Source: Bacteroidota bacterium
GTDB taxonomy: Bacteria; Bacteroidota; Ignavibacteria; SZUA-365
NCBI GenBank assembly: GCA_014860565.1
Contig: JACZJN010000109.1
Span: forward strand, 1-64,000
Direction of reading: 5' to 3'
Length of the DNA stretch: 64,000 nucleotides
The position numbers were made by a program, and so were the translations under genes. Below the pieces are notes generated by a model that saw only the letters and a program-made list of their open reading frames with translations, did not search any database and was not told the DNA's origin. Of the stretch, positions 1 through 64,000 are shown in pieces (position 1 is the stretch's first letter; each line of letters starts with the position of its first letter).

Positions 1-2
1 GT

Positions 3-734
3 AAAGGCCTGTCACCAGTGGCAGGTGTCACCTATGCGGAAGGTTCCGGTAGCGACGAACGGCAGCGGTCTGGCGATGCGCGCTCAACAGACGAAACATG
101 CGAGGACCTGCATCCTGTATTCATCGCCCTGGGCGACACCATGCGCCGCTTTGAAATTCCAACGCAGCTTTTCCACGATTTGCTCGACGCCTTCGTGCAG
201 GATACGGAAAAACAGATGTACGCGGATTTCGATGAAGTGCTTTCTTATTGCCGGCGATCGGCTGATCCGGTGGGACGCATCATTCTCTCTCTCTTCGGTT
301 GTCTCGACGAACACACCGGTGCTCCCTCGGACGCATTGTGCACGGGGCTGCAACTCGTGAATTTCTGGCAGGACGTCTCCGTCGACCGGCGCAAGCCTCG
401 GCTTTATATTCCCCTCGATGATCTCGCACGATACGGACTGACAGCCGACGACATCCTCCGTGGGGAAGACACGCATGCATCGCGGACTGTCGTTGCCTTT
501 GAAGTGGAGCGGACCAGGGAGTTCTTCCACAAGGCGCTGCCACTGTTTCCTCTTGTCCCTCGTCGCCTCCGCCTGGAATTGGGAGCGATTTGGCGCGGTG
601 GCATGCGCGTGCTTGAAAAAATAGAAAAACAGCGGTATACTGTTTTACAATCCCGACCCACGCTGTCCGCTACGGATGTGCTGTCTATTTTTTCCGGTGC
701 TGTGCTGAAAGGAATGCCCCATGCAGGAAGCTGA
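3..734 (+). CDS. hpnC: Squalene synthase HpnC, 5' partial
   Basis: All-trans isoprenyl diphosphate synthase-type protein of the HpnC family, which in the HpnCDE route converts presqualene diphosphate to hydroxysqualene. The frame is open to the left window edge, so the N-terminus with the first Asp-rich motif is missing. The GTG at 18 is probably internal. Visible family features are the second substrate-Mg motif NFWQDVSVD followed by RLYIPLDDL, and the helical stretch HPVFIALGDTMRRFEIP. The stop lies inside the start of hpnD (14-bp overlap), so the genes are translationally coupled. Assignment to HpnC rather than HpnD rests on NFWQDV and on gene order. The first annotated codon is simply the first complete one in frame. 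Confidence 0.85.
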   Translation, partial: KGLSPVAGVTYAEGSGSDERQRSGDARSTDETCEDLHPVFIALGDTMRRFEIPTQLFHDLLDAFVQDTEKQMYADFDEVLSYCRRSADPVGRIILSLFGCLDEHTGAPSDALCTGLQLVNFWQDVSVDRRKPRLYIPLDDLARYGLTADDILRGEDTHASRTVVAFEVERTREFFHKALPLFPLVPRRLRLELGAIWRGGMRVLEKIEKQRYTVLQSRPTLSATDVLSIFSGAVLKGMPHAGS

Positions 735-1581
735 CCTCGCTGCAGACATAACCCGACGGAGCAAGACCAATTTCATGGTTTCCTTCGCGATGCTCCCCGA
801 GGAGAAACGCGATGCGATCAACACCGTGTATGCCTTCTGCCGCTGCACCGATGACATCGTCGACGAGGAAGGGGACCATGCGAGCAAGACGGCCATGCTC
901 AAGCGCTGGGGCGAGGAACTCGAAAAGGGACTGAGGAACGAGAGCAGCCACGCTCTGCTCAATAAACTCAACATGATCGCCACGCGCTTCAACATTCCCG
1001 CCGTGCATTTCTTCGACCTGATCCGCGGCATGCGCATGGATCTCGAACGCACACGCTACGACAGCTTCGACGAACTCTACGAGTACTGCTACAACGTCGC
1101 ATCCACCGTTGGTCTCATGTGCTCGGAGATATTCGGATACAAGAACGAGAAAACTCGGCAGTATGCCGTGGATCTCGGCATCGCATTGCAACTGACAAAC
1201 ATCGTGCGCGACGTCAAGGCCGATGCGGATATCGGGCGCATCTACCTGCCGCGCGAGGATTTCGAACGCTTCGGATATTCGTATGACGAACTGCTGAAAT
1301 CGACGTACAACGAAAATTTCATCCGCATGATGCGCTTCGAGACCGCGCGTGCACGCGAGTATTACCAACGGGCGCGGGCATCCCTCGCTCATGAAGATCA
1401 CGCCGCCTTTTTCGCAGCGCGAATCATGGATCGCATCTACTATCGCATCCTGCAGAAAATCGAGCAGAAGCAGTTCGCGCTTTTCGATGAACGCATTACC
1501 ATTTCCTCCTTTTCCAAGATGCGCATCGCCGCGGCCGAGTACTTCAGCCGCGCACCGCTGCAGTACGCCACCCTCACATGA
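721..1581 (+). CDS. hpnD: Presqualene diphosphate synthase HpnD
   Basis: A 286-residue squalene/phytoene synthase-family enzyme, predicted to condense two farnesyl diphosphates to presqualene diphosphate, the first step of the HpnC/D/E squalene route. Both catalytic Asp-rich motifs are present: DDIVDEE near residue 41, after YAFCRCT, and NIVRDVKADAD near residue 160, followed by GRIYLPREDF. Length is normal for the family. The start overlaps hpnC by 14 bp and the stop overlaps the hpnE start as ATGA, which marks a tight operon. Phytoene synthase is the main alternative, but adjacent hpnC and hpnE argue for squalene. Confidence 0.92.
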   Translation: MQEADLAADITRRSKTNFMVSFAMLPEEKRDAINTVYAFCRCTDDIVDEEGDHASKTAMLKRWGEELEKGLRNESSHALLNKLNMIATRFNIPAVHFFDLIRGMRMDLERTRYDSFDELYEYCYNVASTVGLMCSEIFGYKNEKTRQYAVDLGIALQLTNIVRDVKADADIGRIYLPREDFERFGYSYDELLKSTYNENFIRMMRFETARAREYYQRARASLAHEDHAAFFAARIMDRIYYRILQKIEQKQFALFDERITISSFSKMRIAAAEYFSRAPLQYATLT

Positions 1582-3014
1582 AACGCTGCGTCGTCGCGGG
1601 CGGCGGACTCGCCGGACTCGCGGCCGCCCTTCGCCTTTCCCATTCGCCGGACATCTCGGTCACCCTGTGTGAAACCACTCCCGCCCTTGGCGGACGTGCC
1701 CGCTCCTTCGTCGACCGGCAATCCGGTCTCGAAATCGATAATGGTCAGCACGTGCTCATGGGGTGTTACCGGGCGACGCTGCAGTATCTTGCCGAGGCGG
1801 GGGAATCCGCTCCCGCACTGCGTCGACTGCGCGGACTCGCGCTGCCGTTCCTGCATTCCGACGGACGACGCTGCTCGCTGCAGGCGGGCGGACTTCCCCA
1901 CCCATTTTCACTCGTACAGGCCTTCCTTCGATATGGCATGCTGCCCTTCCTCGGTAGGCTGCGCATCCTCCGCGTCGCGCTGCGTCTGCGCGGTCTCGGC
2001 AATACCGAACTCAATCGGCTCGACGACATCAGCGCGGCGGATTGGCTGCGATCATGCGGACAGGGGAGTGAGGAAATCGAGTATTTCTGGCGGCCCGTCA
2101 TTCTCGCCACGATGAATACGGAAGCGCAGCTGGCATCCGCCAAGCTGCTCGCGGCAGTGCTCCGCGAAATTTTCCTTGGCGCACCAGACGCCGCGGATAT
2201 GCTGCTTCCCGAAACCGGACTTTCTCCGCTTTTGATCGAGCCCACGCGGCGAACGCTCGAATCGCGCGGCGTGCGGATTCTCACTGGCAGCGCTGTCACC
2301 GGAATTACTGTGCATGGAGATCACAGCACCACTGCGCTCAGCGGGAGCGACACCAACGCCCTCAGCGGGAGCGACACCAACGCCCTCAGCGGAACGGGAG
2401 GTCACGTCACCGGAGTGCAGTGCGGCGAGTCGGTGTTCGAGGCCGATGCCGTGGTTCTGGCTGTACCGCCCTGGGCCGTCACACGTCTGCTTCCCGGGTT
2501 CGATACCGGGATGTACACTCCCTCCGAGATTCTATCCATACACGTCTGGACGAGTCGCGATCTTGGACGCGCGCCGATGACCGGTCTTCTCGGCACTACG
2601 TTGCAATGGGTGTTTTTCAAAGGGGAGACGGCGTCTGGCGTGTATCACTATTCCTGCACGATATCCGCCGCATGCGGCGATGAAACCGCTGACGAAGCAG
2701 CACTGCGTGCGATGCTTCTCCGCGAGCTGCGTCTGCTCGACGGCGAACTTCGCGACGAAGATCTCATCCGCATTCTCCCCGTCCGAGAAAAGCGCGCCAC
2801 GTTTGTCCCGAGGCCGGGCCTCGAAGCGCAACGTCCGTCATCACGGACAGCAGTCGCCGGCCTCTTTCTCGCCGGGGACTGGACGGACACGGGATTGCCC
2901 GCGACGATCGAGGGTGCGATTCGGAGTGGCTTCGCGGCGGCGGATGCAGTGAATGCGAGCGGCGAACCGATGCAAGGGTCGGATGCGCTCCCGTTCGTCA
3001 GTCCGGCATCCTAA
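1578..3014 (+). CDS. hpnE: Hydroxysqualene dehydroxylase HpnE
   Basis: A 478-residue FAD-dependent amine-oxidase-fold protein, expected to reduce hydroxysqualene to squalene as the last step of the HpnCDE pathway. The N-terminus carries the dinucleotide-binding motif VAGGGLAGLAAALRL, then an acidic strand end and GGRARSF. NGQHVLMGCY is typical of squalene-associated desaturases, and a C-terminal FAD contact LAGDWTDTGLPATIEGA is visible. It starts within the hpnD stop. Residues about 254-271 are an inserted perfect 8-residue repeat (LSGSDTNA) between two beta strands. The stop overlaps the stop of the convergent acyltransferase gene by 4 bp. No squalene-hopene cyclase is visible in the window. 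Confidence 0.92.
   Translation: MKRCVVAGGGLAGLAAALRLSHSPDISVTLCETTPALGGRARSFVDRQSGLEIDNGQHVLMGCYRATLQYLAEAGESAPALRRLRGLALPFLHSDGRRCSLQAGGLPHPFSLVQAFLRYGMLPFLGRLRILRVALRLRGLGNTELNRLDDISAADWLRSCGQGSEEIEYFWRPVILATMNTEAQLASAKLLAAVLREIFLGAPDAADMLLPETGLSPLLIEPTRRTLESRGVRILTGSAVTGITVHGDHSTTALSGSDTNALSGSDTNALSGTGGHVTGVQCGESVFEADAVVLAVPPWAVTRLLPGFDTGMYTPSEILSIHVWTSRDLGRAPMTGLLGTTLQWVFFKGETASGVYHYSCTISAACGDETADEAALRAMLLRELRLLDGELRDEDLIRILPVREKRATFVPRPGLEAQRPSSRTAVAGLFLAGDWTDTGLPATIEGAIRSGFAAADAVNASGEPMQGSDALPFVSPAS
2337..2392 (+). repeat. 24-bp in-frame tandem repeat inside hpnE
   Basis: Two perfect 24-bp copies (2337-2360 and 2361-2384) and the first 8 bases of a third. Each encodes LSGSDTNA. The unit length keeps the reading frame, and the insert falls in a probable surface loop of the FAD/substrate domain. 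Confidence 0.95.
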
Positions 3015-3739
3015 TTCTTCCCACGCACACCGTCCCACCACTGATTGATAGACTGTTTTCCCGTGAGAATGGTCGTGTAGGATGACAGGTCCCGCTCCAT
3101 GACGTCTTCGCGCTGAACAAGCATTTCGTGGTTCAGGAGTTGCTCCATAATGCCGGTGGTCAGTCGGATGTCAACCCGTTCCCCGTCACGGATGTGCCAG
3201 GGAGAGCCGCAGGCAATAAATGCCTCGGGGAGTTCATCCTCGACGAATTCATAGCGGAAAGCCACGGGAATGGCGATCACTTCGCCGATGTCGCGCAGCA
3301 GGCGCGCCGTCCCGGTATAGAAACGCAGCGGACGCTTTTCTGCCGAGGTGAGCACCCCCTGGGGAAATACCCACAGCGCGCGCGAGCTCCCGCGCAGCAG
3401 GTCCGCGGCATACTGCAGACTGCGCATTGCCGCTCGGGGATTCTCACGTACAACCGAAAAACAGCCAACCTTTCGGAAGAATCCGTAGCGGGCGACCTGC
3501 TCTTCCTCCATCATCGCGTAGGCGTCATGGCGGAAGTGTTTGCGGGAGAGAACGAGGGGGAGCACGGCGTCCCACCATCCCGGATGATTCGCATACAGCA
3601 CGACGGGAACCCCTCCGCCGTCGACGGGCACATTCTCCGCGCCTTTGAGATGCACGGCCGCGAATCGGTGACGCAGTCGGCGAGTAAAATATGCCGTCAT
3701 CACACGTTCGACGAGAGGGGATTTTTCGGCTGGAATCAT
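3011..3739 (-). CDS. PlsC-like lysophospholipid acyltransferase
   Basis: A 242-residue member of the phospholipid/glycerol acyltransferase superfamily. The catalytic HX4D motif is seen as NHPGWWDA near residue 51. The downstream substrate-binding block is FPQGV instead of the usual FPEG. No clear transmembrane segment is visible, so it may be a peripheral membrane enzyme transferring acyl groups to a glycerol- or carotenoid-type acceptor. Tail-to-tail with hpnE (stop codons overlap) and divergent from mnmA. The NHPxWWD subclass is often found near isoprenoid-lipid genes in Bacteroidota, so a role in polar isoprenoid or membrane lipid tailoring is possible, but the substrate is unknown. Confidence 0.8.
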   Translation of the reverse strand: MIPAEKSPLVERVMTAYFTRRLRHRFAAVHLKGAENVPVDGGGVPVVLYANHPGWWDAVLPLVLSRKHFRHDAYAMMEEEQVARYGFFRKVGCFSVVRENPRAAMRSLQYAADLLRGSSRALWVFPQGVLTSAEKRPLRFYTGTARLLRDIGEVIAIPVAFRYEFVEDELPEAFIACGSPWHIRDGERVDIRLTTGIMEQLLNHEMLVQREDVMERDLSSYTTILTGKQSINQWWDGVRGKN

Positions 3740-3849
3740 GAACGGAAATTTTCTTACTTACATAGATGTATTCGTGAACGAAATTGCGCGCGTCCCTTTC
3801 CAAATATAGCAGGTGCGCGGGCGCGGACAAACGGAAGAAAGGAAATCCC

Positions 3850-4965
3850 ATGGCAGCAATGCCCGCGGTGAAGAAGCCGCGCGTGGTCGTCGGCATGTCG
3901 GGCGGCGTCGATTCGAGTGTTGCCGCGGCTCTGCTGGTCGAGCAGGGCTTCGACGTGATCGGCATCACGATAAAGACATACAATTACGAAGAGGTGGGCG
4001 GAAATGCCGCCAACGAAAGCAGCTGCTGTTCGCTCGATGGCATCAACGACGCACGTGTCGTATGCCTGGATCTCGGCATCCCGCATTACGTGCTCGATTT
4101 CTCGCGTCCGTTCAAGGAGCATGTCATCGATATGTTCGTGGAGGAGTATCTCGCCGGCAACACCCCGAACCCCTGCGTGATCTGCAATCGGAAGATCAAA
4201 TGGGAGGAACTCATCCGAAAGGGCATGGCGCTGGGCGCGGACCATGTCGCCATGGGACATTACGCCCGCCTGCGGCACGACGAAGACAGCGCCCGCTACT
4301 GGATCGCGCGCGGGGAGGACGCGTCGAAGGATCAGTCCTACGCCCTCTGGGCAGTGTCGCAGGAAAGCCTCGCGCGCACACTGTTTCCGCTGGGTGAGAT
4401 AAGCAAGGAGGAAGCGCGCCGTGTTGCCGAACGTCTCAAGGTCCGCACCGCGCAGAAACAGGAGAGCTACGAGATCTGTTTCATCCCCGACAACGATTAC
4501 ACGCGTTTTCTGCGCGAGAATGTCGACGGACTGGACGAAAAGGTGAAGGGTGGGGACGTGTTGTTTGAAGGAAAGAAAATCGGCGAGCACGACGGCTATC
4601 CCTTCTACACTATCGGGCAGCGTCGCGGACTGAACGTCGCCGTGGGAGAACCGGTATTCGTCACGGAAATCCGCGCGGGCGATAATACGATCACCGTCGG
4701 ACGAAAGGAAGATCTTGAAAAAAAGGGATGTGTCGTCCGCGACGTGAACATGCAGAAATACGCTTTCCCGAGAGAGCCGCTTCGGGTCACCGCGAAAATC
4801 CGCTACAAGGATCCCGGCGCGCCTGCCGAGCTGCGTCCTCTCCTTGACGGGCGCATTGAACTCATCTTCGACGAACCGCGACGTGCCATCACGCGCGGGC
4901 AGTCCACCGTATGGTACGAAGGCGACGACGTCGTCGGCGGCGGCATCATTGAGGAAGTGAAATGA
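3850..4965 (+). CDS. mnmA: tRNA-specific 2-thiouridylase MnmA
   Basis: A 371-residue enzyme that installs the 2-thio group on the wobble uridine of Lys, Glu and Gln tRNAs in the cytoplasm. Motifs are the ATP pyrophosphatase PP-loop GMSGGVDSSVAA, the first catalytic cysteine in NPCVICNRKIKW, the tRNA-contact block KDQSYAL, and the second catalytic cysteine in SYEICFIPDNDY. The ATG at 3850 is chosen because an AGGA ribosome site lies 7 bases upstream and the PP-loop then falls at the usual distance from the N-terminus; an upstream in-frame ATG at 3784 would add a nonconserved leader. The gene ends at a strong terminator shared with mdh. Confidence 0.95.
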   Translation: MAAMPAVKKPRVVVGMSGGVDSSVAAALLVEQGFDVIGITIKTYNYEEVGGNAANESSCCSLDGINDARVVCLDLGIPHYVLDFSRPFKEHVIDMFVEEYLAGNTPNPCVICNRKIKWEELIRKGMALGADHVAMGHYARLRHDEDSARYWIARGEDASKDQSYALWAVSQESLARTLFPLGEISKEEARRVAERLKVRTAQKQESYEICFIPDNDYTRFLRENVDGLDEKVKGGDVLFEGKKIGEHDGYPFYTIGQRRGLNVAVGEPVFVTEIRAGDNTITVGRKEDLEKKGCVVRDVNMQKYAFPREPLRVTAKIRYKDPGAPAELRPLLDGRIELIFDEPRRAITRGQSTVWYEGDDVVGGGIIEEVK

Positions 4966-5003
4966 AACGAAAACGGCGTCCCTTTCGGAACGCCGTTTTC
5001 GTT
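4966..5003. terminator. Bidirectional rho-independent terminator (mnmA/mdh)
   Basis: Perfect 14-bp stem with a 10-base loop, A-rich on the left and T-rich on the right, placed between the convergent stops of mnmA and mdh. The symmetry lets it act for both genes. Confidence 0.9.
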
Positions 5004-5019
5004 GAAACCAGGGAGGAAC

Positions 5020-6000
5020 TCAGAGCAGGTCCTTGACCACGTCGCGTTCCATCTGCAGTTCGGCGAGAGTCTTGGCGAATTTCTCTTTGGCGAAATCGCT
5101 GAAGGGGAGTCCCTGCACGATGCTGTAGTTCCCGGCGGCATCGGTGACGAGCGGGAAGGAGAAGAGAAGTCCTTCTTCCACACCGTAGCTGCCATCACTT
5201 GGGACAGCGGCGGAATACCACTGGCCGTCGGGAGTCTTTGCAATCAGGCTGCGCACATGGTCGATGGCGGCATTGGCTGCCGAGAAGGCGGATGAGGATC
5301 CGCGTGCGGCGATGATTTCCGCGCCGCGATTCTGCACCTTCTTGATCATTTCGCCCTGCAGCCACTCGCCATCGGTGATGACGGAAGCGACCGGCTGTCC
5401 GTTGATCTTCGCATTTTCCGTGTCGGGATACTGGGTGTTGGAGTGATTGCCCCAGATGGTGACGTTCGTCACGGCGCTGACGCCCACACCGGCCTTGCCG
5501 GCAAGCTGCGCCATGGCACGGTTCTGATCGAGACGAGTCATAGCCGAGAAACGCTCGCGCGGCAGTTCCTTCGCGTTCGACATGGCGATCAGGGCGTTGG
5601 TGTTGCAGGGATTGCCGACGACCACGGCGCGGACATCCGATGCGCCTTTGAGCAGGGCATTGCCCTGTCCGACGAAGATCGGTCCGTTTTCGCGGATCAG
5701 GTCGTTGCGCTCCATGCCCTTCGTACGGGGCTTGGAACCGATCAGCAGTGCCCAGTTGACGCCGTCGAATGCGACGTCGGCCGAGTCGGAGACGTTGATG
5801 CTCTCGAGCAGCGGGAATGCGCAGTCGTTGAGTTCCATGACGACGCCTTCGAGCGCTGCGATTGCCTGCGGAAGTTCCAACAGGTGAAGTGCGACTTTGG
5901 TATCGGGGCCGAACATCTGGCCGGAAGCGATGCGGGGGAGGATGGCGTAGCCGATGGCGCCTGCGGCACCGGTGACTGCGACATGAACAGTGTTGGGCAT
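5020..6000 (-). CDS. mdh: Malate dehydrogenase (type 2, NAD-dependent)
   Basis: A 326-residue cytosolic-type malate dehydrogenase that interconverts malate and oxaloacetate in the TCA cycle. Visible features are the Rossmann motif [10 protein letters not shown], the substrate-binding block with [17 protein letters not shown], the Asp of the catalytic relay in TRLDQNRA, and the catalytic His in [11 protein letters not shown]. Length is typical for this subgroup, which differs from the shorter LDH-like bacterial MDHs. A purine-rich AGAGGA ribosome site lies 8 bases before the ATG. It stands alone, convergent to mnmA. Confidence 0.95.
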
Positions 6001-6381
6001 AATGTGTTCCTCTTATCGCGTGACAGTGAATGGGGGACAATGAGTTGTTGAATCCTGATTCTCATGCTACTGAGATTTTTTCTGAAATTCAAGAGCCCGA
6101 GGACGGAAATGACCGGACGCGGAGGAGTGGAAGGGGCGGAAGGAGCGGAGGAACCCCATCGGCATCCGAGCCAACGGCTCGGCATGCCACGCGCAACGAT
6201 CTGGTAAACCCCGTTGACGGAGGGGCGAGCCAACGGCTCGGCCATAGAACCGACGGTGAAAACGCGACGAACACAGTCCGGATGGCGATCGGGCAATCCG
6301 GGCCCAAAGGACGTGAAGAGCGAACATTTGAGAAAAGCATTACATTTGAAGAAGTATCTCCCTCTTCAACCGAGTCCGCCC
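6001..6381. other. Intergenic region between mdh and lipoprotein gene, with palindromic repeats
   Basis: About 380 bases with no credible gene. It must hold the divergent promoters for mdh (minus) and the lipoprotein (plus). Two copies of a CGAGCC-AAC-GGCTCG palindrome lie in its middle. The open frame that extends the downstream lipoprotein gene through this stretch has no signal peptide and non-coding-like composition. Confidence 0.7.
6166..6240. repeat. Two short palindromic repeats (REP-like)
   Basis: CGAGCC-AAC-GGCTCG occurs at 6167-6181 and 6226-6240, 59 bases apart, each followed by GC. Each copy can form a 6-7 bp stem with a 3-base loop. The arrangement resembles paired extragenic palindromes or remnants of a dispersed element. 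Only two copies are seen in this window. Confidence 0.6.
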
Positions 6382-7221
6382 ATGCGAGTATCCGCGTGCG
6401 TTATTTTCATGATTCTCCTTCTCCCCGCCTGCGATACCGAGGCGCAGGGGACAATTTCCGGCTACGATTTCGGAAAGAACGGCCGCCACCAGGTCGAGCT
6501 CAATCGCCTGCTGCGCGAGATTTCGGGACTGACGGTCACCCCGCACGGCCATCTGCTTGCGCACGACGACGAGAAAGGGGTGATCTACCGCATCGATGCC
6601 ATGACCGGCAGCATCCTTTCCCGCTTCAAACTGGGACGCACGACCATCACCGAGGATTTCGAGGATATCGCCTCCGCGGGCGAGATGCTGTATCTGGTCA
6701 CCAGCGACGGCCGGCTGTATGTTTCCCGCGAAGGGAATGACGGAGGACGGGTGGAATACAACGTCCTCAATACGCCGCTTACGCGCAGCAACAACGTGGA
6801 AGGCTTGTGCTACGACCCGGAATCAGGGGCACTGCTGATGGCGTGCAAAGATTCTCCCGGCCGCGGCTTCTCGGGGAAAAGGACCGTCTATTCCTATTAT
6901 CCCGTCCCACAACGCATGGATCCAAGTCCCCGCTTCGTGCTGGATGAAAAACAGCTGCGGCCATCCATCCACGGCAAGCAATTCAAACCCTCCGCGATCG
7001 CGCGGCACCCACTGCGGAAAACGTTTTTCATCCTCGCCTCCGACGGCTGCAGCCTGGTCGAAGTCGACGCCAACGGGAACCTTCGAGGGATTCAGCGCCT
7101 CGATAGGAAACTGCATCCGCAGCCGGAAGGGCTGACATTCCTCGCAAACGGCGATATGCTCATCAGCGATGAAGGGACGAAGCACGGGACGCTGACGCGG
7201 TACTTTTATAACAAACGGTAA
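6382..7221 (+). CDS. SdiA-regulated-type beta-propeller lipoprotein
   Basis: A 279-residue exported protein. The ATG at 6382 is chosen because it gives a lipoprotein signal peptide with lipobox LLPAC (Cys at residue 17); the frame continues upstream without such features. The mature part resembles the SdiA-regulated/esterase-like propeller family: ISGLTVTPHGHLLAHDDEKG, EDFEDIA and NNVEGLCYDPESGALLMACK are blade signatures, and QPEGLTFLANGDMLISDEG closes the set. Members are cell-envelope proteins of uncertain activity, sometimes phytase-like. It stands alone and converges on the ArsA-like gene with a 42-base gap that shows no terminator. Confidence 0.75.
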   Translation: MRVSACVIFMILLLPACDTEAQGTISGYDFGKNGRHQVELNRLLREISGLTVTPHGHLLAHDDEKGVIYRIDAMTGSILSRFKLGRTTITEDFEDIASAGEMLYLVTSDGRLYVSREGNDGGRVEYNVLNTPLTRSNNVEGLCYDPESGALLMACKDSPGRGFSGKRTVYSYYPVPQRMDPSPRFVLDEKQLRPSIHGKQFKPSAIARHPLRKTFFILASDGCSLVEVDANGNLRGIQRLDRKLHPQPEGLTFLANGDMLISDEGTKHGTLTRYFYNKR

Positions 7222-7263
7222 GAATGGCGCAGGGTCAAGAGCCGATAGCCGATAGCGAATGGC

Positions 7264-8169
7264 TCATGGCTGATGAGCGTCGACAGGATGCTGGTCAAGA
7301 TATTCTGTCAGATTTCTCATGCCGAGCAGTGGAACGTCAGAGGACGGGAGGAGGATTCGGGGCATTGATGCGAGTTCCGGGGGCAGGGAGGAAAGATCCG
7401 CGGCATCGGTCCATTTGTTGATTGCGAGACGCTCAGCCGTGACACCCAACGGGGTGAGGGCCTCGAGGATGCGGCGGGACTCCATCCAGGAAAGACGATC
7501 GGGATTCATGACCACGGTCACGTGCGTCGTGCTGCCGTCGGCGAAATGATCGCGAAGCGCGGCATTTGCATCGCGTTCTTCTTCCAACCTTCGAAGCGCC
7601 CGGTCCTGCTCCACTTCCTTTTTCCCGACGCGGATGCGTGTAATGATTTCGCGCTTCTCCTTGATGGTGTTGCGCAGGCGCAGAAGTTCGTTGGTCCAGA
7701 TGCCGGAGATCGTGGGCGATGCGAAAAAGCGCAGCGCGAGGGCGGTGGGAGGCATATCGACGACGATCACGTCGCATTCCGCATGCTCACGCAGCGCATC
7801 CTGATAGATGGCGCGCAGGGCGAATTCCTCGAGCCCCGGCGCGTGCCGCAGCACGCGGAAGTAATGATCGAGATTGAGCGCCGTGAGATATGTGTAGCTT
7901 TCGCGCATGCGCTGCTGCACGTCCTCGAGATAGCGGGCAATCCACTGGTTGACGTCCGGTTCACGCACTAAAAGTCCGGGTGCCGCCTCGCTTGCCTTGT
8001 CGCTGAAGGACCGTTCGAATATATCGGACTGATTGTGCGCGGGATCGAGCGACAGCAGCAGCGCACGCTTTCCGACGCGTGCCTGCGCCAGCGCCATCAA
8101 TGCCGAAAGGGTGGATTTCCCAACGCCGCCTTTGCCGATCTGGAAGAGGGAGTGCAGCATGTCAGTCAA
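7264..8169 (-). CDS. ArsA/GET3-family ATPase
   Basis: A 301-residue single-domain P-loop ATPase of the ArsA/GET3 (SIMIBI) class. It has a deviant Walker A GKGGVGKST at residue ~12, the switch region LSLDPAHNQSDIF, and VIVVDMPPTALALRFF as the Walker B/switch II area. No Cys metalloid site is visible, so arsenite transport is unlikely; a targeting or assembly ATPase is more plausible. It is the last gene of the CstA operon, beginning 38 bases after the small upstream gene, so its client may be CstA or the two small partner proteins (inference). Confidence 0.82.
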   Translation of the reverse strand: MTDMLHSLFQIGKGGVGKSTLSALMALAQARVGKRALLLSLDPAHNQSDIFERSFSDKASEAAPGLLVREPDVNQWIARYLEDVQQRMRESYTYLTALNLDHYFRVLRHAPGLEEFALRAIYQDALREHAECDVIVVDMPPTALALRFFASPTISGIWTNELLRLRNTIKEKREIITRIRVGKKEVEQDRALRRLEEERDANAALRDHFADGSTTHVTVVMNPDRLSWMESRRILEALTPLGVTAERLAINKWTDAADLSSLPPELASMPRILLPSSDVPLLGMRNLTEYLDQHPVDAHQP

Positions 8170-8207
8170 TGACCAATCTGATGGCGGAGTCTCTCATGCG
8201 CGTGGCC

Positions 8208-8477
8208 TCAATCGACGGGAAGGGAGGAGAACAGTTGGGAGAGCGGCGATTGGGCAGTGTCGATGTGGGTGATGAGCATGTGCAGTTCTTCCTCCAGATC
8301 AGGAAGCAGGGAGAGCGTCAGTTCGGCCGGGGGAGCGGGAAGTCCGATCCCATGACCGAGCAGCAGCAGTGCGAAAATTTGCCGCAGTTCCTGGACCTCC
8401 CATTCCAGCGTGTCGACCGCGCGTGCGCGGTGCACGTCGGAAAGCAGGCCGAGCCATCTGCGCCAGCGGGCGCTCAT
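8208..8477 (-). CDS. Small hypothetical protein in the CstA operon
   Basis: An 89-residue protein of unknown function. It is Leu-rich and predicted helical, with an acidic C-terminal half (LPDLEEELHMLITHID) and a hydrophobic mid-segment IFALLLLGHGIGLPAP. Its ATG overlaps the stop of the upstream membrane-protein gene as ATGA, strong evidence that it is translated. No family is recognised. A cytoplasmic linker between the membrane proteins and the ArsA-like ATPase is possible but speculative. Confidence 0.65.
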   Translation of the reverse strand: MSARWRRWLGLLSDVHRARAVDTLEWEVQELRQIFALLLLGHGIGLPAPPAELTLSLLPDLEEELHMLITHIDTAQSPLSQLFSSLPVD

Positions 8478-9025
8478 GAGCGTCCCGCGCGAAACACACG
8501 CGCATCGGCAGTGAGTCGGCGACGGGAGGGATAGAAAACATAGCAGGCGTAGAGTGCGAGAAGAAGGATCCCCGCAATGTGGAAGCCCGAAACGGCGATG
8601 AGCGAAGCGCCGACGGCGATCCACAGGGTGAACATCGCGGCGACCATGCTGTTGTTTTCGAAACGGTAGAACGCCCCGAACGCGACACCCGTTTTCCCAC
8701 GATGCGCATTGGCGAAGAGAATGCGGTACATCAGCGGGAGCGCGATGGCGAAAAATGCCGCCAGGACAAAAAGCACGACGTCCCAGGTCGGATGATCGAC
8801 GTAGGGCAGGCTGGTGAATGCGCCGCCTGCGCGCGCGATTTCGAGTCCGCCGAGGAGGAGTCCCGGCGGAAGCAGCAGCAGCAGGAAGCGCTTGCGCAGA
8901 TGCGTGCGCAGCTGCTCGATCGCGGTTTCGCGATCCGGCATCTTTTCGCCGGACCCCAACTGCTCTTCCTGCGTCCTCCCCTGTGGATCGGTCGGAGCGT
9001 TGCCGTTTCCGCCAGTGCTGCTCAC
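8474..9025 (-). CDS. Hypothetical membrane protein in the CstA operon
   Basis: A 183-residue protein with an N-terminal charged region and about four hydrophobic segments: FLLLLLPPGLLLGGLEIA, VVLFVLAAFFAIALPLMYRI, MVAAMFTLWIAVGASLIAV, and the following GILLLALYACYVFY. The GTG at 9025 is chosen because it overlaps the cstA stop as GTGA and places about 50 soluble residues before the first membrane segment. Its own stop overlaps the next start. Function unknown; coupling to cstA suggests an accessory subunit of the transporter. Confidence 0.7.
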   Translation of the reverse strand: MSSTGGNGNAPTDPQGRTQEEQLGSGEKMPDRETAIEQLRTHLRKRFLLLLLPPGLLLGGLEIARAGGAFTSLPYVDHPTWDVVLFVLAAFFAIALPLMYRILFANAHRGKTGVAFGAFYRFENNSMVAAMFTLWIAVGASLIAVSGFHIAGILLLALYACYVFYPSRRRLTADARVFRAGRS

Positions 9026-10767
9026 GCTTTTCCTCCCTGTCCGGCGACAACCGGGGCATCGCTGGTCGGACGGAAAAACTGCAGCACACCTTCCACGGTT
9101 ACCCATAGCACGATGAGGATGATGGCGGCATTGATGATCTGAAGAAGGAGGTTATGCGAGCTGCCGTATTCCACCTGGTTGAGAATCGCTGCCCAGATGG
9201 TCATAACGCTCATGAACGCGGCGGGAATGCCGGCGTAGATCCATTTGAACCCGCCCGCGCGCTTCAGGTAGAGCGTCACGATAATCAGTGCGAGGGCGGC
9301 GAGGGTCTGGTTTACCGCCCCGAACAACGGCCAGAGGCTGAGTGCGCCCGCGCCGTTGGCGCCGGATGCGAAGGCCAGCAGGGCCGCGGTGATCACGACG
9401 AAGCCGGTAGAGATGTAGCGGTTCTGAAACGCATGCAGTCGCAGTTCGGTGAAGAGTTCGGTCACCACGTAGCGCTGTATGCGCGTCGCCGTATCGAGCG
9501 TCGTGCCGGCGAAGGATGCCACGAACACACCCATGATCACCACGGCGATTTCCCGCGGGAGCCCGATGGTCGTGATCATGTTCGACGCGCCGTCGACGAA
9601 GGCGGTGATTTTCGAGCCCATGCCCGATGCTGCCGCCCAGGAGGAATACTGCTGTGTCCACGCCGCCACGCCGCTCAGGTACTCGCCGTTCGCGCTGGTG
9701 TATCCCATGCCGATGCCCGCGGCGACGGCAATGATGACCAGTGTCGCGAGCGCACCTTCGACCAGCATGGAGCCATAGCCCACGAAAAGCGCATCGCTCT
9801 CCCTGCGCACTTGCTTGGCCGACGTGCCGGATGAGACGAGCGCATGGAAGCCCGAAATCGCGCCGCAGGCGATAGTGATGAAGAGGAAGGGCCAGAGAGG
9901 AGGGGCTTCGGCCGGCGAGGCCTGGAAGGCGGGAGCGACGATTGTGAGGTTGCCTGAGAACGAGGCGAAAATCACTCCCACGGTCAGCAGCAGCATGGCG
10001 ATGACCAGCTGATAGGCGTTGATGAAGTCGCGCGGCTGAAGCAGCACGGTGACGGGGAGCACCGAGGCGACGAATGCATAGAGCAGGAGAATGATTGTCC
10101 ACACCCCCGTGGCGGGAATACCCATTACCGTCGGAAGCTCCAAGGGGACGAATGAGCCGAGTATGATGGTGGCGTACATCAGGATCACCGCGATAAGCGA
10201 CCAGAGGCCGAAACTGCCTCCGCGCCTGTAAAGGATGAACCCGAGAGTAATTGCGATCGGGATCTGCAGCCAGACAGGGATGACAGAGGTGGGAAACATG
10301 CTGAAAATAATGGCGATGACCATGCCGAAAATGGCTATAACGATCCACAATTCCAGAAAGACGATTACAAAGAAGAAAAGACGGGATCGGCTGTTGATGT
10401 ACTTCGCCGTGTAATCGGAGATGGACTTGCCCTTGTTCCGCATGGAGATGATCAGAGAGCCCAGATCGTGCACCGCGCCCATCATGATGCTGCCGACGAA
10501 TACCCAGAGCAGAGCGGGGAGCCAGCCCCAGATGATGGCGATGGCCGGACCGACGATGGGTCCGGTACCCGCGATCGAGGTGAAATGATGGCCGAAAATG
10601 ATCTCCTTGCGTGTGGGGACGTAGTCCAGGCCGTCTTCCATTTCCACCGAAGGTGCGATATTCTCGTCGCTGATCGCAAAGATGCGGCGTCCGATAAAGC
10701 GGCCGTAGAGGCGGTACATCAGCAGATAACCGGCGAAAGAGAGCAGCATGATCAGGAGAGCGTTCAT
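9022..10767 (-). CDS. cstA: Carbon starvation protein A family transporter (CstA)
   Basis: A 581-residue polytopic inner-membrane protein of the CstA family, whose studied members import pyruvate or peptides. The conserved N-terminal signature is clear: FGHHFTSIAGTGPIVGPAIA, MGAVHDLGSLIISMRNKGKS and ISDYTAKYINSRSR. More than a dozen hydrophobic helices follow, including ACGAISGFHALVSSGTSAKQ. The ATG at 10767 is preferred because of the upstream GAGGAAAGG ribosome site; a start at 10809 would add 14 residues. It heads a four-gene coupled operon. Uptake of pyruvate or peptides is inferred from the family only. Confidence 0.9.
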   Translation of the reverse strand: MNALLIMLLSFAGYLLMYRLYGRFIGRRIFAISDENIAPSVEMEDGLDYVPTRKEIIFGHHFTSIAGTGPIVGPAIAIIWGWLPALLWVFVGSIMMGAVHDLGSLIISMRNKGKSISDYTAKYINSRSRLFFFVIVFLELWIVIAIFGMVIAIIFSMFPTSVIPVWLQIPIAITLGFILYRRGGSFGLWSLIAVILMYATIILGSFVPLELPTVMGIPATGVWTIILLLYAFVASVLPVTVLLQPRDFINAYQLVIAMLLLTVGVIFASFSGNLTIVAPAFQASPAEAPPLWPFLFITIACGAISGFHALVSSGTSAKQVRRESDALFVGYGSMLVEGALATLVIIAVAAGIGMGYTSANGEYLSGVAAWTQQYSSWAAASGMGSKITAFVDGASNMITTIGLPREIAVVIMGVFVASFAGTTLDTATRIQRYVVTELFTELRLHAFQNRYISTGFVVITAALLAFASGANGAGALSLWPLFGAVNQTLAALALIIVTLYLKRAGGFKWIYAGIPAAFMSVMTIWAAILNQVEYGSSHNLLLQIINAAIILIVLWVTVEGVLQFFRPTSDAPVVAGQGGKA

Positions 10768-11355
10768 TGCGGGCCTTTCCTCAGGGTACAGACGTGCAAA
10801 AAAGAACATACAAAATCCGAGCGAATTCTTCAGTCCCGCCCATGCTATGATAACAGCAAATTCTTTATTACTTTGACCTTAACGTCGCACCTCGCATCAG
10901 CTTCCAGAATTCGTGAAAAACTTCAGGGATGCGCATGTGACGTGTTGGAAAACAGATTGGAAAATCTGATATTACAACGATAATCCGACTCGCTGAACCG
11001 ACGAGCCGGGTTCCCCTCTCCCCATCGGGATTCCGTGCGAAAGCACGCCGTCCCTCCTCGGTCACTACCATGTTTTATCACCAGGTGTGAATGCGGATTT
11101 TGTGAGAGTTTTCTTCCCCTCGTTCGAGCATCCCCATGTGAATTCCGGGACGACGCAGCCGCGCGATAGGTGCGGTACGCGTCCAGATGTTGCGTTGGAC
11201 GTAACGATTTCCACAAATTCGTGTCTACCGTGGCAGAACGACCTCTGTTCTGTCGGATCTTCCAACCATCATGCCGCTGTTTCGCATGATCTCGCTTACA
11301 CACGATGAAACTGAGCTTTACGAATTTCTATAGCTTTTAACCATTGGAGGCTCGT
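10768..11355. other. 588-base divergent intergenic region
   Basis: Separates cstA (minus) from the TonB-receptor operon (plus) and must contain both promoters. A hairpin CGTGC-GAAA-GCACG with a GNRA tetraloop lies at 11034-11047. No convincing riboswitch, tRNA or small gene is seen. A GGAGG ribosome site ends the region, 5 bases before the receptor ATG. Confidence 0.6.
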
Positions 11356-14325
11356 ATGCACAAAAAGCTACTGCTCGTTCTGCTTCCATTGCTGCTCTTC
11401 CCTGCGATTGCGTTTGCGCAGACCGGGAAAGTGTCTGGCAAGGTCACGGATCTCGAAACTGGAGAACCGCTGATCGGAGCGAACGTGATTGTGAACGCCG
11501 CCGGCACCACACGCGGCGCTGCTACCGACGCGAACGGCGGATACGTCGTACTCAACGTACCCATCGGGAAAGTCTCGATCAAAGCCAGTTACATCGGCTA
11601 CAAGGCCATCACGGTCGAGAACGTCCTCGTGCGTTCGAACGAAACCTCGGACAAGGACATTCGTCTGCCGTCCGACGCCTACAAGGTAGACGAGGTGGTG
11701 ATTGTCGCGCAGAAACCGCTGGTCGACAAGAACGTGACCAACAGCAAGACAACTGTCACACAGGAAGACATCGAGAATCTTCCGGTTCGCGGTGTGGAAG
11801 GCATCACGGCCCTGCAGGCCGGCGTCGTCGCGAGCGGGGGTGAGATTCATGTTCGCGGCAGCCGCGGTGACGCCACCGGGTACATCGTGAACGGAATGCC
11901 GGTGAACAATCCGCTGTATGGCGGTCGTTCCCTCGCCGTCATCAGCAATGCCATCGCGGAACAGAGTCTCCAGGCCGGCGGATATTCCGCTGAATTCGGC
12001 GGCGCGAACGGCGGTCTGATCGCCACGACGACGCGCACAGGCGGACGCAAGCTCCGCGTCGAGTTCGAGACCTACACCGACAACTATCCCTGGGCCGATT
12101 ACGGCGAGCGCACGATGGGCACCTACAAGACAGGTACCAGCACGTACATTCTTACTGCCGGCGGTCCGTTGTTCGGTCCGGTGAAGTTTTTCTTCGCGGG
12201 GCAGAACGGCTTCTCCCGCACCCCGAGTTCGGGCTGGCGCGAGGACTACGACCTGACGACGAAGTACGATCCTCTCCTCCGCGAGACGGAAGCACACAAA
12301 CTGCTTTCTCCCGAGGAACAGGCGAAGGTCGGTATTTTCGATCCGCGTCTTGGCTCCGCCGCCCAGAAGGTGGATTACCGATTCCCGGGTGGCTACTTCC
12401 TGAACGCCGCAAGCCAGAGCTACACACTCAACGGCAACCTGACCTTCGATCTCAATCCGATCAACGTTCGCCTCGACGGTTCGTATTCAACCAGCGAAAG
12501 CCGTGACGGCGCGGGCCTCACGTCTCAGCTCGCCGAAAAGCGCGCCGGACTGAACCAGAGCGAGAACTACAGCATCAACGCGAAGTTCACGCATCTGCTC
12601 AGCAATTCGACGTTCTACGAACTGTATCTCGGTTACATGGGAACCTTCGGCATCGCGATGGACCCGGATCTGAAGCACAACATTTTCGGGTATGGCGATT
12701 CCGTCGCCAACGCCGCCTTTGGATATCACTTCCTCAGCGACGGTATTCCCGAGCAGCCGATCACCGCTCTCGGCGCAAGCTTCCTGCCGTACGGGTATCC
12801 CATCGGTGCGAGCTACGGCAAGGAGCGCTTCAACTCCATCCAGGGAAAGATCAACTTCGTGCACCAGATCGGCCGCACGCATGAAATCAAGACCGGTGGT
12901 GAATTCACGCGCTACTCGATCCGCAGCTTCGGTATCGATGCCTTCGGACTCGCTTCCTACATCCGCCGCAATCCCGATGCGAATGCGCTCGAGATCGCCG
13001 GTTCCGCTGGAACGAACAACTACGGCTACGATTATTACGGCACCGAAGTGGATAGCGGAGAGAATGGTCCGAAAGAACCCGTGTTCGCATCGTTTTACGT
13101 ACTCGACAAGATCGAGCTTGAGGATCTCGTCATCAACCTCGGCTTGCGCTACGATTACATCAATACCAACTCGAAGGACTTCATCGATCCGAGCAACATC
13201 AAGTTCACATCCGAGGGCCTGATTGACCAGAGTCCGGAGAATCTCAAGGACGTGGATGCCTCGAAGACCGTGAGCCCGCGCATCGGATTCTCCTTCCCCG
13301 TGACGGATCAGACCGTGTTTTATGCGCAGTACGGTGTGTTCGTGCAGCAGTCCCGTCTCCGCAACATCTACCTCGGAAATGCCACGATGTCGTCGCAGAT
13401 CAAAGGTGGATACGCAGTGTCGAGTCCGGTCGGATTCGGTCTGAAGCCCGAGAAGACGATCCAGTATGACTTCGGCTTCCGCCAGCAGCTCGGCGAAAAC
13501 ATTGCGTTCGATATCGGCGCATTCTACAAGGATATCCGCGACCAGATTCAGCAGCGTCAGATTCCCGCCGAATTCGGTGCCGAACATCCGGCCTATTATG
13601 CGTGGGTCAACGGCGATTTCGCGACCACGACCGGTGTGTCGCTCAGCATCGTGCTTCGCCGCACCGAACGCATCATGGTGCAGACCAACTACACCTACAG
13701 CGACGCGCGCGGCACGGGTTCGAGCCCGTCGTCGAGCTTCCGCGCCCTCTGGCTCTCGCCGACCGAGACGCCGTTCCTTCCGAAGTATCCGATGACGCTT
13801 GATTTCGACCAGACGCATCGCGGTTCGGTGAGCCTCGACTACCGTTTCGGTTTGAACGACGGTCCCGAACTCTTCGGCGCCCAGATTCTCGAGCGCTTCG
13901 GCGTCAACCTGCTCTTCCAGTTCAACAGCGGCTCGCCCTACACCCGTGTCAACGAATTCAGCTTCGGCAACCGCCGTACGCCGATCGAAGCCATCAACTC
14001 GTCCCGCACTCCGTGGTATTTCATGGTTGACGGACGCTTCGACAAGACCGTGACCATCGGTCCGCTCGACGTGAACTTCTACATCTGGGTGACGAACCTG
14101 TTGAACATCAAGAACGTGACGGGTGTGTATGCCACGTCCGGCTCGGCCGAAAGCAACAACTACCTCGCCACCGACGAGGGCCAGACGCAGATCGCGAACT
14201 ATGCGCGCTACGGCGAAGTGTTTGCGAACCTGTACCAGGATTACTACTACCAGCAGGTGCTGATGAACGCAGGCGTGTACTCGCCGCCCCGCCGGGTCAT
14301 TTTCGGCCTGCGGATGAATTTTTAA
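11356..14325 (+). CDS. TonB-dependent receptor with CarboxypepD_reg-like N-terminus
   Basis: A 989-residue outer-membrane receptor. Signal peptide (cleavage after AFAQ, residue ~22), a carboxypeptidase-regulatory beta-sandwich (GKVSGKVTDLETGEPLIGAN to about residue 110), a plug domain (VVIVAQKPLVDKN, EIHVRGSRGDATGYIVNGMP, YSAEFGGANGGLI) and a long beta-barrel ending in the aromatic C-terminus FGLRMNF. The ATG at 11356 follows GGAGG by 5 bases. It leads an operon with a 1088-residue secreted protein and a PorV-like barrel. No SusD-like lipoprotein is adjacent, so it is not a classical glycan-uptake pair. Substrate unknown. Confidence 0.88.
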   Translation: MHKKLLLVLLPLLLFPAIAFAQTGKVSGKVTDLETGEPLIGANVIVNAAGTTRGAATDANGGYVVLNVPIGKVSIKASYIGYKAITVENVLVRSNETSDKDIRLPSDAYKVDEVVIVAQKPLVDKNVTNSKTTVTQEDIENLPVRGVEGITALQAGVVASGGEIHVRGSRGDATGYIVNGMPVNNPLYGGRSLAVISNAIAEQSLQAGGYSAEFGGANGGLIATTTRTGGRKLRVEFETYTDNYPWADYGERTMGTYKTGTSTYILTAGGPLFGPVKFFFAGQNGFSRTPSSGWREDYDLTTKYDPLLRETEAHKLLSPEEQAKVGIFDPRLGSAAQKVDYRFPGGYFLNAASQSYTLNGNLTFDLNPINVRLDGSYSTSESRDGAGLTSQLAEKRAGLNQSENYSINAKFTHLLSNSTFYELYLGYMGTFGIAMDPDLKHNIFGYGDSVANAAFGYHFLSDGIPEQPITALGASFLPYGYPIGASYGKERFNSIQGKINFVHQIGRTHEIKTGGEFTRYSIRSFGIDAFGLASYIRRNPDANALEIAGSAGTNNYGYDYYGTEVDSGENGPKEPVFASFYVLDKIELEDLVINLGLRYDYINTNSKDFIDPSNIKFTSEGLIDQSPENLKDVDASKTVSPRIGFSFPVTDQTVFYAQYGVFVQQSRLRNIYLGNATMSSQIKGGYAVSSPVGFGLKPEKTIQYDFGFRQQLGENIAFDIGAFYKDIRDQIQQRQIPAEFGAEHPAYYAWVNGDFATTTGVSLSIVLRRTERIMVQTNYTYSDARGTGSSPSSSFRALWLSPTETPFLPKYPMTLDFDQTHRGSVSLDYRFGLNDGPELFGAQILERFGVNLLFQFNSGSPYTRVNEFSFGNRRTPIEAINSSRTPWYFMVDGRFDKTVTIGPLDVNFYIWVTNLLNIKNVTGVYATSGSAESNNYLATDEGQTQIANYARYGEVFANLYQDYYYQQVLMNAGVYSPPRRVIFGLRMNF

Positions 14326-14367
14326 CCAGTGTCTTTCAGCAGAACAAGATTGTTGGAGAAGAAATAC

Positions 14368-17300
14368 ATGAACAGAACATCGCGTTTCCTTATCCCTCTG
14401 CTGCTGCTTGCGCTGGTTATTCCCGCGTATGCAGAGCGGCCCGAGGGAGACAAGAAAGATCCATCACTGGCCAAGGAAACAAAAAACGACCAGTGGGATT
14501 TTATTTCCGTCAACAACTGCCTCATGTGGCTGTCGAACAACGGCCGCATGGCGCACAACCCGCTGTCTGACGGCTCCGGTTTCGAGTGGCCGAACGGCAG
14601 TGCGAAATATGTGATCTTCACGGACGGCCTTCTCTGGGGCGGTCTCGTCCAGGGTGAAGTGCGTGTCGGTGGAGCGACGTATAACGCCGGCATGCAGGCA
14701 GGTCCCATCCTCGGTGATGGAACGGCATCGGATCCGAACGATCCGGCCAACCGCATTTTCAAAATCCGCAAGGTCGATGCCAACGGATTGGCCGATCTCG
14801 AAATTGCATATCAGACGCAGATGCGTCTTGATTATGAGGAATGGCCCGTCGCGCTTGGCGCACCGTGGGTAGATAAAAACAAGAACGGCATCTACGAACC
14901 GGATTTCACCGAGTTCCTTGAAGTCGGATATGATGCTTGCCTTTCCGACACGCCGCTGCTTCCCGGCGACGAAACGCTCTGGCTGGTCTCGAACGATCTC
15001 GATTCGCGCCGCGTGCGCGACCTCTACGGTTCGCAGCCCATCGGCATCGAACTGCACACCCTCGTCTGGGCATACAGCCAGACCGGTCCGCTTGCGAATA
15101 TGGTGTTCACGAAATACACCGTCATCAACAAGGGCATCAGTGATCTCGAACAGGCCTACTTCTCGAAGTGGTCCGATCCCGATCTCGGCGACGCCTTTGA
15201 CGATTTCGTCGGCATCGATACATCGCTCAGCCTTGGCTATGTCTACAACGGACTGGCGAAGGATGAAACGTATGGCATTCCGCCCGCAGCGGGGTACGAC
15301 TTCTTCCAGGGCCCGATCATCCCCAGCCCGGGAGACTCGGCCGTGTGGAATTTCGGCCGCCGTCAGGGCTTCAAGAACCTGCCTGTCTCGACGTTCGCGT
15401 TCTATATCAACGGCAGCTCGATTTATGCCGATCCCGCGCTGAAGCAGCCGATCGGTTCGCAGCACATGTACAATTACATGCTCGGACGCCTGTGGAACGG
15501 ACGCCGCTACGTCGATCCGACGACCACGGACGAAGTCACCGTCTGTCTCGCCGGCGACCCGATCACGGGTGAAGGATGGATCGACGGTATTATCAGCAGC
15601 CCGGGCGATCGGCGATTCCTGATGACGGCGGGACCGTTCACGCTTGCCGTGGGCGACACCCAGGAAGTCGTGGTTTCCGCCATCGTTGCGCAGGGCTCCG
15701 ACAGACTCAGCAGCCTGAAAGTGCTGAAGTTCTACGACAAGTTCGCACAGCTCGCATTCGACAACAATTTCGATCTCCCGAAGGCCCCGCCGACGCCGCA
15801 GATAAATGTGTCGCTGCTGCCCAAGCGCGTCATCCTCAACTGGGGTGACCCGAAGCAGATCGACCGCATCGAGAACCACAACGATCGCGGATTCAAGTTC
15901 CAGGGCTACAACGTGTATCAGTTCCCGACCTCGAGTTCGACGCTTGAGGATGGCATACGGCTCGCGACGTACGATGTCACGGACGGAGTCGCGGTTATCT
16001 TCGACGAAATCATCGACAATCAGTCGGGCATCGTTCTCGAAATGCCCCGGCAGTACGGCAACGATGGCGGTGTCATCCGCATGTACGATATCACGTCCGA
16101 TGTGCTTACCGATCGTCCGCTGGTGAACAATCAGCCGTATTATTTCGCCGTCACGGCATATTCGTACAACGCGGATCCCGAAGCATCGCCGCGCCAGCTC
16201 GAGTCGACCCCGACCATCATCGAAGTGCGTCCGCAGATGACCGATCCCGGCGTGCGTTTTGGCGAGAAGGTGGATTCCGAGATCCCGGTGACTCATACGT
16301 CCGGTCTTTCCGCCGGGTATGTTGAAGTCGTCACGGTCGATCCGCTGGAGATGACGGGCGATACATACGAGGTTACCTTCGAGTCACTCGGACAGGTTGA
16401 AACGAAGTACGATCATGATCTCGACGGATTCACTGACGAGACGCTCACGGTCGACAACTTCTCATCCTGGTCGCTCCGCAACGTGACGCAGAACAAGCAG
16501 ATTATTTACCGCAACGAATCGATGGAAGGCTTGAAGAAGGAATTCTTCCTTCTCGACGGCTTCAAGATCGGTGTGAGCGGGACAGGATATTACCGTCAGT
16601 TCAACAAGGACGGCTTCGACGGTGGCGCCCCGAAGGAAAATCACGATGAAATCCTCCGCGTTGAATGGGAGGGTGGTCCTGAAGTCTTCGAAGCCTACGA
16701 GAGCGTCCGTGGCGAAGGCGGCTACACCTGGCAGGACGGCTACACCAGCGCCACGCTCGGAGCCCGTACCGGTCAGTTCGGCAGCTCGATCAAGGGCTAC
16801 GAAGTCAAGAAGGTGATCGAGATTCGTTTCGATACGACAAAGAAGTCGAAGGGCTACATGTACCTTCGCGGCGGACGTCCGAATTACGGCTGCGCCGGAT
16901 ACTTTGAGTCCCCGATTCAGGTCTGGGACGTTTCCGACCCGAATCCTGACAACCACAAGCAGCTTTCCTATGCGTGGATCGAACAGATCAACCGCGCGGG
17001 AAATAACCGCAAGTTCGACCCGACTGGCGACGTGAACGACCGTGAAATGCTGTTCGTTCTCGACATGCCATACAGCGACACGCCGGATCCGGTGTTCGCC
17101 GATCCTGACTTCTCAATGCAGGATAGTGGCAGTCAACTCCCCGTGCTGTACTGGGGATGGTATCTGCTCAAGCCGCAGTACATCGGCTTCCAGCAAGCCT
17201 GGCGCAACGGAAGCCTGTACCGCATCACGCCGAAGGCGCCCTTTGCAGCGGACGACAAGTTTATGTTCACCACCATGCCGCCGTCATACGACAAGGAACT

Positions 17301-17634
17301 CGCGAAAAAGGATATCACGCAGATCAACGTGTTCCCGAATCCGTATTACGGTTCCAACAAACGCGAGCGCAACAAGTATCAGCGCTTCGTGACCTTCAAT
17401 CATCTTCCGCCGCGTGCGAAATTCAGGGTCTACACGGTTTCCGGAGTACTGGTGCGTTCGTTCGAAAAAACGGACGACGGCACGCAGTACGCGACCTGGG
17501 ATCTCCAGAATGACAACAATCTGCCCGTGGCAAGCGGAATGTATTACATCCACATCGACATGCCTGAGCTTGGTGTGGAGAAGATTCTCAAGCTTGCCGT
17601 GGTCACGGAAACCCAGTTCCTCGATCGTATTTGA
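14368..17634 (+). CDS. Giant exported protein with fibronectin-like and T9SS-type C-terminal domains
   Basis: A 1088-residue exported protein. Signal peptide MNRTSRFLIPLLLLALVIPA is cut near residue 22, and a GGAG site lies 9 bases before the ATG at 14368. The first ~480 residues are rich in Asp/Asn loops of unknown fold. A fibronectin type III-like segment follows (RVILNWGDPKQI, FKFQGYNVYQ, PYYFAVTAYSYN), then a further unknown segment. The C-terminal ~105 residues (INVFPNPYYGSNK, RFVTFNHLPPRAKFRVYTVS, VASGMYYIHID) match FlgD-like/type IX sorting domains. It sits between a TonB receptor and a PorV-like gene and is homologous in domain order to the 1255-residue protein at 57413-61180. Probably surface-exposed; activity unknown. 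Confidence 0.8.
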   Translation: MNRTSRFLIPLLLLALVIPAYAERPEGDKKDPSLAKETKNDQWDFISVNNCLMWLSNNGRMAHNPLSDGSGFEWPNGSAKYVIFTDGLLWGGLVQGEVRVGGATYNAGMQAGPILGDGTASDPNDPANRIFKIRKVDANGLADLEIAYQTQMRLDYEEWPVALGAPWVDKNKNGIYEPDFTEFLEVGYDACLSDTPLLPGDETLWLVSNDLDSRRVRDLYGSQPIGIELHTLVWAYSQTGPLANMVFTKYTVINKGISDLEQAYFSKWSDPDLGDAFDDFVGIDTSLSLGYVYNGLAKDETYGIPPAAGYDFFQGPIIPSPGDSAVWNFGRRQGFKNLPVSTFAFYINGSSIYADPALKQPIGSQHMYNYMLGRLWNGRRYVDPTTTDEVTVCLAGDPITGEGWIDGIISSPGDRRFLMTAGPFTLAVGDTQEVVVSAIVAQGSDRLSSLKVLKFYDKFAQLAFDNNFDLPKAPPTPQINVSLLPKRVILNWGDPKQIDRIENHNDRGFKFQGYNVYQFPTSSSTLEDGIRLATYDVTDGVAVIFDEIIDNQSGIVLEMPRQYGNDGGVIRMYDITSDVLTDRPLVNNQPYYFAVTAYSYNADPEASPRQLESTPTIIEVRPQMTDPGVRFGEKVDSEIPVTHTSGLSAGYVEVVTVDPLEMTGDTYEVTFESLGQVETKYDHDLDGFTDETLTVDNFSSWSLRNVTQNKQIIYRNESMEGLKKEFFLLDGFKIGVSGTGYYRQFNKDGFDGGAPKENHDEILRVEWEGGPEVFEAYESVRGEGGYTWQDGYTSATLGARTGQFGSSIKGYEVKKVIEIRFDTTKKSKGYMYLRGGRPNYGCAGYFESPIQVWDVSDPNPDNHKQLSYAWIEQINRAGNNRKFDPTGDVNDREMLFVLDMPYSDTPDPVFADPDFSMQDSGSQLPVLYWGWYLLKPQYIGFQQAWRNGSLYRITPKAPFAADDKFMFTTMPPSYDKELAKKDITQINVFPNPYYGSNKRERNKYQRFVTFNHLPPRAKFRVYTVSGVLVRSFEKTDDGTQYATWDLQNDNNLPVASGMYYIHIDMPELGVEKILKLAVVTETQFLDRI

Positions 17635-17697
17635 TCCGGGAATCAGGACTTGATTTCGTTTACGAACATGAATGAAAGTAATAAAGGAGTAAATCTC

Positions 17698-18753
17698 ATG
17701 CGCATCAGTCCAAGATATATTGCAGCGGCGCTCCTCCTTGCGTTCGCCCTGACAGGATCAGTGGCTGTTGCCGGCGGCGGAAACAAAGAAGGTACGGCAG
17801 CTGCTGACCAGCTGCTTGTCCCCGTCGGCGCGAGGGGCATTGCCCTTGGCAGTGCCTACACGGCCGGCCTGACCGGTATCGAAGCGATCTATTACAACCC
17901 TGCCGGTCTTTCTGGATCCCGCCACGGCGTTGAAGTGATGTTTGCACAGATGAACGGCCTCGACAACGAGGACGGCATCAGCTATTTCGGCATCGGAAGC
18001 AACATGGCCGGTTTCGGGCACGTTGCCTTCTCCGTGAAAGCGCTTTCCTTCGGCGACATCCTGATCACAGACGAACGACAGGTGGATGGAACGGGCGCGG
18101 TGTATTCCCCGACCGTTCTCACCCTTGGTCTTACCTATTCCCGCGCACTGACCGATCGTATTCGTTCGGGCGTCACGGTGAACATGGTTTCCGAGGAACT
18201 CGACCGCGTTTCCGCGACCGGCTTCGCTTTTGACGTCGGTGTTCAGTATTCCGGCCTCGCCGGTTTTGACGGTCTCGAACTTGGTGTGACGCTCCGTCAT
18301 ATCGGCAGCAACATGAAGTATGAAGGTCCCGGCCTTCTGCGCATGGTCGACGAAATCGGTGCGGACCGCACCGGTCAGCTGCTCAAGATCGAATCCGCGG
18401 GTTTCCAGCTCCCCACATCCCTGGAAATCGGCATGGCCTACAAGTACAACATCTCCGACATTCACAATCTCCTTGTGATGACCTCGTTCGAGAACAACAA
18501 CTTCATCAGCGACCAGTACCGTGTGGCTGTTGAATACATGTTCAACAACTTCCTCGCCCTGCGTGGCTCCTACAATATCGCAGGCAACGCGAAGACGGAT
18601 TACGATGATGCGACCGGATATCTCTACGGTCCTGCATTCGGTGTCGGTCTTCAGCAGTGGACCGGAGATGTGAAGCTCTACCTCGACTATGCCTACCGCA
18701 CGCGCGAAGTGTTCGGCGGACAGCACGTCATTGCTCTGAAAGTCGGCTTCTAG
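17698..18753 (+). CDS. PorV/PorQ-family outer-membrane barrel
   Basis: A 351-residue FadL/PorV-like outer-membrane beta-barrel. It has a signal peptide ending AVAGG and the family signature of an N-terminal Ala/Gly stretch followed by RGIALGSAYTAGLTGIEAIY and YNPAGLSG. It ends with the barrel-type VIALKVGF. In T9SS, PorV shuttles cargo from the translocon to the sortase; several paralogs with unknown roles are common in this phylum. AAAGGAG precedes the ATG at 17698, 63 bases after the giant-protein gene. Third gene of the receptor/giant/PorV triad; a strong UUCG-loop terminator follows. Confidence 0.85.
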   Translation: MRISPRYIAAALLLAFALTGSVAVAGGGNKEGTAAADQLLVPVGARGIALGSAYTAGLTGIEAIYYNPAGLSGSRHGVEVMFAQMNGLDNEDGISYFGIGSNMAGFGHVAFSVKALSFGDILITDERQVDGTGAVYSPTVLTLGLTYSRALTDRIRSGVTVNMVSEELDRVSATGFAFDVGVQYSGLAGFDGLELGVTLRHIGSNMKYEGPGLLRMVDEIGADRTGQLLKIESAGFQLPTSLEIGMAYKYNISDIHNLLVMTSFENNNFISDQYRVAVEYMFNNFLALRGSYNIAGNAKTDYDDATGYLYGPAFGVGLQQWTGDVKLYLDYAYRTREVFGGQHVIALKVGF

Positions 18754-18775
18754 ACCCGCCGTCTTTCGCAGTTTC

Positions 18776-18810
18776 ATCCCCCGCATCGGTTCGCCGGTGC
18801 GGGGGATTTT
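18776..18810 (+). terminator. Rho-independent terminator with UUCG tetraloop
   Basis: Stem of 10 perfect pairs extended by four more around a TTCG loop, followed by TTTTG. It closes the TonB-receptor/giant/PorV operon. Confidence 0.88.
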
Positions 18811-18942
18811 GTGATATTGGACATAGGATGTAGGACGTAGGAAACGAAATCCTACGCATCGTCCACCCTCCACGATCCAGAACAGTATTTGAGCTTTATA
18901 CGCAGGTTTCGTCTTTTGGGCTGGGGAGAGGATGTGGAGCGG

Positions 18943-19068
18943 CGTGCCCGTGCTCGTTCCCGTTCCCGTTCCCGTGCTCGTGCCCGTGCTCGTGCTCGTG
19001 CCCGTGCTCGTTCCCGTGCTCATGCTCGTGCTCGTGCTCGTTCCCGTGCTCGTACTCGTACTCGATTC
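18943..19068. repeat. Hexanucleotide microsatellite (CGTGCT/CGTTCC-type) upstream of PPIase gene
   Basis: Twenty consecutive 6-base units, all beginning CGT or CAT (CGTGCT, CGTGCC, CGTTCC, CATGCT, CGTACT), run from 18943 to 19062 and end with a degenerate CGATTC. The array stops 22 bases before the PPIase ATG. It lies open in the PPIase frame, encoding Arg-Ala/Arg-Ser repeats, but no signal peptide would then be usable. The bases before it (18820-18870) hold degenerate TAGGA-type low-complexity sequence. Confidence 0.95.
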
Positions 19069-19089
19069 TCTCCTTCGTATATTGTCCGA

Positions 19090-20916
19090 ATGAAGTACCT
19101 GTTATCAGCAGTTCTGTTTTCCCTTCCGCTGCTTGCAGCGGCGCAGGGACTTTCCGACGACGCGGTGCTCGCGTCTGTCGGCAACGAGAAGATCACCGTC
19201 GGCGAATTCCGCGCGCGATTCGCGCTTGGGATATTTCCGTACAAGGATCAGGAACGGCTCACGCCCGTCGTCAAGATCCAGTTTCTGTATTCCCTGATCG
19301 CGGAACGTCTTCTGATGGCCGAGGCGGAGCGCCAGGGGTTTGACGCCGAAGACCGCTTCCGCAGGAACAGGAAGATGGCGGAGGAAATGTTCATGCGCGA
19401 CCGGCTCTACCGAGACAGCGTCCGCGCGCATGTTCGTGTCACCGACGAGGAAATCCATGCGCGATTCGTCGAGGAACAGCAACGCATCCAGTTCGAGTTT
19501 CTTTTCAATACCAGTGAATCCGAAATACAGAATCTCCATCGCCTTTTGCAGAGCGGCATTCCCTTCGATACGCTGCTGGCTGAACAGCAGCGCATGACAT
19601 CGGAGGAGGAACAGTCCGATCTCCATGAATCGGAACTCGATGCTGCGTTCCGATCACGCATTGATGCAATGACACCGGGAACGGTGTCCGCCCCCATTCG
19701 GGGCGGTGACGGCTGGTATATCGTGCGGAAGATGGATTATGGGAACCCCTTCCGCAGCGAGTTCGAGCTGCAGAAACGATCGAAGCGTATCGAAAGTCAA
19801 CTCCGTATGGAGAAGGAAGCGGACGAAACGAAAGCCTTTGTCCGTCGTCTCTGGCAAGGGCGGGAAGCACATTTCGAGGACGAGCCCTACCGTGCTCTCG
19901 GCCAGGCGCTGCTTGTCAACTGCCGCGCACAGGAGCGCGCGGATACGAGCGATATGCTTCTGCCGCAACACCATGTGTTCGATTCGCTCAGATCCATATG
20001 GGCAATGCGTCTCGAACAGCCATTTCTTCGTATTGGGGAATGGACGTTGGGAATCGGCGATGCGCTCGATCGGTTCGAGGCATCGGATCTCCGTCTGCCG
20101 GCGAGTGAGCTGTCAACCTTTCCCCGGTTGTACCTGACACGGATGCATGAGATGGCGGACCGATTTCTCGTCACAATGGAAGCTACCAGACTCGGACTCG
20201 AACAGCATCCCGACGTACGCCGCGACATGGCGATGTGGACCGCGAACGGATTGGCGCAGATGATCCCGGAGCTGCTGTGGGAGCAGTTCATCGCCAGTGA
20301 CGACAGCATATGGAATTACTACGTCTCGCATCCCGCGATTTTCGGTCCACCGGTGGAGGTGAAAATCGTCGAGATTCTCATGCGGGATGAAGCAGCCCTG
20401 TCCGATATCATCGCCCGGTTTCGGAACGGAGAGGATCTGCACGATCTGGCTGAGCAGTATTCCGAGCGGCCCGGTGCCGCGGATCGAAAGGGTGAATTCG
20501 GATATTTCCCCGTATCGGAAAACGGCCTTATTGGACGCACGGCATTCGGCCTGCGCATCGCCGACGCCGCGGGCCCTGTCTCCACACCAGACGGGTTCTC
20601 TTTCTTTCAGCTCGTCGACAAGCGGTACCCCGGCAGTGCCATCTCGGGTTGGGACGCCCTGCGTGATTCCGTTACCGCGGCAGCAAGGCCCGGACTGATG
20701 CAGCGAAAAACGGACGACCTGCTGAAGCGGTTGGCAGCACGCGGAGGCATCAGCGTGGACATGAAGATGCTCGAGGAGATTCCCGTCGCAACGATGCAGA
20801 TGTTCACCATCCGCGCCTTGGGATTCGGCGGACGCATCCCTGCAGTACCAGGCGTCATGCCACTGTACGAGGCCGTTATGGAAGGTATGGGGGAAGGCAC
20901 CGCGGTCGCGCCGTAG
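19090..20916 (+). CDS. Periplasmic parvulin-type peptidyl-prolyl isomerase (SurA/PpiD-like)
   Basis: A 608-residue exported foldase. The ATG at 19090 begins a clear signal peptide (KYLLSAVLFSLPLLAAAQG). An N-terminal SurA-like chaperone region follows (ASVGNEKITVGEFRARF, with a long helical part to ~residue 150), a first degenerate parvulin-like segment (FEFLFNTSESE, GWYIVRKMDYG), another helical region, and a recognisable rotamase domain at ~residues 415-520 (VEVKIVEILMRDEAAL, YSERPGAADRKGEFGYFP, GFSFFQLVDKRYPG). Probably assists outer-membrane barrel folding, consistent with the many barrels encoded nearby. A microsatellite occupies its upstream region. Confidence 0.85.
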   Translation: MKYLLSAVLFSLPLLAAAQGLSDDAVLASVGNEKITVGEFRARFALGIFPYKDQERLTPVVKIQFLYSLIAERLLMAEAERQGFDAEDRFRRNRKMAEEMFMRDRLYRDSVRAHVRVTDEEIHARFVEEQQRIQFEFLFNTSESEIQNLHRLLQSGIPFDTLLAEQQRMTSEEEQSDLHESELDAAFRSRIDAMTPGTVSAPIRGGDGWYIVRKMDYGNPFRSEFELQKRSKRIESQLRMEKEADETKAFVRRLWQGREAHFEDEPYRALGQALLVNCRAQERADTSDMLLPQHHVFDSLRSIWAMRLEQPFLRIGEWTLGIGDALDRFEASDLRLPASELSTFPRLYLTRMHEMADRFLVTMEATRLGLEQHPDVRRDMAMWTANGLAQMIPELLWEQFIASDDSIWNYYVSHPAIFGPPVEVKIVEILMRDEAALSDIIARFRNGEDLHDLAEQYSERPGAADRKGEFGYFPVSENGLIGRTAFGLRIADAAGPVSTPDGFSFFQLVDKRYPGSAISGWDALRDSVTAAARPGLMQRKTDDLLKRLAARGGISVDMKMLEEIPVATMQMFTIRALGFGGRIPAVPGVMPLYEAVMEGMGEGTAVAP

Positions 20917-20933
20917 GGAGGGGGAGAAAATCA

Positions 20934-20961
20934 AAAAAGGAAGCCGCAAAGCTTCCTTTTT
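20934..20961. terminator. Rho-independent terminator (PPIase / tRNA-Pro)
   Basis: AAAAAGGAAGC and GCTTCCTTTTT form an 11-bp stem around a 6-base loop. It lies between the PPIase stop and the 3' end of the opposite-strand tRNA-Pro and is symmetric enough to serve both. Confidence 0.88.
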
Positions 20962-20970
20962 CATTGTTCG

Positions 20971-21044
<74 letters not shown>

Positions 21045-21056
21045 AACAAGAATATA

Positions 21057-21085
21057 AATATAGCGGGAAAATCAGAAAAATGCAA
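21057..21085 (-). promoter_or_regulatory. Candidate promoter of tRNA-Pro
   Basis: On the minus strand TTGCAT and TATATT are separated by 17 bases, and the -10 box ends 12 bases before the tRNA. Spacing fits a short leader. The -35 box is a poor match, so the call is tentative. Confidence 0.4.
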
Positions 21086-21145
21086 TAGTCAAAAGCCGCG
21101 GTGCATGGGTGCACAACGAAAAAATCGGCGGGTTCACTTTGCGAA

Positions 21146-21754
21146 TCAGGGGTAGCCGACTTCGCCCCGCAGCTGCTTGTAGAGCATTTCACGTGCGCGG
21201 AATATGTGCGCCTTCACCGTGCCAAGAGGGAGGTCGAGTTCCCCGGCTATTTCCTCGTAGCTCTTTTCCTCCTGATGACGCATGACGATCACAACGCGGT
21301 ATTTCTCGGGTAAGGCGTCGATAGCGCGCTGGATGGCGATGTTCTGCTGTGTGCGCAGAATTTCACCGTCTGGCGTGTGCGTGTTGTCCGGAATTTCATA
21401 CTGTGGAGAGCTTTCGTCCCCGCCCACCGGACGGTCGATGGAAAAGGTTTTCAGTTTGCGTTTGCGGAGATAGTCGATACAGTTGTTCGTCGCGATCTTG
21501 TAGAGCCAGGTCGAGAAGGCGAATTCATCGTTGAAGGACTCGAGGGAGTTGAAGGCTTTGATAAACGCCTCCTGGGTGAGGTCCTCGACGTCTCCCTGGT
21601 TGCCGACCATGCGCATGATGAGATGCGCTATCGCGTTGTGGTATTTCTTCATGAGGCGTTTGTAGGCCTCTTGCTTACCCGCGATGGCGTCGGCGATGAG
21701 TTCCCTGTCTTCGATGCGCGATTGCTCGCGCCGCTCTTCTGGTGTCTGGTACAT
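21146..21754 (-). CDS. ECF-type RNA polymerase sigma factor
   Basis: A 202-residue sigma-70 family protein of the ECF group. Region 2 spans about residues 35-105 (YHNAIAHLIMRMVGN, DVEDLTQEAFIKAF, FSTWLYKIATNNCIDYLRKR). A linker follows, then region 4 at about residues 135-195 (AIDALPEKYRVVIVMRH, LDLPLGTVKAHIFRARE). No adjacent membrane anti-sigma factor is visible, unlike many ECF loci. It would redirect transcription to a specific promoter set, possibly envelope genes. Transcribed in the same direction as, and downstream of, the electron-transfer cluster, but separated by a possible terminator. Confidence 0.92.
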   Translation of the reverse strand: MYQTPEERREQSRIEDRELIADAIAGKQEAYKRLMKKYHNAIAHLIMRMVGNQGDVEDLTQEAFIKAFNSLESFNDEFAFSTWLYKIATNNCIDYLRKRKLKTFSIDRPVGGDESSPQYEIPDNTHTPDGEILRTQQNIAIQRAIDALPEKYRVVIVMRHQEEKSYEEIAGELDLPLGTVKAHIFRAREMLYKQLRGEVGYP

Positions 21755-21850
21755 ACCACGGATCGTTATACTATCGCCATAATCTATGGCTTATAGGAAT
21801 GAAATCAAATCGACGTATTGTCCGAGAAAGCATGGAACGTCCTTCGCCGT

Positions 21851-21868
21851 AAAACCGCACGGAGCGGT
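21851..21868 (-). terminator. Weak candidate terminator after the cytochrome cluster
   Basis: On the minus strand ACCGC-TCCGT-GCGGT is followed by TTTA, just after the stop of the last NHL gene. The stem is only 5 bp but GC-rich. Confidence 0.35.
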
Positions 21869-21882
21869 CCGGGAACGGACAT

Positions 21883-22956
21883 TCAGGCAGGGTCTTTCTT
21901 CAGAAAACCGTAGACGCTGATTTTGTCGGGACCGTACTGATTTGTCACAAAAATGAGGAAGGAGAGGGGGTAACGACTTCCGACGAACTGCTGGAAATAG
22001 GAGAGCAGGGAAGCGTCAGTAATCACCTTCGCGGGAAGCCACATATCTCCAGGCCCATGATACGGGCCGCCAAATGCGAGGAGGAGCACACCATCCGGAT
22101 CGAAGATCTGCACATTCTCGAATGCGGCGTCGACGACGTAGACGTTGCCGTACATATCCGCCGATACCCCTTTCGGTCGTGTAAACTGTCCGGCCTGCAT
22201 CCCCAGCGAGCCGATGGCGGACAGATAGTCTCCCTGTTGATTAAAGATTTTAATATTCTGATCTCCAATATCACTGACATAGATGCGTGCGTCGTCCACC
22301 CAGATATTGGTTGGTCCGTAGAGGTATCCCCGGGCCGAGGATGAATCCTCCCGGATCGTCATCAGGAGTGACCAATCCTCTTCTGAAAAAACCGAAACGG
22401 AGTGAAGCTCGAGGTCGGCCACATAGATCCTGTCGCCATGCGAGAATACGTCGATGGGCTTACCCTTCCCATCTCCGTAGAGTACACCTGCGAATGACAG
22501 GTCCGTGTTATACGCGACCACCTGCATTCGATCGGTATCCGTGACGTAGAGTCTGCCACTCGCGCCGATAGTACAGTTTACGGGCTTTCGCAGTTCTGCT
22601 TCGCCGCGTGGAGTGAAATATTCGAATGATTCCTCGGCAGGATCGACGATGACAATGCCGGGGAGGCGGAGATCGCAGATGTAAAGTTTTCTGTTGGAAA
22701 CAGTGAGGCCGTAAGGCCGATTGATGCCTTTTGCTTCTTCTGGCCCGAGCAGCGCACTGAGAAAACCGCGTTGCGATCCGAACAGTTCGTGATCGCTGGA
22801 GAAGCTGGTTACATGAACGATACGTGGAGGGTCAGGGGGAATCGGGTACACAGCCGGTTCACGGTCGAGCATGCGCGGCGCAGATGCCGAGCAACCGATG
22901 ACGAGAACGGACAGAAGAAGGAGGACGCCCTGATGGCGCAGCGTGAGAGAAGCCAT
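21883..22956 (-). CDS. NHL-repeat six-bladed beta-propeller lipoprotein
   Basis: A 357-residue exported protein. The ATG at 22956 is chosen because it gives a lipoprotein signal (GVLLLLSVLVIGC, Cys near residue 22); an upstream in-frame ATG at 23013 would place charged residues before it. The body is a series of NHL-type blades: GINRPYGLTVSNRKLYICDL, RKPVNCTIGASGRLYVTD, GPTNIWVDDARIYVSDIG, RPKGVSADMYGNVYVVDAAF. It is the last gene of the cluster, after the tetraheme cytochrome. NHL propellers accompany multiheme cytochromes in known metal reducers and may act as assembly or binding scaffolds; this role is inferred. Confidence 0.82.
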   Translation of the reverse strand: MASLTLRHQGVLLLLSVLVIGCSASAPRMLDREPAVYPIPPDPPRIVHVTSFSSDHELFGSQRGFLSALLGPEEAKGINRPYGLTVSNRKLYICDLRLPGIVIVDPAEESFEYFTPRGEAELRKPVNCTIGASGRLYVTDTDRMQVVAYNTDLSFAGVLYGDGKGKPIDVFSHGDRIYVADLELHSVSVFSEEDWSLLMTIREDSSSARGYLYGPTNIWVDDARIYVSDIGDQNIKIFNQQGDYLSAIGSLGMQAGQFTRPKGVSADMYGNVYVVDAAFENVQIFDPDGVLLLAFGGPYHGPGDMWLPAKVITDASLLSYFQQFVGSRYPLSFLIFVTNQYGPDKISVYGFLKKDPA

Positions 22957-23020
22957 GCTGTTTCTTCGGATCAGTGTGAATGTGAGAACACGCCGCAGTG
23001 GATTGCATTCCAATATAATG

Positions 23021-23052
23021 CGATGGTGCGGCAGTTGTATGCCACACCATCG
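23021..23052 (-). other. Intercistronic hairpin between tetraheme cytochrome and NHL genes
   Basis: CGATGGTG and CACCATCG form an 8-bp stem enclosing a loop that itself contains GGCA/TGCC. No T-run follows, so it looks more like an mRNA-stabilising or processing element than a terminator. Confidence 0.5.
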
Positions 23053-23088
23053 TTCAATACGCAGCAGAATACCGGAAACCAGGGTGCA

Positions 23089-23718
23089 TTACTTATTGTG
23101 GCAAGTGATGCAGAGCGCGCTCGCGGCATTGGATTTTACGAGGAGGCCGCCATGATTTCCGCTGTTGTGAACGTCATGACAGGAGCTGCACTCCAGCTTG
23201 TCGTGCGCTGTTCCAAAAAGCATGTCGTCATCGATATTCCCGGTCGTGCTCAGGCCGGAAAGCGTTGTCGTCGGATCATGAAGCTCACCATCCGCGGTTG
23301 CGAGTGCGGCGGTATAGGAAATCGAAATCGGATGGTCATTGGTGAGATCCGTTCCGAAATTCGTGCCGCCGGTGACGTAGGTGGTACCGCTCGTGCCGCC
23401 ATAGCTGTCAAGGGCCACGCTGCCATCATGACAACTCAGACACAGTTTGGATACGCCGGTCGGCTGGCCCATCGTTGCGTTCATCGTTCCACTGCTGTAG
23501 AGCGTGAACGTGCTTGATGTCGCCGCGTGATTCCACAACGGTGCATCGGACAGGGTTGTGCTCCCGTTATGCGGAGTATGACACGGAAGGCAGATTTCGC
23601 CACTGGTGTTCCACGTCAAGCTGTGGAAATCGTGGGCACTGCCAGTCAGCTGCGCATTTGCCGTGAAGGCCAGAAGCACAAAGACCACGGTAAGAAAGGA
23701 CAGAGAACGTATTTTCAT
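23089..23718 (-). CDS. Tetraheme c-type cytochrome, OmcE-like layout
   Basis: A 209-residue exported cytochrome. Signal peptide MKIRSLSFLTVVFVLLAFTA is cut near NAQ, and AGGAGT lies just before the ATG at 23718. Four CXXCH heme sites occur at about residues 43 (CLPCH), 93 (CLSCH), 177 (CSSCH) and 203 (CITCH). The order CHTPHN, PLWN, YSSG, LCLSCHDGS, NDHPISISY, CSSCHDVHN, LCITCH is the doubled-CXXCH arrangement, and the small size with four hemes recalls the filament-forming OmcE family. It shares this module with the N-terminal part of the decaheme protein at 30482-32380. Likely periplasmic or extracellular electron carrier; polymerisation is a hypothesis. Confidence 0.9.
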   Translation of the reverse strand: MKIRSLSFLTVVFVLLAFTANAQLTGSAHDFHSLTWNTSGEICLPCHTPHNGSTTLSDAPLWNHAATSSTFTLYSSGTMNATMGQPTGVSKLCLSCHDGSVALDSYGGTSGTTYVTGGTNFGTDLTNDHPISISYTAALATADGELHDPTTTLSGLSTTGNIDDDMLFGTAHDKLECSSCHDVHNSGNHGGLLVKSNAASALCITCHNK

Positions 23719-23791
23719 GAGTACTCCTGGTATTTGGGGATTGGGGTGATAGTACTTCGATATCTTCGTTCGCAGTTGCTGATTCGTCTGT

Positions 23792-24181
23792 TCATGTGTC
23801 GTGGGCCTCGGTGAGCAGAGACGGCTGCAGTCCGGCCACATCGGCTATTAACTCGCTCAATTCAATCGGCTTTTCAAGCAGCATATCCACATTGAGAAGT
23901 CGCGCACGATCATGGATATTTTGCGTGAGGTGGGCGGAGATGAGGAACGCACGCATGTCGGATCTGATTTCTCTCGCCCTGGCGATCAGTTTCAGCCCGT
24001 CCATTTCCGGCATTCTGAAATCGGTAATTAAAAGATCGCATGTGTGACGCTTCAAATAGTTCAGTGCAGTTTCTGGCGTGTGGAAACCGCGCGCAACGTA
24101 ACCGGCGTCAGATAAGGCGGCCACGAGGGAATTGCAAAACAGCATTTCGTCGTCGACAATGATAACGGTGAAGAGGGACAT
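23792..24181 (-). CDS. Single-domain response regulator (receiver only)
   Basis: A 129-residue CheY-like receiver. Acidic pocket VDDE at residues 9-12, phosphoacceptor Asp54 in LLITDFRMPEMDG, conserved Ser/Thr region FLISAH and Lys104 in EKPIE. No output domain is present, so it probably acts as a phosphate shuttle or sink, or by protein contact. The start at 24181 is favoured over 24214 because a sigma-54-like element at 24220-24234 would place the transcript start at about 24208. It lies between the NtrC-type regulator and the tetraheme cytochrome, suggesting it belongs to the same signalling circuit. Confidence 0.85.
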   Translation of the reverse strand: MSLFTVIIVDDEMLFCNSLVAALSDAGYVARGFHTPETALNYLKRHTCDLLITDFRMPEMDGLKLIARAREIRSDMRAFLISAHLTQNIHDRARLLNVDMLLEKPIELSELIADVAGLQPSLLTEAHDT

Positions 24182-24219
24182 GCAGTGCTCGAGTATTCTT
24201 TTCTGGTATGACATACACT

Positions 24220-24234
24220 TCAACAATCGTGCCA
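24220..24234 (-). promoter_or_regulatory. Weak sigma-54-like promoter upstream of receiver gene
   Basis: Minus strand TGGCACGATTGTTGA matches the -24 box perfectly and has the correct 10-base spacing, but the -12 dinucleotide is GA instead of GC. It predicts a ~27-base leader for the receiver gene. Confidence 0.45.
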
Positions 24235-24372
24235 CGAGCACTGTCTTTTGCACATGCCTCAAACCATGGAAAATCACGTTCAAGGGCAGGATAAAAACGG
24301 ATATACGTGAGAGGGGTGGGTGATGAGGCGCAATTGTGATTCAAGCCGGGGGAAATGCCCCAGGTCTCGGTT

Positions 24373-25746
24373 TCACGAGCCCGAAATTCTCCATTTCTTC
24401 ATCCGATACCGAAGTGTGTCCCGTGATATTTTCAAGATTCTCGCTGCCTCGGACTGATTGTTGCCGGCACGTTCCAGAGCGGTCATGATGGCTCCTTTTT
24501 CCATATCCTCAAGCGATTCATCCTGTATCGTCTGGGTATCTATCCCGCTGTGATCAGGAGGATGAACATTGCTCTGGCGCACGTGTTCAATCGACGATAT
24601 ATCAATGATATCGCCGTCCTGCAGCAGGACCGCCCGCTCCAGCACGTTGCGCAGTTCGCGGACGTTCCCGGGCCAATCATGGTGCATGAAGAGCCGTCTG
24701 GTCCCTTCTGAAATCCCCTTGAATTGCTTGTTAAACACACCGTTAAATTCCTCGAGAAACATATCTGCAAGCAGGAGGGCATCCCTGCCCCGATCTCTGA
24801 GAGGGGGGACGTGAATCATGCCAACGTTGAGTCGATAGAAAAGGTCCTCCCTGAATTTCCCTTCTGCCGCCAGCTGTTGCAGCGGCTTGTTTGTGGCCGC
24901 GATAAAGCGGACGTCCACAGTGATTTCATGGCTGCCCCCGATGCGGAGAAAACTGCGATTTTCGAGGACGCGCAGGAGCGCCGCCTGGATCGAAGGAGAG
25001 ATGTTGCCTATCTCATCGAGAAAAACGGTCCCTTTATCCGCGAGTTCGAACACCCCTTTTCGCTGTGCGCGCGCATCCGTGAACGCGCCTTTTTCATGGC
25101 CGAATAATTCACTTTCCATCAGCGACTCTGGGATTGCTCCGCAGTTGATGGTCAGCATGTTTTCCGTTGCACGGGGGCTGAGCTGATGTATTGCACGCGC
25201 AACCAGTTCCTTTCCTGTTCCGCTTTCACCAATAATGAGCGCTGTTGTTGTGCCGGATTGTGCAATCCGGGACACCTGATCAAAGACGGCTCGGATTGCC
25301 GGATGTTGCCCCATCATGCCGTGAAAGCTGCGCTCGGTCACGTCTCTGTGTGTGATATACTCGACTTGTCGGCGGAATCGTGTCACGTTGAGCGTGCGCT
25401 CAATAATGACCTCCAATTCATCGAGATTCAACGGTTTGGTCACATAGTCGAACGCACCGAGTTTCATGGCCCGCACTGCGATATCCGAGCGGTCAACAGC
25501 AGTGACCATGATCACTGCGATGTGCGGCATTGAGTGCGAAAGTTGAGCAAGAAAATCCACCCCGGCGCCGTCCTCGAGAATCTGATCGAGGAGAATCAGA
25601 TCCGGTTCGAGTTCCTGAAGCACCGTGTCCGCAGCTGCAAGAGAGTCGGCCTGTTCCACCTGGAAACCCAGCTGCGTAAGGTGGGACGCGATGCTCCAAC
25701 GGAGCAGCTTTTCGTCATCCACAATGAGAATGCGTTCAGCTCTCAT
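24373..25746 (-). CDS. Sigma-54-dependent response regulator (NtrC family)
   Basis: A 457-residue activator with three domains. Receiver (residues 1-120: VDDE, Asp54 in LILLDQILEDG, Lys104). AAA+ sigma-54 interaction domain with Walker A GESGTGKE at 173-180, the sigma-54 contact loop GAFTDA at 220-225 (consensus GAFTGA) and Walker B VFLDEIG. C-terminal Fis-type HTH (NQSEAARILKISRDTLRYRM). It overlaps the kinase gene by 11 bp, marking a cognate pair. It is predicted to switch on the sigma-54-type promoters found upstream of the octaheme and barrel genes in this cluster. Confidence 0.94.
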   Translation of the reverse strand: MRAERILIVDDEKLLRWSIASHLTQLGFQVEQADSLAAADTVLQELEPDLILLDQILEDGAGVDFLAQLSHSMPHIAVIMVTAVDRSDIAVRAMKLGAFDYVTKPLNLDELEVIIERTLNVTRFRRQVEYITHRDVTERSFHGMMGQHPAIRAVFDQVSRIAQSGTTTALIIGESGTGKELVARAIHQLSPRATENMLTINCGAIPESLMESELFGHEKGAFTDARAQRKGVFELADKGTVFLDEIGNISPSIQAALLRVLENRSFLRIGGSHEITVDVRFIAATNKPLQQLAAEGKFREDLFYRLNVGMIHVPPLRDRGRDALLLADMFLEEFNGVFNKQFKGISEGTRRLFMHHDWPGNVRELRNVLERAVLLQDGDIIDISSIEHVRQSNVHPPDHSGIDTQTIQDESLEDMEKGAIMTALERAGNNQSEAARILKISRDTLRYRMKKWRISGS

Positions 25747-27232
25747 GAATCTTTACTCCGAGTGGCAGGTGTATCCAGACGCTGGTGCCTTCCTCCAGCG
25801 TACTCTCGATGCGCATGTTCCCACCATGCTGCTCGACAATCCGCTTCGAGATCGACATCCCGAGTCCTGTTCCTTTATGTTTCGTCGTGTAAAATGGTTT
25901 GAAAATCAGATGGAGTTCTTCATCCGGAATACCTTTGCCGGTGTCTCGTACCTCAAGCTGGACGTCGTTCTCCTCGACGCGGCAGCCGATGGAGACGGTC
26001 CCTCCCAACGGCATGGCTTGAATGGCGTTGATCGTGATGTTCCAGAGTAATTGCTGGATCAGTTTTCCATCCGCTGTGATTTCGATCGGATCCTCAAGAT
26101 TCAATTCTTCAATTGTAATGTGATGCTCACTGGCAACGGGTTGTAGAAGTGCGATCGTCCTGCGGATGACACGGACCAGATCCAGGCGGATGAACTGCGG
26201 CTGTCCCGGTCGGGCATAGCTGAGCAGGTCGTTGACGGCGTTGTTAATGCGACCCACCTGTTCAAGCATCTCGATGACGATTTCTCTGCGGGGATCCTCC
26301 AGAGGAAGATCACGACGGAAAATCTGAAGCGCGGCACTTAAACCCGCGACGGGATTTTTGATTTCGTGCGCGATGCTCGCAGCCATTTCTCCTGTCGTGG
26401 ACAATTGATCGGCACGGACAAGCTCGCCGTGATGTCTTTGAAGCAGTTGTTCATAGGCGGCGTTCAACTGCTTCACGAGTTGTGTAAACAACCTGGCGAG
26501 CTCGCCAATCTCATCCTGCTTATAATTGATTGGGCTGTGCTCTATCTCGAGCAGCACCCCATTGCGGAGACCATGGGCTCCTACCAAAACGCTCTTCATG
26601 CTTGAATTCAGTTTTCTCGTCGGCCGCGCGACAAGGAAATACATGACGATGAAGATGCTGATCGCCAGTCCTGCAAACGTGGCGAGGATGAGCAGTATGT
26701 TTCCGGTGCGGTGTATGGAGGAGATGGTCTGGAGATCCTGAAGCGGGATCGTGGCCATCAGATAGCCGATCGTTGTTTCACGCGGATCATGGCACCCATA
26801 ACATTCTGGTTTGTTCTCGAACGCAGTGATGACGTCCTGAAACGTGGAGTCGTTTCTCTCGAACCGCCGGGTCTTGACCGATGGATGTCTGGAGAGGGCT
26901 TTGAAGTCTGTCAGCGCGATGTGAACCATCCTGTCTGATTCGGAGGGGCTGACGAACACACGGCCGTCAGCGTCAAGCACTGCGACTGAGATCGCGGCGC
27001 CGGTGTGTTCAATGTTCCGCAGCGCATGCTCGATGCGATTTTCCTTTTTCACAAGCATCATGTGCTCGACGTTGGCTTTCCCGATTTCAATGACCGCAAG
27101 AGCTTTGGCATTCCCCACTTCCTCAAGCAGTTCGTGTCCAGTCCGATGGGCGGAGTAAAAAAGGATGAGGACAGCTGTAACCAGCAGTGCGGTGATGAAG
27201 ATCAGCAGTTTCGGAAGGAGCGACATTCTCAT
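25736..27232 (-). CDS. Sensor histidine kinase with a periplasmic heme-c motif
   Basis: A 498-residue membrane kinase. TM1 at residues ~8-27, periplasmic sensor ~28-176, TM2 ~178-200, HAMP, HisKA with His289 in SIAHEIKNPVAG, and HATPase boxes NITINAIQAM, DTGKGIP and GTGLGMSIS. The periplasmic domain has a single CYGCH at residues 144-148, followed by DPRETTIGYLMATIPL, a layout like heme-containing periplasmic PAS/Cache sensors. A covalent c-type heme would make it a redox or ligand sensor. Its start overlaps the NHL gene stop as ATGA and its stop overlaps the regulator gene. The ligand is not known. Confidence 0.93.
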   Translation of the reverse strand: MRMSLLPKLLIFITALLVTAVLILFYSAHRTGHELLEEVGNAKALAVIEIGKANVEHMMLVKKENRIEHALRNIEHTGAAISVAVLDADGRVFVSPSESDRMVHIALTDFKALSRHPSVKTRRFERNDSTFQDVITAFENKPECYGCHDPRETTIGYLMATIPLQDLQTISSIHRTGNILLILATFAGLAISIFIVMYFLVARPTRKLNSSMKSVLVGAHGLRNGVLLEIEHSPINYKQDEIGELARLFTQLVKQLNAAYEQLLQRHHGELVRADQLSTTGEMAASIAHEIKNPVAGLSAALQIFRRDLPLEDPRREIVIEMLEQVGRINNAVNDLLSYARPGQPQFIRLDLVRVIRRTIALLQPVASEHHITIEELNLEDPIEITADGKLIQQLLWNITINAIQAMPLGGTVSIGCRVEENDVQLEVRDTGKGIPDEELHLIFKPFYTTKHKGTGLGMSISKRIVEQHGGNMRIESTLEEGTSVWIHLPLGVKIHES

Positions 27233-28287
27233 GGCATCCCTCCCGTTGGGGGGGAGGTGATACTGAACACTGCGATACCACCGAGACCAGGGTCTGCGAC
27301 AAAAACCCGCTCGTGCTTCGCATCCATCGCCAGTCCGGAAGGGGAGACCAGTTCGTGCGCATAGGCACCCTGATACACGCCATACGGATCGAAGACGCGT
27401 ATGCAGCCCGTGCTGGCGTCGACGACATGGATGCGTCCCTGGTCGAGTGTCCCGGATGGGTCGAAGATACTGTCTTTTCGCATCTGGAATGCTGGTATTT
27501 TAAAAGTGTCCTGCCCGATCCCCATGGGCGCCATTCGTTCTCCTGGCACCGAGAAGTTTTCGATGAAGCGTCCACTGCAGGAGTACACTCCGATGTGTCC
27601 TGCAGCAAGGTCGCAAATCAGCAACCGACCATCGGCCGTCACGTGTGTGAATGTGGGGAAGCGCAGGGCGCGATCATTCGCCCGCTGTGGTATGCGCAGG
27701 ACAACTTCCCCTAATTCCCGCAGTGCCGGCAGCTCTTTCGCAGAAATCGCCAGCACTGCGTGGAGCACAACGTCTGTGACATACAACATATCGCCGTGTA
27801 TCGTGACCGCGTAGGGATGGATGCGCGTTACGCCATCGGGGAGGAATCCGAATACCTGCTTCACATTCCCTGTGCGCGGATTGACAAAGAGGATCTCATC
27901 GGAAGCGAAGTCTGTTGCATACAGTGCATCAGCGTCCGCTGCCACTGCCGTTATGGAGGCGTGTGCACCATCGCGAAGCGCGAAGCGCCGCAAGAGCCGC
28001 AGCGCTGCATCATATACTTCGATGCGGTCGCTCTCCCGGTATGACACGAACAGCTCGTTGTGCCAAAAACACAGGTCGCTGATCCTGAGTCCTTCCCGGC
28101 TTCCCTCGGGTATGAAGACAGACGAAATAGGCTTGTCGCGTCCTTGTTTCACCTGGGAAACAGACGAGTCACGGTCTCCCCGGAAGGCCGCTGTTGACAC
28201 GGAAACGATGCCGGCAGCTACGGAGAGTCCGAAGATGACGATCGCCAGGAGGGCATGTCGGGTCGGCCGTGAACGCTTATCTGCCAT
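27229..28287 (-). CDS. NHL-type beta-propeller protein with N-terminal membrane anchor
   Basis: A 352-residue protein. A hydrophobic segment at residues ~11-34 (ALLAIVIFGLSVAAGIVSVS) is a signal anchor or uncleaved signal, and there is no lipobox. Repeating blades include RISDLCFWHNELFVSYRESD, TAVAADADALYATDFASD, PYAVTIHGDMLYVTDVVLHA, THVTADGRLLICDLAAG and PSGLAMDAKHERVFVADPG. It is coupled on both sides: 11-bp overlap with ccsA and ATGA overlap with the kinase. Placement directly before the sensor kinase suggests it could be an accessory periplasmic sensor subunit, but no direct evidence exists. Confidence 0.78.
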   Translation of the reverse strand: MADKRSRPTRHALLAIVIFGLSVAAGIVSVSTAAFRGDRDSSVSQVKQGRDKPISSVFIPEGSREGLRISDLCFWHNELFVSYRESDRIEVYDAALRLLRRFALRDGAHASITAVAADADALYATDFASDEILFVNPRTGNVKQVFGFLPDGVTRIHPYAVTIHGDMLYVTDVVLHAVLAISAKELPALRELGEVVLRIPQRANDRALRFPTFTHVTADGRLLICDLAAGHIGVYSCSGRFIENFSVPGERMAPMGIGQDTFKIPAFQMRKDSIFDPSGTLDQGRIHVVDASTGCIRVFDPYGVYQGAYAHELVSPSGLAMDAKHERVFVADPGLGGIAVFSITSPPTGGMP

Positions 28288-29077
28288 ACCAGTGGATGGT
28301 TTGATGAAAGAGTGCTATCAGCCAGAGTGCGAATCGAGCAAGCAGCATGAGTACTATCGCGGAACTTGCAAGAACAGCGCCGTGAAGGGATTTCCATGCA
28401 AAGTATGCATGCAGATGCAGCGCCGCAAGCAGCCAGATCAAAAGACTCCAGATTTCGATGGGATCCCAACCCCAGTATCTGCCCCACGCATCATCTGCCC
28501 ATAGTGCTCCAGCGATAATCATACCGCCCCAGAACAGCACCGACGCAATCATTGCCCGAATACTCAATTCCTCTGTGACCGATACCTTTGCGGAAAACCT
28601 TTTGCCGCCCATACCGAGAAGTTGCATCGAGGAGGCGCTGGCCGCCGTGAGAAAGGCCGCCTGTCCGAGCGCTGCCGATGATGCATGGACATATAACCAC
28701 CCGCTCCGCAGTGACAGGGGAAGCGCGGCGAGGTTTGCCGGGGAAAGGCCTGCCCACAGGCAGAGGAATGAGGAATACAGGGCAGCGGTGGGGAGTATCA
28801 CGCGCCAGTGCGTGTTTCTGACGACTGCGAAAAACAGGAAAGACATGGTGAGCAGTGTGCTGAAGAGAATCGCATGCTGCCAGGCGACAGCGGGGATGTA
28901 TCCCGCGGCGTACCAGCGCCCACCAAAAGCCACGATCTGAAAAAGCAGAACCGTGGCCAACACGGGGAACAGATAATTCTTCCTCGATGCCACGCCGTTT
29001 TCGAAGAATGCGAGCACCGCCACGGCCGCGTAGAGCACGGCACTGCCGAGATCCAGAAACGAGAGCAGGGCATTCAT
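28277..29077 (-). CDS. ccsA: Cytochrome c biogenesis protein CcsA (ResC/CcmC-CcmF superfamily)
   Basis: A 266-residue polytopic membrane protein of the heme-handling family. About eight hydrophobic helices are visible. The tryptophan-rich WWD signature is present as WGRYWGWDPIEIWSLLIW near residue 214, and nearby histidines (WQHAIL, YVHASS, LHLHAYF) fit external heme ligands. With ResB it forms the System II cytochrome-c synthase, which exports heme and attaches it to CXXCH sites. Its ATG overlaps the resB stop by 4 bp and its stop overlaps the NHL gene by 11 bp. It is probably dedicated to the cytochromes of this cluster. Confidence 0.9.
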   Translation of the reverse strand: MNALLSFLDLGSAVLYAAVAVLAFFENGVASRKNYLFPVLATVLLFQIVAFGGRWYAAGYIPAVAWQHAILFSTLLTMSFLFFAVVRNTHWRVILPTAALYSSFLCLWAGLSPANLAALPLSLRSGWLYVHASSAALGQAAFLTAASASSMQLLGMGGKRFSAKVSVTEELSIRAMIASVLFWGGMIIAGALWADDAWGRYWGWDPIEIWSLLIWLLAALHLHAYFAWKSLHGAVLASSAIVLMLLARFALWLIALFHQTIHWYGR

Positions 29078-30477
29078 GAAGGATCTTCCCTGTGGACCGA
29101 CTTCCTCGGGGTGCGCACAGCTGGAGTTTCTGCCGCTTCCGTGAGCAGGACGTGGTGAAAATCTTCAAGCTCCCGGAAAAAGATTTCCGTGAAGTATTCC
29201 GCATTCCCCTCAACGATGCATGGTCCGTCGAGGCCGTGATCCCATCGGATCCTGATGTTCTTCCGGTAGAGGAATAGCCGGAGGACCAATCCGCAAAGGC
29301 CGATGAGCGCGCCGAACGCCACGATGCCGGGTCCGGTCGTATCCGCGATGTCGAGCTGTACCCACTCACGCATATCCGGAAAGGTCACCGTATAGTCGCG
29401 TACTTGTTGCGTCGCCCCCATGCCCAGCGTGGCGGACCAAGCATCCCTGCCGCGTTCTTCACAGCGGAGTTCGATGCGAGGAACGCTTTCGGTTTCGGTA
29501 CGTCCGACGCCGTGCAGGGCAAGAAAAAGACGAATGCCCCCGTTTTGCAGCTCGAGATAATCACGATGTTTGCCGTTCTTGAGTGCCGCGATCCTGATGA
29601 ACGCCGATACGAGCACGTTTCCTTCAGGGTCGACGATATGGATGTAAGGAGAAAAACCGTGACCTGGGCCGAGATGGACCTTTCGTCCCTGGAACGCGAG
29701 TCCCGCATTGATATGGACGGGCGCTCTTTGAACCACACCGTCACCGCTTGTCTCCACGATGGCGGCGGGGGTCCGCACATCGTCGATGGCATACAGACTG
29801 TCGTAGTCAACGAGACGCAGCAGCGGCGTATTCATAGCCGCCGAGGAGGCAGAGCCGCCGGTTCGCATTTCGCCGCCGCCGCCGCCCTCCTGCAAGAGGC
29901 GAAACGACTCGCCTTCCGTGAGGAGGATGGATTCGTTCTCCACTGACAGGGTTGAGTATGTGATCCCGGCTATGACGGTGAGGAGTCCGAAATGGAACAG
30001 GACGGAGCCGAATCCTCCCCAACTCCCTTTTTCCGCCGACACGCAGATGCTTTCCGCACTCCGGCTGAAACTCCATCGGTAACGGGATCTCCGCAATTCG
30101 CTCAGGACGCGCGCGATTCTCGGATCCTCTTCGTCCACTGCGAGTCGCACGCCCCGCACACGATCCGGTCGTGCCTTCATGAGTTGCGCCGTCCGCTGGA
30201 CGGTTGAAATCAGCAGAACCAGACTGAGCAGGGAAACGAATCCAATAACAACGGGAGATTCAAACATCGGGGCAAGACTGTTTCCGCTGGACTCAGCTTC
30301 GGCGCCAATGGTATTGTAACGCTGTTTCACGTCGTCCGGGATGGCGATGGATGAGGAGGGTACGAAAGAAGCGTACATCAGCAGCAGCACCGCCACCAGC
30401 AGGAGGGCGGCCGCGCCTTTCCTTTTGAGAAGCATGTGGATGCCGGCCTGGGCGATATGAAATACGCGGGAGATCAT
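29074..30477 (-). CDS. resB: ResB-like System II cytochrome c synthase subunit
   Basis: A 467-residue membrane protein. TM segments are seen near the N-terminus (AALLLVAVLLLMYASFV), at VVIGFVSLLSLVLLIS, at the conserved block KGSWGGFGSVLFHFGLLTVIAG (with a His likely to bind heme) and near the C-terminus (GIVAFGALIGLCGLVLRLFLY). A large periplasmic domain lies between the last two. The ATG at 30477 is preferred because it begins 4 bases after the cytochrome stop; a further upstream start would overlap that gene by 62 bases. Works with the adjacent CcsA to attach heme to apocytochromes in the periplasm. Confidence 0.88.
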   Translation of the reverse strand: MISRVFHIAQAGIHMLLKRKGAAALLLVAVLLLMYASFVPSSSIAIPDDVKQRYNTIGAEAESSGNSLAPMFESPVVIGFVSLLSLVLLISTVQRTAQLMKARPDRVRGVRLAVDEEDPRIARVLSELRRSRYRWSFSRSAESICVSAEKGSWGGFGSVLFHFGLLTVIAGITYSTLSVENESILLTEGESFRLLQEGGGGGEMRTGGSASSAAMNTPLLRLVDYDSLYAIDDVRTPAAIVETSGDGVVQRAPVHINAGLAFQGRKVHLGPGHGFSPYIHIVDPEGNVLVSAFIRIAALKNGKHRDYLELQNGGIRLFLALHGVGRTETESVPRIELRCEERGRDAWSATLGMGATQQVRDYTVTFPDMREWVQLDIADTTGPGIVAFGALIGLCGLVLRLFLYRKNIRIRWDHGLDGPCIVEGNAEYFTEIFFRELEDFHHVLLTEAAETPAVRTPRKSVHREDPS

Positions 30478-30481
30478 GGCA

Positions 30482-32380
30482 TTAATACGTACGTCCGCTT
30501 CCTCCCGCGTGTATGTCGCAGCCGCGATTGTTATCCAGTTCATCGGTCCAGCAACGCCGTGCGGAGAAATTCACATCAGAAACATATCCGGAGAGAAATC
30601 GGTCCGCCATGACGCGTGTGCCCGCGGTAAGGGATGTGCCGCCTTCACGCCAGTAGTACTTTTTATTCATGCCGTGGACAAAGAGCTTCTCGCTGTTGCC
30701 GCCCGTCGTGAGGGTCGTACCGGCGTGATCCCACATGTGGCATGCGAAGCAGCCCTCGGTGACATGATGGTCATCCTTGTCATGCCTGTCGAAATTGCTT
30801 CCGTTACTCCCCGTGACATAGGAGGAGGATTTATGGCAGACAAGACACAAGGGTGTCATGCTGGATGCGGTGCTCCGAATCGTCGCAATCAGCATTTTAT
30901 CCACATTCGATGTCCCGGGCCCCGAGTTGTTGAGATTGGAACCGTGCGGCCCTTCCGGAGACGAGGGACTGTCGCTTCCATGACAGTCGCTGCACCACAC
31001 GCGTTTGTTCGCACCCCACGGTGCATTGGTGGTCGTTGTTGAGACATATGTATTTGTCGTGCCTCCAGGGACGATCCCGTGGTAGGAGGCGTAGCCAGGG
31101 TTTATTTCCTTCGCAAGATCTCTTTTACCGGCCGGGAGGGTGACATAGCCAGAGTGGCATTTGAGGCAGACCTGATATTCGTCAACCGGAGTATTCACCC
31201 GTGTATAGGTGGTCGGCGTACTGAGAACCACGTCATTATTCGTCGTCGAGGTCGTTGGTGCTGGCCATGTGGGTTCCACTCCCCAGACACCTTTCAACGT
31301 CGCCGAGATCCGCAGATTCCCACGGCCATTTTTCCCTACGCCTTTCTGCGCCTGATGCGGGTTGTGGCAGTCCGTGCATTCGGCGTGCCGGTTTGAGGAC
31401 CCGAGTTCGGACGCACTTTCACCCCCTGCCTTATTCTTGTGAACGCCGTTGATGCTGTTCGTCGGATGACTCCAGGTTTTTGCAAGCTCGGTTTCGATTC
31501 GTCTTGCGGGGGGAGCGTTCTGACCGTGGCAGCCGTTCCCCGTTCCATCATAACAGGATTGCTGTTCGACCCCCTTCAGGTTGTACGGACTCCCTCCTCC
31601 GGAATGGGATTTATGGCAAGCCCGACACGACCATTCTCCTATCGACGTAGCAGAACTTCCTGGAGGAGTGTAAGACATGTTCGAAGTTCGATGCACGGAG
31701 ATGGAATAATCTGTTTTTACGTGACAGAACGTGCATAGTCCGGCATTGGCGTTCGACATCTGCAGGAAGGGGGCGAAGGTATTGTTGTGAGGATTATGAC
31801 ATGTGACGCATTCAACTTTGCCTGATGAGGTGTTTGGATCGAGCAGCACGGTCGAGGTCCAGGGCCATGAGCGCGATACGAGCTCCGGATCGGAATTCGT
31901 ATCATACCCAATACCGACGGGGTGATCGTCCGACAGGGACGCACCGATGTCTCCGGCGCTCCCGGTCGGCATAGTGGTGACGGAATTCGCCATTGTGATC
32001 GTCCCGGCGAGCGAAGCGCCGGGGAGGTTGAGTACTGTGCCGATGGCGATTGTTCCATCGTGGCAGCTCAGGCAGAGTTTCGATTTGCTCCCGGGCTGAA
32101 CTGTCGAAGGATAGGCAGGGGAGAGCGACGTGAGATAGTCGCTCGAATAGAGTGTGTATGACGTCGTGGGCTGGCTGCGATTCCACAATTGTGCAGAGAC
32201 CGCTGCATGATGCGGAGTATGGCAGAAAACACAGACCTGCGGTTCTGTTTGCGCATGAATGGTGGTGCCGCTGTTGAATGCCAGATTGTGCTTGGTGTTG
32301 ACGATCGAATTCTGCGCGATGAGTGATCCGCCCAGGGCCCAGATCAGGATGCCGATGCTGCAAACGGTTTTCTTGGTCAT
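30482..32380 (-). CDS. Decaheme c-type cytochrome with an additional C-X7-C-H motif
   Basis: A 632-residue exported multiheme cytochrome with a signal peptide ending near SLIAQ. Ten CXXCH sites start at about residues 50, 103, 191, 216, 252, 335, 405, 463, 512 and 544. An eleventh possible site is CYDGTGNGCH at 276-285, where seven residues separate the cysteines. Residues ~45-220 repeat the layout of the 209-residue tetraheme protein (CHTPHH, LWN, YTLYSS, LCLSCHDGT, DDHPVGIGY). It overlaps the preceding NHL gene as ATGA and is followed 4 bases later by resB. Probably the periplasmic or extracellular part of an outer-membrane electron conduit. Confidence 0.92.
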   Translation of the reverse strand: MTKKTVCSIGILIWALGGSLIAQNSIVNTKHNLAFNSGTTIHAQTEPQVCVFCHTPHHAAVSAQLWNRSQPTTSYTLYSSDYLTSLSPAYPSTVQPGSKSKLCLSCHDGTIAIGTVLNLPGASLAGTITMANSVTTMPTGSAGDIGASLSDDHPVGIGYDTNSDPELVSRSWPWTSTVLLDPNTSSGKVECVTCHNPHNNTFAPFLQMSNANAGLCTFCHVKTDYSISVHRTSNMSYTPPGSSATSIGEWSCRACHKSHSGGGSPYNLKGVEQQSCYDGTGNGCHGQNAPPARRIETELAKTWSHPTNSINGVHKNKAGGESASELGSSNRHAECTDCHNPHQAQKGVGKNGRGNLRISATLKGVWGVEPTWPAPTTSTTNNDVVLSTPTTYTRVNTPVDEYQVCLKCHSGYVTLPAGKRDLAKEINPGYASYHGIVPGGTTNTYVSTTTTNAPWGANKRVWCSDCHGSDSPSSPEGPHGSNLNNSGPGTSNVDKMLIATIRSTASSMTPLCLVCHKSSSYVTGSNGSNFDRHDKDDHHVTEGCFACHMWDHAGTTLTTGGNSEKLFVHGMNKKYYWREGGTSLTAGTRVMADRFLSGYVSDVNFSARRCWTDELDNNRGCDIHAGGSGRTY

Positions 32381-33390
32381 TGTGCTTTCGCCAGGTATTG
32401 AAACATCTGGACACGTTTGTTCAAAGTGTCGACGACGTAGATGACATTGTCAGCGTCTATCCATATTCCCCCCGGCGACTGGAAGCTGCCAGGGTCGCTT
32501 CCACTGCCTCCGACGACGAGAAGGAGCCGTCCTCCGCTGTCGAAAATCTGGAATGCATCGAAGAGCGCATCCACCACATAAATATTCGTATCGCTGTCGA
32601 GGGCAATGCCTTTCGGGGCCGCAAACGTGCCCTGTACATTTCCGAGCGTGCCGAACGTTCTGATTGACGCGCCGGCAGTATCCAACACCTGAATCCGGTG
32701 ATTCAACACATCGACTACGTACAGATTCCGTTTGAAGGTGAGAAAAAGAGGGTAGTTGAACTGCCCTGGCTCTCCGCCGCGTTGACCGAATCCGCTCATG
32801 CGGACGCCCGCGAGGTCGAAGATTCCTATCACGTGCTCGCCTGTGTCCGTGATATATATTCTGCTCTCCCGGCTTGCGATGCCGGTCGGTCTTGACATTC
32901 CGGTGGGAAAGGAAAACTCCGGATCCAGATCTTCGTCGAACACGACGACTTCCTTTCGCAGCGCATCCGTAACGTAAATGCGACCATCAGCGAAGGCGAT
33001 CCCGACCGGGGTGCCCAACAGACCATCGGGACCTTCCGTGATTCTCATATATTCCTGTTCTTCGCGGTCGAACATATGAATGCAACTCCCGCCGGGATCA
33101 GAGACGAAAATCCTGCCTCCGTCGTCCACCGCGATCCCCACCGGCTGGATGAAAAAATCGCTCTCCGTTTCGCTCCCGATGATCGCATCCCAGAGCTTTT
33201 CAAGGAAGGAACGATCCGCACCGATATCCTGTCCGCGCGCGATCGCACCCAGATAACGGATGCGTGCGGTGTCGGGCGCTGCGGGCCACACGCGTGATTC
33301 GGCATCCTGTGCGTGCGATTGCGCGGCGCCGAACAGGAGCAGAATCGCCCAGAGGCACAGGCGCCGGGAGGTGCTACTGGAATGAAACAT
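32377..33390 (-). CDS. NHL-repeat beta-propeller protein, exported
   Basis: A 337-residue protein. The ATG at 33390 gives a signal peptide ending GAAQSHAQ and overlaps the barrel gene by 17 bp; a start at 33465 would lack a usable signal. Six NHL blades are readable, such as QPVGIAVDDGGRIFVSDPGG, TPVGIAFADGRIYVTDALRK, RPTGIASRESRIYITDTGEH, APKGIALDSDTNIYVVDALF and SPGGIWIDADNVIYVVDTL. It lies between the barrel and the decaheme cytochrome. It may cap or dock to one of these, by analogy with NHL proteins found beside outer-surface cytochromes in metal reducers. Confidence 0.83.
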   Translation of the reverse strand: MFHSSSTSRRLCLWAILLLFGAAQSHAQDAESRVWPAAPDTARIRYLGAIARGQDIGADRSFLEKLWDAIIGSETESDFFIQPVGIAVDDGGRIFVSDPGGSCIHMFDREEQEYMRITEGPDGLLGTPVGIAFADGRIYVTDALRKEVVVFDEDLDPEFSFPTGMSRPTGIASRESRIYITDTGEHVIGIFDLAGVRMSGFGQRGGEPGQFNYPLFLTFKRNLYVVDVLNHRIQVLDTAGASIRTFGTLGNVQGTFAAPKGIALDSDTNIYVVDALFDAFQIFDSGGRLLLVVGGSGSDPGSFQSPGGIWIDADNVIYVVDTLNKRVQMFQYLAKAQ

Positions 33391-35083
33391 CGATAGGCCT
33401 GCGGATTTCGAGTTGGATGCGGCTGCGATCATATTGTCCGATGATGTCACGAACATACCGGGCAACGAAGCTCAATGCATAAAGCCGATAGAGTAATTCT
33501 GTTTCGATATGAGCGACTGTCTGCCGGGCGTAAGTCGAATACGTCTGATCCGCGGAAAATGATAGCGATAGCCGCGGGATCAGTTCTGATTGGGAAATCC
33601 CGACCATGTAGCGCGTGGATCTGTCGTCGTACCACGAGGAGGACGTCCGTAAGGTATAATTCGCCATCACTGACGTGTTGGCCCCGACATTCCAGGTGAT
33701 GCTGTTTTCCCACATGGTGTTCGCGAAGCGCGGCAGCTGTTGTGACGAGAGATTGCGTGTGTCGGTGCGGTTGAAGCGGGAGTTGAGGTTGCATCTCCAG
33801 AGGATGTCCCACCGCGCCTCGGTCAGGAATGAATTGCCCCATGCGTCGCCGAGAACCGGCTGCCGTTGCAGGTTGAAATCGTCGCGCACGGTCAGGGTGA
33901 AGGTTTGAAACAGGTTGCCGACAACCCCGACACCCACGCGGCTTGAATGGACGAAACTGCGATTCCGGTTATAATTGCGTTCGAGTCCGAAATCGGAACC
34001 GATGACCATGGTAACACGCGTCGCCGAAAAATTGCGGTCATACTGGGATTCGACCGAGAGCTTTTCCTCGTCCCCGCGAAGTACATTGCTGCCATATTCC
34101 TGGGAATTCATCTGGAAAGACCCGCCCGCGCGGATGATCAGGTAGTCGAGCGCACGGATGAACGTCATGCTCGAAATATTATCGGTGGTATTTCGCTGCA
34201 GGGTGGCGCTTCTGTAGCTGTTCACAAGATGGGAGAAGCGAAAGCGATGCTGAACCGCCGCGTCTCGAAGATCGTCAGCCAGGACCTCCAGGGCGGTGTT
34301 TCTCGCCTCGTTACGGATCGCGTACAGACCGTTTGCATTCACAACGAACTGAGGGGCCAGGCTCGACTGCCCGTGCAGCCGGAACTCATGATTCGTCAGG
34401 TGCTGGGAGCGCACCCGGTCGTCGATGTCGTAGCCCTGATAGACGAAATTGTATTGCGAGCTCTCGCTGTTGGCATTCGAGAATTTAAGGTCGTAATGGG
34501 TGGTGTGCTGATCGACGGGGTACGCAAGCTGCTCACCCACCTGTGTCTCCTGGTTGAGCCCGGCGGAAATCTGAGGATAGATCGTATTACCTGGAATATA
34601 GACTTCACCACCGTAGCCCAGGATGTCCACGACACCGGGATTCGTCAACCCACGAGAGATAAGCAGCGGAGACTCTGCACGGGATTCGATGCGGTTTTTC
34701 TTACTCGACAGCGTCATACGGAATCCATTGTTGGGAAACAGCACCGCGTTCGCATTCCAGAACCCCCAGTCCCTTCGATGAACACTGCTGCTCGCGTTGT
34801 ACATGGAAACCTTTGACGAGTAATCAAGGAAGGATGACGTCAGGTCGAATGTCAGAAATCGCGGATCGGCTGCGTACCCGCGGACATTGAGGAAGTACTG
34901 CTGCATCAGCAACTGTTCGTCATTGAAGCTCCCACTCTGTGAATACCGATCACGCTGGGCACTGAGACAAAGTTCACCTGACAGGTGAGTCACTTGTGCA
35001 TGCGAGATTGTCGGACACAGAACTGCGAGGACGATACCGATGCAGAAGAAGGTCGTCAGTATGGTGCTTATTTTATTCGACAT
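33374..35083 (-). CDS. Large outer-membrane beta-barrel, candidate conduit porin
   Basis: A 569-residue exported protein with a signal peptide ending PTISHAQ. The rest is almost wholly amphipathic strands with aromatic girdles and short turns (YFLNVRGYAADPRFLTFDLT, YNFVYQGYDIDDRV, RYMVGISQSELIPRLSLSF), which suits a barrel of about 20 or more strands. No heme motif. Length and its place between NHL/decaheme and octaheme genes match the porin of a porin-cytochrome conduit, as in Geobacter OmbB or Shewanella MtrB, but no sequence relation to either can be claimed. A sigma-54-type promoter is positioned 21 bases before the ATG, leaving a very short leader. Confidence 0.75.
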   Translation of the reverse strand: MSNKISTILTTFFCIGIVLAVLCPTISHAQVTHLSGELCLSAQRDRYSQSGSFNDEQLLMQQYFLNVRGYAADPRFLTFDLTSSFLDYSSKVSMYNASSSVHRRDWGFWNANAVLFPNNGFRMTLSSKKNRIESRAESPLLISRGLTNPGVVDILGYGGEVYIPGNTIYPQISAGLNQETQVGEQLAYPVDQHTTHYDLKFSNANSESSQYNFVYQGYDIDDRVRSQHLTNHEFRLHGQSSLAPQFVVNANGLYAIRNEARNTALEVLADDLRDAAVQHRFRFSHLVNSYRSATLQRNTTDNISSMTFIRALDYLIIRAGGSFQMNSQEYGSNVLRGDEEKLSVESQYDRNFSATRVTMVIGSDFGLERNYNRNRSFVHSSRVGVGVVGNLFQTFTLTVRDDFNLQRQPVLGDAWGNSFLTEARWDILWRCNLNSRFNRTDTRNLSSQQLPRFANTMWENSITWNVGANTSVMANYTLRTSSSWYDDRSTRYMVGISQSELIPRLSLSFSADQTYSTYARQTVAHIETELLYRLYALSFVARYVRDIIGQYDRSRIQLEIRRPIDVSFQ

Positions 35084-35103
35084 AATCAACTGCGCGCATA
35101 ACG

Positions 35104-35118
35104 GCAAAAGCCGTGCCG
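35104..35118 (-). promoter_or_regulatory. Sigma-54 (-24/-12) promoter upstream of the barrel gene
   Basis: Minus strand CGGCACGGCTTTTGC: GG and GC are separated by exactly 10 bases. It agrees at 13 of 15 positions with the element upstream of the octaheme gene. Predicted start about 9 bases before the ATG. The element also contains a short hairpin (ACGGC/GCCGT), so it is less certain than its twin. A further stem (GCCGTATCC/GGATACGGC) lies just upstream. Confidence 0.6.
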
Positions 35119-35184
35119 TATCCCGGTGGTGGATACGGCCTCGACGGTCGAAGCTGTGCTGCTTCGGACAACCAGGCATGGGGG

Positions 35185-35207
35185 ATATAACCCAGTCTGG
35201 GTGATAT
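35185..35207. promoter_or_regulatory. Dyad symmetry, possible enhancer site for the NtrC-type regulator
   Basis: ACCCAG-T-CTGGGT is flanked on each side by one unpaired base and ATAT, making a near-perfect 23-base dyad about 70-90 bases upstream of the barrel -24 element. The one-base centre argues against an RNA hairpin and for a dimeric protein site. Confidence 0.45.
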
Positions 35208-35253
35208 GACGCGTGCATTTCTCACGGCCGAAGCATTACACTCGTTCACGACA

Positions 35254-36135
35254 TTACTCGTCAATCACCGGAGCATCCAGTTGCTCCAGATCGGGGAGGC
35301 CAGGTGGCGTTTCGTTTGTTCGTTCCGTGCTGGCGGTACTCAGGATATCACTCGAAAACGCGATGCCGGCGAGAATGCGGCGGTCATGGGTGCCCGAAGG
35401 AGTTGCGGCACGCTGGTAGCCGAGCGAAACCTGCAGGTGTTCGAAAAGAAATATGCGAAGTCCCGCGGCGAGACTGAACGACGGGGATTGACCTGAATGA
35501 GGTTGCCATTCCGCTTCAATCCCGACCAGAGTCTGGTCAAACACACTTTTGGTCAACGCTGCTCCAATCTGTCCTGACACCGGCAGAAGTGCCTCTTTCA
35601 CGGCTCCGCCATACATCGAAAATCCAATGCCGATGGGTAAGGATTTTGCCGCCATCACGCGTATTCCTCCCCCGATTCCGCCCTGCTGTTCCTTCCCATC
35701 CTGCCACCGGGAAAGGGACGTGCCGTAAGCCTCGACGCCGAGTGCGATGTCGAGATGGACGCCAAGGAAGATGCGCACGCCGGCAAGGACACGATCTATC
35801 TCAGCCTGGTTCTCATCCTTCCCGTTGAGGAAACTTGCAAATGCCTGGGAATACCGAGCGATGCCATAGCCCATCGCGAATGGCAGACGGAAGCCGTGCG
35901 GGGCGTTCAACGAGGCGAATGCCATCGATCCCACGACCAGGTGTCCGGCGCGCGCGACCGCTGGGGAGGGAGAGGTGAACAGGCCGGGAGTCCCATCCAG
36001 ATTCAGTCCGACCATAGTGCGGCCCGCCTCGACGTCGGTTTCCTCCTGGGCCAGCAGCGCCGTGCATTGCAGCAAGGATACGGTCATCACAAGCGTGATG
36101 TACCGCCGCAGGAGTGAAATGTATGTTCGCTTCAT
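35254..36135 (-). CDS. Outer-membrane protein of unknown family in the cytochrome cluster
   Basis: A 293-residue exported protein with a signal peptide (TLVMTVSLLQCTALLAQE). The ATG at 36135 overlaps the octaheme stop by one base (TGATG); an ATG two codons upstream is also possible. The mature part is rich in Gly and alternating strands (AGHLVVGSMAFASLNAPHGF, RVFVGV-like LAGVRIFLGVHLDIALGVEA, SFSLAAGLRIFLFEHLQVSLG), resembling a PorV-like or small transport barrel, followed by an acidic Pro-rich tail. No heme site. Coupling to the octaheme gene suggests a structural role in the same complex. Family not recognised. Confidence 0.68.
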   Translation of the reverse strand: MKRTYISLLRRYITLVMTVSLLQCTALLAQEETDVEAGRTMVGLNLDGTPGLFTSPSPAVARAGHLVVGSMAFASLNAPHGFRLPFAMGYGIARYSQAFASFLNGKDENQAEIDRVLAGVRIFLGVHLDIALGVEAYGTSLSRWQDGKEQQGGIGGGIRVMAAKSLPIGIGFSMYGGAVKEALLPVSGQIGAALTKSVFDQTLVGIEAEWQPHSGQSPSFSLAAGLRIFLFEHLQVSLGYQRAATPSGTHDRRILAGIAFSSDILSTASTERTNETPPGLPDLEQLDAPVIDE

Positions 36136-37397
36136 CACCATATTTTGTGGCAGGCACGGCACATTTTCGTAAAGGGCTCCCGAAGCAGCTTTGCCTCATT
36201 GGAACCATGGGGATCATGGCAGCTCGCACATGAGAATGGCCTTCCCTCGACGAGTGGGTCCGCGGCGCCGGCCAGCGGATGATTGTTGACGGGGTGGGGA
36301 GTGGCGGCAGCGTCCTCATGACACGATGCACAGAGAGGCTTGACATCACCCTTGAGCAGCTTTCTTCGCGACGAGCCATGTGCGTCATGGCAGTTGATGC
36401 AGCTCATCTGCGCCGCTGCATGCGGGGATTGCATTTCGGTGCGCTCCTGGATGTCCGGGTGGCATTGCATGCAGAATTCAGCGTCATATGTCTGGTCGGT
36501 ATATAAGCTGTAGCGCGGCGAGGAGTTTGCATCGTGGCACATAAGGCATTCCCACTCCGCTGCAGGTGAATGAGAAGAAGTCTGCGAGACCAGCGGCGTA
36601 TGGCACGCGGAGCAGATTTCCTTCACTTCACCCTGATTCTGAATGGTCGCATCATCAGGAACCATGGTATGACAGCCTCCGCAAAACTCCTCCTGTTCCG
36701 GAGAGTGCAGGGGTTCGGCGGTGAACCCGGCATCAGATTCACTCGCTGCGTCGCTTTGCATGAAGAACTGCAGCGAGTCCAGGTGAAGCACATTTCCCTC
36801 CGGATCCAGTGCGCGGAGGTGAAACACGTTTCGGCCGGGTTCCAGCGCAGGAGAAAACGCGAATTTGTTCATGTACCGATCACGGTATGCCTCGCTCCCC
36901 ACATCCAGCACAGGACCGCTCCAGATTTGAAGGTCCACCTCCACCGCGAAAACGGATTTCTGGTAGGCAAAGGCGTAGACCGCTTTGAAAAAATCAGATT
37001 CCCAGAACGCCTTCAAGTCGATGGGAGCTTCCAATGTCGCGGTAAGCGACCTGGATTCCTGCTTCCCGTTTGAAAGGGTGAAGGCGAAGGCGATGGATCT
37101 CAAAAAGCAATGTGCGGGAAATAAATCGCGTATTGATTTTGCAAAGACATCCTTCTGCGTCATACGCTGCAGCGGCAGGGAGGAGTGCTGGTCCAATTCG
37201 CGCAGAAGCTGAACAGATGCGACATTCTCCTCGAACGCACCGACAACACCCCCCATCCCTGTGCGAACAATGACCGCGTTCCCCTTCGGATACCAGAGTT
37301 CTATCGCGGATTCCTCATCGTCGAAGTGAGCGGGATCGGGCAGGAGCAGGGTTGTCAGAAGGAAAGCGGTTGTGAATTTCAGGATCAAATGCACCAT
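36135..37397 (-). CDS. Octaheme c-type cytochrome with N-terminal beta-rich domain
   Basis: A 420-residue protein with a signal peptide over residues ~1-20. Residues ~25-225 form a heme-free beta-rich domain of unknown type. Eight CXXCH sites follow at about 239, 262, 284, 309, 333, 356, 390 and 413 (CGGCH, CSACH, CLMCH, CMQCH, CINCH, CASCH, CASCH, CRACH), in the doubled-CXXCH pattern with CHDAHGS and CHDPHGS. The heme chain reaches the C-terminus (CRACHKIW). It is the first gene of the cluster, behind the best sigma-54-type promoter. Probably the periplasmic partner of the barrel, receiving electrons from the inner membrane (inference). Confidence 0.92.
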   Translation of the reverse strand: MVHLILKFTTAFLLTTLLLPDPAHFDDEESAIELWYPKGNAVIVRTGMGGVVGAFEENVASVQLLRELDQHSSLPLQRMTQKDVFAKSIRDLFPAHCFLRSIAFAFTLSNGKQESRSLTATLEAPIDLKAFWESDFFKAVYAFAYQKSVFAVEVDLQIWSGPVLDVGSEAYRDRYMNKFAFSPALEPGRNVFHLRALDPEGNVLHLDSLQFFMQSDAASESDAGFTAEPLHSPEQEEFCGGCHTMVPDDATIQNQGEVKEICSACHTPLVSQTSSHSPAAEWECLMCHDANSSPRYSLYTDQTYDAEFCMQCHPDIQERTEMQSPHAAAQMSCINCHDAHGSSRRKLLKGDVKPLCASCHEDAAATPHPVNNHPLAGAADPLVEGRPFSCASCHDPHGSNEAKLLREPFTKMCRACHKIW

Positions 37398-37460
37398 AAC
37401 CGGCTGCCTTTCAAGTCAATGTCAGGAATGTGGGGCTTTCTGAATCTAGAGATTATTTAT

Positions 37461-37475
37461 GCAATAACCGTGCCG
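37461..37475 (-). promoter_or_regulatory. Sigma-54 (-24/-12) promoter of the cytochrome cluster
   Basis: Minus strand CGGCACGGTTATTGC followed by A: the -24 GGCAC and -12 TTGCA are both present, with the strict GG-N10-GC spacing. It predicts a transcript start near 37449 and a leader of about 50 bases before the octaheme ATG at 37397, where AAAGG lies upstream of the start. An NtrC-type activator is encoded in the same cluster. Confidence 0.8.
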
Positions 37476-37597
37476 TAATGCATCTTCCTCGCACACTGGA
37501 ATAGATTAACAGCCTGGTTTCAGCCCATGCTTGGAGAAGTACCCGATTATGGATACTTTGCATAAGGTATGAATCTGTCTTGTATTCAGTGGGTATT

Positions 37598-38407
37598 ATG
37601 GCATCAGAAATAAAGATCCTTTTCATCGGCGACATCGTCGGGAACGCCGGTCTCAATGCAGTGCGCCTTTTCCTTCCGTCGCTGCGCGAAAAACACGATA
37701 TCGCCTGTGTTATCGCCAACGGCGAAAATACGATGGAAGGCAAGAGTATCAGCGAACAGCAGTATCGTGAACTGCAGGAACTGGGCGTTCAGGTCGTCAC
37801 GTCGGGAAATCACATATGGGAGAAGTGGCACATCCAGAAACTTCTGAGCGCTGAGCAGAATCTGCTGCGCCCCGCCAACTATCCGCGCGACAATGCTGGC
37901 CGCGGCTTCACCGTTGTTCCACTCGGAGCGGCAGGCAGCATCGGCGTGTTGAATCTGCAGGGCCGCACGTTCATGAACACCATCGACTGTCCCTTCCGCA
38001 CGGCGGAATGGGTGGTCGAGCGATTGCGGGAACAGACACCGATTATCTTTGTGGATTTCCACGCCGAAGCGACCGCTGAGAAGGTTGCGATGGGATGGTT
38101 CCTCGACGGCCGCGTCAGCGCGGTGGTTGGCACGCACACACACATACAGACCGCGGATGCGAAAATACTTCCCGGCGGCACCGCCTATCTCACTGACGTG
38201 GGGATGACCGGGCCGTACGACTCCGTCGTCGGCATGCGCAAGGACATCGCCCTCCGGCGCTTCATCAAACAGACGCCGCACAAGTTTGAAATGGCGACCG
38301 ACGACGTGCATCTCTCTGCTGTGATGATCACGGTGGAAGTGACGACGGGGAAGGCCGTTTCCATTCAACCCATGACTCTCCCGGAGTTCAATCGTCATGC
38401 CGAATGA
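37598..38407 (+). CDS. YmdB-family metallophosphoesterase (TIGR00282 type)
   Basis: A 269-residue calcineurin-like dinuclear metal phosphoesterase. Metal-binding motifs are FIGDIVGNAG, ANGENTMEGKSIS, TSGNHIWEK, FVDFHAEAT and GTHTHIQTADA, all conserved in the YmdB family, whose Bacillus member hydrolyses 2',3'-cyclic nucleotides and affects global gene expression. The ATG at 37598 is chosen so that the first metal motif is close to the N-terminus; an alternative at 37580 adds six residues. It overlaps folD by 11 bp, a common neighbour pair. The divergent upstream region is shared with the cytochrome cluster promoter. Confidence 0.9.
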   Translation: MASEIKILFIGDIVGNAGLNAVRLFLPSLREKHDIACVIANGENTMEGKSISEQQYRELQELGVQVVTSGNHIWEKWHIQKLLSAEQNLLRPANYPRDNAGRGFTVVPLGAAGSIGVLNLQGRTFMNTIDCPFRTAEWVVERLREQTPIIFVDFHAEATAEKVAMGWFLDGRVSAVVGTHTHIQTADAKILPGGTAYLTDVGMTGPYDSVVGMRKDIALRRFIKQTPHKFEMATDDVHLSAVMITVEVTTGKAVSIQPMTLPEFNRHAE

Positions 38408-39287
38408 GATCATCGACGGAAAGCGCATCGCGCAGTTGATCAAGGACGAGGTACGCGAGCATTCCGCGGCATTGCGGGCCAGGCGCGACGTCGTTCCCGG
38501 ACTCGCCTTCATGCTCGTGGGTGAGAATCCCGCTTCACAGAGCTATGTCGCGTCGAAGGAACGGGCCTGCGAGTATTGCGGCTTTCATTCCACCACGTTG
38601 CGCCTCCCCTTGGAAACCTCCGAAGCGGAAGTCCTCGGCCGCATCGATACGTGGAACATTGATCCCGATATTCACGGCATCCTCGTGCAGCTGCCGTTGC
38701 CGAAGCACATCGACGAAGACCGTGTCATCGAGGCCATTTCGCCGCGGAAAGACGTCGATGGCTTCCATCCGATCAACGTCGGAAAGCTGGTTATCGGCCA
38801 GGAGTGCTTTCTGCCCTGCACACCTGCAGGGATTCAGGAGTTGCTCATCCGTAGTAATGTCGCCACCGCGGGCAAGCATGTGGTGGTCGTTGGACGCAGC
38901 AATATCGTTGGCAAGCCGATCGCCAACATCCTGCTGCAGAAAGCTGTCGGCGCGAATGCCGTCGTTACCGTTACCCACTCCGCAGCCCCTGATATCGCGG
39001 TATACACGCGGCAAGCCGATATTCTCATCGTGGCCACGGGCCGCGTGAACACGGTCACGGCAGACATGGTGAAGGAGGGGGTGGTGGTGATCGACGTGGG
39101 TATCAATCGCATTGAGGATGCTGACACTGCGAAAGGGTATCGTATCGTCGGCGATGTCGATTATGAGGGTGTCCGTCAGAAATCCTCGCTGATCACACCC
39201 GTCCCGGGCGGGGTCGGACCCATGACCATTGCCATGCTGATGAAAAACACGTACCAGTCCGCATTGCGATCGGCAACGCAGCGCTGA
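38397..39287 (+). CDS. folD: Bifunctional methylenetetrahydrofolate dehydrogenase/cyclohydrolase FolD
   Basis: A 296-residue cytosolic enzyme that oxidises 5,10-methylene-THF to methenyl-THF with NADP and hydrolyses it to 10-formyl-THF. Family motifs: the catalytic Lys in SQSYVASKERACEYCGF, ILVQLPLPKHID, KDVDGFHPINVGKL, the dinucleotide-binding VVVVGRSNIVGKPIANILLQ, and the C-terminal PVPGGVGPMTIAML. Length is normal. The start codon lies inside the end of the YmdB-like gene, so translation is probably coupled. Confidence 0.96.
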   Translation: MPNEIIDGKRIAQLIKDEVREHSAALRARRDVVPGLAFMLVGENPASQSYVASKERACEYCGFHSTTLRLPLETSEAEVLGRIDTWNIDPDIHGILVQLPLPKHIDEDRVIEAISPRKDVDGFHPINVGKLVIGQECFLPCTPAGIQELLIRSNVATAGKHVVVVGRSNIVGKPIANILLQKAVGANAVVTVTHSAAPDIAVYTRQADILIVATGRVNTVTADMVKEGVVVIDVGINRIEDADTAKGYRIVGDVDYEGVRQKSSLITPVPGGVGPMTIAMLMKNTYQSALRSATQR

Positions 39288-39329
39288 CGACAACGGGCAA
39301 CCTACATGCAATTGCGATAGAGGTATATC

Positions 39330-40439
39330 ATGGTTATCGGAATTCTCAAGGAACGCTTTGAAGACGAGCAGCGCGTTGCACTCTCACCCTTCGGCGTCGA
39401 AGCGTTGGTCAATGCCGGCGCGAACGTGATCATCGAGTCCGGCGCGGGCATCGATGCGCGTTTCGCGGACGAGCAATATCAGAAAGCCGGCGCCACGATC
39501 GCCTATTCCGCGGAGGAAGCCGCGGGACGCGCGGATATCGTGCTGAAGGTGATGCCCATGGTGAAGGAAGAATGGGAACTGCTTCGTCCCGGGCAGACAC
39601 TGATGTCATTCCAGTTGCTCGGCATGGGCCGGAAGGGGTTCATCGATCATATGCTGGCAAACAACGTCACCACCATCGCCTATGAATATATGCGCCGGTC
39701 CGACGGCACGTACCCGGTCCTTCGGGTCATGAGCGAAATTTCCGGGCAAGTAGCCGCACAGATCGCCGGACGCTATCTCCGCTCCGACCATGGCGGCCGT
39801 GGTGTGCTGCTGGGCGGACTCGGCGGTGTCGCGCCTGCGGCGACAGTGATCATTGGAAGCGGCGCGTCGGGGCTGGCGGCGGCACAGGCGGTGATCGGAC
39901 TGGGCGGACAGGTGATTCTGCTCGACAACGATGTTGATCAGCTTCGCTACGCCGACAGTTTCTTCAGCAAGCGCATTACCACCGTCGTCGCTTCGCCTGA
40001 AAACCTCCGGCGCGGTTGCCGCATTGCCGATGTGCTCATCACGGCCATCAGCATCAATGATGAGGAGAGTCATCACATCGTCACCGAAGAGATGGTGAAG
40101 ACGATGAAGCCCGGCGCCGTGATTGTCGATATGTCGATCAACCAGGGCGGCTGCGTCGAAACCAGCCGGCCGACCACGATCAAGGATCCGGTGTTCATCA
40201 AACACGGCGTGATCCACTATGCCGTGCCGAACATGCCGTCGGTTGTCGCGCGCACCTCCACGTATGCGCTCACCAATACGATTCTGCCGTACCTGAAAGT
40301 CGCGTTGAAGGGCCTCTCGCCCGACGTGAAAACCGATCCATGCATCCGCTGCGGCATGCTGACCTGGAAGGGCAAAGCCACGCATGCCATACTGCAGGAC
40401 ATATACGACATGGAAGTCGAGCCGTTCGATTGCTGCTAA
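39330..40439 (+). CDS. ald: Alanine dehydrogenase (AlaDH/PNT family)
   Basis: A 369-residue NAD-linked enzyme of the alanine dehydrogenase/transhydrogenase alpha family, catalysing L-alanine deamination to pyruvate or the reverse. N-terminal substrate domain has KERFEDEQRVALSP and IVLKVMPMV; the Rossmann motif is VIIGSGASGLAAAQAVIGLG with DNDVDQLRYAD; VDMSINQGGCVETSRPTT is typical of the family. GAGG precedes the ATG. The C-terminus is unusual: CIRCG before the final helix and a terminal Asp-Cys-Cys. With the following CoA-transferase it may feed amino-acid carbon into pyruvate/acetyl-CoA metabolism. Confidence 0.85.
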   Translation: MVIGILKERFEDEQRVALSPFGVEALVNAGANVIIESGAGIDARFADEQYQKAGATIAYSAEEAAGRADIVLKVMPMVKEEWELLRPGQTLMSFQLLGMGRKGFIDHMLANNVTTIAYEYMRRSDGTYPVLRVMSEISGQVAAQIAGRYLRSDHGGRGVLLGGLGGVAPAATVIIGSGASGLAAAQAVIGLGGQVILLDNDVDQLRYADSFFSKRITTVVASPENLRRGCRIADVLITAISINDEESHHIVTEEMVKTMKPGAVIVDMSINQGGCVETSRPTTIKDPVFIKHGVIHYAVPNMPSVVARTSTYALTNTILPYLKVALKGLSPDVKTDPCIRCGMLTWKGKATHAILQDIYDMEVEPFDCC

Positions 40440-40483
40440 TGCAACAACCTTATAGAAGTGGATTCTGAAAAGGAAAATGTTTT

Positions 40484-41797
40484 ATGGAATGGAAGTCCAT
40501 TTACCGAAGTAAGCTCAAGACAGCGGATGAAGCCGTACAGGTAATCAAGTCCGGAGATCATGTGTACATCCATCCCGGGTGCGCAGTGCCGGAGACCCTG
40601 ATCAAGGCCATGGTGGCCCGCGGCGGAGAATTGACCGATGTGCACATCGATCATATTCTCACCATCGGCGAAGCCGGATACGTGTCCGAAGAAATGCAGG
40701 GACACTTCCGCCACAATGCACTTTTTATCGGCAGCAATGTTCGCAATGCTGTCGGCCAGGGCCTGGCAGACGCCACGCATATCTACCTTCACCAGGTCGC
40801 CAAGCTGTTCTACGACAAGATCCTCCCGGTCGACGTCGCCCTCGTACATCTCTCCCCGCCCGACGAACACGGTTTCTGCAGCTTTGGTGTCGGTGTCGAG
40901 ATGACCAAGCCCGCGTGCGAGATGGCCAAAATCATTATCGCGCAGGTGAATCCCAACATGCCGCGCGTGCTCGGCGACTGCTTCATCCACATTTCGAAGA
41001 TTCAGCACATCGTCGAGGTGGACTCTCCAATCAAGGAGATGCCGCAGGTCGGCGAGGTCACCGATCCCGGGGAACAGGAAGTGTACGACAAGATCGGCGG
41101 CTATATCGCCGAATTGATCGAAGACGAGAGCACGCTTCAGATGGGCATCGGAGCCATCCCCGACGCAGTGCTCAATTATCTGGAGAACAAGCGTGACCTG
41201 GGAATTCACACGGAGATGTTTTCCGACGGCGTGATCAAACTGGTGGAAATGGGCGTGGTGAACAACGAGAAGAAAACCCTGCACAAGGGCAAGATGGTCG
41301 CTTCGTTCGTTCTCGGCAACAGGACGATCTTCGATTTTATCGACAACAATCCCATCGTCGAATTCCACCCGAGTCATTATGTGAACGATCCGTTCATTAT
41401 CGCGCAGAACCGCAAAATGGTCGCCATCAATTCCGCGCTGCAGGTGGACATTACCGGACAGGTCTGCGCCGACTCGATCGGTCCCCGACTGTTCAGCGGT
41501 TTCGGCGGACAAGTCGACTTCATCCGCGGCGCCTCCCGGAGTCCGGGGGGCAAACCCGTGATCGCCCTTCCTGCGACGGCGAAAGGCGGCGAACTCTCAC
41601 GCATCGTCCCGTATCTGATTCCCGGTGCCGGCGTGACCACAAACCGTGCCGATGTGCACTATGTCGTGACGGAATTCGGTATCGCCTCGCTGTTCGGCAA
41701 GACCGTGCGACAGCGCGTCAACGAACTGATCCATATCGCGCATCCGAAATTCCGCGAAGAGCTGCGCGCCTACGCACGCAGCGTAAAATACATCTGA
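40484..41797 (+). CDS. Acetyl-CoA hydrolase/CoA-transferase family protein
   Basis: A 437-residue enzyme of the Cat1/4-hydroxybutyrate CoA-transferase family that moves CoA between short-chain acids, with acetate as a common partner. The probable catalytic Glu is in GIHTEMFSDGVI. Other family blocks are LQMGIGAIPDAVLNYL, EFHPSHYVNDP, SIGPRLFSGFGGQVDFIRGA and VHYVVTEFGIASLFGKTVRQ. GGAAAA lies upstream of the ATG, 44 bases after ald. Strong terminator downstream. Exact acyl substrate cannot be set from sequence. Confidence 0.9.
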   Translation: MEWKSIYRSKLKTADEAVQVIKSGDHVYIHPGCAVPETLIKAMVARGGELTDVHIDHILTIGEAGYVSEEMQGHFRHNALFIGSNVRNAVGQGLADATHIYLHQVAKLFYDKILPVDVALVHLSPPDEHGFCSFGVGVEMTKPACEMAKIIIAQVNPNMPRVLGDCFIHISKIQHIVEVDSPIKEMPQVGEVTDPGEQEVYDKIGGYIAELIEDESTLQMGIGAIPDAVLNYLENKRDLGIHTEMFSDGVIKLVEMGVVNNEKKTLHKGKMVASFVLGNRTIFDFIDNNPIVEFHPSHYVNDPFIIAQNRKMVAINSALQVDITGQVCADSIGPRLFSGFGGQVDFIRGASRSPGGKPVIALPATAKGGELSRIVPYLIPGAGVTTNRADVHYVVTEFGIASLFGKTVRQRVNELIHIAHPKFREELRAYARSVKYI

Positions 41798-41857
41798 TCC
41801 GCGGCCTCCATTTTCTGTTCTGCCGCGCCAGCACGATCGATGCAAAGGAACCTGAGG

Positions 41858-41884
41858 CCGGGGAGTCCGCTCCCCGGTTTTTTT
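41858..41884 (+). terminator. Rho-independent terminator after the CoA-transferase gene
   Basis: CCGGGGAG and CTCCCCGG form an 8-bp GC-rich stem around TCCG, followed by seven T residues. Confidence 0.95.
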
Positions 41885-41969
41885 GCATTGCATTTGAAAG
41901 GGAATTCGGCGATACTATCTTGTATCCAACATTCAGCGTGATTTATAAATTATCGAAACCAGGGTTTGT

Positions 41970-42758
41970 ATGACGGTCTCGCGATTTACTGTTTCCGCCC
42001 TTATCGTTTTGTGGTGTCTGCTTGCCGGCGCACAGGCGAAGGCGCAGTACCGAAATGAAATGATGGCGTCGCCCCCGCCCAGCGTGCTTTCCCCAGATCC
42101 TTCGGTGTGGTGGATCGGTCCGCAGCTCGGCCTGAATATCAACGCGCACAAGGGAGACTTCGTCACGGATGTGTGTCAGTGTTCCTTTGAAAACGGATCG
42201 GGAGTGGGGGTGAGTGCCGGAATCGAAATCGGCCACATGTTTTCGGGGGTATTTGGAGTTGCTCTCAAGGCGCTCTACAGTGACTTGAGTGCCGATTACA
42301 GCTATGTGATACAGCGAGACGCAATTCTGAAGCCGACGCGAGAAATCGTACAGGCCGATTTCGAGCGGCAGAATGTGGTCAAGCTCGGTTATTTCATGAT
42401 TAATCCTGTGCTGCAGCTGCACCCGTTTACCGGTTTCTACGTGTTTGCGGGACCAGCCATCGGCGTCCGCACGGTCGGAACCCGGACCTACACTCTGGTG
42501 ATGGTCGACGAACGGTATTTCTTTGACTACGAAGATCCGGAATCCAAAGTGGTGGAAGACGACAGCGGGGAAATTCCCGAAGCGGAAAATGTGCGCATGG
42601 ATTTCCGCGCCGGTTTCGGAGTGAACATCCGTCTCGGACGCAGCTTCCTTTTCTCGCCGGAAGTATCATACAATTTCCCACTGAGCAACATCTCTTCCGA
42701 CAATAACTGGAAGGCGGAAGCCATTCATCTCATCGGCGTATTCAAATTCGAACTATAA
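41970..42758 (+). CDS. Outer-membrane beta-barrel protein (PorT/OmpA-barrel-like)
   Basis: A 262-residue exported protein. Signal peptide ends AGAQAKAQ. The mature chain has alternating strands typical of a small barrel: WWIGPQLGLNINAHKGDF, GVGVSAGIEIGHMFSGVFGV, GFYVFAGPAIGVRTVG, MDFRAGFGVNIRLGRSFLFS, and it ends with the aromatic IGVFKFEL. An unusual Cys pair (CQCSF) lies in the first loop. It is 5 bases upstream of a PorE-like lipoprotein gene. The pair recalls barrel plus peptidoglycan-anchor arrangements; a T9SS accessory role is possible but unproven. Confidence 0.78.
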   Translation: MTVSRFTVSALIVLWCLLAGAQAKAQYRNEMMASPPPSVLSPDPSVWWIGPQLGLNINAHKGDFVTDVCQCSFENGSGVGVSAGIEIGHMFSGVFGVALKALYSDLSADYSYVIQRDAILKPTREIVQADFERQNVVKLGYFMINPVLQLHPFTGFYVFAGPAIGVRTVGTRTYTLVMVDERYFFDYEDPESKVVEDDSGEIPEAENVRMDFRAGFGVNIRLGRSFLFSPEVSYNFPLSNISSDNNWKAEAIHLIGVFKFEL

Positions 42759-42763
42759 TCAGT

Positions 42764-44362
42764 ATGAAACTCGATCGCATGACATATATCCGCGCGTATT
42801 TTCTTCTTGCTGCCCTGGCAGCCCTGCTTCCCGCCTGTGGCGGCATTTCTCCCGACCTGGTAATGGATCATGACGGAGTCGTGGCCGAAAATCTCGGTGA
42901 TGCCGTGAATTCATCATATGATGAATTCGGCATGTTTCTCACGATGGACCGCATGTTCTTCACCACAAACCGTCCCACCCACGAAGGCTATATCCAGGGC
43001 GACGATTTCTGGTTTTCAGACCGCGAGGGCAAGGGCTGGAGCAAGGCGCTCAATTACGGTGGAAAGATCAACACACCCCGCGATGAAGGGTCTCCGTATA
43101 TCGGGACGGACGGTGAGTATGTGTTCTTCGTCCAGTGCTGGACGGAAGACGGACTCGGCGACTGCGACCTGTATTCCGCCCGCATGGACTACAACGGGAA
43201 GTGGCAGGAAATCACGAATCTCGGAGACAAGGTCAATTCCAAGAACTGGGATTCGCAGCCTTACATATCTCCCGACGGAGAGTACCTGTACTTCGCCTCC
43301 GACCGCAGCGGCGGTTACGGCGGGACCGATATTTGGCGCAGCAAGCGCCTGCGGAGCGGACGTTGGGGGACACCCAAAAATCTGGGTCCGGAAATCAACA
43401 CCAGCGGCGATGAGAAGGCGCCGATGATTGCGCCGAACGGCGTCGATCTGTATTTCTCCAGCAATGGGCGCCCGGGCCTGGGAGGGCATGATCTCTTTCG
43501 CGCGAGCAATCTCCAGGGAGATAAATGGTCCCCCGCGCGCAATGTGGGCAGACCGTTCAATTCCCCTGCCGATGATATGTTCTGGCGCCTGACGGCACGG
43601 GAAGATACGGTATTCATTGCCTCCTCGCGCAAGGGCGGGGAAGGGGGACTCGATTTGTACGCGGTCTGGCCGAATCCGTTCAAGGACAGCACGCGCTATA
43701 TTTACTACGTCAAAGGCGCGGTCTACGACACTATCACCAAGATGGGAATCGCGAATGCGCGCATACGCGTGGAGCCCTCGAAAGGCGCCGCGTTTACTGT
43801 CGAGACAAACAGCAGCGGCCGTTACCAGTTCCGCACAGACCTTTCGCGTCAATACGAGATGGTCGCCTCGGCGACGGGCTATGAAAACAATACCGTCAAT
43901 CTTTCCGTCCCTGCGTTTCTCTCGTACAATGAAATTCGAAGGACCATCGGACTGGCACCGATCGCTCCCGTGACGCCTGTCGATACCGGGGACGACCACC
44001 CGCCTGCGGATGTCACCGTGTCCTATTTCGAGTTTGATAAATCGAACGTGCTCTCCGAGTACAAGGAAGAATTGCGCGATCTGTTCGACACTGAAATAAA
44101 ACCCATGATGGACGCGGGTACGGTATTCACGATCACGCTCGATGCGCACACGGACGATCGCGGGACGGAAGAGTATAATTTCGCATTGTCACGCAGGCGC
44201 GGAGCCGCGGTCAGCACTTTCCTTCGCGACCTCGGCGTTCCGTTGGAGGCGATCAGAGTGAATGCGTACGGTGAAGGCCGTCCGGCGGCAACGAGGGACA
44301 GCGACGAGGCCCGTTCTCTGAATCGTCGCGTCGAACTTCGTATCGCAGTACAACAGAAATAG
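42764..44362 (+). CDS. PorE-like OmpA-family lipoprotein (propeller + CRD + OmpA domain)
   Basis: A 532-residue lipoprotein with lipobox LLPAC (Cys at residue ~25). Residues ~45-300 are WD40-like PD40 blades (QPYISPDGEYLYFASDRSGG, APMIAPNGVDLYFSSNGRPG, GGTDIW, GGHDLF). A carboxypeptidase-regulatory-like sandwich follows at ~315-390 (ARIRVEPSKGAAFTVETNSS). The C-terminal OmpA domain binds peptidoglycan (VSYFEFDKSN, LDAHTDDRGTEEYNFALSRR, NRRVELRI). The same order, after a TPR that is absent here, is found in the T9SS component PorE. Likely tethers an outer-membrane or T9SS complex to the cell wall. Confidence 0.83.
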   Translation: MKLDRMTYIRAYFLLAALAALLPACGGISPDLVMDHDGVVAENLGDAVNSSYDEFGMFLTMDRMFFTTNRPTHEGYIQGDDFWFSDREGKGWSKALNYGGKINTPRDEGSPYIGTDGEYVFFVQCWTEDGLGDCDLYSARMDYNGKWQEITNLGDKVNSKNWDSQPYISPDGEYLYFASDRSGGYGGTDIWRSKRLRSGRWGTPKNLGPEINTSGDEKAPMIAPNGVDLYFSSNGRPGLGGHDLFRASNLQGDKWSPARNVGRPFNSPADDMFWRLTAREDTVFIASSRKGGEGGLDLYAVWPNPFKDSTRYIYYVKGAVYDTITKMGIANARIRVEPSKGAAFTVETNSSGRYQFRTDLSRQYEMVASATGYENNTVNLSVPAFLSYNEIRRTIGLAPIAPVTPVDTGDDHPPADVTVSYFEFDKSNVLSEYKEELRDLFDTEIKPMMDAGTVFTITLDAHTDDRGTEEYNFALSRRRGAAVSTFLRDLGVPLEAIRVNAYGEGRPAATRDSDEARSLNRRVELRIAVQQK

Positions 44363-44508
44363 AACACTGTATTCAGGCGAGTGTCCGGATTTATTCCTTG
44401 ATTTCGAGCAGCGGAATGAAGAGATTCCACTGTAACCAAATCCATGGCATTATTGTCTTTCTTTTTGGCAGTTATTCTGCCTTCCCCAGCACTAAAAGGA
44501 CTCATCCC

Positions 44509-46644
44509 TTGTCGCAATCGATACCTTTGTCTCGACGGACCGTGATCGCGTTCGTCCATACTATCGTGCTGTTCGTCATGCTCCCTGGCATACTGCCGGC
44601 ACAGCAATTCCAGCTCAATATGGGAAATCCGGATTTTACATTCTATCCGGAGATTCAGCTTCCGTTTGAGGTGCTGGACAACAGCGCGACCCTGGATACG
44701 CTTCTCGCTGAAGACTTCATGGTCTTTGAAAACGGTGTCCGCATGGTGCCGGTGACGATCGAATGCGGTGATCTCAAGGGCGCACAGAAGATTCACTTCT
44801 TCTTTCTCATGGACGTCAGCTACAGCATGGCGTTCCGCGAGGGCACAACGCAACAGGATTGGGACAGCACCAAGTGGCGGCGCGCAAAGTCCGTTTTCAT
44901 CGAGGGCTTCAAGAAGCTGCGTGCGCAGGATGAAGGCGCGTTGGCGAGTTTCGCAGGCGATTTTCTCCTCGAACAAGACTATACGATGGACAAGAAACTG
45001 CTGATCGATGCGGCCTCTGGCATGTATTTACGCCCGGGAACGTCGATTTATACCGCCATCGTCACCGCCGTGAACTATTCGATCAACAAGCCAGGGAAGC
45101 GGGTGATCATTCTGCTTACCGACGGCGTCGACAATCGTTCACGTCATACGAGGGAGCAGGCGATCGACATTGCGTGGCAGGCCGGTATTCCGGTATATCC
45201 TATCGGACTGGGATTCTATCCGGATCAGACCGATCCAAGCCGCGTTGATCAGGACACACTGCGCAGAATCGCGACTGGCACCGGGGGAAAAGCGTATTTT
45301 GCTCCCACCAGCGATGATCTCGCACGCATTTTCGACGATATCATCGCCAGCATCTACAGCATAGGTTGTGTTCTTCGGTATGCGACGCCGGATACTTGCG
45401 AAGACGGCTCTATGCGCGACGTCGTCGTGCAGGCAAATATCAAGGGCGTCTTCCTGGAACAGAAATTCACCTATACGCTGCCGGATCTTCGTTCACGTCT
45501 GCAGGTGCGCGTTGATATTCCACCCGTCCTCCGGGCGAGGGACGTCTACACCATGCCTGTCATGGCCGAGGGAGAAATACGTTCCGGAGAAAGCCTGAGT
45601 TTTCGCATGCGGCTGGATTATGACAGCCAGCACATGGCCTACGAGGATATCGAGGCCGGACCAGGAATAATAACTTCCACTGATATCCGCGTCACCGAGG
45701 CGCAGCCAGGGATGCTGCTGTTCGAGGCCCTGAACACGCTTCCCTCGCAGGGTGTCGCGTACGGGACGCCTGCCGAACTTTTCACGCTGCGCTTCCGCGT
45801 GCTCGATCACGACAGTGTCGCGCTGACGGGGATGAACATGAGCGTGGATTATGCCGAGCAGAATTGTGCAATGGTTCCTTCGGCACGAGGCGCGGATTTT
45901 ACCATCCACGGTTGTCCTGAACGTGTCACGCTCGGATTCGACAGTACGCTTGCCACAGTTTCAGGCGGGATGCTCCGCGTACCTGTCATGCTCACGCCGG
46001 GAGTGGATTTCCGTCAGTCCCTGGAATACAGCCTCACGCTGAACTACGATCAGACACTCGTCACCTTTGATCATATCGATATCTCCGGTACCATGTCTCA
46101 GGAGATGAAGCTCAACGTGGCGGAATTTCCGGGATCGCTTCGGATCAGTGTCCCGCCCGGCGTACCGCGCGACACGAGCGACGTCCTGTTCTACGTGTTT
46201 TTCAAAGCTATTGAAACGAAAGACGCCCGTCTTGTAGAGGTGAGTATTTCCGACGTTTCCGTCGCCCAGTCCGCTATCGGTCTCGTGGGATACAACTGCA
46301 TCCCTGCGGTATCTCTCTATGGCGATCGTATGTACATCGACGGTGTCTGCACTCCGCTGCTGCGTTTGCGTCCGAAGCCATCGCTCGAACAGAACCGGCC
46401 GAATCCCATCACTTCCGGTACGCAGCAAACACGCATCAGCTACACCGTGACCGGTATCGCACCGATGCAGCTCGAAATACTCGATCAGTTCGGGCGCGTC
46501 GTCGAAGTGCTTGAATCCGGTCTGAAAGACGCGGGTACGTACACCGCGACTTGGAATCCGACCGGAATTCCCAGTGGAGTATATCTATGCGTCCTTCGGG
46601 AAGGGGAAGTCGTGAGGACGCGAAATATCGTATACACGAGGTAG
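44509..46644 (+). CDS. VWA-domain exported protein with T9SS-type C-terminal domain (1)
   Basis: A 711-residue protein. The TTG at 44509 is chosen because AAAAGGA lies 8 bases upstream and the predicted product then begins with a normal signal peptide (TVIAFVHTIVLFVMLPGILP). Upstream ATG/TTG codons at 44416 and 44398 would bury it. A von Willebrand A domain follows with MIDAS DVSYS (Asp at ~102) and RVIILLTDGVDN. Then cohesin/Ig-like beta domains, and a C-terminal ~90-residue domain (SLEQNRPNPITSGTQQTRIS, GIPSGVYLCVLREG) like type IX sorting domains. The next gene begins 3 bases after its stop. Probably a surface adhesin or matrix protein. Confidence 0.8.
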   Translation: MSQSIPLSRRTVIAFVHTIVLFVMLPGILPAQQFQLNMGNPDFTFYPEIQLPFEVLDNSATLDTLLAEDFMVFENGVRMVPVTIECGDLKGAQKIHFFFLMDVSYSMAFREGTTQQDWDSTKWRRAKSVFIEGFKKLRAQDEGALASFAGDFLLEQDYTMDKKLLIDAASGMYLRPGTSIYTAIVTAVNYSINKPGKRVIILLTDGVDNRSRHTREQAIDIAWQAGIPVYPIGLGFYPDQTDPSRVDQDTLRRIATGTGGKAYFAPTSDDLARIFDDIIASIYSIGCVLRYATPDTCEDGSMRDVVVQANIKGVFLEQKFTYTLPDLRSRLQVRVDIPPVLRARDVYTMPVMAEGEIRSGESLSFRMRLDYDSQHMAYEDIEAGPGIITSTDIRVTEAQPGMLLFEALNTLPSQGVAYGTPAELFTLRFRVLDHDSVALTGMNMSVDYAEQNCAMVPSARGADFTIHGCPERVTLGFDSTLATVSGGMLRVPVMLTPGVDFRQSLEYSLTLNYDQTLVTFDHIDISGTMSQEMKLNVAEFPGSLRISVPPGVPRDTSDVLFYVFFKAIETKDARLVEVSISDVSVAQSAIGLVGYNCIPAVSLYGDRMYIDGVCTPLLRLRPKPSLEQNRPNPITSGTQQTRISYTVTGIAPMQLEILDQFGRVVEVLESGLKDAGTYTATWNPTGIPSGVYLCVLREGEVVRTRNIVYTR

Positions 46645-46646
46645 GA

Positions 46647-48704
46647 ATGCTTCGACTGCCGGCTGCCTGCATCATCCTGATTCTTGCCGCAGCATCACTC
46701 CCGGCGCAGGGGGTCACAGTGCAGTCCCGGATACTCGACCTCGATATTTCGCGTTTCCCTACGGTTGAACTGCAGGTTTCGGTCACGAAAACCGGCTCCG
46801 CGGCGAAGCTCACCATCAATAACGTCCAATTGGATGAAAACGGCATTCCACAGCGTGTGGAGTACTTCGATTGTCCGGAGGACAGTATCCGGCTTTCTGT
46901 TGCAATCCTTCTCGATCGCTCCGCAAGCATGGCGCAGGTAAATACGCGTCCCGATCGCGACAGCACGAAAATGCGTGAGGCCAAGAAAGCGATCAGCACG
47001 TTCCTCGACTTGCTGGGCTCGCGTGACGAATCCGCGCTCTTCAGCTTCACCACCCAGAATTTCACCCTCCGCAATCTTTTCACCGTCGAGCACGATTTTA
47101 CCTTCGATGCACAGGCCGTAAAACGATCTCTCGTCCCGATCTCCGCCAATGGAGGGACGCGGCTCTGGGAATCAATCATCGATGCCGTCAAGCTGCTCGA
47201 AAACAGGGGCGGACGGCGGGTGCTGATCGTGCTGACGGATGGACGGAATCAGTTCGGCGAATCCTATCATTCCCCAGCCATTCAAGCCGCAAAAAGCGCC
47301 GGGATTCCAGTGTACACCATCGGGTTGGGCAGCGATGCCGATATCGGCGCGTTGTCGGGATTTGCCGCCGCGACGGGCGGGCGGTTTTATTTCGCCCCCG
47401 AGGCGAATGCCCTTACCGAGGTTTTCAACGAAATCGCCGGTGCGCTGATCACCGACGCATGCATTCTCCGATACACGTCGAGCAACCCCTGTCTCGACGG
47501 AAGCCGCCGAAATATCGAGCTGACACTTTCCGGCAGTGGCTTCAGCAGTGCCGCGGACAGTTTCTATTCTGTCCCTCTTCAACTCAATCCCGTCTCCCTC
47601 GAGATACAGAGCGGCCTCGGCGCCATCGCCCGTGACACCATCAGCATTCCCATAATGGTTGCCGAGCAATTCTCCATTGTAGCGCCGCTAACATATTATA
47701 TGTCAGTTCGTTACGACAATAACCTCATGCATTACATTAGAGCTGTTTCCGATGGCACGATGTCCCAGGGAAGCAATGTCTCTGTCGCCGAACCGAGTCC
47801 GGGTCTCCTGGAAATCAGTAATGTGGATTTTTCCCCGTTTCTCCCCACCGGTACGTTGTGCGAACTCGTGTTCGTTTGCACCGCTCGGGGCGCCGATACG
47901 CTTGCTTCTGTAGAGATCGTCGATGCGGATGTGCGCAGTTTCTGTCCCACCGCCTTGACCGCAAAAAGTGGCTCGGTCTCGATTTCTGCATGTGAGGATA
48001 TCTACGTCGTGGGCGACAGTGCGCAATTTCGATTACCGGGTAACGGAGGGGTCGTCCGCATTCCGCTCCGCATGCACACGTCATCACCGGCGGGTACGAC
48101 GATCGCCGCCACGCTCCGCATCGACTACAGGGGATTGCCATACGAAATCATCGGTGTCGAGACCGAAGGCACACTCGGTTCCGCTGGTGGCGTCATCATG
48201 CAGCATCCTGAGCTCGGCATCGCGGAATTTACTGTGCAGGCCGCAAGCAGTGCCGGCGACTCGATTCTTTTTTATGTCAATGTGCGTGTGCGGGAGGTGC
48301 AGCGCGCTTCGGTTGCCACGCATCTTCCTATCAGTGAAATCCTGATTCATGGCGATTGCCGTGTGCTGCTGACTGAGGTTCCAGGCGGCGACTGGTCGGA
48401 AATTCTCATCGATGGAATATGTGAGCCGATATTGCGGCGACGCACAAGCAATGTCGTTACCAATCATCCGAACCCGTTTTCGCCCGAAACCCGTGTCGTA
48501 TTCGAGACACGCAGCGAAGGTCCGGCATTGCTGCAGGTGATGGATGAAGGTGGACGCATCGTGGCGACATTGCTCGACGCATGGCTGAGGAAGGGGGAAT
48601 ACGAGCACCGATTCGATGCGTCGGGGTTGCCTGCCGGCCAATACTATGCGGTACTCAGCACGGAAGCGGGGCAGACGGTACGGAGAATGCTGCTTGTGAA
48701 ATAG
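46647..48704 (+). CDS. VWA-domain exported protein with T9SS-type C-terminal domain (2)
   Basis: A 685-residue paralog of the preceding protein. The ATG at 46647 starts a signal peptide (LPAACIILILAAASLPAQG), with GGTAGGA just before it; an upstream in-frame ATG at 46551 would overlap the previous gene by 94 bases. VWA domain with MIDAS DRSAS (Asp at ~90) and RRVLIVLTDGRNQFG, then beta-sandwich modules with paired Cys (SSNPCLDGS, CEDIYVVGDSAQF), and a C-terminal sorting-like domain (NVVTNHPNPFSPETRVVFET, GLPAGQYYAVLSTEAGQ). Transcribed with the first VWA gene. Confidence 0.85.
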   Translation: MLRLPAACIILILAAASLPAQGVTVQSRILDLDISRFPTVELQVSVTKTGSAAKLTINNVQLDENGIPQRVEYFDCPEDSIRLSVAILLDRSASMAQVNTRPDRDSTKMREAKKAISTFLDLLGSRDESALFSFTTQNFTLRNLFTVEHDFTFDAQAVKRSLVPISANGGTRLWESIIDAVKLLENRGGRRVLIVLTDGRNQFGESYHSPAIQAAKSAGIPVYTIGLGSDADIGALSGFAAATGGRFYFAPEANALTEVFNEIAGALITDACILRYTSSNPCLDGSRRNIELTLSGSGFSSAADSFYSVPLQLNPVSLEIQSGLGAIARDTISIPIMVAEQFSIVAPLTYYMSVRYDNNLMHYIRAVSDGTMSQGSNVSVAEPSPGLLEISNVDFSPFLPTGTLCELVFVCTARGADTLASVEIVDADVRSFCPTALTAKSGSVSISACEDIYVVGDSAQFRLPGNGGVVRIPLRMHTSSPAGTTIAATLRIDYRGLPYEIIGVETEGTLGSAGGVIMQHPELGIAEFTVQAASSAGDSILFYVNVRVREVQRASVATHLPISEILIHGDCRVLLTEVPGGDWSEILIDGICEPILRRRTSNVVTNHPNPFSPETRVVFETRSEGPALLQVMDEGGRIVATLLDAWLRKGEYEHRFDASGLPAGQYYAVLSTEAGQTVRRMLLVK

Positions 48705-48800
48705 CGGACGTCGCTTTGGGGACGGGGCCAGCCCGCGGTACTGAATGTGGCAGGGGATGAGCTGGGGAAAGCACGGGATGGCTATGTGGAATTCCAGGGG

Positions 48801-49412
48801 TTAGAGCGACGCCCAGGTGATGAGTTTCTCTCTGACGCCGTTTTCACCCAGTTGCGGTGTGTCATACAGTCCCGCTTCGCTTCGCTGACGCTGTGCTTCG
48901 TAGAGCGATACTGCCGCCGCGACGGATACATTCAGGCTTTCAACCATTCCCATCATCGGAATCGTATAGATGCCATCAGCAAGAGCGCATGCCTCGTCGG
49001 ACACGCCGCGGCTCTCATTGCCAAGCACAACGGCGATTTTCCCCGTGAAATCGATTTCGTGCAGGCTTCTTCCATCCCGGCTCAAATGAGAAGCGAAGAT
49101 CCGGAATCCCTCTTCATGCAGGAGGGAAAAGCATTGCTCGGTGTTGTCGTGGACCTCGAAATCGAGCCATTTCTTCGCGCTCGCCGAGGATTGCTTCCCG
49201 TGCCGCTTCAGATTCGGGGCCTTTTCGATCGTGTAGAGAAGATGCACTTTCTGCACTCCGACTGCATCGGCAGAGCGGAGGATGGCGCTGACGTTATGCG
49301 GGTCCCATACGTTCTCAATGACGATGGTGAGATCGGTCTGGCGCTTGCGCAGCACGTCTTCAAGACGCTGGCGCCTGCGGTCGGTGATGGTATCTATAGT
49401 GTGACGTGGCAT
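48801..49412 (-). CDS. trmH: SpoU-family tRNA/rRNA 2'-O-methyltransferase, TrmH-like
   Basis: A 203-residue SPOUT methyltransferase, likely methylating the ribose of G18 in tRNA. Motif 1 is NVWDPHNVSAILRSADAVGV, motif 2 LGNESRGVSDEA and motif 3 MVESLNVSVAAAVSLYEAQRQ. The ATG at 49412 gives the normal N-terminus; a start at 49472 would run through the adjacent tRNA gene. It lies 30 bases downstream of tRNA-Met on the same strand, and its ATG immediately follows the T-run of the tRNA terminator, so translation depends on read-through or a separate start of transcription. Confidence 0.9.
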   Translation of the reverse strand: MPRHTIDTITDRRRQRLEDVLRKRQTDLTIVIENVWDPHNVSAILRSADAVGVQKVHLLYTIEKAPNLKRHGKQSSASAKKWLDFEVHDNTEQCFSLLHEEGFRIFASHLSRDGRSLHEIDFTGKIAVVLGNESRGVSDEACALADGIYTIPMMGMVESLNVSVAAAVSLYEAQRQRSEAGLYDTPQLGENGVREKLITWASL

Positions 49413-49414
49413 AG

Positions 49415-49440
49415 AAAAAAAGCCATCCTTGCGGATGGCT
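49415..49440 (-). terminator. Terminator between tRNA-Met and trmH
   Basis: On the minus strand AGCCATCC-GCAA-GGATGGCT is followed by TTTTTTC, and the trmH ATG begins 2 bases later. AAGGATGG inside the 3' arm is also the only ribosome-site-like sequence before trmH. Confidence 0.85.
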
Positions 49441-49442
49441 TG

Positions 49443-49515
49443 TAGCGGGTGACGGACTCGAACCGCCGACACGTGGATTATGATTCCACTGCTCTACCGA
49501 CTGAGCTAACCCGCC
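49443..49515 (-). tRNA. tRNA-Met (anticodon CAT)
   Basis: A 73-base cloverleaf on the minus strand: acceptor GGCGGGT/ACCCGCT, D arm GCTC-AGTCGGTA-GAGC, anticodon stem GTGGA/TCCAC with loop ATCATAA giving CAT, T arm GGCGG-TTCGAGT-CCGTC. The first pair is G-T. No encoded CCA. Probably elongator Met; tRNA-Ile2, whose C34 becomes lysidine, cannot be fully excluded. The initiator is unlikely because the three G-C pairs of its anticodon stem are absent. Confidence 0.92.
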
Positions 49516-49528
49516 GTGATAGAGACCA

Positions 49529-49560
49529 GTAAATTACGCGACAAACTGCTCATTTCCAAA
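49529..49560 (-). promoter_or_regulatory. Candidate Bacteroidota-type promoter of tRNA-Met
   Basis: Minus strand TTTG, 20 bases, then TAATTTAC, close to the TTTG-N19-TAnnTTTG consensus of this phylum. It ends 13 bases before the tRNA. Confidence 0.35.
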
Positions 49561-49745
49561 CCATAATTCGGCTCCCGGGCGCACGCGCGCCCTTTGACGC
49601 CAGTGCCGTCCGCCGTCGCGAATTATTAATGTAACATGATCTTTTTTCAAGTGTTATATTCAGCATGTGCTGTTTCGAGGGGGGCATATAGGGGACCTCG
49701 CTGCCAGGGCACACACGTGTTGTTCGACTCATCAAGCGGATTGCC

Positions 49746-52505
49746 ATGTCACCATCAGCGACCGTCCGTGCGCGTTCTTTCCTCATTCTTTTCGTGCTGC
49801 TGTGTTCTTCACAGCTTGCGGCACAACCGGATCTGAATTTCAAACGCATACGGCTCGCATGGCCCTATGTCGAGGTGTATTTCTCGGTGGGCTGCAATGG
49901 GGTGAAGAACTATTCACTGCAGCCTGGCGATGTTCGCCTGCTCGAGGATGGCCGGGTGATCGATGATTTCGGTATCTGGTGTCCCGATCCCACATCCCGT
50001 TGTCCGATAACCGTCGGGCTCGTGTTCGATGCAAGCGACAGCATGAAGGGCGAGGGTAACGAAGGGGCAAAGGCAGGCGGCGCCACGTTCATCGGCAACA
50101 TGGATAACAGCATCGACGAAGCCTGCGTCATCCATTTCAACCAGACGGTATGGACCTACCAGCAGATGACCACGGACACTGTGCTGCTGAAGTCGGCTGT
50201 GTCGCTGCTGCCGGCCACCGGTGCCACGGCGCTCTGGGATGCGATATGGAGGGCGCTGGCTATCGTGCAGAACAACGGACACAACCAATGCCGCGCGGTG
50301 ATCGTGCTGTCGGACGGGGATGACAACTCTTCGGTCAGCCATGGATTGCCCGACATCATATCGTTTGCCGTACGCTACAATATCCGCGTCTTCCCGATCG
50401 GCTATGGCGAAAACATTGCGGCCGACGATCTCCAGCAGCTCGCCGCTCTGACTGGTGGAGTGTATTATCAAACCCCGGATGCGAAGCAGCTGTCAGGCAT
50501 CTACCGGGAAATTTCAACGATTCTCTACGATTATTTCCAGGAATGCGTGGTCGATTATGATCCGCGCTGCGGCGATGAAATGCCTCATGAAGTGGAACTG
50601 CAGGTGAATGGAATCTGCGGTGGAAATGCCTCTATGAAGCGCGTCTATACCTCGCCAAGAGACAGCATGTCACTGAAAGTGAAAGAATTCGCACTGACGA
50701 ATGCGAGCGGTATGGGCGGGGGAGACATCCGCATGCCGATCGAGCTGCGTTCTCCTTTTTTCAAGGAACTGCTGTATCCGCTGAGCATTCGGATAGCATT
50801 CGACCGCACCCGGCTGAGGCTCGTCGGAGTGGAGACTCCTCCCGGGACCCTGCTTTTCGGAATGAAGCTTGATATTGCCGATCTGAGTGCCGGCGGAACG
50901 ATACGCATACCCGAATCCCGGGTCATCGAGGGGGCTGGGACACTCTGCTACGCCCTTTTGCGGTCAGTACTGCACGACAATGCCGCGGATTATCCGGTGC
51001 ATGTGGAAAGCGCCGTATTCGACAAAGGCTGCATCGTACCGCAATTTTCGGATGGTGTCATCCATGTCGGTGAGAGCATGGCTTTGATCGGTTGCGCGGT
51101 CCAGGCACCGGAGAGTGTGGCGTGGAACAGCACGGCGCATCGTTATGACACCGATCCGGTAATCCTGCATGCCGATATAGCTAACGGCGGCACCCTCCCT
51201 GCGGCGGGTGGCACCGTGATGCTGGACTATGATGCTGCTGTTTTTGAACTTCTGGACCCGCGGACTCCCGTTCAGACCGTCGATACGGTCCACGCGGGCG
51301 GACAGGCCAGCCTGCAATGGAAACTCCGGGTCAAACCGCAAGGAAGCGCCGTCACCGGCGACCTGTGTCTCCGCAGCGTATTCGACGCCGTCGAGGAAAC
51401 GCGATGCTGTGCTTCCGTCAGCATCCCTGCTGCAGGTATGCTCCTGCACTGCGCGGCAGAACTCCCCACGCTGAACTATAATGCAACCGCGAAGGCCTTC
51501 GTGCCGAATCCGTTTGACCTGACGTTTGAAGTAGCGAATGACGGCGTGATTAGCAGCGGAGCGCTGCGCGTGCTGCTGCAGCTGCCCGAGGGACTGTATA
51601 TTGAAAGCGGAGAACAATATGAAAAAATCCTGAATCCTTCGCCGCTCGCGCCCGGGTCGTCCGCTTCCTTGTCCTGGCGGCTGCGGTTGATATCGCCACT
51701 CGGCGGCGATCGGCTGCCGATCCGCTTCGAATTGCGTAATGACGGCGTTGTGTACCGCAGCTGCGAGGATACACTCGTGGTGCCCTGGATTCCGCCGGTG
51801 TTCGAGGGCACGATCATTGCCGACGGACCGATTACGTTTTGTCAGGACGACAGCGTGCGGCTTGATGCAGGGGAGGGATACACGGATTACCGCTGGAGCA
51901 GCGGCGAGAAAACACGATTCATAGTCGTGAGAAAAAGCGGTTTGTATTATGCGTCGGTGCGGGACACGCAAGGAAAGGTCGGACAGACCAAGGCCGTTCT
52001 CGTTACGGTCAATCCCCGACCCGGGAAACCTCTGATTACGCGAGAACACAATACGCTGGTAACGACCGCCAGTGGGATGCTGCAATGGTATCGCAATGGG
52101 ATTCCGATCCCGGGTGCCACCGGGAATACACTGCAGGCAGTGGAGACCGGTTCATATACGGTCGTGGCCCTGAATGCTTTCGGATGCAGCAGCGCGTCCG
52201 AGCCCTTTCTCCTCAACGTGCTGCCCGTGATTTCTCCACCCCATCCCTCGCAATTGAGCGTGTCTCTTTACCCTCACCCCGTGACATCGGAATTGCGCGT
52301 CAGGATCACGGGTGCCGGTGCCGACGGTTCCGTGCTGCTTCTCATTCATGATCTGTTGGGAAAGAAGGTGGGGCAATACAGCGTCGCGGTGAACACATCG
52401 GAAGGAGATTATTCCATCGATGTTTCCGCTCTGCGTCCCGGTTTGTATCTGCTGGCTGCCGTAGGACACGATCGGATTGCCACGGGCAGGTTCCTCCGCA
52501 GGTGA
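49746..52505 (+). CDS. VWA-domain exported protein with Ig-like and T9SS-type domains (3)
   Basis: A 919-residue exported protein with a signal peptide ending SSQLAAQ. VWA domain with MIDAS DASDS (Asp95) and RAVIVLSDGDDNSS. Several beta-sandwich modules follow (residues ~310-690), then an Ig-like/PKD-type pair (FCQDDSVRLDAGEGYTDYRW, LQWYRNGIPIPGATGNTLQ) and a C-terminal sorting-like domain (LSVSLYPHPVTSELRVRITG, ALRPGLYLLAAVG). Third VWA paralog in this region, separated from the first two by trmH and tRNA-Met on the opposite strand. Probably a cell-surface or secreted adhesion protein. Confidence 0.87.
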   Translation: MSPSATVRARSFLILFVLLCSSQLAAQPDLNFKRIRLAWPYVEVYFSVGCNGVKNYSLQPGDVRLLEDGRVIDDFGIWCPDPTSRCPITVGLVFDASDSMKGEGNEGAKAGGATFIGNMDNSIDEACVIHFNQTVWTYQQMTTDTVLLKSAVSLLPATGATALWDAIWRALAIVQNNGHNQCRAVIVLSDGDDNSSVSHGLPDIISFAVRYNIRVFPIGYGENIAADDLQQLAALTGGVYYQTPDAKQLSGIYREISTILYDYFQECVVDYDPRCGDEMPHEVELQVNGICGGNASMKRVYTSPRDSMSLKVKEFALTNASGMGGGDIRMPIELRSPFFKELLYPLSIRIAFDRTRLRLVGVETPPGTLLFGMKLDIADLSAGGTIRIPESRVIEGAGTLCYALLRSVLHDNAADYPVHVESAVFDKGCIVPQFSDGVIHVGESMALIGCAVQAPESVAWNSTAHRYDTDPVILHADIANGGTLPAAGGTVMLDYDAAVFELLDPRTPVQTVDTVHAGGQASLQWKLRVKPQGSAVTGDLCLRSVFDAVEETRCCASVSIPAAGMLLHCAAELPTLNYNATAKAFVPNPFDLTFEVANDGVISSGALRVLLQLPEGLYIESGEQYEKILNPSPLAPGSSASLSWRLRLISPLGGDRLPIRFELRNDGVVYRSCEDTLVVPWIPPVFEGTIIADGPITFCQDDSVRLDAGEGYTDYRWSSGEKTRFIVVRKSGLYYASVRDTQGKVGQTKAVLVTVNPRPGKPLITREHNTLVTTASGMLQWYRNGIPIPGATGNTLQAVETGSYTVVALNAFGCSSASEPFLLNVLPVISPPHPSQLSVSLYPHPVTSELRVRITGAGADGSVLLLIHDLLGKKVGQYSVAVNTSEGDYSIDVSALRPGLYLLAAVGHDRIATGRFLRR

Positions 52506-52523
52506 GCGTCAGGCACAGAAACA

Positions 52524-52561
52524 GAAAACCCCCGTTCCGCGGTTGCGGGACGGGGGTTTTC
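52524..52561. terminator. Bidirectional terminator between convergent exported-protein genes
   Basis: GAAAACCCCCGT and ACGGGGGTTTTC pair perfectly, with further pairs around a GGTT-type loop. A-rich and T-rich sides allow use from both strands. Confidence 0.92.
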
Positions 52562-52577
52562 GTTTGGGAGATGAGGT

Positions 52578-55500
52578 TTACTTCACGAGGCTCATCTTGC
52601 GGGACTGACTGAAGCTGCCCGCACTCATGCGATAGAAGTAGGTGCCGCTGTCAAGGTGCGCAGCATCCAGAGTCACCTGATAGGTGCCAGGATCCTGACG
52701 TCCGTTGACCAACGTCCCGACTTCGTTGCCAAGCATATCGTAGAGTTTGATGCTCACGAATTCAGACTTCGTGATCATGTACGTAATGCTCGTCGTCGGA
52801 TTGAACGGATTGGGATAGTTCTGACCAAGGGTGTACCCCGTCGGAGCAATATTGAGCCGGGAGACGGAAGTCACCTTCGGGCCGCCCGTATCGTAATCCC
52901 ACGCATCGTAGAATTTCGGATCGATGGATCCCCACTGGGTGCGGATCACCACTTCGTCCTGCGAATCGTCGATGTTGGCGATGTGGTTGTTGCCGAAGCC
53001 GCCCTCGTTGTCTCCGCCGTTGATACCGAACTTGTACTCCTGGCCAACGAATTTCTTCGAGCCAGTGCTGTCGGGGGCGTAGAAGAATACGGCGCTGTAA
53101 ATGGTGTCGCCGGCCATGGCATCGCCGTTGGTGCCGTCGTCATACATTTTCTTGGGCGCATCTTCACGGAGCGTCAGGCCCCATGTCGTCCAACCGCCCG
53201 TCGCCGGGCCATTCATCCATACACCATTGTTGGTGATGAAGTCAGTAGTCGTGACGTTGTCGACGCCCTGGATATCAGTCAGCGTGGAACCTGCCGCGAC
53301 CTGGTAGTATGCGGGACGGAGATCCAGTTCCCAGGTTACCTTCACGTTACGCGCAAGCACGCTGGTGTTGCGGAAGCGCGGCATGCGGTTGGGGCTGACC
53401 TGGCTGTCTTCGATGTCCATGAGTTCGTTGACGTCGTTCTCCGGCACGAAAGCACGGCGCTCTGCGAGCGGGTCCGCGGGATCCGAATCGAAGTTGTAGT
53501 AGGTCTCACGGATGTCCTGACCGTCTTTCTGCACGTAATACTGGTAATACACGGTCGAACCTTTCTTGAGAACGAGGGTTTCGGTACCAACATACGTATT
53601 CGTGAAACCCTGTTTGGTCAGGATGGTGCGGGTCGGGCTTGCGGCGTTGAGGTCGCGCGCCGTGCCGCTCCAGCCGGTCTGCACAAACAGCGTATCGCCC
53701 GTGCGGAAACCGCGCTCCTGGATGGCCTTGCTCATGTCGACGGTGTAGTTGACCGTCAAAGTGTCGCTGCCCTTGAAGGGCACCGGTGCCACGTTGTCAA
53801 ACCACGCCCACTGCATGGTGCGATCGGATTTCGCGGCGTCGATGGTGAAGCTGCGGTTGCTGATGCTTTCCCAGGTCTTGGGATCCGCATCCGGGTCATC
53901 GGAGCCGGCGATCACGAACTTGTATTCGATCACGTCGTTCTCGTTTACCTCATCCTTCGGAATCAGCACGAGACCGGAATAGAAGTTGCCGGCGGTGTAT
54001 TGACGGCTGCCGCCGTTTCCGTGCGGCTGTTCCTGGGTAAGGAAGTTGGTGTGCGCCCAGCTCAGGTTGCCGAGGTAATCAGGGTAGGCCGCGCCGCGGA
54101 CGCCGATTTTATCGGTCGCGGGGTTGAAGGCTTCCCAGCCCTGCATGTTAACACGCACCCAGATGGCAATGCTGTCCTGCTGCGGGGGATAGGGACGCCA
54201 GAACTGCTCCTGGCGGTCGGGTGAACCGTTGACGAACTGCACTGGAAGCGTGGCGGTGCCACTGGTCGTCTGCAGCACACGGTTGCCGCCCGGATCAGTG
54301 TCATTTTCCCAACCCCTGCTTGCGTTGTCGCCGACAGCATCCACCGCGTTGGTGAAGAACTTGTAGTTGACAGTGACATTCGCAGGGAATTCCACGGTGG
54401 CGGACCAGTAATCGCCGCCGATATTCGTCATCGTGACGCCGGTGTTCTCATCCCAGGTCAGCGGGGGAGTATCGCCGCGGATCTGGACGACGGCCTTGTC
54501 GGGCCACAGGGTGTCGGGCACGGTCGCCGTGTTCGCTATGATCGTGACTTTCATGACTTGCGGTTTGGGCATCATCAGATCGTAATCCCACGCATCGTAG
54601 AATTTCGGATCGATGGATCCCCACTGGGTGCGGATCGTCACATCGTCCTGCGAATCGTCAATGTTGGCGATGTGGTTGTTGCCGAAGCCGCCTTCATTGT
54701 CTCCGCCATAGATACCGAACTTGTACTCCTGGCCGATGAATTTCTTCGAGCCCGTGCTGTCGGCGGCATAGGCCAGCACAGCGGTGAAGATGCTGTCGCC
54801 GGCCACGGCGTCGCCGTTGGTGCCGTCGTCATACATTTTCTTGGGCATGTCCTCGCGGAGTTGGAGTCCCCATGTTGTCCATCCGCCGGTTGCCGGACCG
54901 TTCATCCAGGCACCTTGCGTGAGAATGGTCGCGGCATCGGTGACATTGTCCACGCCCTGGATATCCTTGAGGGTATCACCGGCGAGCACCTGGTAGATCG
55001 CCGGACGGAGGTCCAGTTCCCAGGTCACATTGACTGGACGCGAGAGCACGCTGGTGTTGCGGAAGCGCGGCATGCGGTTGGGGCTGACCTGACTGTCTTC
55101 GATGTCCATGAGTTCGTTGACGTCGTTTTCCGGCACGAAGGCACGGCGTTCCGCAAGCGGGTCCGCGGGATCCGAATCGAAGTTGAAGTAGGTCTCACGG
55201 ATGTCCTGACCGTCTTTCTGCACGTAATACTGATAATACACGGTCGAACCCTTCTTGAGGACGAGGGTTTCGGTACCAACATACGTATTCGTGAAGCCCT
55301 GTTTGGTCAGGACGGTGCGGGTCGGACTTGCGGCATTGAGGTCGCGTGCCGTGCCGCTCCAGCCGGTCTGTACAAACAGCGTATCGCCCGTACGGAAACC
55401 GCGCTCCTGGATGGCCTTGCTCATGTCGACGGTGTAGTTGACCGTCACAGTGTCGCTGCCCTTGAAGGGCACCGGTGCCACGTTGTCGAACCACGCCCAC

Positions 55501-56315
55501 TGCATGGTGCGGTCGGATTTCGCGGCGTCGATGGTGAAGCTGCGGTTGCTGATGCTTTCCCAGGTCTTGGGATCCGCATCCGGATCGTCGGAGCCGGCGA
55601 TCACGAACTTGTATTCGATCACGTCGTTCTCGTTTACCTCATCCTTCGGAATCAGCACGAGACCGGAATAGAAGTTGCCGGCGGTGTACTGACGGCTGCC
55701 GCCGTTTCCGTGCGGCTGTTCCTGGGTAAGGAAGTTGGTGTGCGCCCAGCTCAGGTTGCCGAGGTAATCAGGGTAGGCCGCGCCGCGAACGCCGATTTTA
55801 TCGGTCGCGGGGTTGAAGGCTTCCCAGCCCTGCATGTTGACACGCACCCAGACGGCGATGCTGTCGGTCTGCAGCGGCCATGGACGCCAGAACTGCTCCT
55901 GACGGTCGGGTGAACCGTTGACGAACTGGAGAGGAACGACGACATCCTGGTCGGTCGTGACGAGGACGCGGTTGCCGCCCGGATCGGTGTCATTTTCCCA
56001 ACCCTTGCTGGCGTTGTCGCCGACAGCGTCAACAGCATTGGTGAAAAACTTGTAATTGATGGTGGAATTGGCGGGAAACGCAACGGTTGCGGTCCAGTAA
56101 TCACCGCCGATATTTGTCATCGTGACACCGGTGGACTCGTCCCAGGTGAGCGGCGCGGTATCGCCGCGGATCTGGACGACGGCCTTGTCTGGCCACAGGG
56201 TGTCGGGCACGGTCGCCGTGTTCGCGATGATCGTGACGTTCACGGTCTGCGCCAGGGCAAAACCGCTCGTCATGAGCATCAAGAACATGGCGAGGAGCAA
56301 AGTGCCTTTTCTCAT
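52578..56315 (-). CDS. Secreted protein of two near-identical 563-residue halves plus T9SS domain
   Basis: A 1245-residue exported protein. Signal peptide MRKGTLLLAMFLMLMTSGFA, then unit A (~27-589) and unit B (~590-1152). Each begins VTIIANTATVPDTLWPDKAV, a beta-sandwich of starch-binding (CBM20/CBM48-like) appearance with YKFFTNAVDAVGDNASKGWE, and holds at least three more such domains (IEYKFVIAGSDDPDADPKTW, VYYQYYVQKDGQDIRETY, YKFGIYGGDNEGGFGNNH). A classical type IX sorting domain ends it (LGQNYPNPFNPTTSITYMI, LDSGTYFYRMSAGSFSQSRK). No catalytic domain is seen. It lies downstream of the second PorV/giant/receptor triad, same strand. Glycan binding is inferred. Confidence 0.88.
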   Translation of the reverse strand: MRKGTLLLAMFLMLMTSGFALAQTVNVTIIANTATVPDTLWPDKAVVQIRGDTAPLTWDESTGVTMTNIGGDYWTATVAFPANSTINYKFFTNAVDAVGDNASKGWENDTDPGGNRVLVTTDQDVVVPLQFVNGSPDRQEQFWRPWPLQTDSIAVWVRVNMQGWEAFNPATDKIGVRGAAYPDYLGNLSWAHTNFLTQEQPHGNGGSRQYTAGNFYSGLVLIPKDEVNENDVIEYKFVIAGSDDPDADPKTWESISNRSFTIDAAKSDRTMQWAWFDNVAPVPFKGSDTVTVNYTVDMSKAIQERGFRTGDTLFVQTGWSGTARDLNAASPTRTVLTKQGFTNTYVGTETLVLKKGSTVYYQYYVQKDGQDIRETYFNFDSDPADPLAERRAFVPENDVNELMDIEDSQVSPNRMPRFRNTSVLSRPVNVTWELDLRPAIYQVLAGDTLKDIQGVDNVTDAATILTQGAWMNGPATGGWTTWGLQLREDMPKKMYDDGTNGDAVAGDSIFTAVLAYAADSTGSKKFIGQEYKFGIYGGDNEGGFGNNHIANIDDSQDDVTIRTQWGSIDPKFYDAWDYDLMMPKPQVMKVTIIANTATVPDTLWPDKAVVQIRGDTPPLTWDENTGVTMTNIGGDYWSATVEFPANVTVNYKFFTNAVDAVGDNASRGWENDTDPGGNRVLQTTSGTATLPVQFVNGSPDRQEQFWRPYPPQQDSIAIWVRVNMQGWEAFNPATDKIGVRGAAYPDYLGNLSWAHTNFLTQEQPHGNGGSRQYTAGNFYSGLVLIPKDEVNENDVIEYKFVIAGSDDPDADPKTWESISNRSFTIDAAKSDRTMQWAWFDNVAPVPFKGSDTLTVNYTVDMSKAIQERGFRTGDTLFVQTGWSGTARDLNAASPTRTILTKQGFTNTYVGTETLVLKKGSTVYYQYYVQKDGQDIRETYYNFDSDPADPLAERRAFVPENDVNELMDIEDSQVSPNRMPRFRNTSVLARNVKVTWELDLRPAYYQVAAGSTLTDIQGVDNVTTTDFITNNGVWMNGPATGGWTTWGLTLREDAPKKMYDDGTNGDAMAGDTIYSAVFFYAPDSTGSKKFVGQEYKFGINGGDNEGGFGNNHIANIDDSQDEVVIRTQWGSIDPKFYDAWDYDTGGPKVTSVSRLNIAPTGYTLGQNYPNPFNPTTSITYMITKSEFVSIKLYDMLGNEVGTLVNGRQDPGTYQVTLDAAHLDSGTYFYRMSAGSFSQSRKMSLVK
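52860..56237 (-). repeat. 1689-bp intragenic tandem duplication
   Basis: Unit A covers 56237-54549 and unit B 54548-52860, with a constant offset of 1689 bases (563 codons) and no frame change. Long stretches, such as 53540-54120 against 55230-55810, are almost identical at nucleotide level; divergence concentrates near the middle and the ends of each unit. Confidence 0.93.
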
Positions 56316-56362
56316 ACATAACCTCCGGAAAATGGTGAGTGTGTAATGCGAAAAAAAGTCCG

Positions 56363-57394
56363 TTAAAAATCGACTGCGAGGCTGATGGTCTGCACGCTCT
56401 TGAAGATGCCGAAGTCCTGGTACGTATAGTCCAGCGCGGCGGCAGTCGAGCCGAAGAGCGGATAATGCAGTCCAAAACCGGCGGTCAGGCCTTCCTCCGT
56501 TCCGTCGAGGAAGAGTGCTTTCCAGCCGGCGCGCACAAAGAGGATGCTGCGGAAGCTGAATTCACCGCCGATGTTTACGTGTTCGTTGTTGTCGTTGGGA
56601 CGAACCGCATCAGCGGAAATCGTCGCCGTGAAAAGATCGCTGCGCTGGAGATCGTAGGAAATTCCGGCGCGGAAGAAAAGGGGCAGATCCCAGGAATCCG
56701 TTTTCAGATTGGCGACAATGGTCTCATTGTTACCGGTGTTTTCCGGATCGAGATCGATCCTGCGCGTGAGATCCTTGCCGTCGAGCTGCATGTCGCCGCC
56801 GAAGTTCGAGAGCACGGCTCCAAGGCGCAGGCCGTCAAACGGCGTGCGGAATATCAGACCGACATCGAAGGCGATGGTCGACGCGCTTTCGTTCCAGATC
56901 TGCTGCGTGATGTACTTGAAGCTTCCGCCGATGGAGAAACGGTCGGTGAGATTGCGGGAGTAGGTGATGGTGAACGCCAGGTCCTGCGCGGTCCAGCGTT
57001 CGCCGGTGCCTTCCGGCATGGTTACCGTATTGACGTCTTCCTCTCCATAATCGAGCTGCGTCAGACTGATGCCCACCGCGTTATCCGCATCGAGTGCGAG
57101 AGTGAGGCCAACCCAGTTGAAATCGGTCTGCACAAGCCAGGACGTATGTGAGGCCATGACCTGGCTGTGGCCGACGCGAGCGAGCGCGCCGGGATTCCAG
57201 TACATCGCGCTGGCGTCGTCGCTGAGTGCAACGAACGCACCGCCCATCGCCATGGCACGGGGACCCACGCCGATGCCGAGGAACGGCGCTGCGGTCGTAC
57301 CGACTTTGCTCTGTGCCAGCAATACCGCAGGGGCGGCGAACAGTGTCGCGCACAGCAGCGAGGCAGACAGAACGGATCGTAGCAGGGTGTTCAT
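56363..57394 (-). CDS. PorV/PorQ-family outer-membrane barrel (second copy)
   Basis: A 343-residue paralog of the barrel at 17698-18753. Signal peptide ends PAVLLAQ. The family hallmark is GVGPRAMAMGGAFVALSDDA followed by AMYWNPGALARVG. Barrel strands continue to the C-terminal QTISLAVDF. It begins 18 bases after the giant-protein stop and is followed by the duplicated CBM-like secreted protein, so one transcript could give a T9SS-type cargo and its PorV-like partner. Role in cargo delivery is inferred from PorV. Confidence 0.86.
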   Translation of the reverse strand: MNTLLRSVLSASLLCATLFAAPAVLLAQSKVGTTAAPFLGIGVGPRAMAMGGAFVALSDDASAMYWNPGALARVGHSQVMASHTSWLVQTDFNWVGLTLALDADNAVGISLTQLDYGEEDVNTVTMPEGTGERWTAQDLAFTITYSRNLTDRFSIGGSFKYITQQIWNESASTIAFDVGLIFRTPFDGLRLGAVLSNFGGDMQLDGKDLTRRIDLDPENTGNNETIVANLKTDSWDLPLFFRAGISYDLQRSDLFTATISADAVRPNDNNEHVNIGGEFSFRSILFVRAGWKALFLDGTEEGLTAGFGLHYPLFGSTAAALDYTYQDFGIFKSVQTISLAVDF

Positions 57395-57412
57395 AAGCTC
57401 TCCGTGTTCTGG

Positions 57413-60400
57413 CTATTTGATGATGGCGATCTTGCCGGATTTCTCGCCCGCGGGCGATTCCAGCACATAGAAATACACGCCATAGGCGATATCGAGATTT
57501 TCCTTCGATTTCAGATTCCAGGTCACGGTCCCATCATCGATGGAGCTTTCGTGACGAAGCGTTATGACGTGTTCGCCGCGCGCGGTAAAAATGCTGATTT
57601 TCGACTGCGCGGGTACATGGATGAAATCGATCTTGCGGTCGCCTCGCCCGGTGGTAATGCCCGGGGGCAGCGGTGATTCGTGTGTGCTGGCGGAGACATA
57701 CGGATTCGGCACCACACGTACGCGGCTGAGCTGATCGCGCGCCAGGCCGTCGTCAACCTCCGGGAGGGAGGGCACGAAGTCGTATACATCCCCGTTGCGG
57801 AATGGCTTCGTGGTATTGAGTACCACCTTATCGCCATCGGTGAACGTGAAGACGCTGTCGCTCGGGACGCTCGGACGATTCTCGAACGCCATGATCCAGG
57901 TGAAGAACGGGTCGCCGCTGCGTTTCAGATCGAACAGCGCGAGTTGATCCGTTTTCGAGAGCTTGCCGTTCCCATCCGTGTCGACAAAAATAAACGGGAT
58001 TTTGTGATTCTCCGTCACGTTGAACACCGTGAAATTGACCGGCAGGGCGGGGGAACCGTAAAGCGCCGCGGACGTGTCGATGATCGAGGAGGAGAAACGG
58101 ATCTCGTAATCGGAAGGATACCGCGCGCCGCGGAGCGTGTCGCCCGGCGCGAGGAGAATGTCGGTCGTCGCGAAGGTGTAAATCATGCTCTTCGAGCCGG
58201 TGTTGAATCCCGATGTGGAATCCACGAGACGAATCTGCCAATCATTGCGGAAGTTCAGCTGCAGGCCGTCGAAAATATCCGAGTCGATCGCCTCGGTGAC
58301 GTAGGGGCTGTTGAGAATGTACGGACTGCGGTACACCGGGAAATACGTATAGAGGATCTCATATTCTCCTGACAAGCTGCCGGGCGCAGCCGGACGGATA
58401 TCGCCTCGGCGCGCATCGACGTGGTAGCGCGAAGGATCCACCGGACCCGAGGAGTTTTTCACCAGCACATCCGCTGTGTTGATATTCTGATGCGGAAGCT
58501 TCGTCGGGAGCGTGTCCTGCACCGTGAAGCGATAGCTTTGCTGGGTTTTATTGAGCACGGTATACGTGGTCGTGATTTGCGCCAACTCCTGGAAATCTTC
58601 CTGATCGATCTTTCCGTCGTTGTCGTTGTCGACCTCGTCAGACATCACATCCTGGAACGTGACCTGATAAGTATTCGCCTCGAGGCGCAGCGGATCGATC
58701 GCCTCGTAGCTCAAATCGCCCGTTGCGACGGATTGGCTCGAAGTGATCCGCACGCCGTTGAGGGGAGCGACGTACCCGGCCACCGGCGCATTCGGAACAA
58801 CCACGGCGGTATTCACGTCGATTTCCGGTGCTCCGGTCGCGGTCAGGCGAATGCGCTTGGAATTCTCCGCGGGGAAAATGTCGGTAAGTTCGTTCCCACG
58901 ATCGTAGGCGACGATCGCGTAGTAGTACGTGCGTCCGTTCTCCACGTCGTGATCAACGAAGGAATGTTCCAGGCCGGAGTTGTTGCCGAGATTGAACGAG
59001 CGTCCGGAAACGGTTTCGAACAACGCGGGGCTGGGACGAAAATATCCCTGGATACCGTTCTTCAGATCGTACTGGGCGATGGGCTTGAACCCGACCACGT
59101 TCCCGTCGGCATCGGTGACCTTGGCGGCATCGATGAAATTCGGGTCCGTTGCCTTGTAGATGCGATACCCTTCAAAATCGAATTCCTTGAGGACGGGATC
59201 ATACGAGCGCTCGGATTTGCGGTCCCAGTACAGCGTCACTTCACCGTCGCCCGGCACCGCGGTGAGCGTGGGCTTGTCGGGTGCGACCGGGAAGCGGTAG
59301 TTGCTGTTGTAGATCTTCTGCACGGTTTCGCGGTGCTTCAGCAGATCCTGCAGATCAGTGTCGAAGCCGCCCTGCCCGCCGCCGTATACAAGGGCAAGAG
59401 AGAAGCGCTCGATATTGCCGGCGAGAAGCGGGAAGTGCCCCGATCCGTAGATGAAGTCGCCGTCTTCGCCGCGCTGGGGACGGTTGTTGATGATGGATTT
59501 CGGTACATCGAAGAAACCGGGAGCCATGCGCTTCCAGAGCTCTTCGTCATCGGCGAGGGTGATATCGCTGGCGGGAGTAAAATATTGGAAGGACGTCAGT
59601 CCGATCTGATCGCTTTCATCCACGTCGGTTTTATCGATATTGGGCTCGCCCGGGAGGCCGGTGTCAAAACCGCCGAATTCGTAGCCGGAGGTTGGGGTAC
59701 CGTCACCTTCACCGTAGTCATTGGTCCCCGCCACACCGTCGCGGCCCATGTCGTCGAAATCCACGTTCCAGTCGCCATCGTTGTCGATGAGGTCGTTGCG
59801 TTTTTCATCGAGCATTGCATCGGTATTTCCGCTTCCCGTAACGTAATTCGCATATCGCACCGGGCGCAGCAGGTCGATAAGGACATTGCCCTGCGTGTCG
59901 CGCTTGACCTGGCGGAAATGGAGGAAATAATTCTCATCGATCACGCCGTCGAGATCGTTGTCGATCCCGTCATACGCATTCGGGTTGACGATGCTGTTCC
60001 CCTGTGCATCAGTAATGATGTTGCCTTCGGCAAGACGTGTGACGCCCGGTTCGATAAGGACATCGAGGCCGCGCGTGGAGATCGTGGTCGTGCTGGTGCC
60101 GATCTGCATAGTGCTGCGGACATAATTGTCATCGATCACTACCACCGTCATGCCGGTGTTGATGCGCGTGGAGTCGAAGCTTTCGGGCGTGAAAAGGGGA
60201 GCCGAAGCGCCGAAGCCGACGTCGTTGTCGTTGTCGATGCCGTCAAACGGATTGCCGGGACTCTCGAGGAACGCGTAGCCGACCACTCCCACCGGACCGA
60301 CCCAGCTTGGATTTCGGCTGTTGTTGTCGGGATAGTCGCCGGTGTAGGTAAGGTCGAGGCTGACCTCGAAAAAGGAAAAGTCGTCGTCGTATTCCTGCGG

Positions 60401-61180
60401 GGTCCCATCATTGCCCGTCACCCCGATATAGGTACCGACCAGCATGCCGAAGACAGCCCGATTGTAATTTGTCGTGCCGTTGTTCTTGATTTCGTACAGC
60501 CAGAAAATATTATCCTGTGCGAGAAACTGAGCCCACTGCAGCGCACGCACACGCATCTCAAGGCCGAGTCCGTTGCGCGCCAGGTTGCGGGAGTCGGGCT
60601 TGAATGAAACGCCGATGGTATTGTTGGAGGCGAAGTTGTACCGCTCGTCGTTGTTGTCGTCCATGACGAAAAACGTTTCCTCGTCGCTGCTGGAGGTCTT
60701 GCCGAAGAAGCCGTTCCACGATCCGCGCCACCCGGGATCGGAAGCGTCGTTGAGCTTGTCGGGCCAGAACGACGGCCAGGTTTTGTCGTCGGTGTACAAC
60801 GCGACTCCGGATTGGCTCGTGTTGAAGTATCCCGCCACGGGTTCCCACGTCCACGGAATGCCTGCCGGAGATTCGTCGCGACGTTTTGTCGGCCGGTCCA
60901 CCGGCACGCTGACGACGCTGTGGAAGGTCTTTCCGTCGAACTGAACCTCCGCGCCCACGAAGGGACTCACGTCGCCGAGATACCCGTTGTTGTCGTAGAT
61001 CCAGGAGCCGCGCGGACCGCCGGTTGCCGGTTGTCCGATCACTCCCCAGTTCCCGAAGACGGTTTTCACGCGGTTTCCCGCCACCACGTTGGATCGCCGG
61101 TATTCGCGCCCGCTTTGCGCGAACGCCTGTGCGCCGAGCAGCAGCAACATGCATGCGAAGATGTACCGTTGTCGTTTCAT
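57413..61180 (-). CDS. Giant exported protein with Ca-loop motifs and T9SS-type C-terminus
   Basis: A 1255-residue exported protein. The ATG at 61180 gives a signal peptide (IFACMLLLLGAQAFAQ); upstream in-frame starts would bury it. The N-terminal ~600 residues carry repeated Asp/Asn-rich loops like thrombospondin-type-3 or dockerin calcium sites (DGIDNDNDVG, DGIDNDLDGVIDE, DNDNDGKIDQED). Fibronectin-like domains follow (GEVTLYWDRKSERSYD, FEGYRIYKATDPN, YYYAIVAYDRGNE), then a FlgD-like/sorting domain (RVRVVPNPYVSASTHES, IDFIHVPAQSKISIFT, LDIAYGVYFYVLESP). Homologous in order to the 1088-residue protein at 14368-17634. Second gene of the mirrored triad. Confidence 0.8.
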   Translation of the reverse strand: MKRQRYIFACMLLLLGAQAFAQSGREYRRSNVVAGNRVKTVFGNWGVIGQPATGGPRGSWIYDNNGYLGDVSPFVGAEVQFDGKTFHSVVSVPVDRPTKRRDESPAGIPWTWEPVAGYFNTSQSGVALYTDDKTWPSFWPDKLNDASDPGWRGSWNGFFGKTSSSDEETFFVMDDNNDERYNFASNNTIGVSFKPDSRNLARNGLGLEMRVRALQWAQFLAQDNIFWLYEIKNNGTTNYNRAVFGMLVGTYIGVTGNDGTPQEYDDDFSFFEVSLDLTYTGDYPDNNSRNPSWVGPVGVVGYAFLESPGNPFDGIDNDNDVGFGASAPLFTPESFDSTRINTGMTVVVIDDNYVRSTMQIGTSTTTISTRGLDVLIEPGVTRLAEGNIITDAQGNSIVNPNAYDGIDNDLDGVIDENYFLHFRQVKRDTQGNVLIDLLRPVRYANYVTGSGNTDAMLDEKRNDLIDNDGDWNVDFDDMGRDGVAGTNDYGEGDGTPTSGYEFGGFDTGLPGEPNIDKTDVDESDQIGLTSFQYFTPASDITLADDEELWKRMAPGFFDVPKSIINNRPQRGEDGDFIYGSGHFPLLAGNIERFSLALVYGGGQGGFDTDLQDLLKHRETVQKIYNSNYRFPVAPDKPTLTAVPGDGEVTLYWDRKSERSYDPVLKEFDFEGYRIYKATDPNFIDAAKVTDADGNVVGFKPIAQYDLKNGIQGYFRPSPALFETVSGRSFNLGNNSGLEHSFVDHDVENGRTYYYAIVAYDRGNELTDIFPAENSKRIRLTATGAPEIDVNTAVVVPNAPVAGYVAPLNGVRITSSQSVATGDLSYEAIDPLRLEANTYQVTFQDVMSDEVDNDNDGKIDQEDFQELAQITTTYTVLNKTQQSYRFTVQDTLPTKLPHQNINTADVLVKNSSGPVDPSRYHVDARRGDIRPAAPGSLSGEYEILYTYFPVYRSPYILNSPYVTEAIDSDIFDGLQLNFRNDWQIRLVDSTSGFNTGSKSMIYTFATTDILLAPGDTLRGARYPSDYEIRFSSSIIDTSAALYGSPALPVNFTVFNVTENHKIPFIFVDTDGNGKLSKTDQLALFDLKRSGDPFFTWIMAFENRPSVPSDSVFTFTDGDKVVLNTTKPFRNGDVYDFVPSLPEVDDGLARDQLSRVRVVPNPYVSASTHESPLPPGITTGRGDRKIDFIHVPAQSKISIFTARGEHVITLRHESSIDDGTVTWNLKSKENLDIAYGVYFYVLESPAGEKSGKIAIIK

Positions 61181-61242
61181 ATAAGCTCGATGATTGCCAG
61201 GATATTGAAGTTCATTTCTTTCGTGTGCCATCGCAGCCTCGC

Positions 61243-64000
61243 CTAGAATTCCAGGTTCAGCCCCAGCTCGATGCGCCGCGGCTCGGAATAGAATGTGGGA
61301 TTGTTGAACCACGCCTCGATCGTATTCACGTATTCCGGGGTGTTCTGCGCCTTGATGCGCGCAAGATCGGTCGTGTAGCCCGCGCGGCCCGTATCGTCAA
61401 ACACCCCGTACTCGTTGAGGACGTCGAAGACATTGAAGACGCGGAGGAAGACCACGAGGTCGGTCCACCCGAGCGAAAGCGACTTGTACAGGCGGAGATC
61501 AGCGTTGAAGGTCGTCGGCTTGATCTGGCTGTTGGTGATCAGTGACGTGATGTCATCGCTGCGCCGCGGTGTGTACGGCATGCCGCTGCCGTACTGCATG
61601 ATGAGACTGCCTCCGTACGACGGTCCCGCGTACGACACCGATGCATTGATGGTATGGCGCTGATCCCAGCTGAGCGCTGTGAGCTGCACTTCGGGCAGGT
61701 CGCCGCGGCTCGCGGCCTGTTGCGCCGCGTAAGGATCGGATGCCGTTCCGCGCGCGATCTGGAAGGTGTAGTCGAGAGACGCGGCGAGTCCGCCGGCAAA
61801 GCGTTTGTTGAACGACAGCACGATGCCGCGGGTGTAGGCAAAATCGCTGTTGACGACTTTCGAATAGGTGGCCGAACCGCCGAATATGATGATCTGTTCG
61901 GCGCGCGTGCCGGCAAGGTTGCGCGTGTCGCGAATGTATGCAGTCACATCGAGGGAGATATCGTCGGTCAGCTGCTGCTGCAGTCCTATCTCTGCGTTTA
62001 TCGTCTGTTCCGGCTCGAGATCCGCGTTCCCGACGGTGCCCTGGTTTCCTGTCCCGGATCCCAGTTTGAAGAAAGGATTCGTATACAGCAGTTCGAAACG
62101 CGGCACCTGGAAGAAATGCCCGTACGAGAAATGCAGCACGCCGCGATCCGTCACGGGAAAGGCCGCGCCGAAACGCGGGCTGATCTGGTACTTGACCTTC
62201 GCGTCGCTGTACCAATAGGATTCACGCTCGGCGAGCGTGACGTCCGGCTCCCCTACGTCCTGCAGGCCGTTGCCGTTCAAATCGTGGAATCGATTTTCCG
62301 GACGGATGGGATTGAAGATATTCGGATCCGTGGGATCGTTGAGAATCTGTCCCGCCGGATCGAAAACGTCGAAGCGCACGCCGAGATTGATGATCAGGTC
62401 GTCGAACTCCATCTTGTCCTGCAGATACACCGCGTATTCGTTCGGTTTGCGGGTGTATTCATCGTGATAGATGCTGCTGACGTCGAGCACACGGGGATTG
62501 ATGAATGGATTCCCCGTGGCGGGATCGAATTCGGTCTGCTGTTCGGCGGGACGCAGGGTGATATTGTTGAAGAACAGTTCGTGCATGCTCATCTGCAGTC
62601 CGGCCTTGATCAGATGCTGCTGGTTGACCTGGCTGGTGATGTCGAATTTCCCGACCATCGTGGTCGTGTTTCTCTCGAAATAGGAGAGGTCGGTTCCGCC
62701 GGTCGCGAAACTGTAGGATGTGATCTGCGTCAGTACATTCGGATGCACGTAGTTCGGATCATTGATATCCTCGTACACGTAGCGCTGGAAATTCTTCCCG
62801 AACATCGAAAAGCCGACGGTATAGAATGTGCTGGGGGAGAGCAGGTGCGTCAGTTGCGCGAGATGCGTCTGTCCCACGCGGTAGTTGGTCGGATTTCCAT
62901 CGGGGTTGAAGACGAAGAACTGGTTGTAGTCCTGATAGGTCACATCGTCATAGATGTACTGATACCACAGTTTCACATCGTTGGTGATGTGGAGATTCAG
63001 CTTCGCCTGGCCGTAGAACTTCTCGCTGCTGTTCATGCTTACGACTTTTCCGTCGCCGAGGCCCGTGGCAGGATCGCGGCTGTCAATATAGTTGCCCGCG
63101 CTGTCGATATAGGCGACGTTCCCTGGATTGTACCGGCGTACGCCGTTGAGCCAGCCTCCGAATTTATTGTAGCGGCCGTTGACGGAAAAGAAGAGCGCGT
63201 CGGGGATGACCGGTCCGCTCAGCGAGAGATCGAGATTGCTGATGGCCAGCGGATCCACCTTGTCGATATCGCGAAAGATATCGGTGTTCGACGAGACGTA
63301 ATCACCAATGTAGGTGCCGATGCTTCCGCTGTAGCTGTTCTTGCCCTCTTTCGTGGCGATGTTGACGATGCCGGAAAGCGCCTGTCCGTACTCGGCATTG
63401 AATGCGCCGCTGACCAGCTGCAATTCCTGTACCTGGTTTTTATTGACCTCCACGACCGTGCCGCCGTCGTACACATCTGTCACGGGAACGCCGTCGATCC
63501 AGTACGCGACCTCGCCCTGTCGTCCGCCACGCACGTGTCCGTCGATATAGCCGGCCTGCAGGTTCAATACCTCGCTGACCTCGGTCACGGGCAGGGCGGA
63601 TATCTCATCGCTGCTCACCACGGAAGTGGAGGCGGTCAGGTCCTTGCGAACGAGGGGCCGCGTCGCGGTGATCACCACCTCCTCGTTCAACTGCATCACC
63701 GTTTCTCCCAGGTTGACATTGATGCGCGTTGTCAGATCGATGTTGACACGCACATCCTTCACCGTAACCGGGGAATAGCCGATCGCGGACGCCTTGAGTT
63801 CGTAGGTGCCCGGCGGGACGTTCAGGATGGTGTATTCACCATCGAGGTTGGTGGCGGCGCCCATGGTTGTGCCGACGAGAATGATATTCACGCCGGGGAT
63901 GCCCTCTCCGGATTCCGTATCGATGACCTTACCCGCAATCTTGCCGGATGTACCGGCATGCAGGACGGCAGTGGAGAGGAGGGCGAAAAGGAGAAGGAAG
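61243..64000 (-). CDS. TonB-dependent receptor, 5' partial
   Basis: At least 918 residues; the frame runs off the right window edge within the signal peptide (the visible part reads LLLFALLSTAVLHAGTSG). A CarboxypepD_reg-like domain follows (GKIAGKVIDTESGEGIPGVN, TNLDGEYTILNVPPGTYELK), then a plug (ITATRPLVRKDLTASTSVVS, GHVRGGRQGEVAYWIDGVPV, SGAFNAEYGQALSGIVNIAT) and a barrel ending GLNLEF. No SusD partner. It leads the minus-strand operon receptor/giant/PorV/CBM-like protein. A GTG at 63891 is inside the first domain and is not the true start. Confidence 0.9.
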   Translation of the reverse strand, partial: FLLLFALLSTAVLHAGTSGKIAGKVIDTESGEGIPGVNIILVGTTMGAATNLDGEYTILNVPPGTYELKASAIGYSPVTVKDVRVNIDLTTRINVNLGETVMQLNEEVVITATRPLVRKDLTASTSVVSSDEISALPVTEVSEVLNLQAGYIDGHVRGGRQGEVAYWIDGVPVTDVYDGGTVVEVNKNQVQELQLVSGAFNAEYGQALSGIVNIATKEGKNSYSGSIGTYIGDYVSSNTDIFRDIDKVDPLAISNLDLSLSGPVIPDALFFSVNGRYNKFGGWLNGVRRYNPGNVAYIDSAGNYIDSRDPATGLGDGKVVSMNSSEKFYGQAKLNLHITNDVKLWYQYIYDDVTYQDYNQFFVFNPDGNPTNYRVGQTHLAQLTHLLSPSTFYTVGFSMFGKNFQRYVYEDINDPNYVHPNVLTQITSYSFATGGTDLSYFERNTTTMVGKFDITSQVNQQHLIKAGLQMSMHELFFNNITLRPAEQQTEFDPATGNPFINPRVLDVSSIYHDEYTRKPNEYAVYLQDKMEFDDLIINLGVRFDVFDPAGQILNDPTDPNIFNPIRPENRFHDLNGNGLQDVGEPDVTLAERESYWYSDAKVKYQISPRFGAAFPVTDRGVLHFSYGHFFQVPRFELLYTNPFFKLGSGTGNQGTVGNADLEPEQTINAEIGLQQQLTDDISLDVTAYIRDTRNLAGTRAEQIIIFGGSATYSKVVNSDFAYTRGIVLSFNKRFAGGLAASLDYTFQIARGTASDPYAAQQAASRGDLPEVQLTALSWDQRHTINASVSYAGPSYGGSLIMQYGSGMPYTPRRSDDITSLITNSQIKPTTFNADLRLYKSLSLGWTDLVVFLRVFNVFDVLNEYGVFDDTGRAGYTTDLARIKAQNTPEYVNTIEAWFNNPTFYSEPRRIELGLNLEF

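Follow-up and report, generated by a model that had tools for sequence, protein, structure and literature searches.

Candidate sigma-54 promoters and a putative heme-sensor kinase–NtrC pair in an Ignavibacteria cytochrome cluster

The 64,000-nucleotide stretch of DNA analysed here (the window) carries a minus-strand cytochrome cluster that, at a probability of about two in three, is run by three sigma-54 promoters (37460, 35103 and 24219, all minus), with the cluster's own histidine kinase and NtrC-type regulator acting at 35103 and 24219. At 37460, where the cluster has its strongest core, no enhancer for this regulator can be recognised.

Genes of the cytochrome cluster

Ten minus-strand genes, nearly all of them overlapping, run from 37397 to 24373; a single sizeable gap, 170 nt long, separates gene 2 from gene 3. 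Gene 1 (36135–37397) encodes a secreted octaheme cytochrome with eight CXXCH motifs in doubled-CXXCH domains, and gene 2 (35254–36162) a small outer-membrane β-barrel protein (PF13505, weak). Gene 3 (33374–35083, with ATG 35083 as its likely start) encodes a large outer-membrane β-barrel of about 28 strands. It has no Pfam match. The hits of its low-confidence structural model were chiefly to LptD, TonB receptors and ushers, so we rejected an identification as MtrB by fold and name it only a large β-barrel. It is followed by genes for an NHL-repeat β-propeller protein (gene 4, 32377–33465), a decaheme cytochrome (gene 5, 30482–32380), ResB-type and CcsA/CcsB-type cytochrome c assembly proteins (gene 6, 29074–30543; gene 7, 28277–29077) and a β-propeller-like protein (gene 8, 27229–28287). 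The last two genes of the run encode a membrane sensor histidine kinase whose periplasmic part has a single c-type heme motif, CYGCH (gene 9, 25736–27232), and, as the sequence-only reading had noticed, an NtrC-type response regulator (gene 10, 24373–25746). Beyond a gap of 191 nt lie, on the same strand, a stand-alone response-regulator receiver (gene 11, 23792–24181), a tetraheme OmcE-like cytochrome (gene 12, 23089–23718, likely start ATG 23718) and another NHL-repeat β-propeller protein (gene 13, 21883–23013). An ECF-type sigma-70 family factor is encoded after the cluster on the same strand (21146–21754, minus).

OmcE has four hemes (PMC12307469). Residues 9–222 of the decaheme cytochrome (7tfs, E = 6.8e-28) and the tetraheme cytochrome (7tfs, E = 2.7e-26) match nearly the whole length of OmcE, and gene 12 likewise has four hemes, whereas the product of gene 5 is much extended and carries ten heme motifs. 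Porin–cytochrome clusters described in the same bacterial group, the Ignavibacteria, also have multiheme cytochromes adjoining outer-membrane barrels (PMC7399161, in part); they differ from the present cluster with its Pfam-unmatched large barrel, and the accessible portion of that paper does not treat regulation.

A sigma-54 core ahead of the octaheme gene

The sequence-only reading had placed a sigma-54 core with GG-N10-GC spacing at 37461–37475, about 50 bases before the first gene of the cluster. The minus strand does hold such a core, CGGCACGGTTATTGCA (37475–37460), one base longer than had been indicated. Its GG (37474–37473) and GC (37462–37461) are separated by exactly 10 bases, its flanks follow the consensus and it is one mismatch from TGGCACGNNNNTTGCW. 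The predicted start, 37449, lies 52 nt before the ATG of gene 1, in good agreement with the earlier estimate. We scanned the window with a sigma-54 matrix whose frequencies, set by hand, centre on a published consensus that PMC2725144 quotes, mrNrYTGGCACG-N4-TTGCWNNw, so that its scores are relative, and the core at 37460 has the highest score in the 64 kb (17.0 of 19.4). The genome also has rpoN, as a single intact ORF (E = 1.1e-57), together with about 17 strong sigma-54 activator ORFs. The same promoter type is known from the RpoN regulon of Geobacter sulfurreducens, which is reported to include cytochromes of extracellular electron transfer and, in the accessible part of PMC2725144, has the reported consensus TTGGCACGGTTTTTGCT, very close to CGGCACGGTTATTGCA.

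A match of this kind could arise by chance, with gene 1 served by an ordinary housekeeping-type promoter, and several observations bear on this reading. Shuffled windows are expected to hold 0.107 sites of score 17.0 per 64 kb, and within the 202-nt intergenic region (37398–37599), taking its sense strand only, that score is reached with P = 0.0003, which argues against chance for this position and strand. Mismatch counting over the whole window gives no excess (8 sites with at most two mismatches, against 11 expected) and was set aside as proof of the site, not being significant alone. Across the genome, searched by pattern, a reversed pattern has 9 matches against 16 for the real sigma-54 pattern, so some of the latter are chance matches. 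A weak sigma-70-like match (37573–37546, 9 of 12) does lie upstream of gene 1 on the same strand, but it is a single match where chance alone would give 0.8.

Relatives bear on the same question. A homologue search for the octaheme gene in 391 genomes of the class found it in 20, and the 450 nt before the match could be scanned in 19 of these. The mean best sigma-54 score there is 10.1, against 4.0 in shuffled upstream sets (s.d. 0.68; highest of 300, 5.9), and in most families the sigma-54-like site ends 16–45 nt before a plausible start codon of the octaheme gene. The exceptions are G140 and three genomes of the window's own family, G001, G002 and G006; in G002 and G006 other cluster genes stand upstream of the octaheme gene. 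Of the relatives with a comparable layout G001 is the nearest, and its octaheme gene has no sigma-54 site upstream, so 37460 is not conserved nearby, a point in favour of a chance match. Against it stand the recurrence of sigma-54-like sites at the octaheme gene in other families and the probability given above, and we consider chance a decidedly improbable explanation. The promoter at 37460 is probably sigma-54 dependent.

Elsewhere in the genome, perfect TGGCACGNNNNTTGCA occurs five times, where by our own arithmetic equal base frequencies would give about 0.6, and at least four of the five copies stand shortly upstream of a convincing ORF. Among the genes downstream of these sites (loci L003, L010, L012, L013 and L014) are some for secreted proteins (L010, L012) and for two proteases, Lon-type at L003 and trypsin/HtrA-like at L014, a hint that the sigma-54 regulon may have a branch for envelope stress. 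Sigma-54-like cores with TTGTC/TTGTG or TTGAT/TTGAA in place of TTGC at −12 were also seen, always at the same genes (L037:14012, L038:5179, L040:4856, the L069 upstream region and window 24219–24234); perhaps this lineage tolerates variation in its −12 element.

A predicted palindromic enhancer and two candidate internal promoters

A palindrome, TGRGTGAWWTNACYCA, recurs upstream of the receiver genes of relatives and is the likely enhancer of the cluster's NtrC-type activator. About five genomes first drew attention to it, and genomes outside that set proved to have it too; with at most one arm mismatch, 32 such dyads occur in the upstream regions of relatives, against 6.4 expected. We built an enhancer matrix from relatives only, leaving out the window sequence, and then ran it over the window. 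The three best scores in the 64 kb are at 35179–35194 (21.9), 35198–35213 (14.5) and 24347–24362 (14.1), each upstream of a sigma-54-like core.

The first two predicted sites, read on the minus strand, are CGCGTCATATCACCCA (35198–35213), 95 nt from the −24 element of a core at 35103–35118, and TGGGTTATATCCCCCA (35179–35194), 76 nt from it; the latter is one of two exact matches to the enhancer pattern in the genome. The core itself, CGGCACGGCTTTTGCC (minus, score 13.3), precedes the large barrel gene and has GCC at its −12 end. The third site, TGGGGCATTTCCCCCG (24347–24362, minus-strand reading), is 128 nt from the −24 of a core before the receiver gene, TGGCACGATTGTTGAA (24219–24234, minus, score 13.0), in which GA replaces GC at −12; a weaker enhancer-like site, TGCGCCTCATCACCCA (24317–24332, same reading, score 7.2), is 98 nt from it. 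Both cores are weaker than that at 37460, and both stand with an enhancer at a conserved spacing. The palindrome begins 74–128 nt upstream of −24: at the octaheme gene of other families the spacings are 74 and 93–94 nt, close to the 76 and 95 nt in the window, and at the receiver gene they are 88–116 nt in other families and 120–124 nt in the window's family, where same-family relatives have 120 and 124 nt and the window 128 nt.

The window holds three enhancer–sigma-54 pairs, a number reached neither in 150 shuffled windows, which had no pair at all, nor with any of 300 permuted palindromic matrices. Elsewhere in the genome, strong sigma-54 sites come with no convincing cluster-type enhancer (best 8.4), and among own-genome enhancer matches with at most one mismatch that were examined as loci, a good sigma-54 partner is found only at the cluster's own. 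In related cytochrome clusters of other phyla, enhancer–sigma-54 pairs are only scattered.

Both internal pairs are kept in G001, before the large barrel (L033:3594 and 3692) and before the receiver (L189). In G006 the barrel gene is preceded by the enhancer pair, though the corresponding sigma-54 core is poor (4.1). The 35103 core lies inside inverted repeats and would leave a leader of only about 9 nt to the barrel ATG. On the minus strand, 35100–35140 holds a hairpin (CCGTATCC...GGATACGG) followed directly by a second inverted repeat (ACGGCTTTTGCCGT), with the sigma-54-like core within; these repeats may serve as a terminator or attenuator separating gene 2 from gene 3, or the core may be fortuitous on their account. 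In G001 the predicted start (L033:3692–3719) falls almost on the ATG of the barrel gene, and this and the window arrangement (35083–35118) suggest that the barrel message may be near-leaderless.

By contrast with these two sites, the region 60–180 nt upstream of 37460 has no enhancer for the cluster activator above background. The best match, TCGGGTACTTCTCCAA (37531–37546), scores 1.3, a value that a shuffled region of equal size reaches half the time (P = 0.51). This absence counts against control by the cluster activator, not against the core itself. Chance inverted repeats were also considered as a different enhancer for 37460 and rejected, since its upstream region holds no perfect dyad whose arms reach 6 or more.

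The sequence-only reading is thus borne out in part. The well-placed core, rpoN, the cytochrome cluster downstream and the NtrC-type regulator in the same gene run support it, but the proposal that 37460 alone drives the entire cluster, or is its autogenous switch, is not supported: two further internal sigma-54 sites come with predicted enhancers, and the predicted binding sites of the regulator are present at those sites and absent at 37460. One could still suppose that the whole cluster is run mainly from 37460 as an autogenous promoter, with the cluster's own NtrC-type protein acting through the weak site at 37531–37546 or by looping from 35179–35213, about 2.3 kb downstream. Enhancers of NtrC-type activators can act at a distance. 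Such a promoter would have the strongest core of the cluster, genes 1–2 and 3–10 share one strand with a single 170-nt gap, the weak match lies 71 nt upstream, near the 74–76 nt seen elsewhere, and G087 has a sigma-54 site and a moderate enhancer (9.9) before its octaheme gene, with kinase and NtrC genes after it. But the weak match is no better than chance and the strong enhancers sit instead at 35179–35213 and 24347. Because the enhancer is elsewhere, we rejected this as the main reading and regard it as unlikely. The likely autogenous promoter is instead 35103, since the inferred enhancers sit there and it heads the operon that ends in the kinase and NtrC genes. G087 also has, in the same cluster, a second related kinase beside another set of barrel, propeller and cytochrome genes (L032:963–5281), apparently a duplicated module.

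Alternatively, 37460 may be the sigma-54 promoter of a different activator, placing genes 1–2 under another signal than genes 3–13. With about 17 activator ORFs in the genome there are candidates, and 37460 has no cluster-type enhancer. Two relatives, G135 and G248, bear on this as natural controls, a small set (n = 2). Both keep the octaheme gene and lack the kinase; a dyad search of their upstream regions found no enhancer, and their octaheme genes have sigma-54-like sites scoring 12.3 and 8.1. The remaining genomes checked with an omc-type octaheme gene all have the kinase. The joint absence of enhancer and kinase ties the palindrome to the kinase–regulator pair, and the same two genomes indicate that an octaheme gene can keep a sigma-54-like site without the palindrome, as at 37460. 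However, most f20 relatives have a cluster-type enhancer at the octaheme gene, and no alternative enhancer motif was identified at 37460. We see separate control of genes 1–2 as possible, at clearly less than even odds. In G165, which has the kinase, the stretches searched hold no strong enhancer. Two genomes of the same order, G078 (L187) and G096 (L188), have the heme kinase and NtrC genes with no octaheme-gene match reported.

The putative heme sensor, its regulator and the predicted control

The periplasmic part of the kinase has one CXXCH, which together with H174 is invariant in seven homologues. Its predicted structure (pLDDT 80) best matches the heme-c sensor GSU0935 (3b42, E = 3.5e-6), followed by WalK and other Cache-type sensors, with low TM-scores. 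Like the heme-c Cache sensors (DUF3365/Tll0287; GSU0935, GSU0582), it has a periplasmic CXXCH before the last strand and is fused to a signalling module, and its fold may be Cache-like. It differs from them in matching the Pfam models of the family weakly, below the curated cut-offs: PF21563 gives 18.0 bits with the window kinase (cut-off 27), and Tll0287 matches only homologues, at 14.5–16.3 bits (cut-off 24.1). Signal-fused heme-c Cache sensors are reported to bind NO and to behave as NO rather than oxygen sensors (PMC12889525, preprint), and the present kinase might respond to NO or to the periplasmic redox state.

The regulator has a receiver, an AAA+ sigma-54 interaction domain and a Fis-type HTH. 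In the window protein and its homologues the sigma-54 loop reads GAFTDA instead of GAFTGA, a form listed among the variants expected to stay active (PMC4641369). The NtrC-type regulons of Desulfovibrio vulgaris (PMC4641369) have in common with this system a kinase, an AAA+ regulator, a sigma-54 promoter and a palindromic enhancer; they differ in targets and enhancer sequence, and the sensor here carries a c-type heme. G. sulfurreducens belongs to a different phylum and, in the part of PMC2725144 available, the activator and enhancer of its cytochrome genes are not tied to an in-cluster heme kinase. We found no earlier description of such a regulon for OmcE-type clusters and, with the terms tried, no paper on sigma-54 and Ignavibacteria cytochromes.

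In the three-promoter reading that we prefer, which adds predicted binding, activation, signal and transcription starts to the observed sequences, positions, conservation, rpoN and co-occurrence, the membrane histidine kinase would sense redox state or a heme ligand through its covalently bound periplasmic heme and would phosphorylate the NtrC-type regulator encoded alongside. Once bound to the paired palindromes, TGRGTGAWWTNACYCA, that lie before 35103 and 24219, the regulator would open the sigma-54 promoters there. Output from 35103 would raise expression of the operon of barrel, propeller, decaheme, assembly, kinase and NtrC genes, giving positive feedback, and output from 24219 would raise that of the receiver, OmcE-like cytochrome and propeller. 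Transcription from 37460, in this reading a true sigma-54 promoter, would cover the octaheme cytochrome and small barrel genes and might continue into the rest; the promoter might be served by another activator of the genome, by a degenerate enhancer or by looping from the enhancer near 35.2 kb.

Outside Geobacter and Shewanella, little is known of what leads a bacterium to build cytochrome filaments and outer-membrane electron conduits. In the present case the sequence by itself yields a heme-sensor kinase, a regulator, a predicted enhancer, named promoters and two natural kinase-less controls, so that control of OmcE-type clusters becomes testable by ordinary DNA-binding and reporter assays. 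The predicted control system recurs in several families across a class of mostly uncultured bacteria of the Bacteroidota group. More tentatively, and at slightly under an even chance, a dedicated c-heme kinase and NtrC-type activator, acting with a paired palindromic enhancer and sigma-54, may gate OmcE-type wires and an outer-membrane conduit throughout this class, with the octaheme gene in the present genome split off to a second sigma-54 input.
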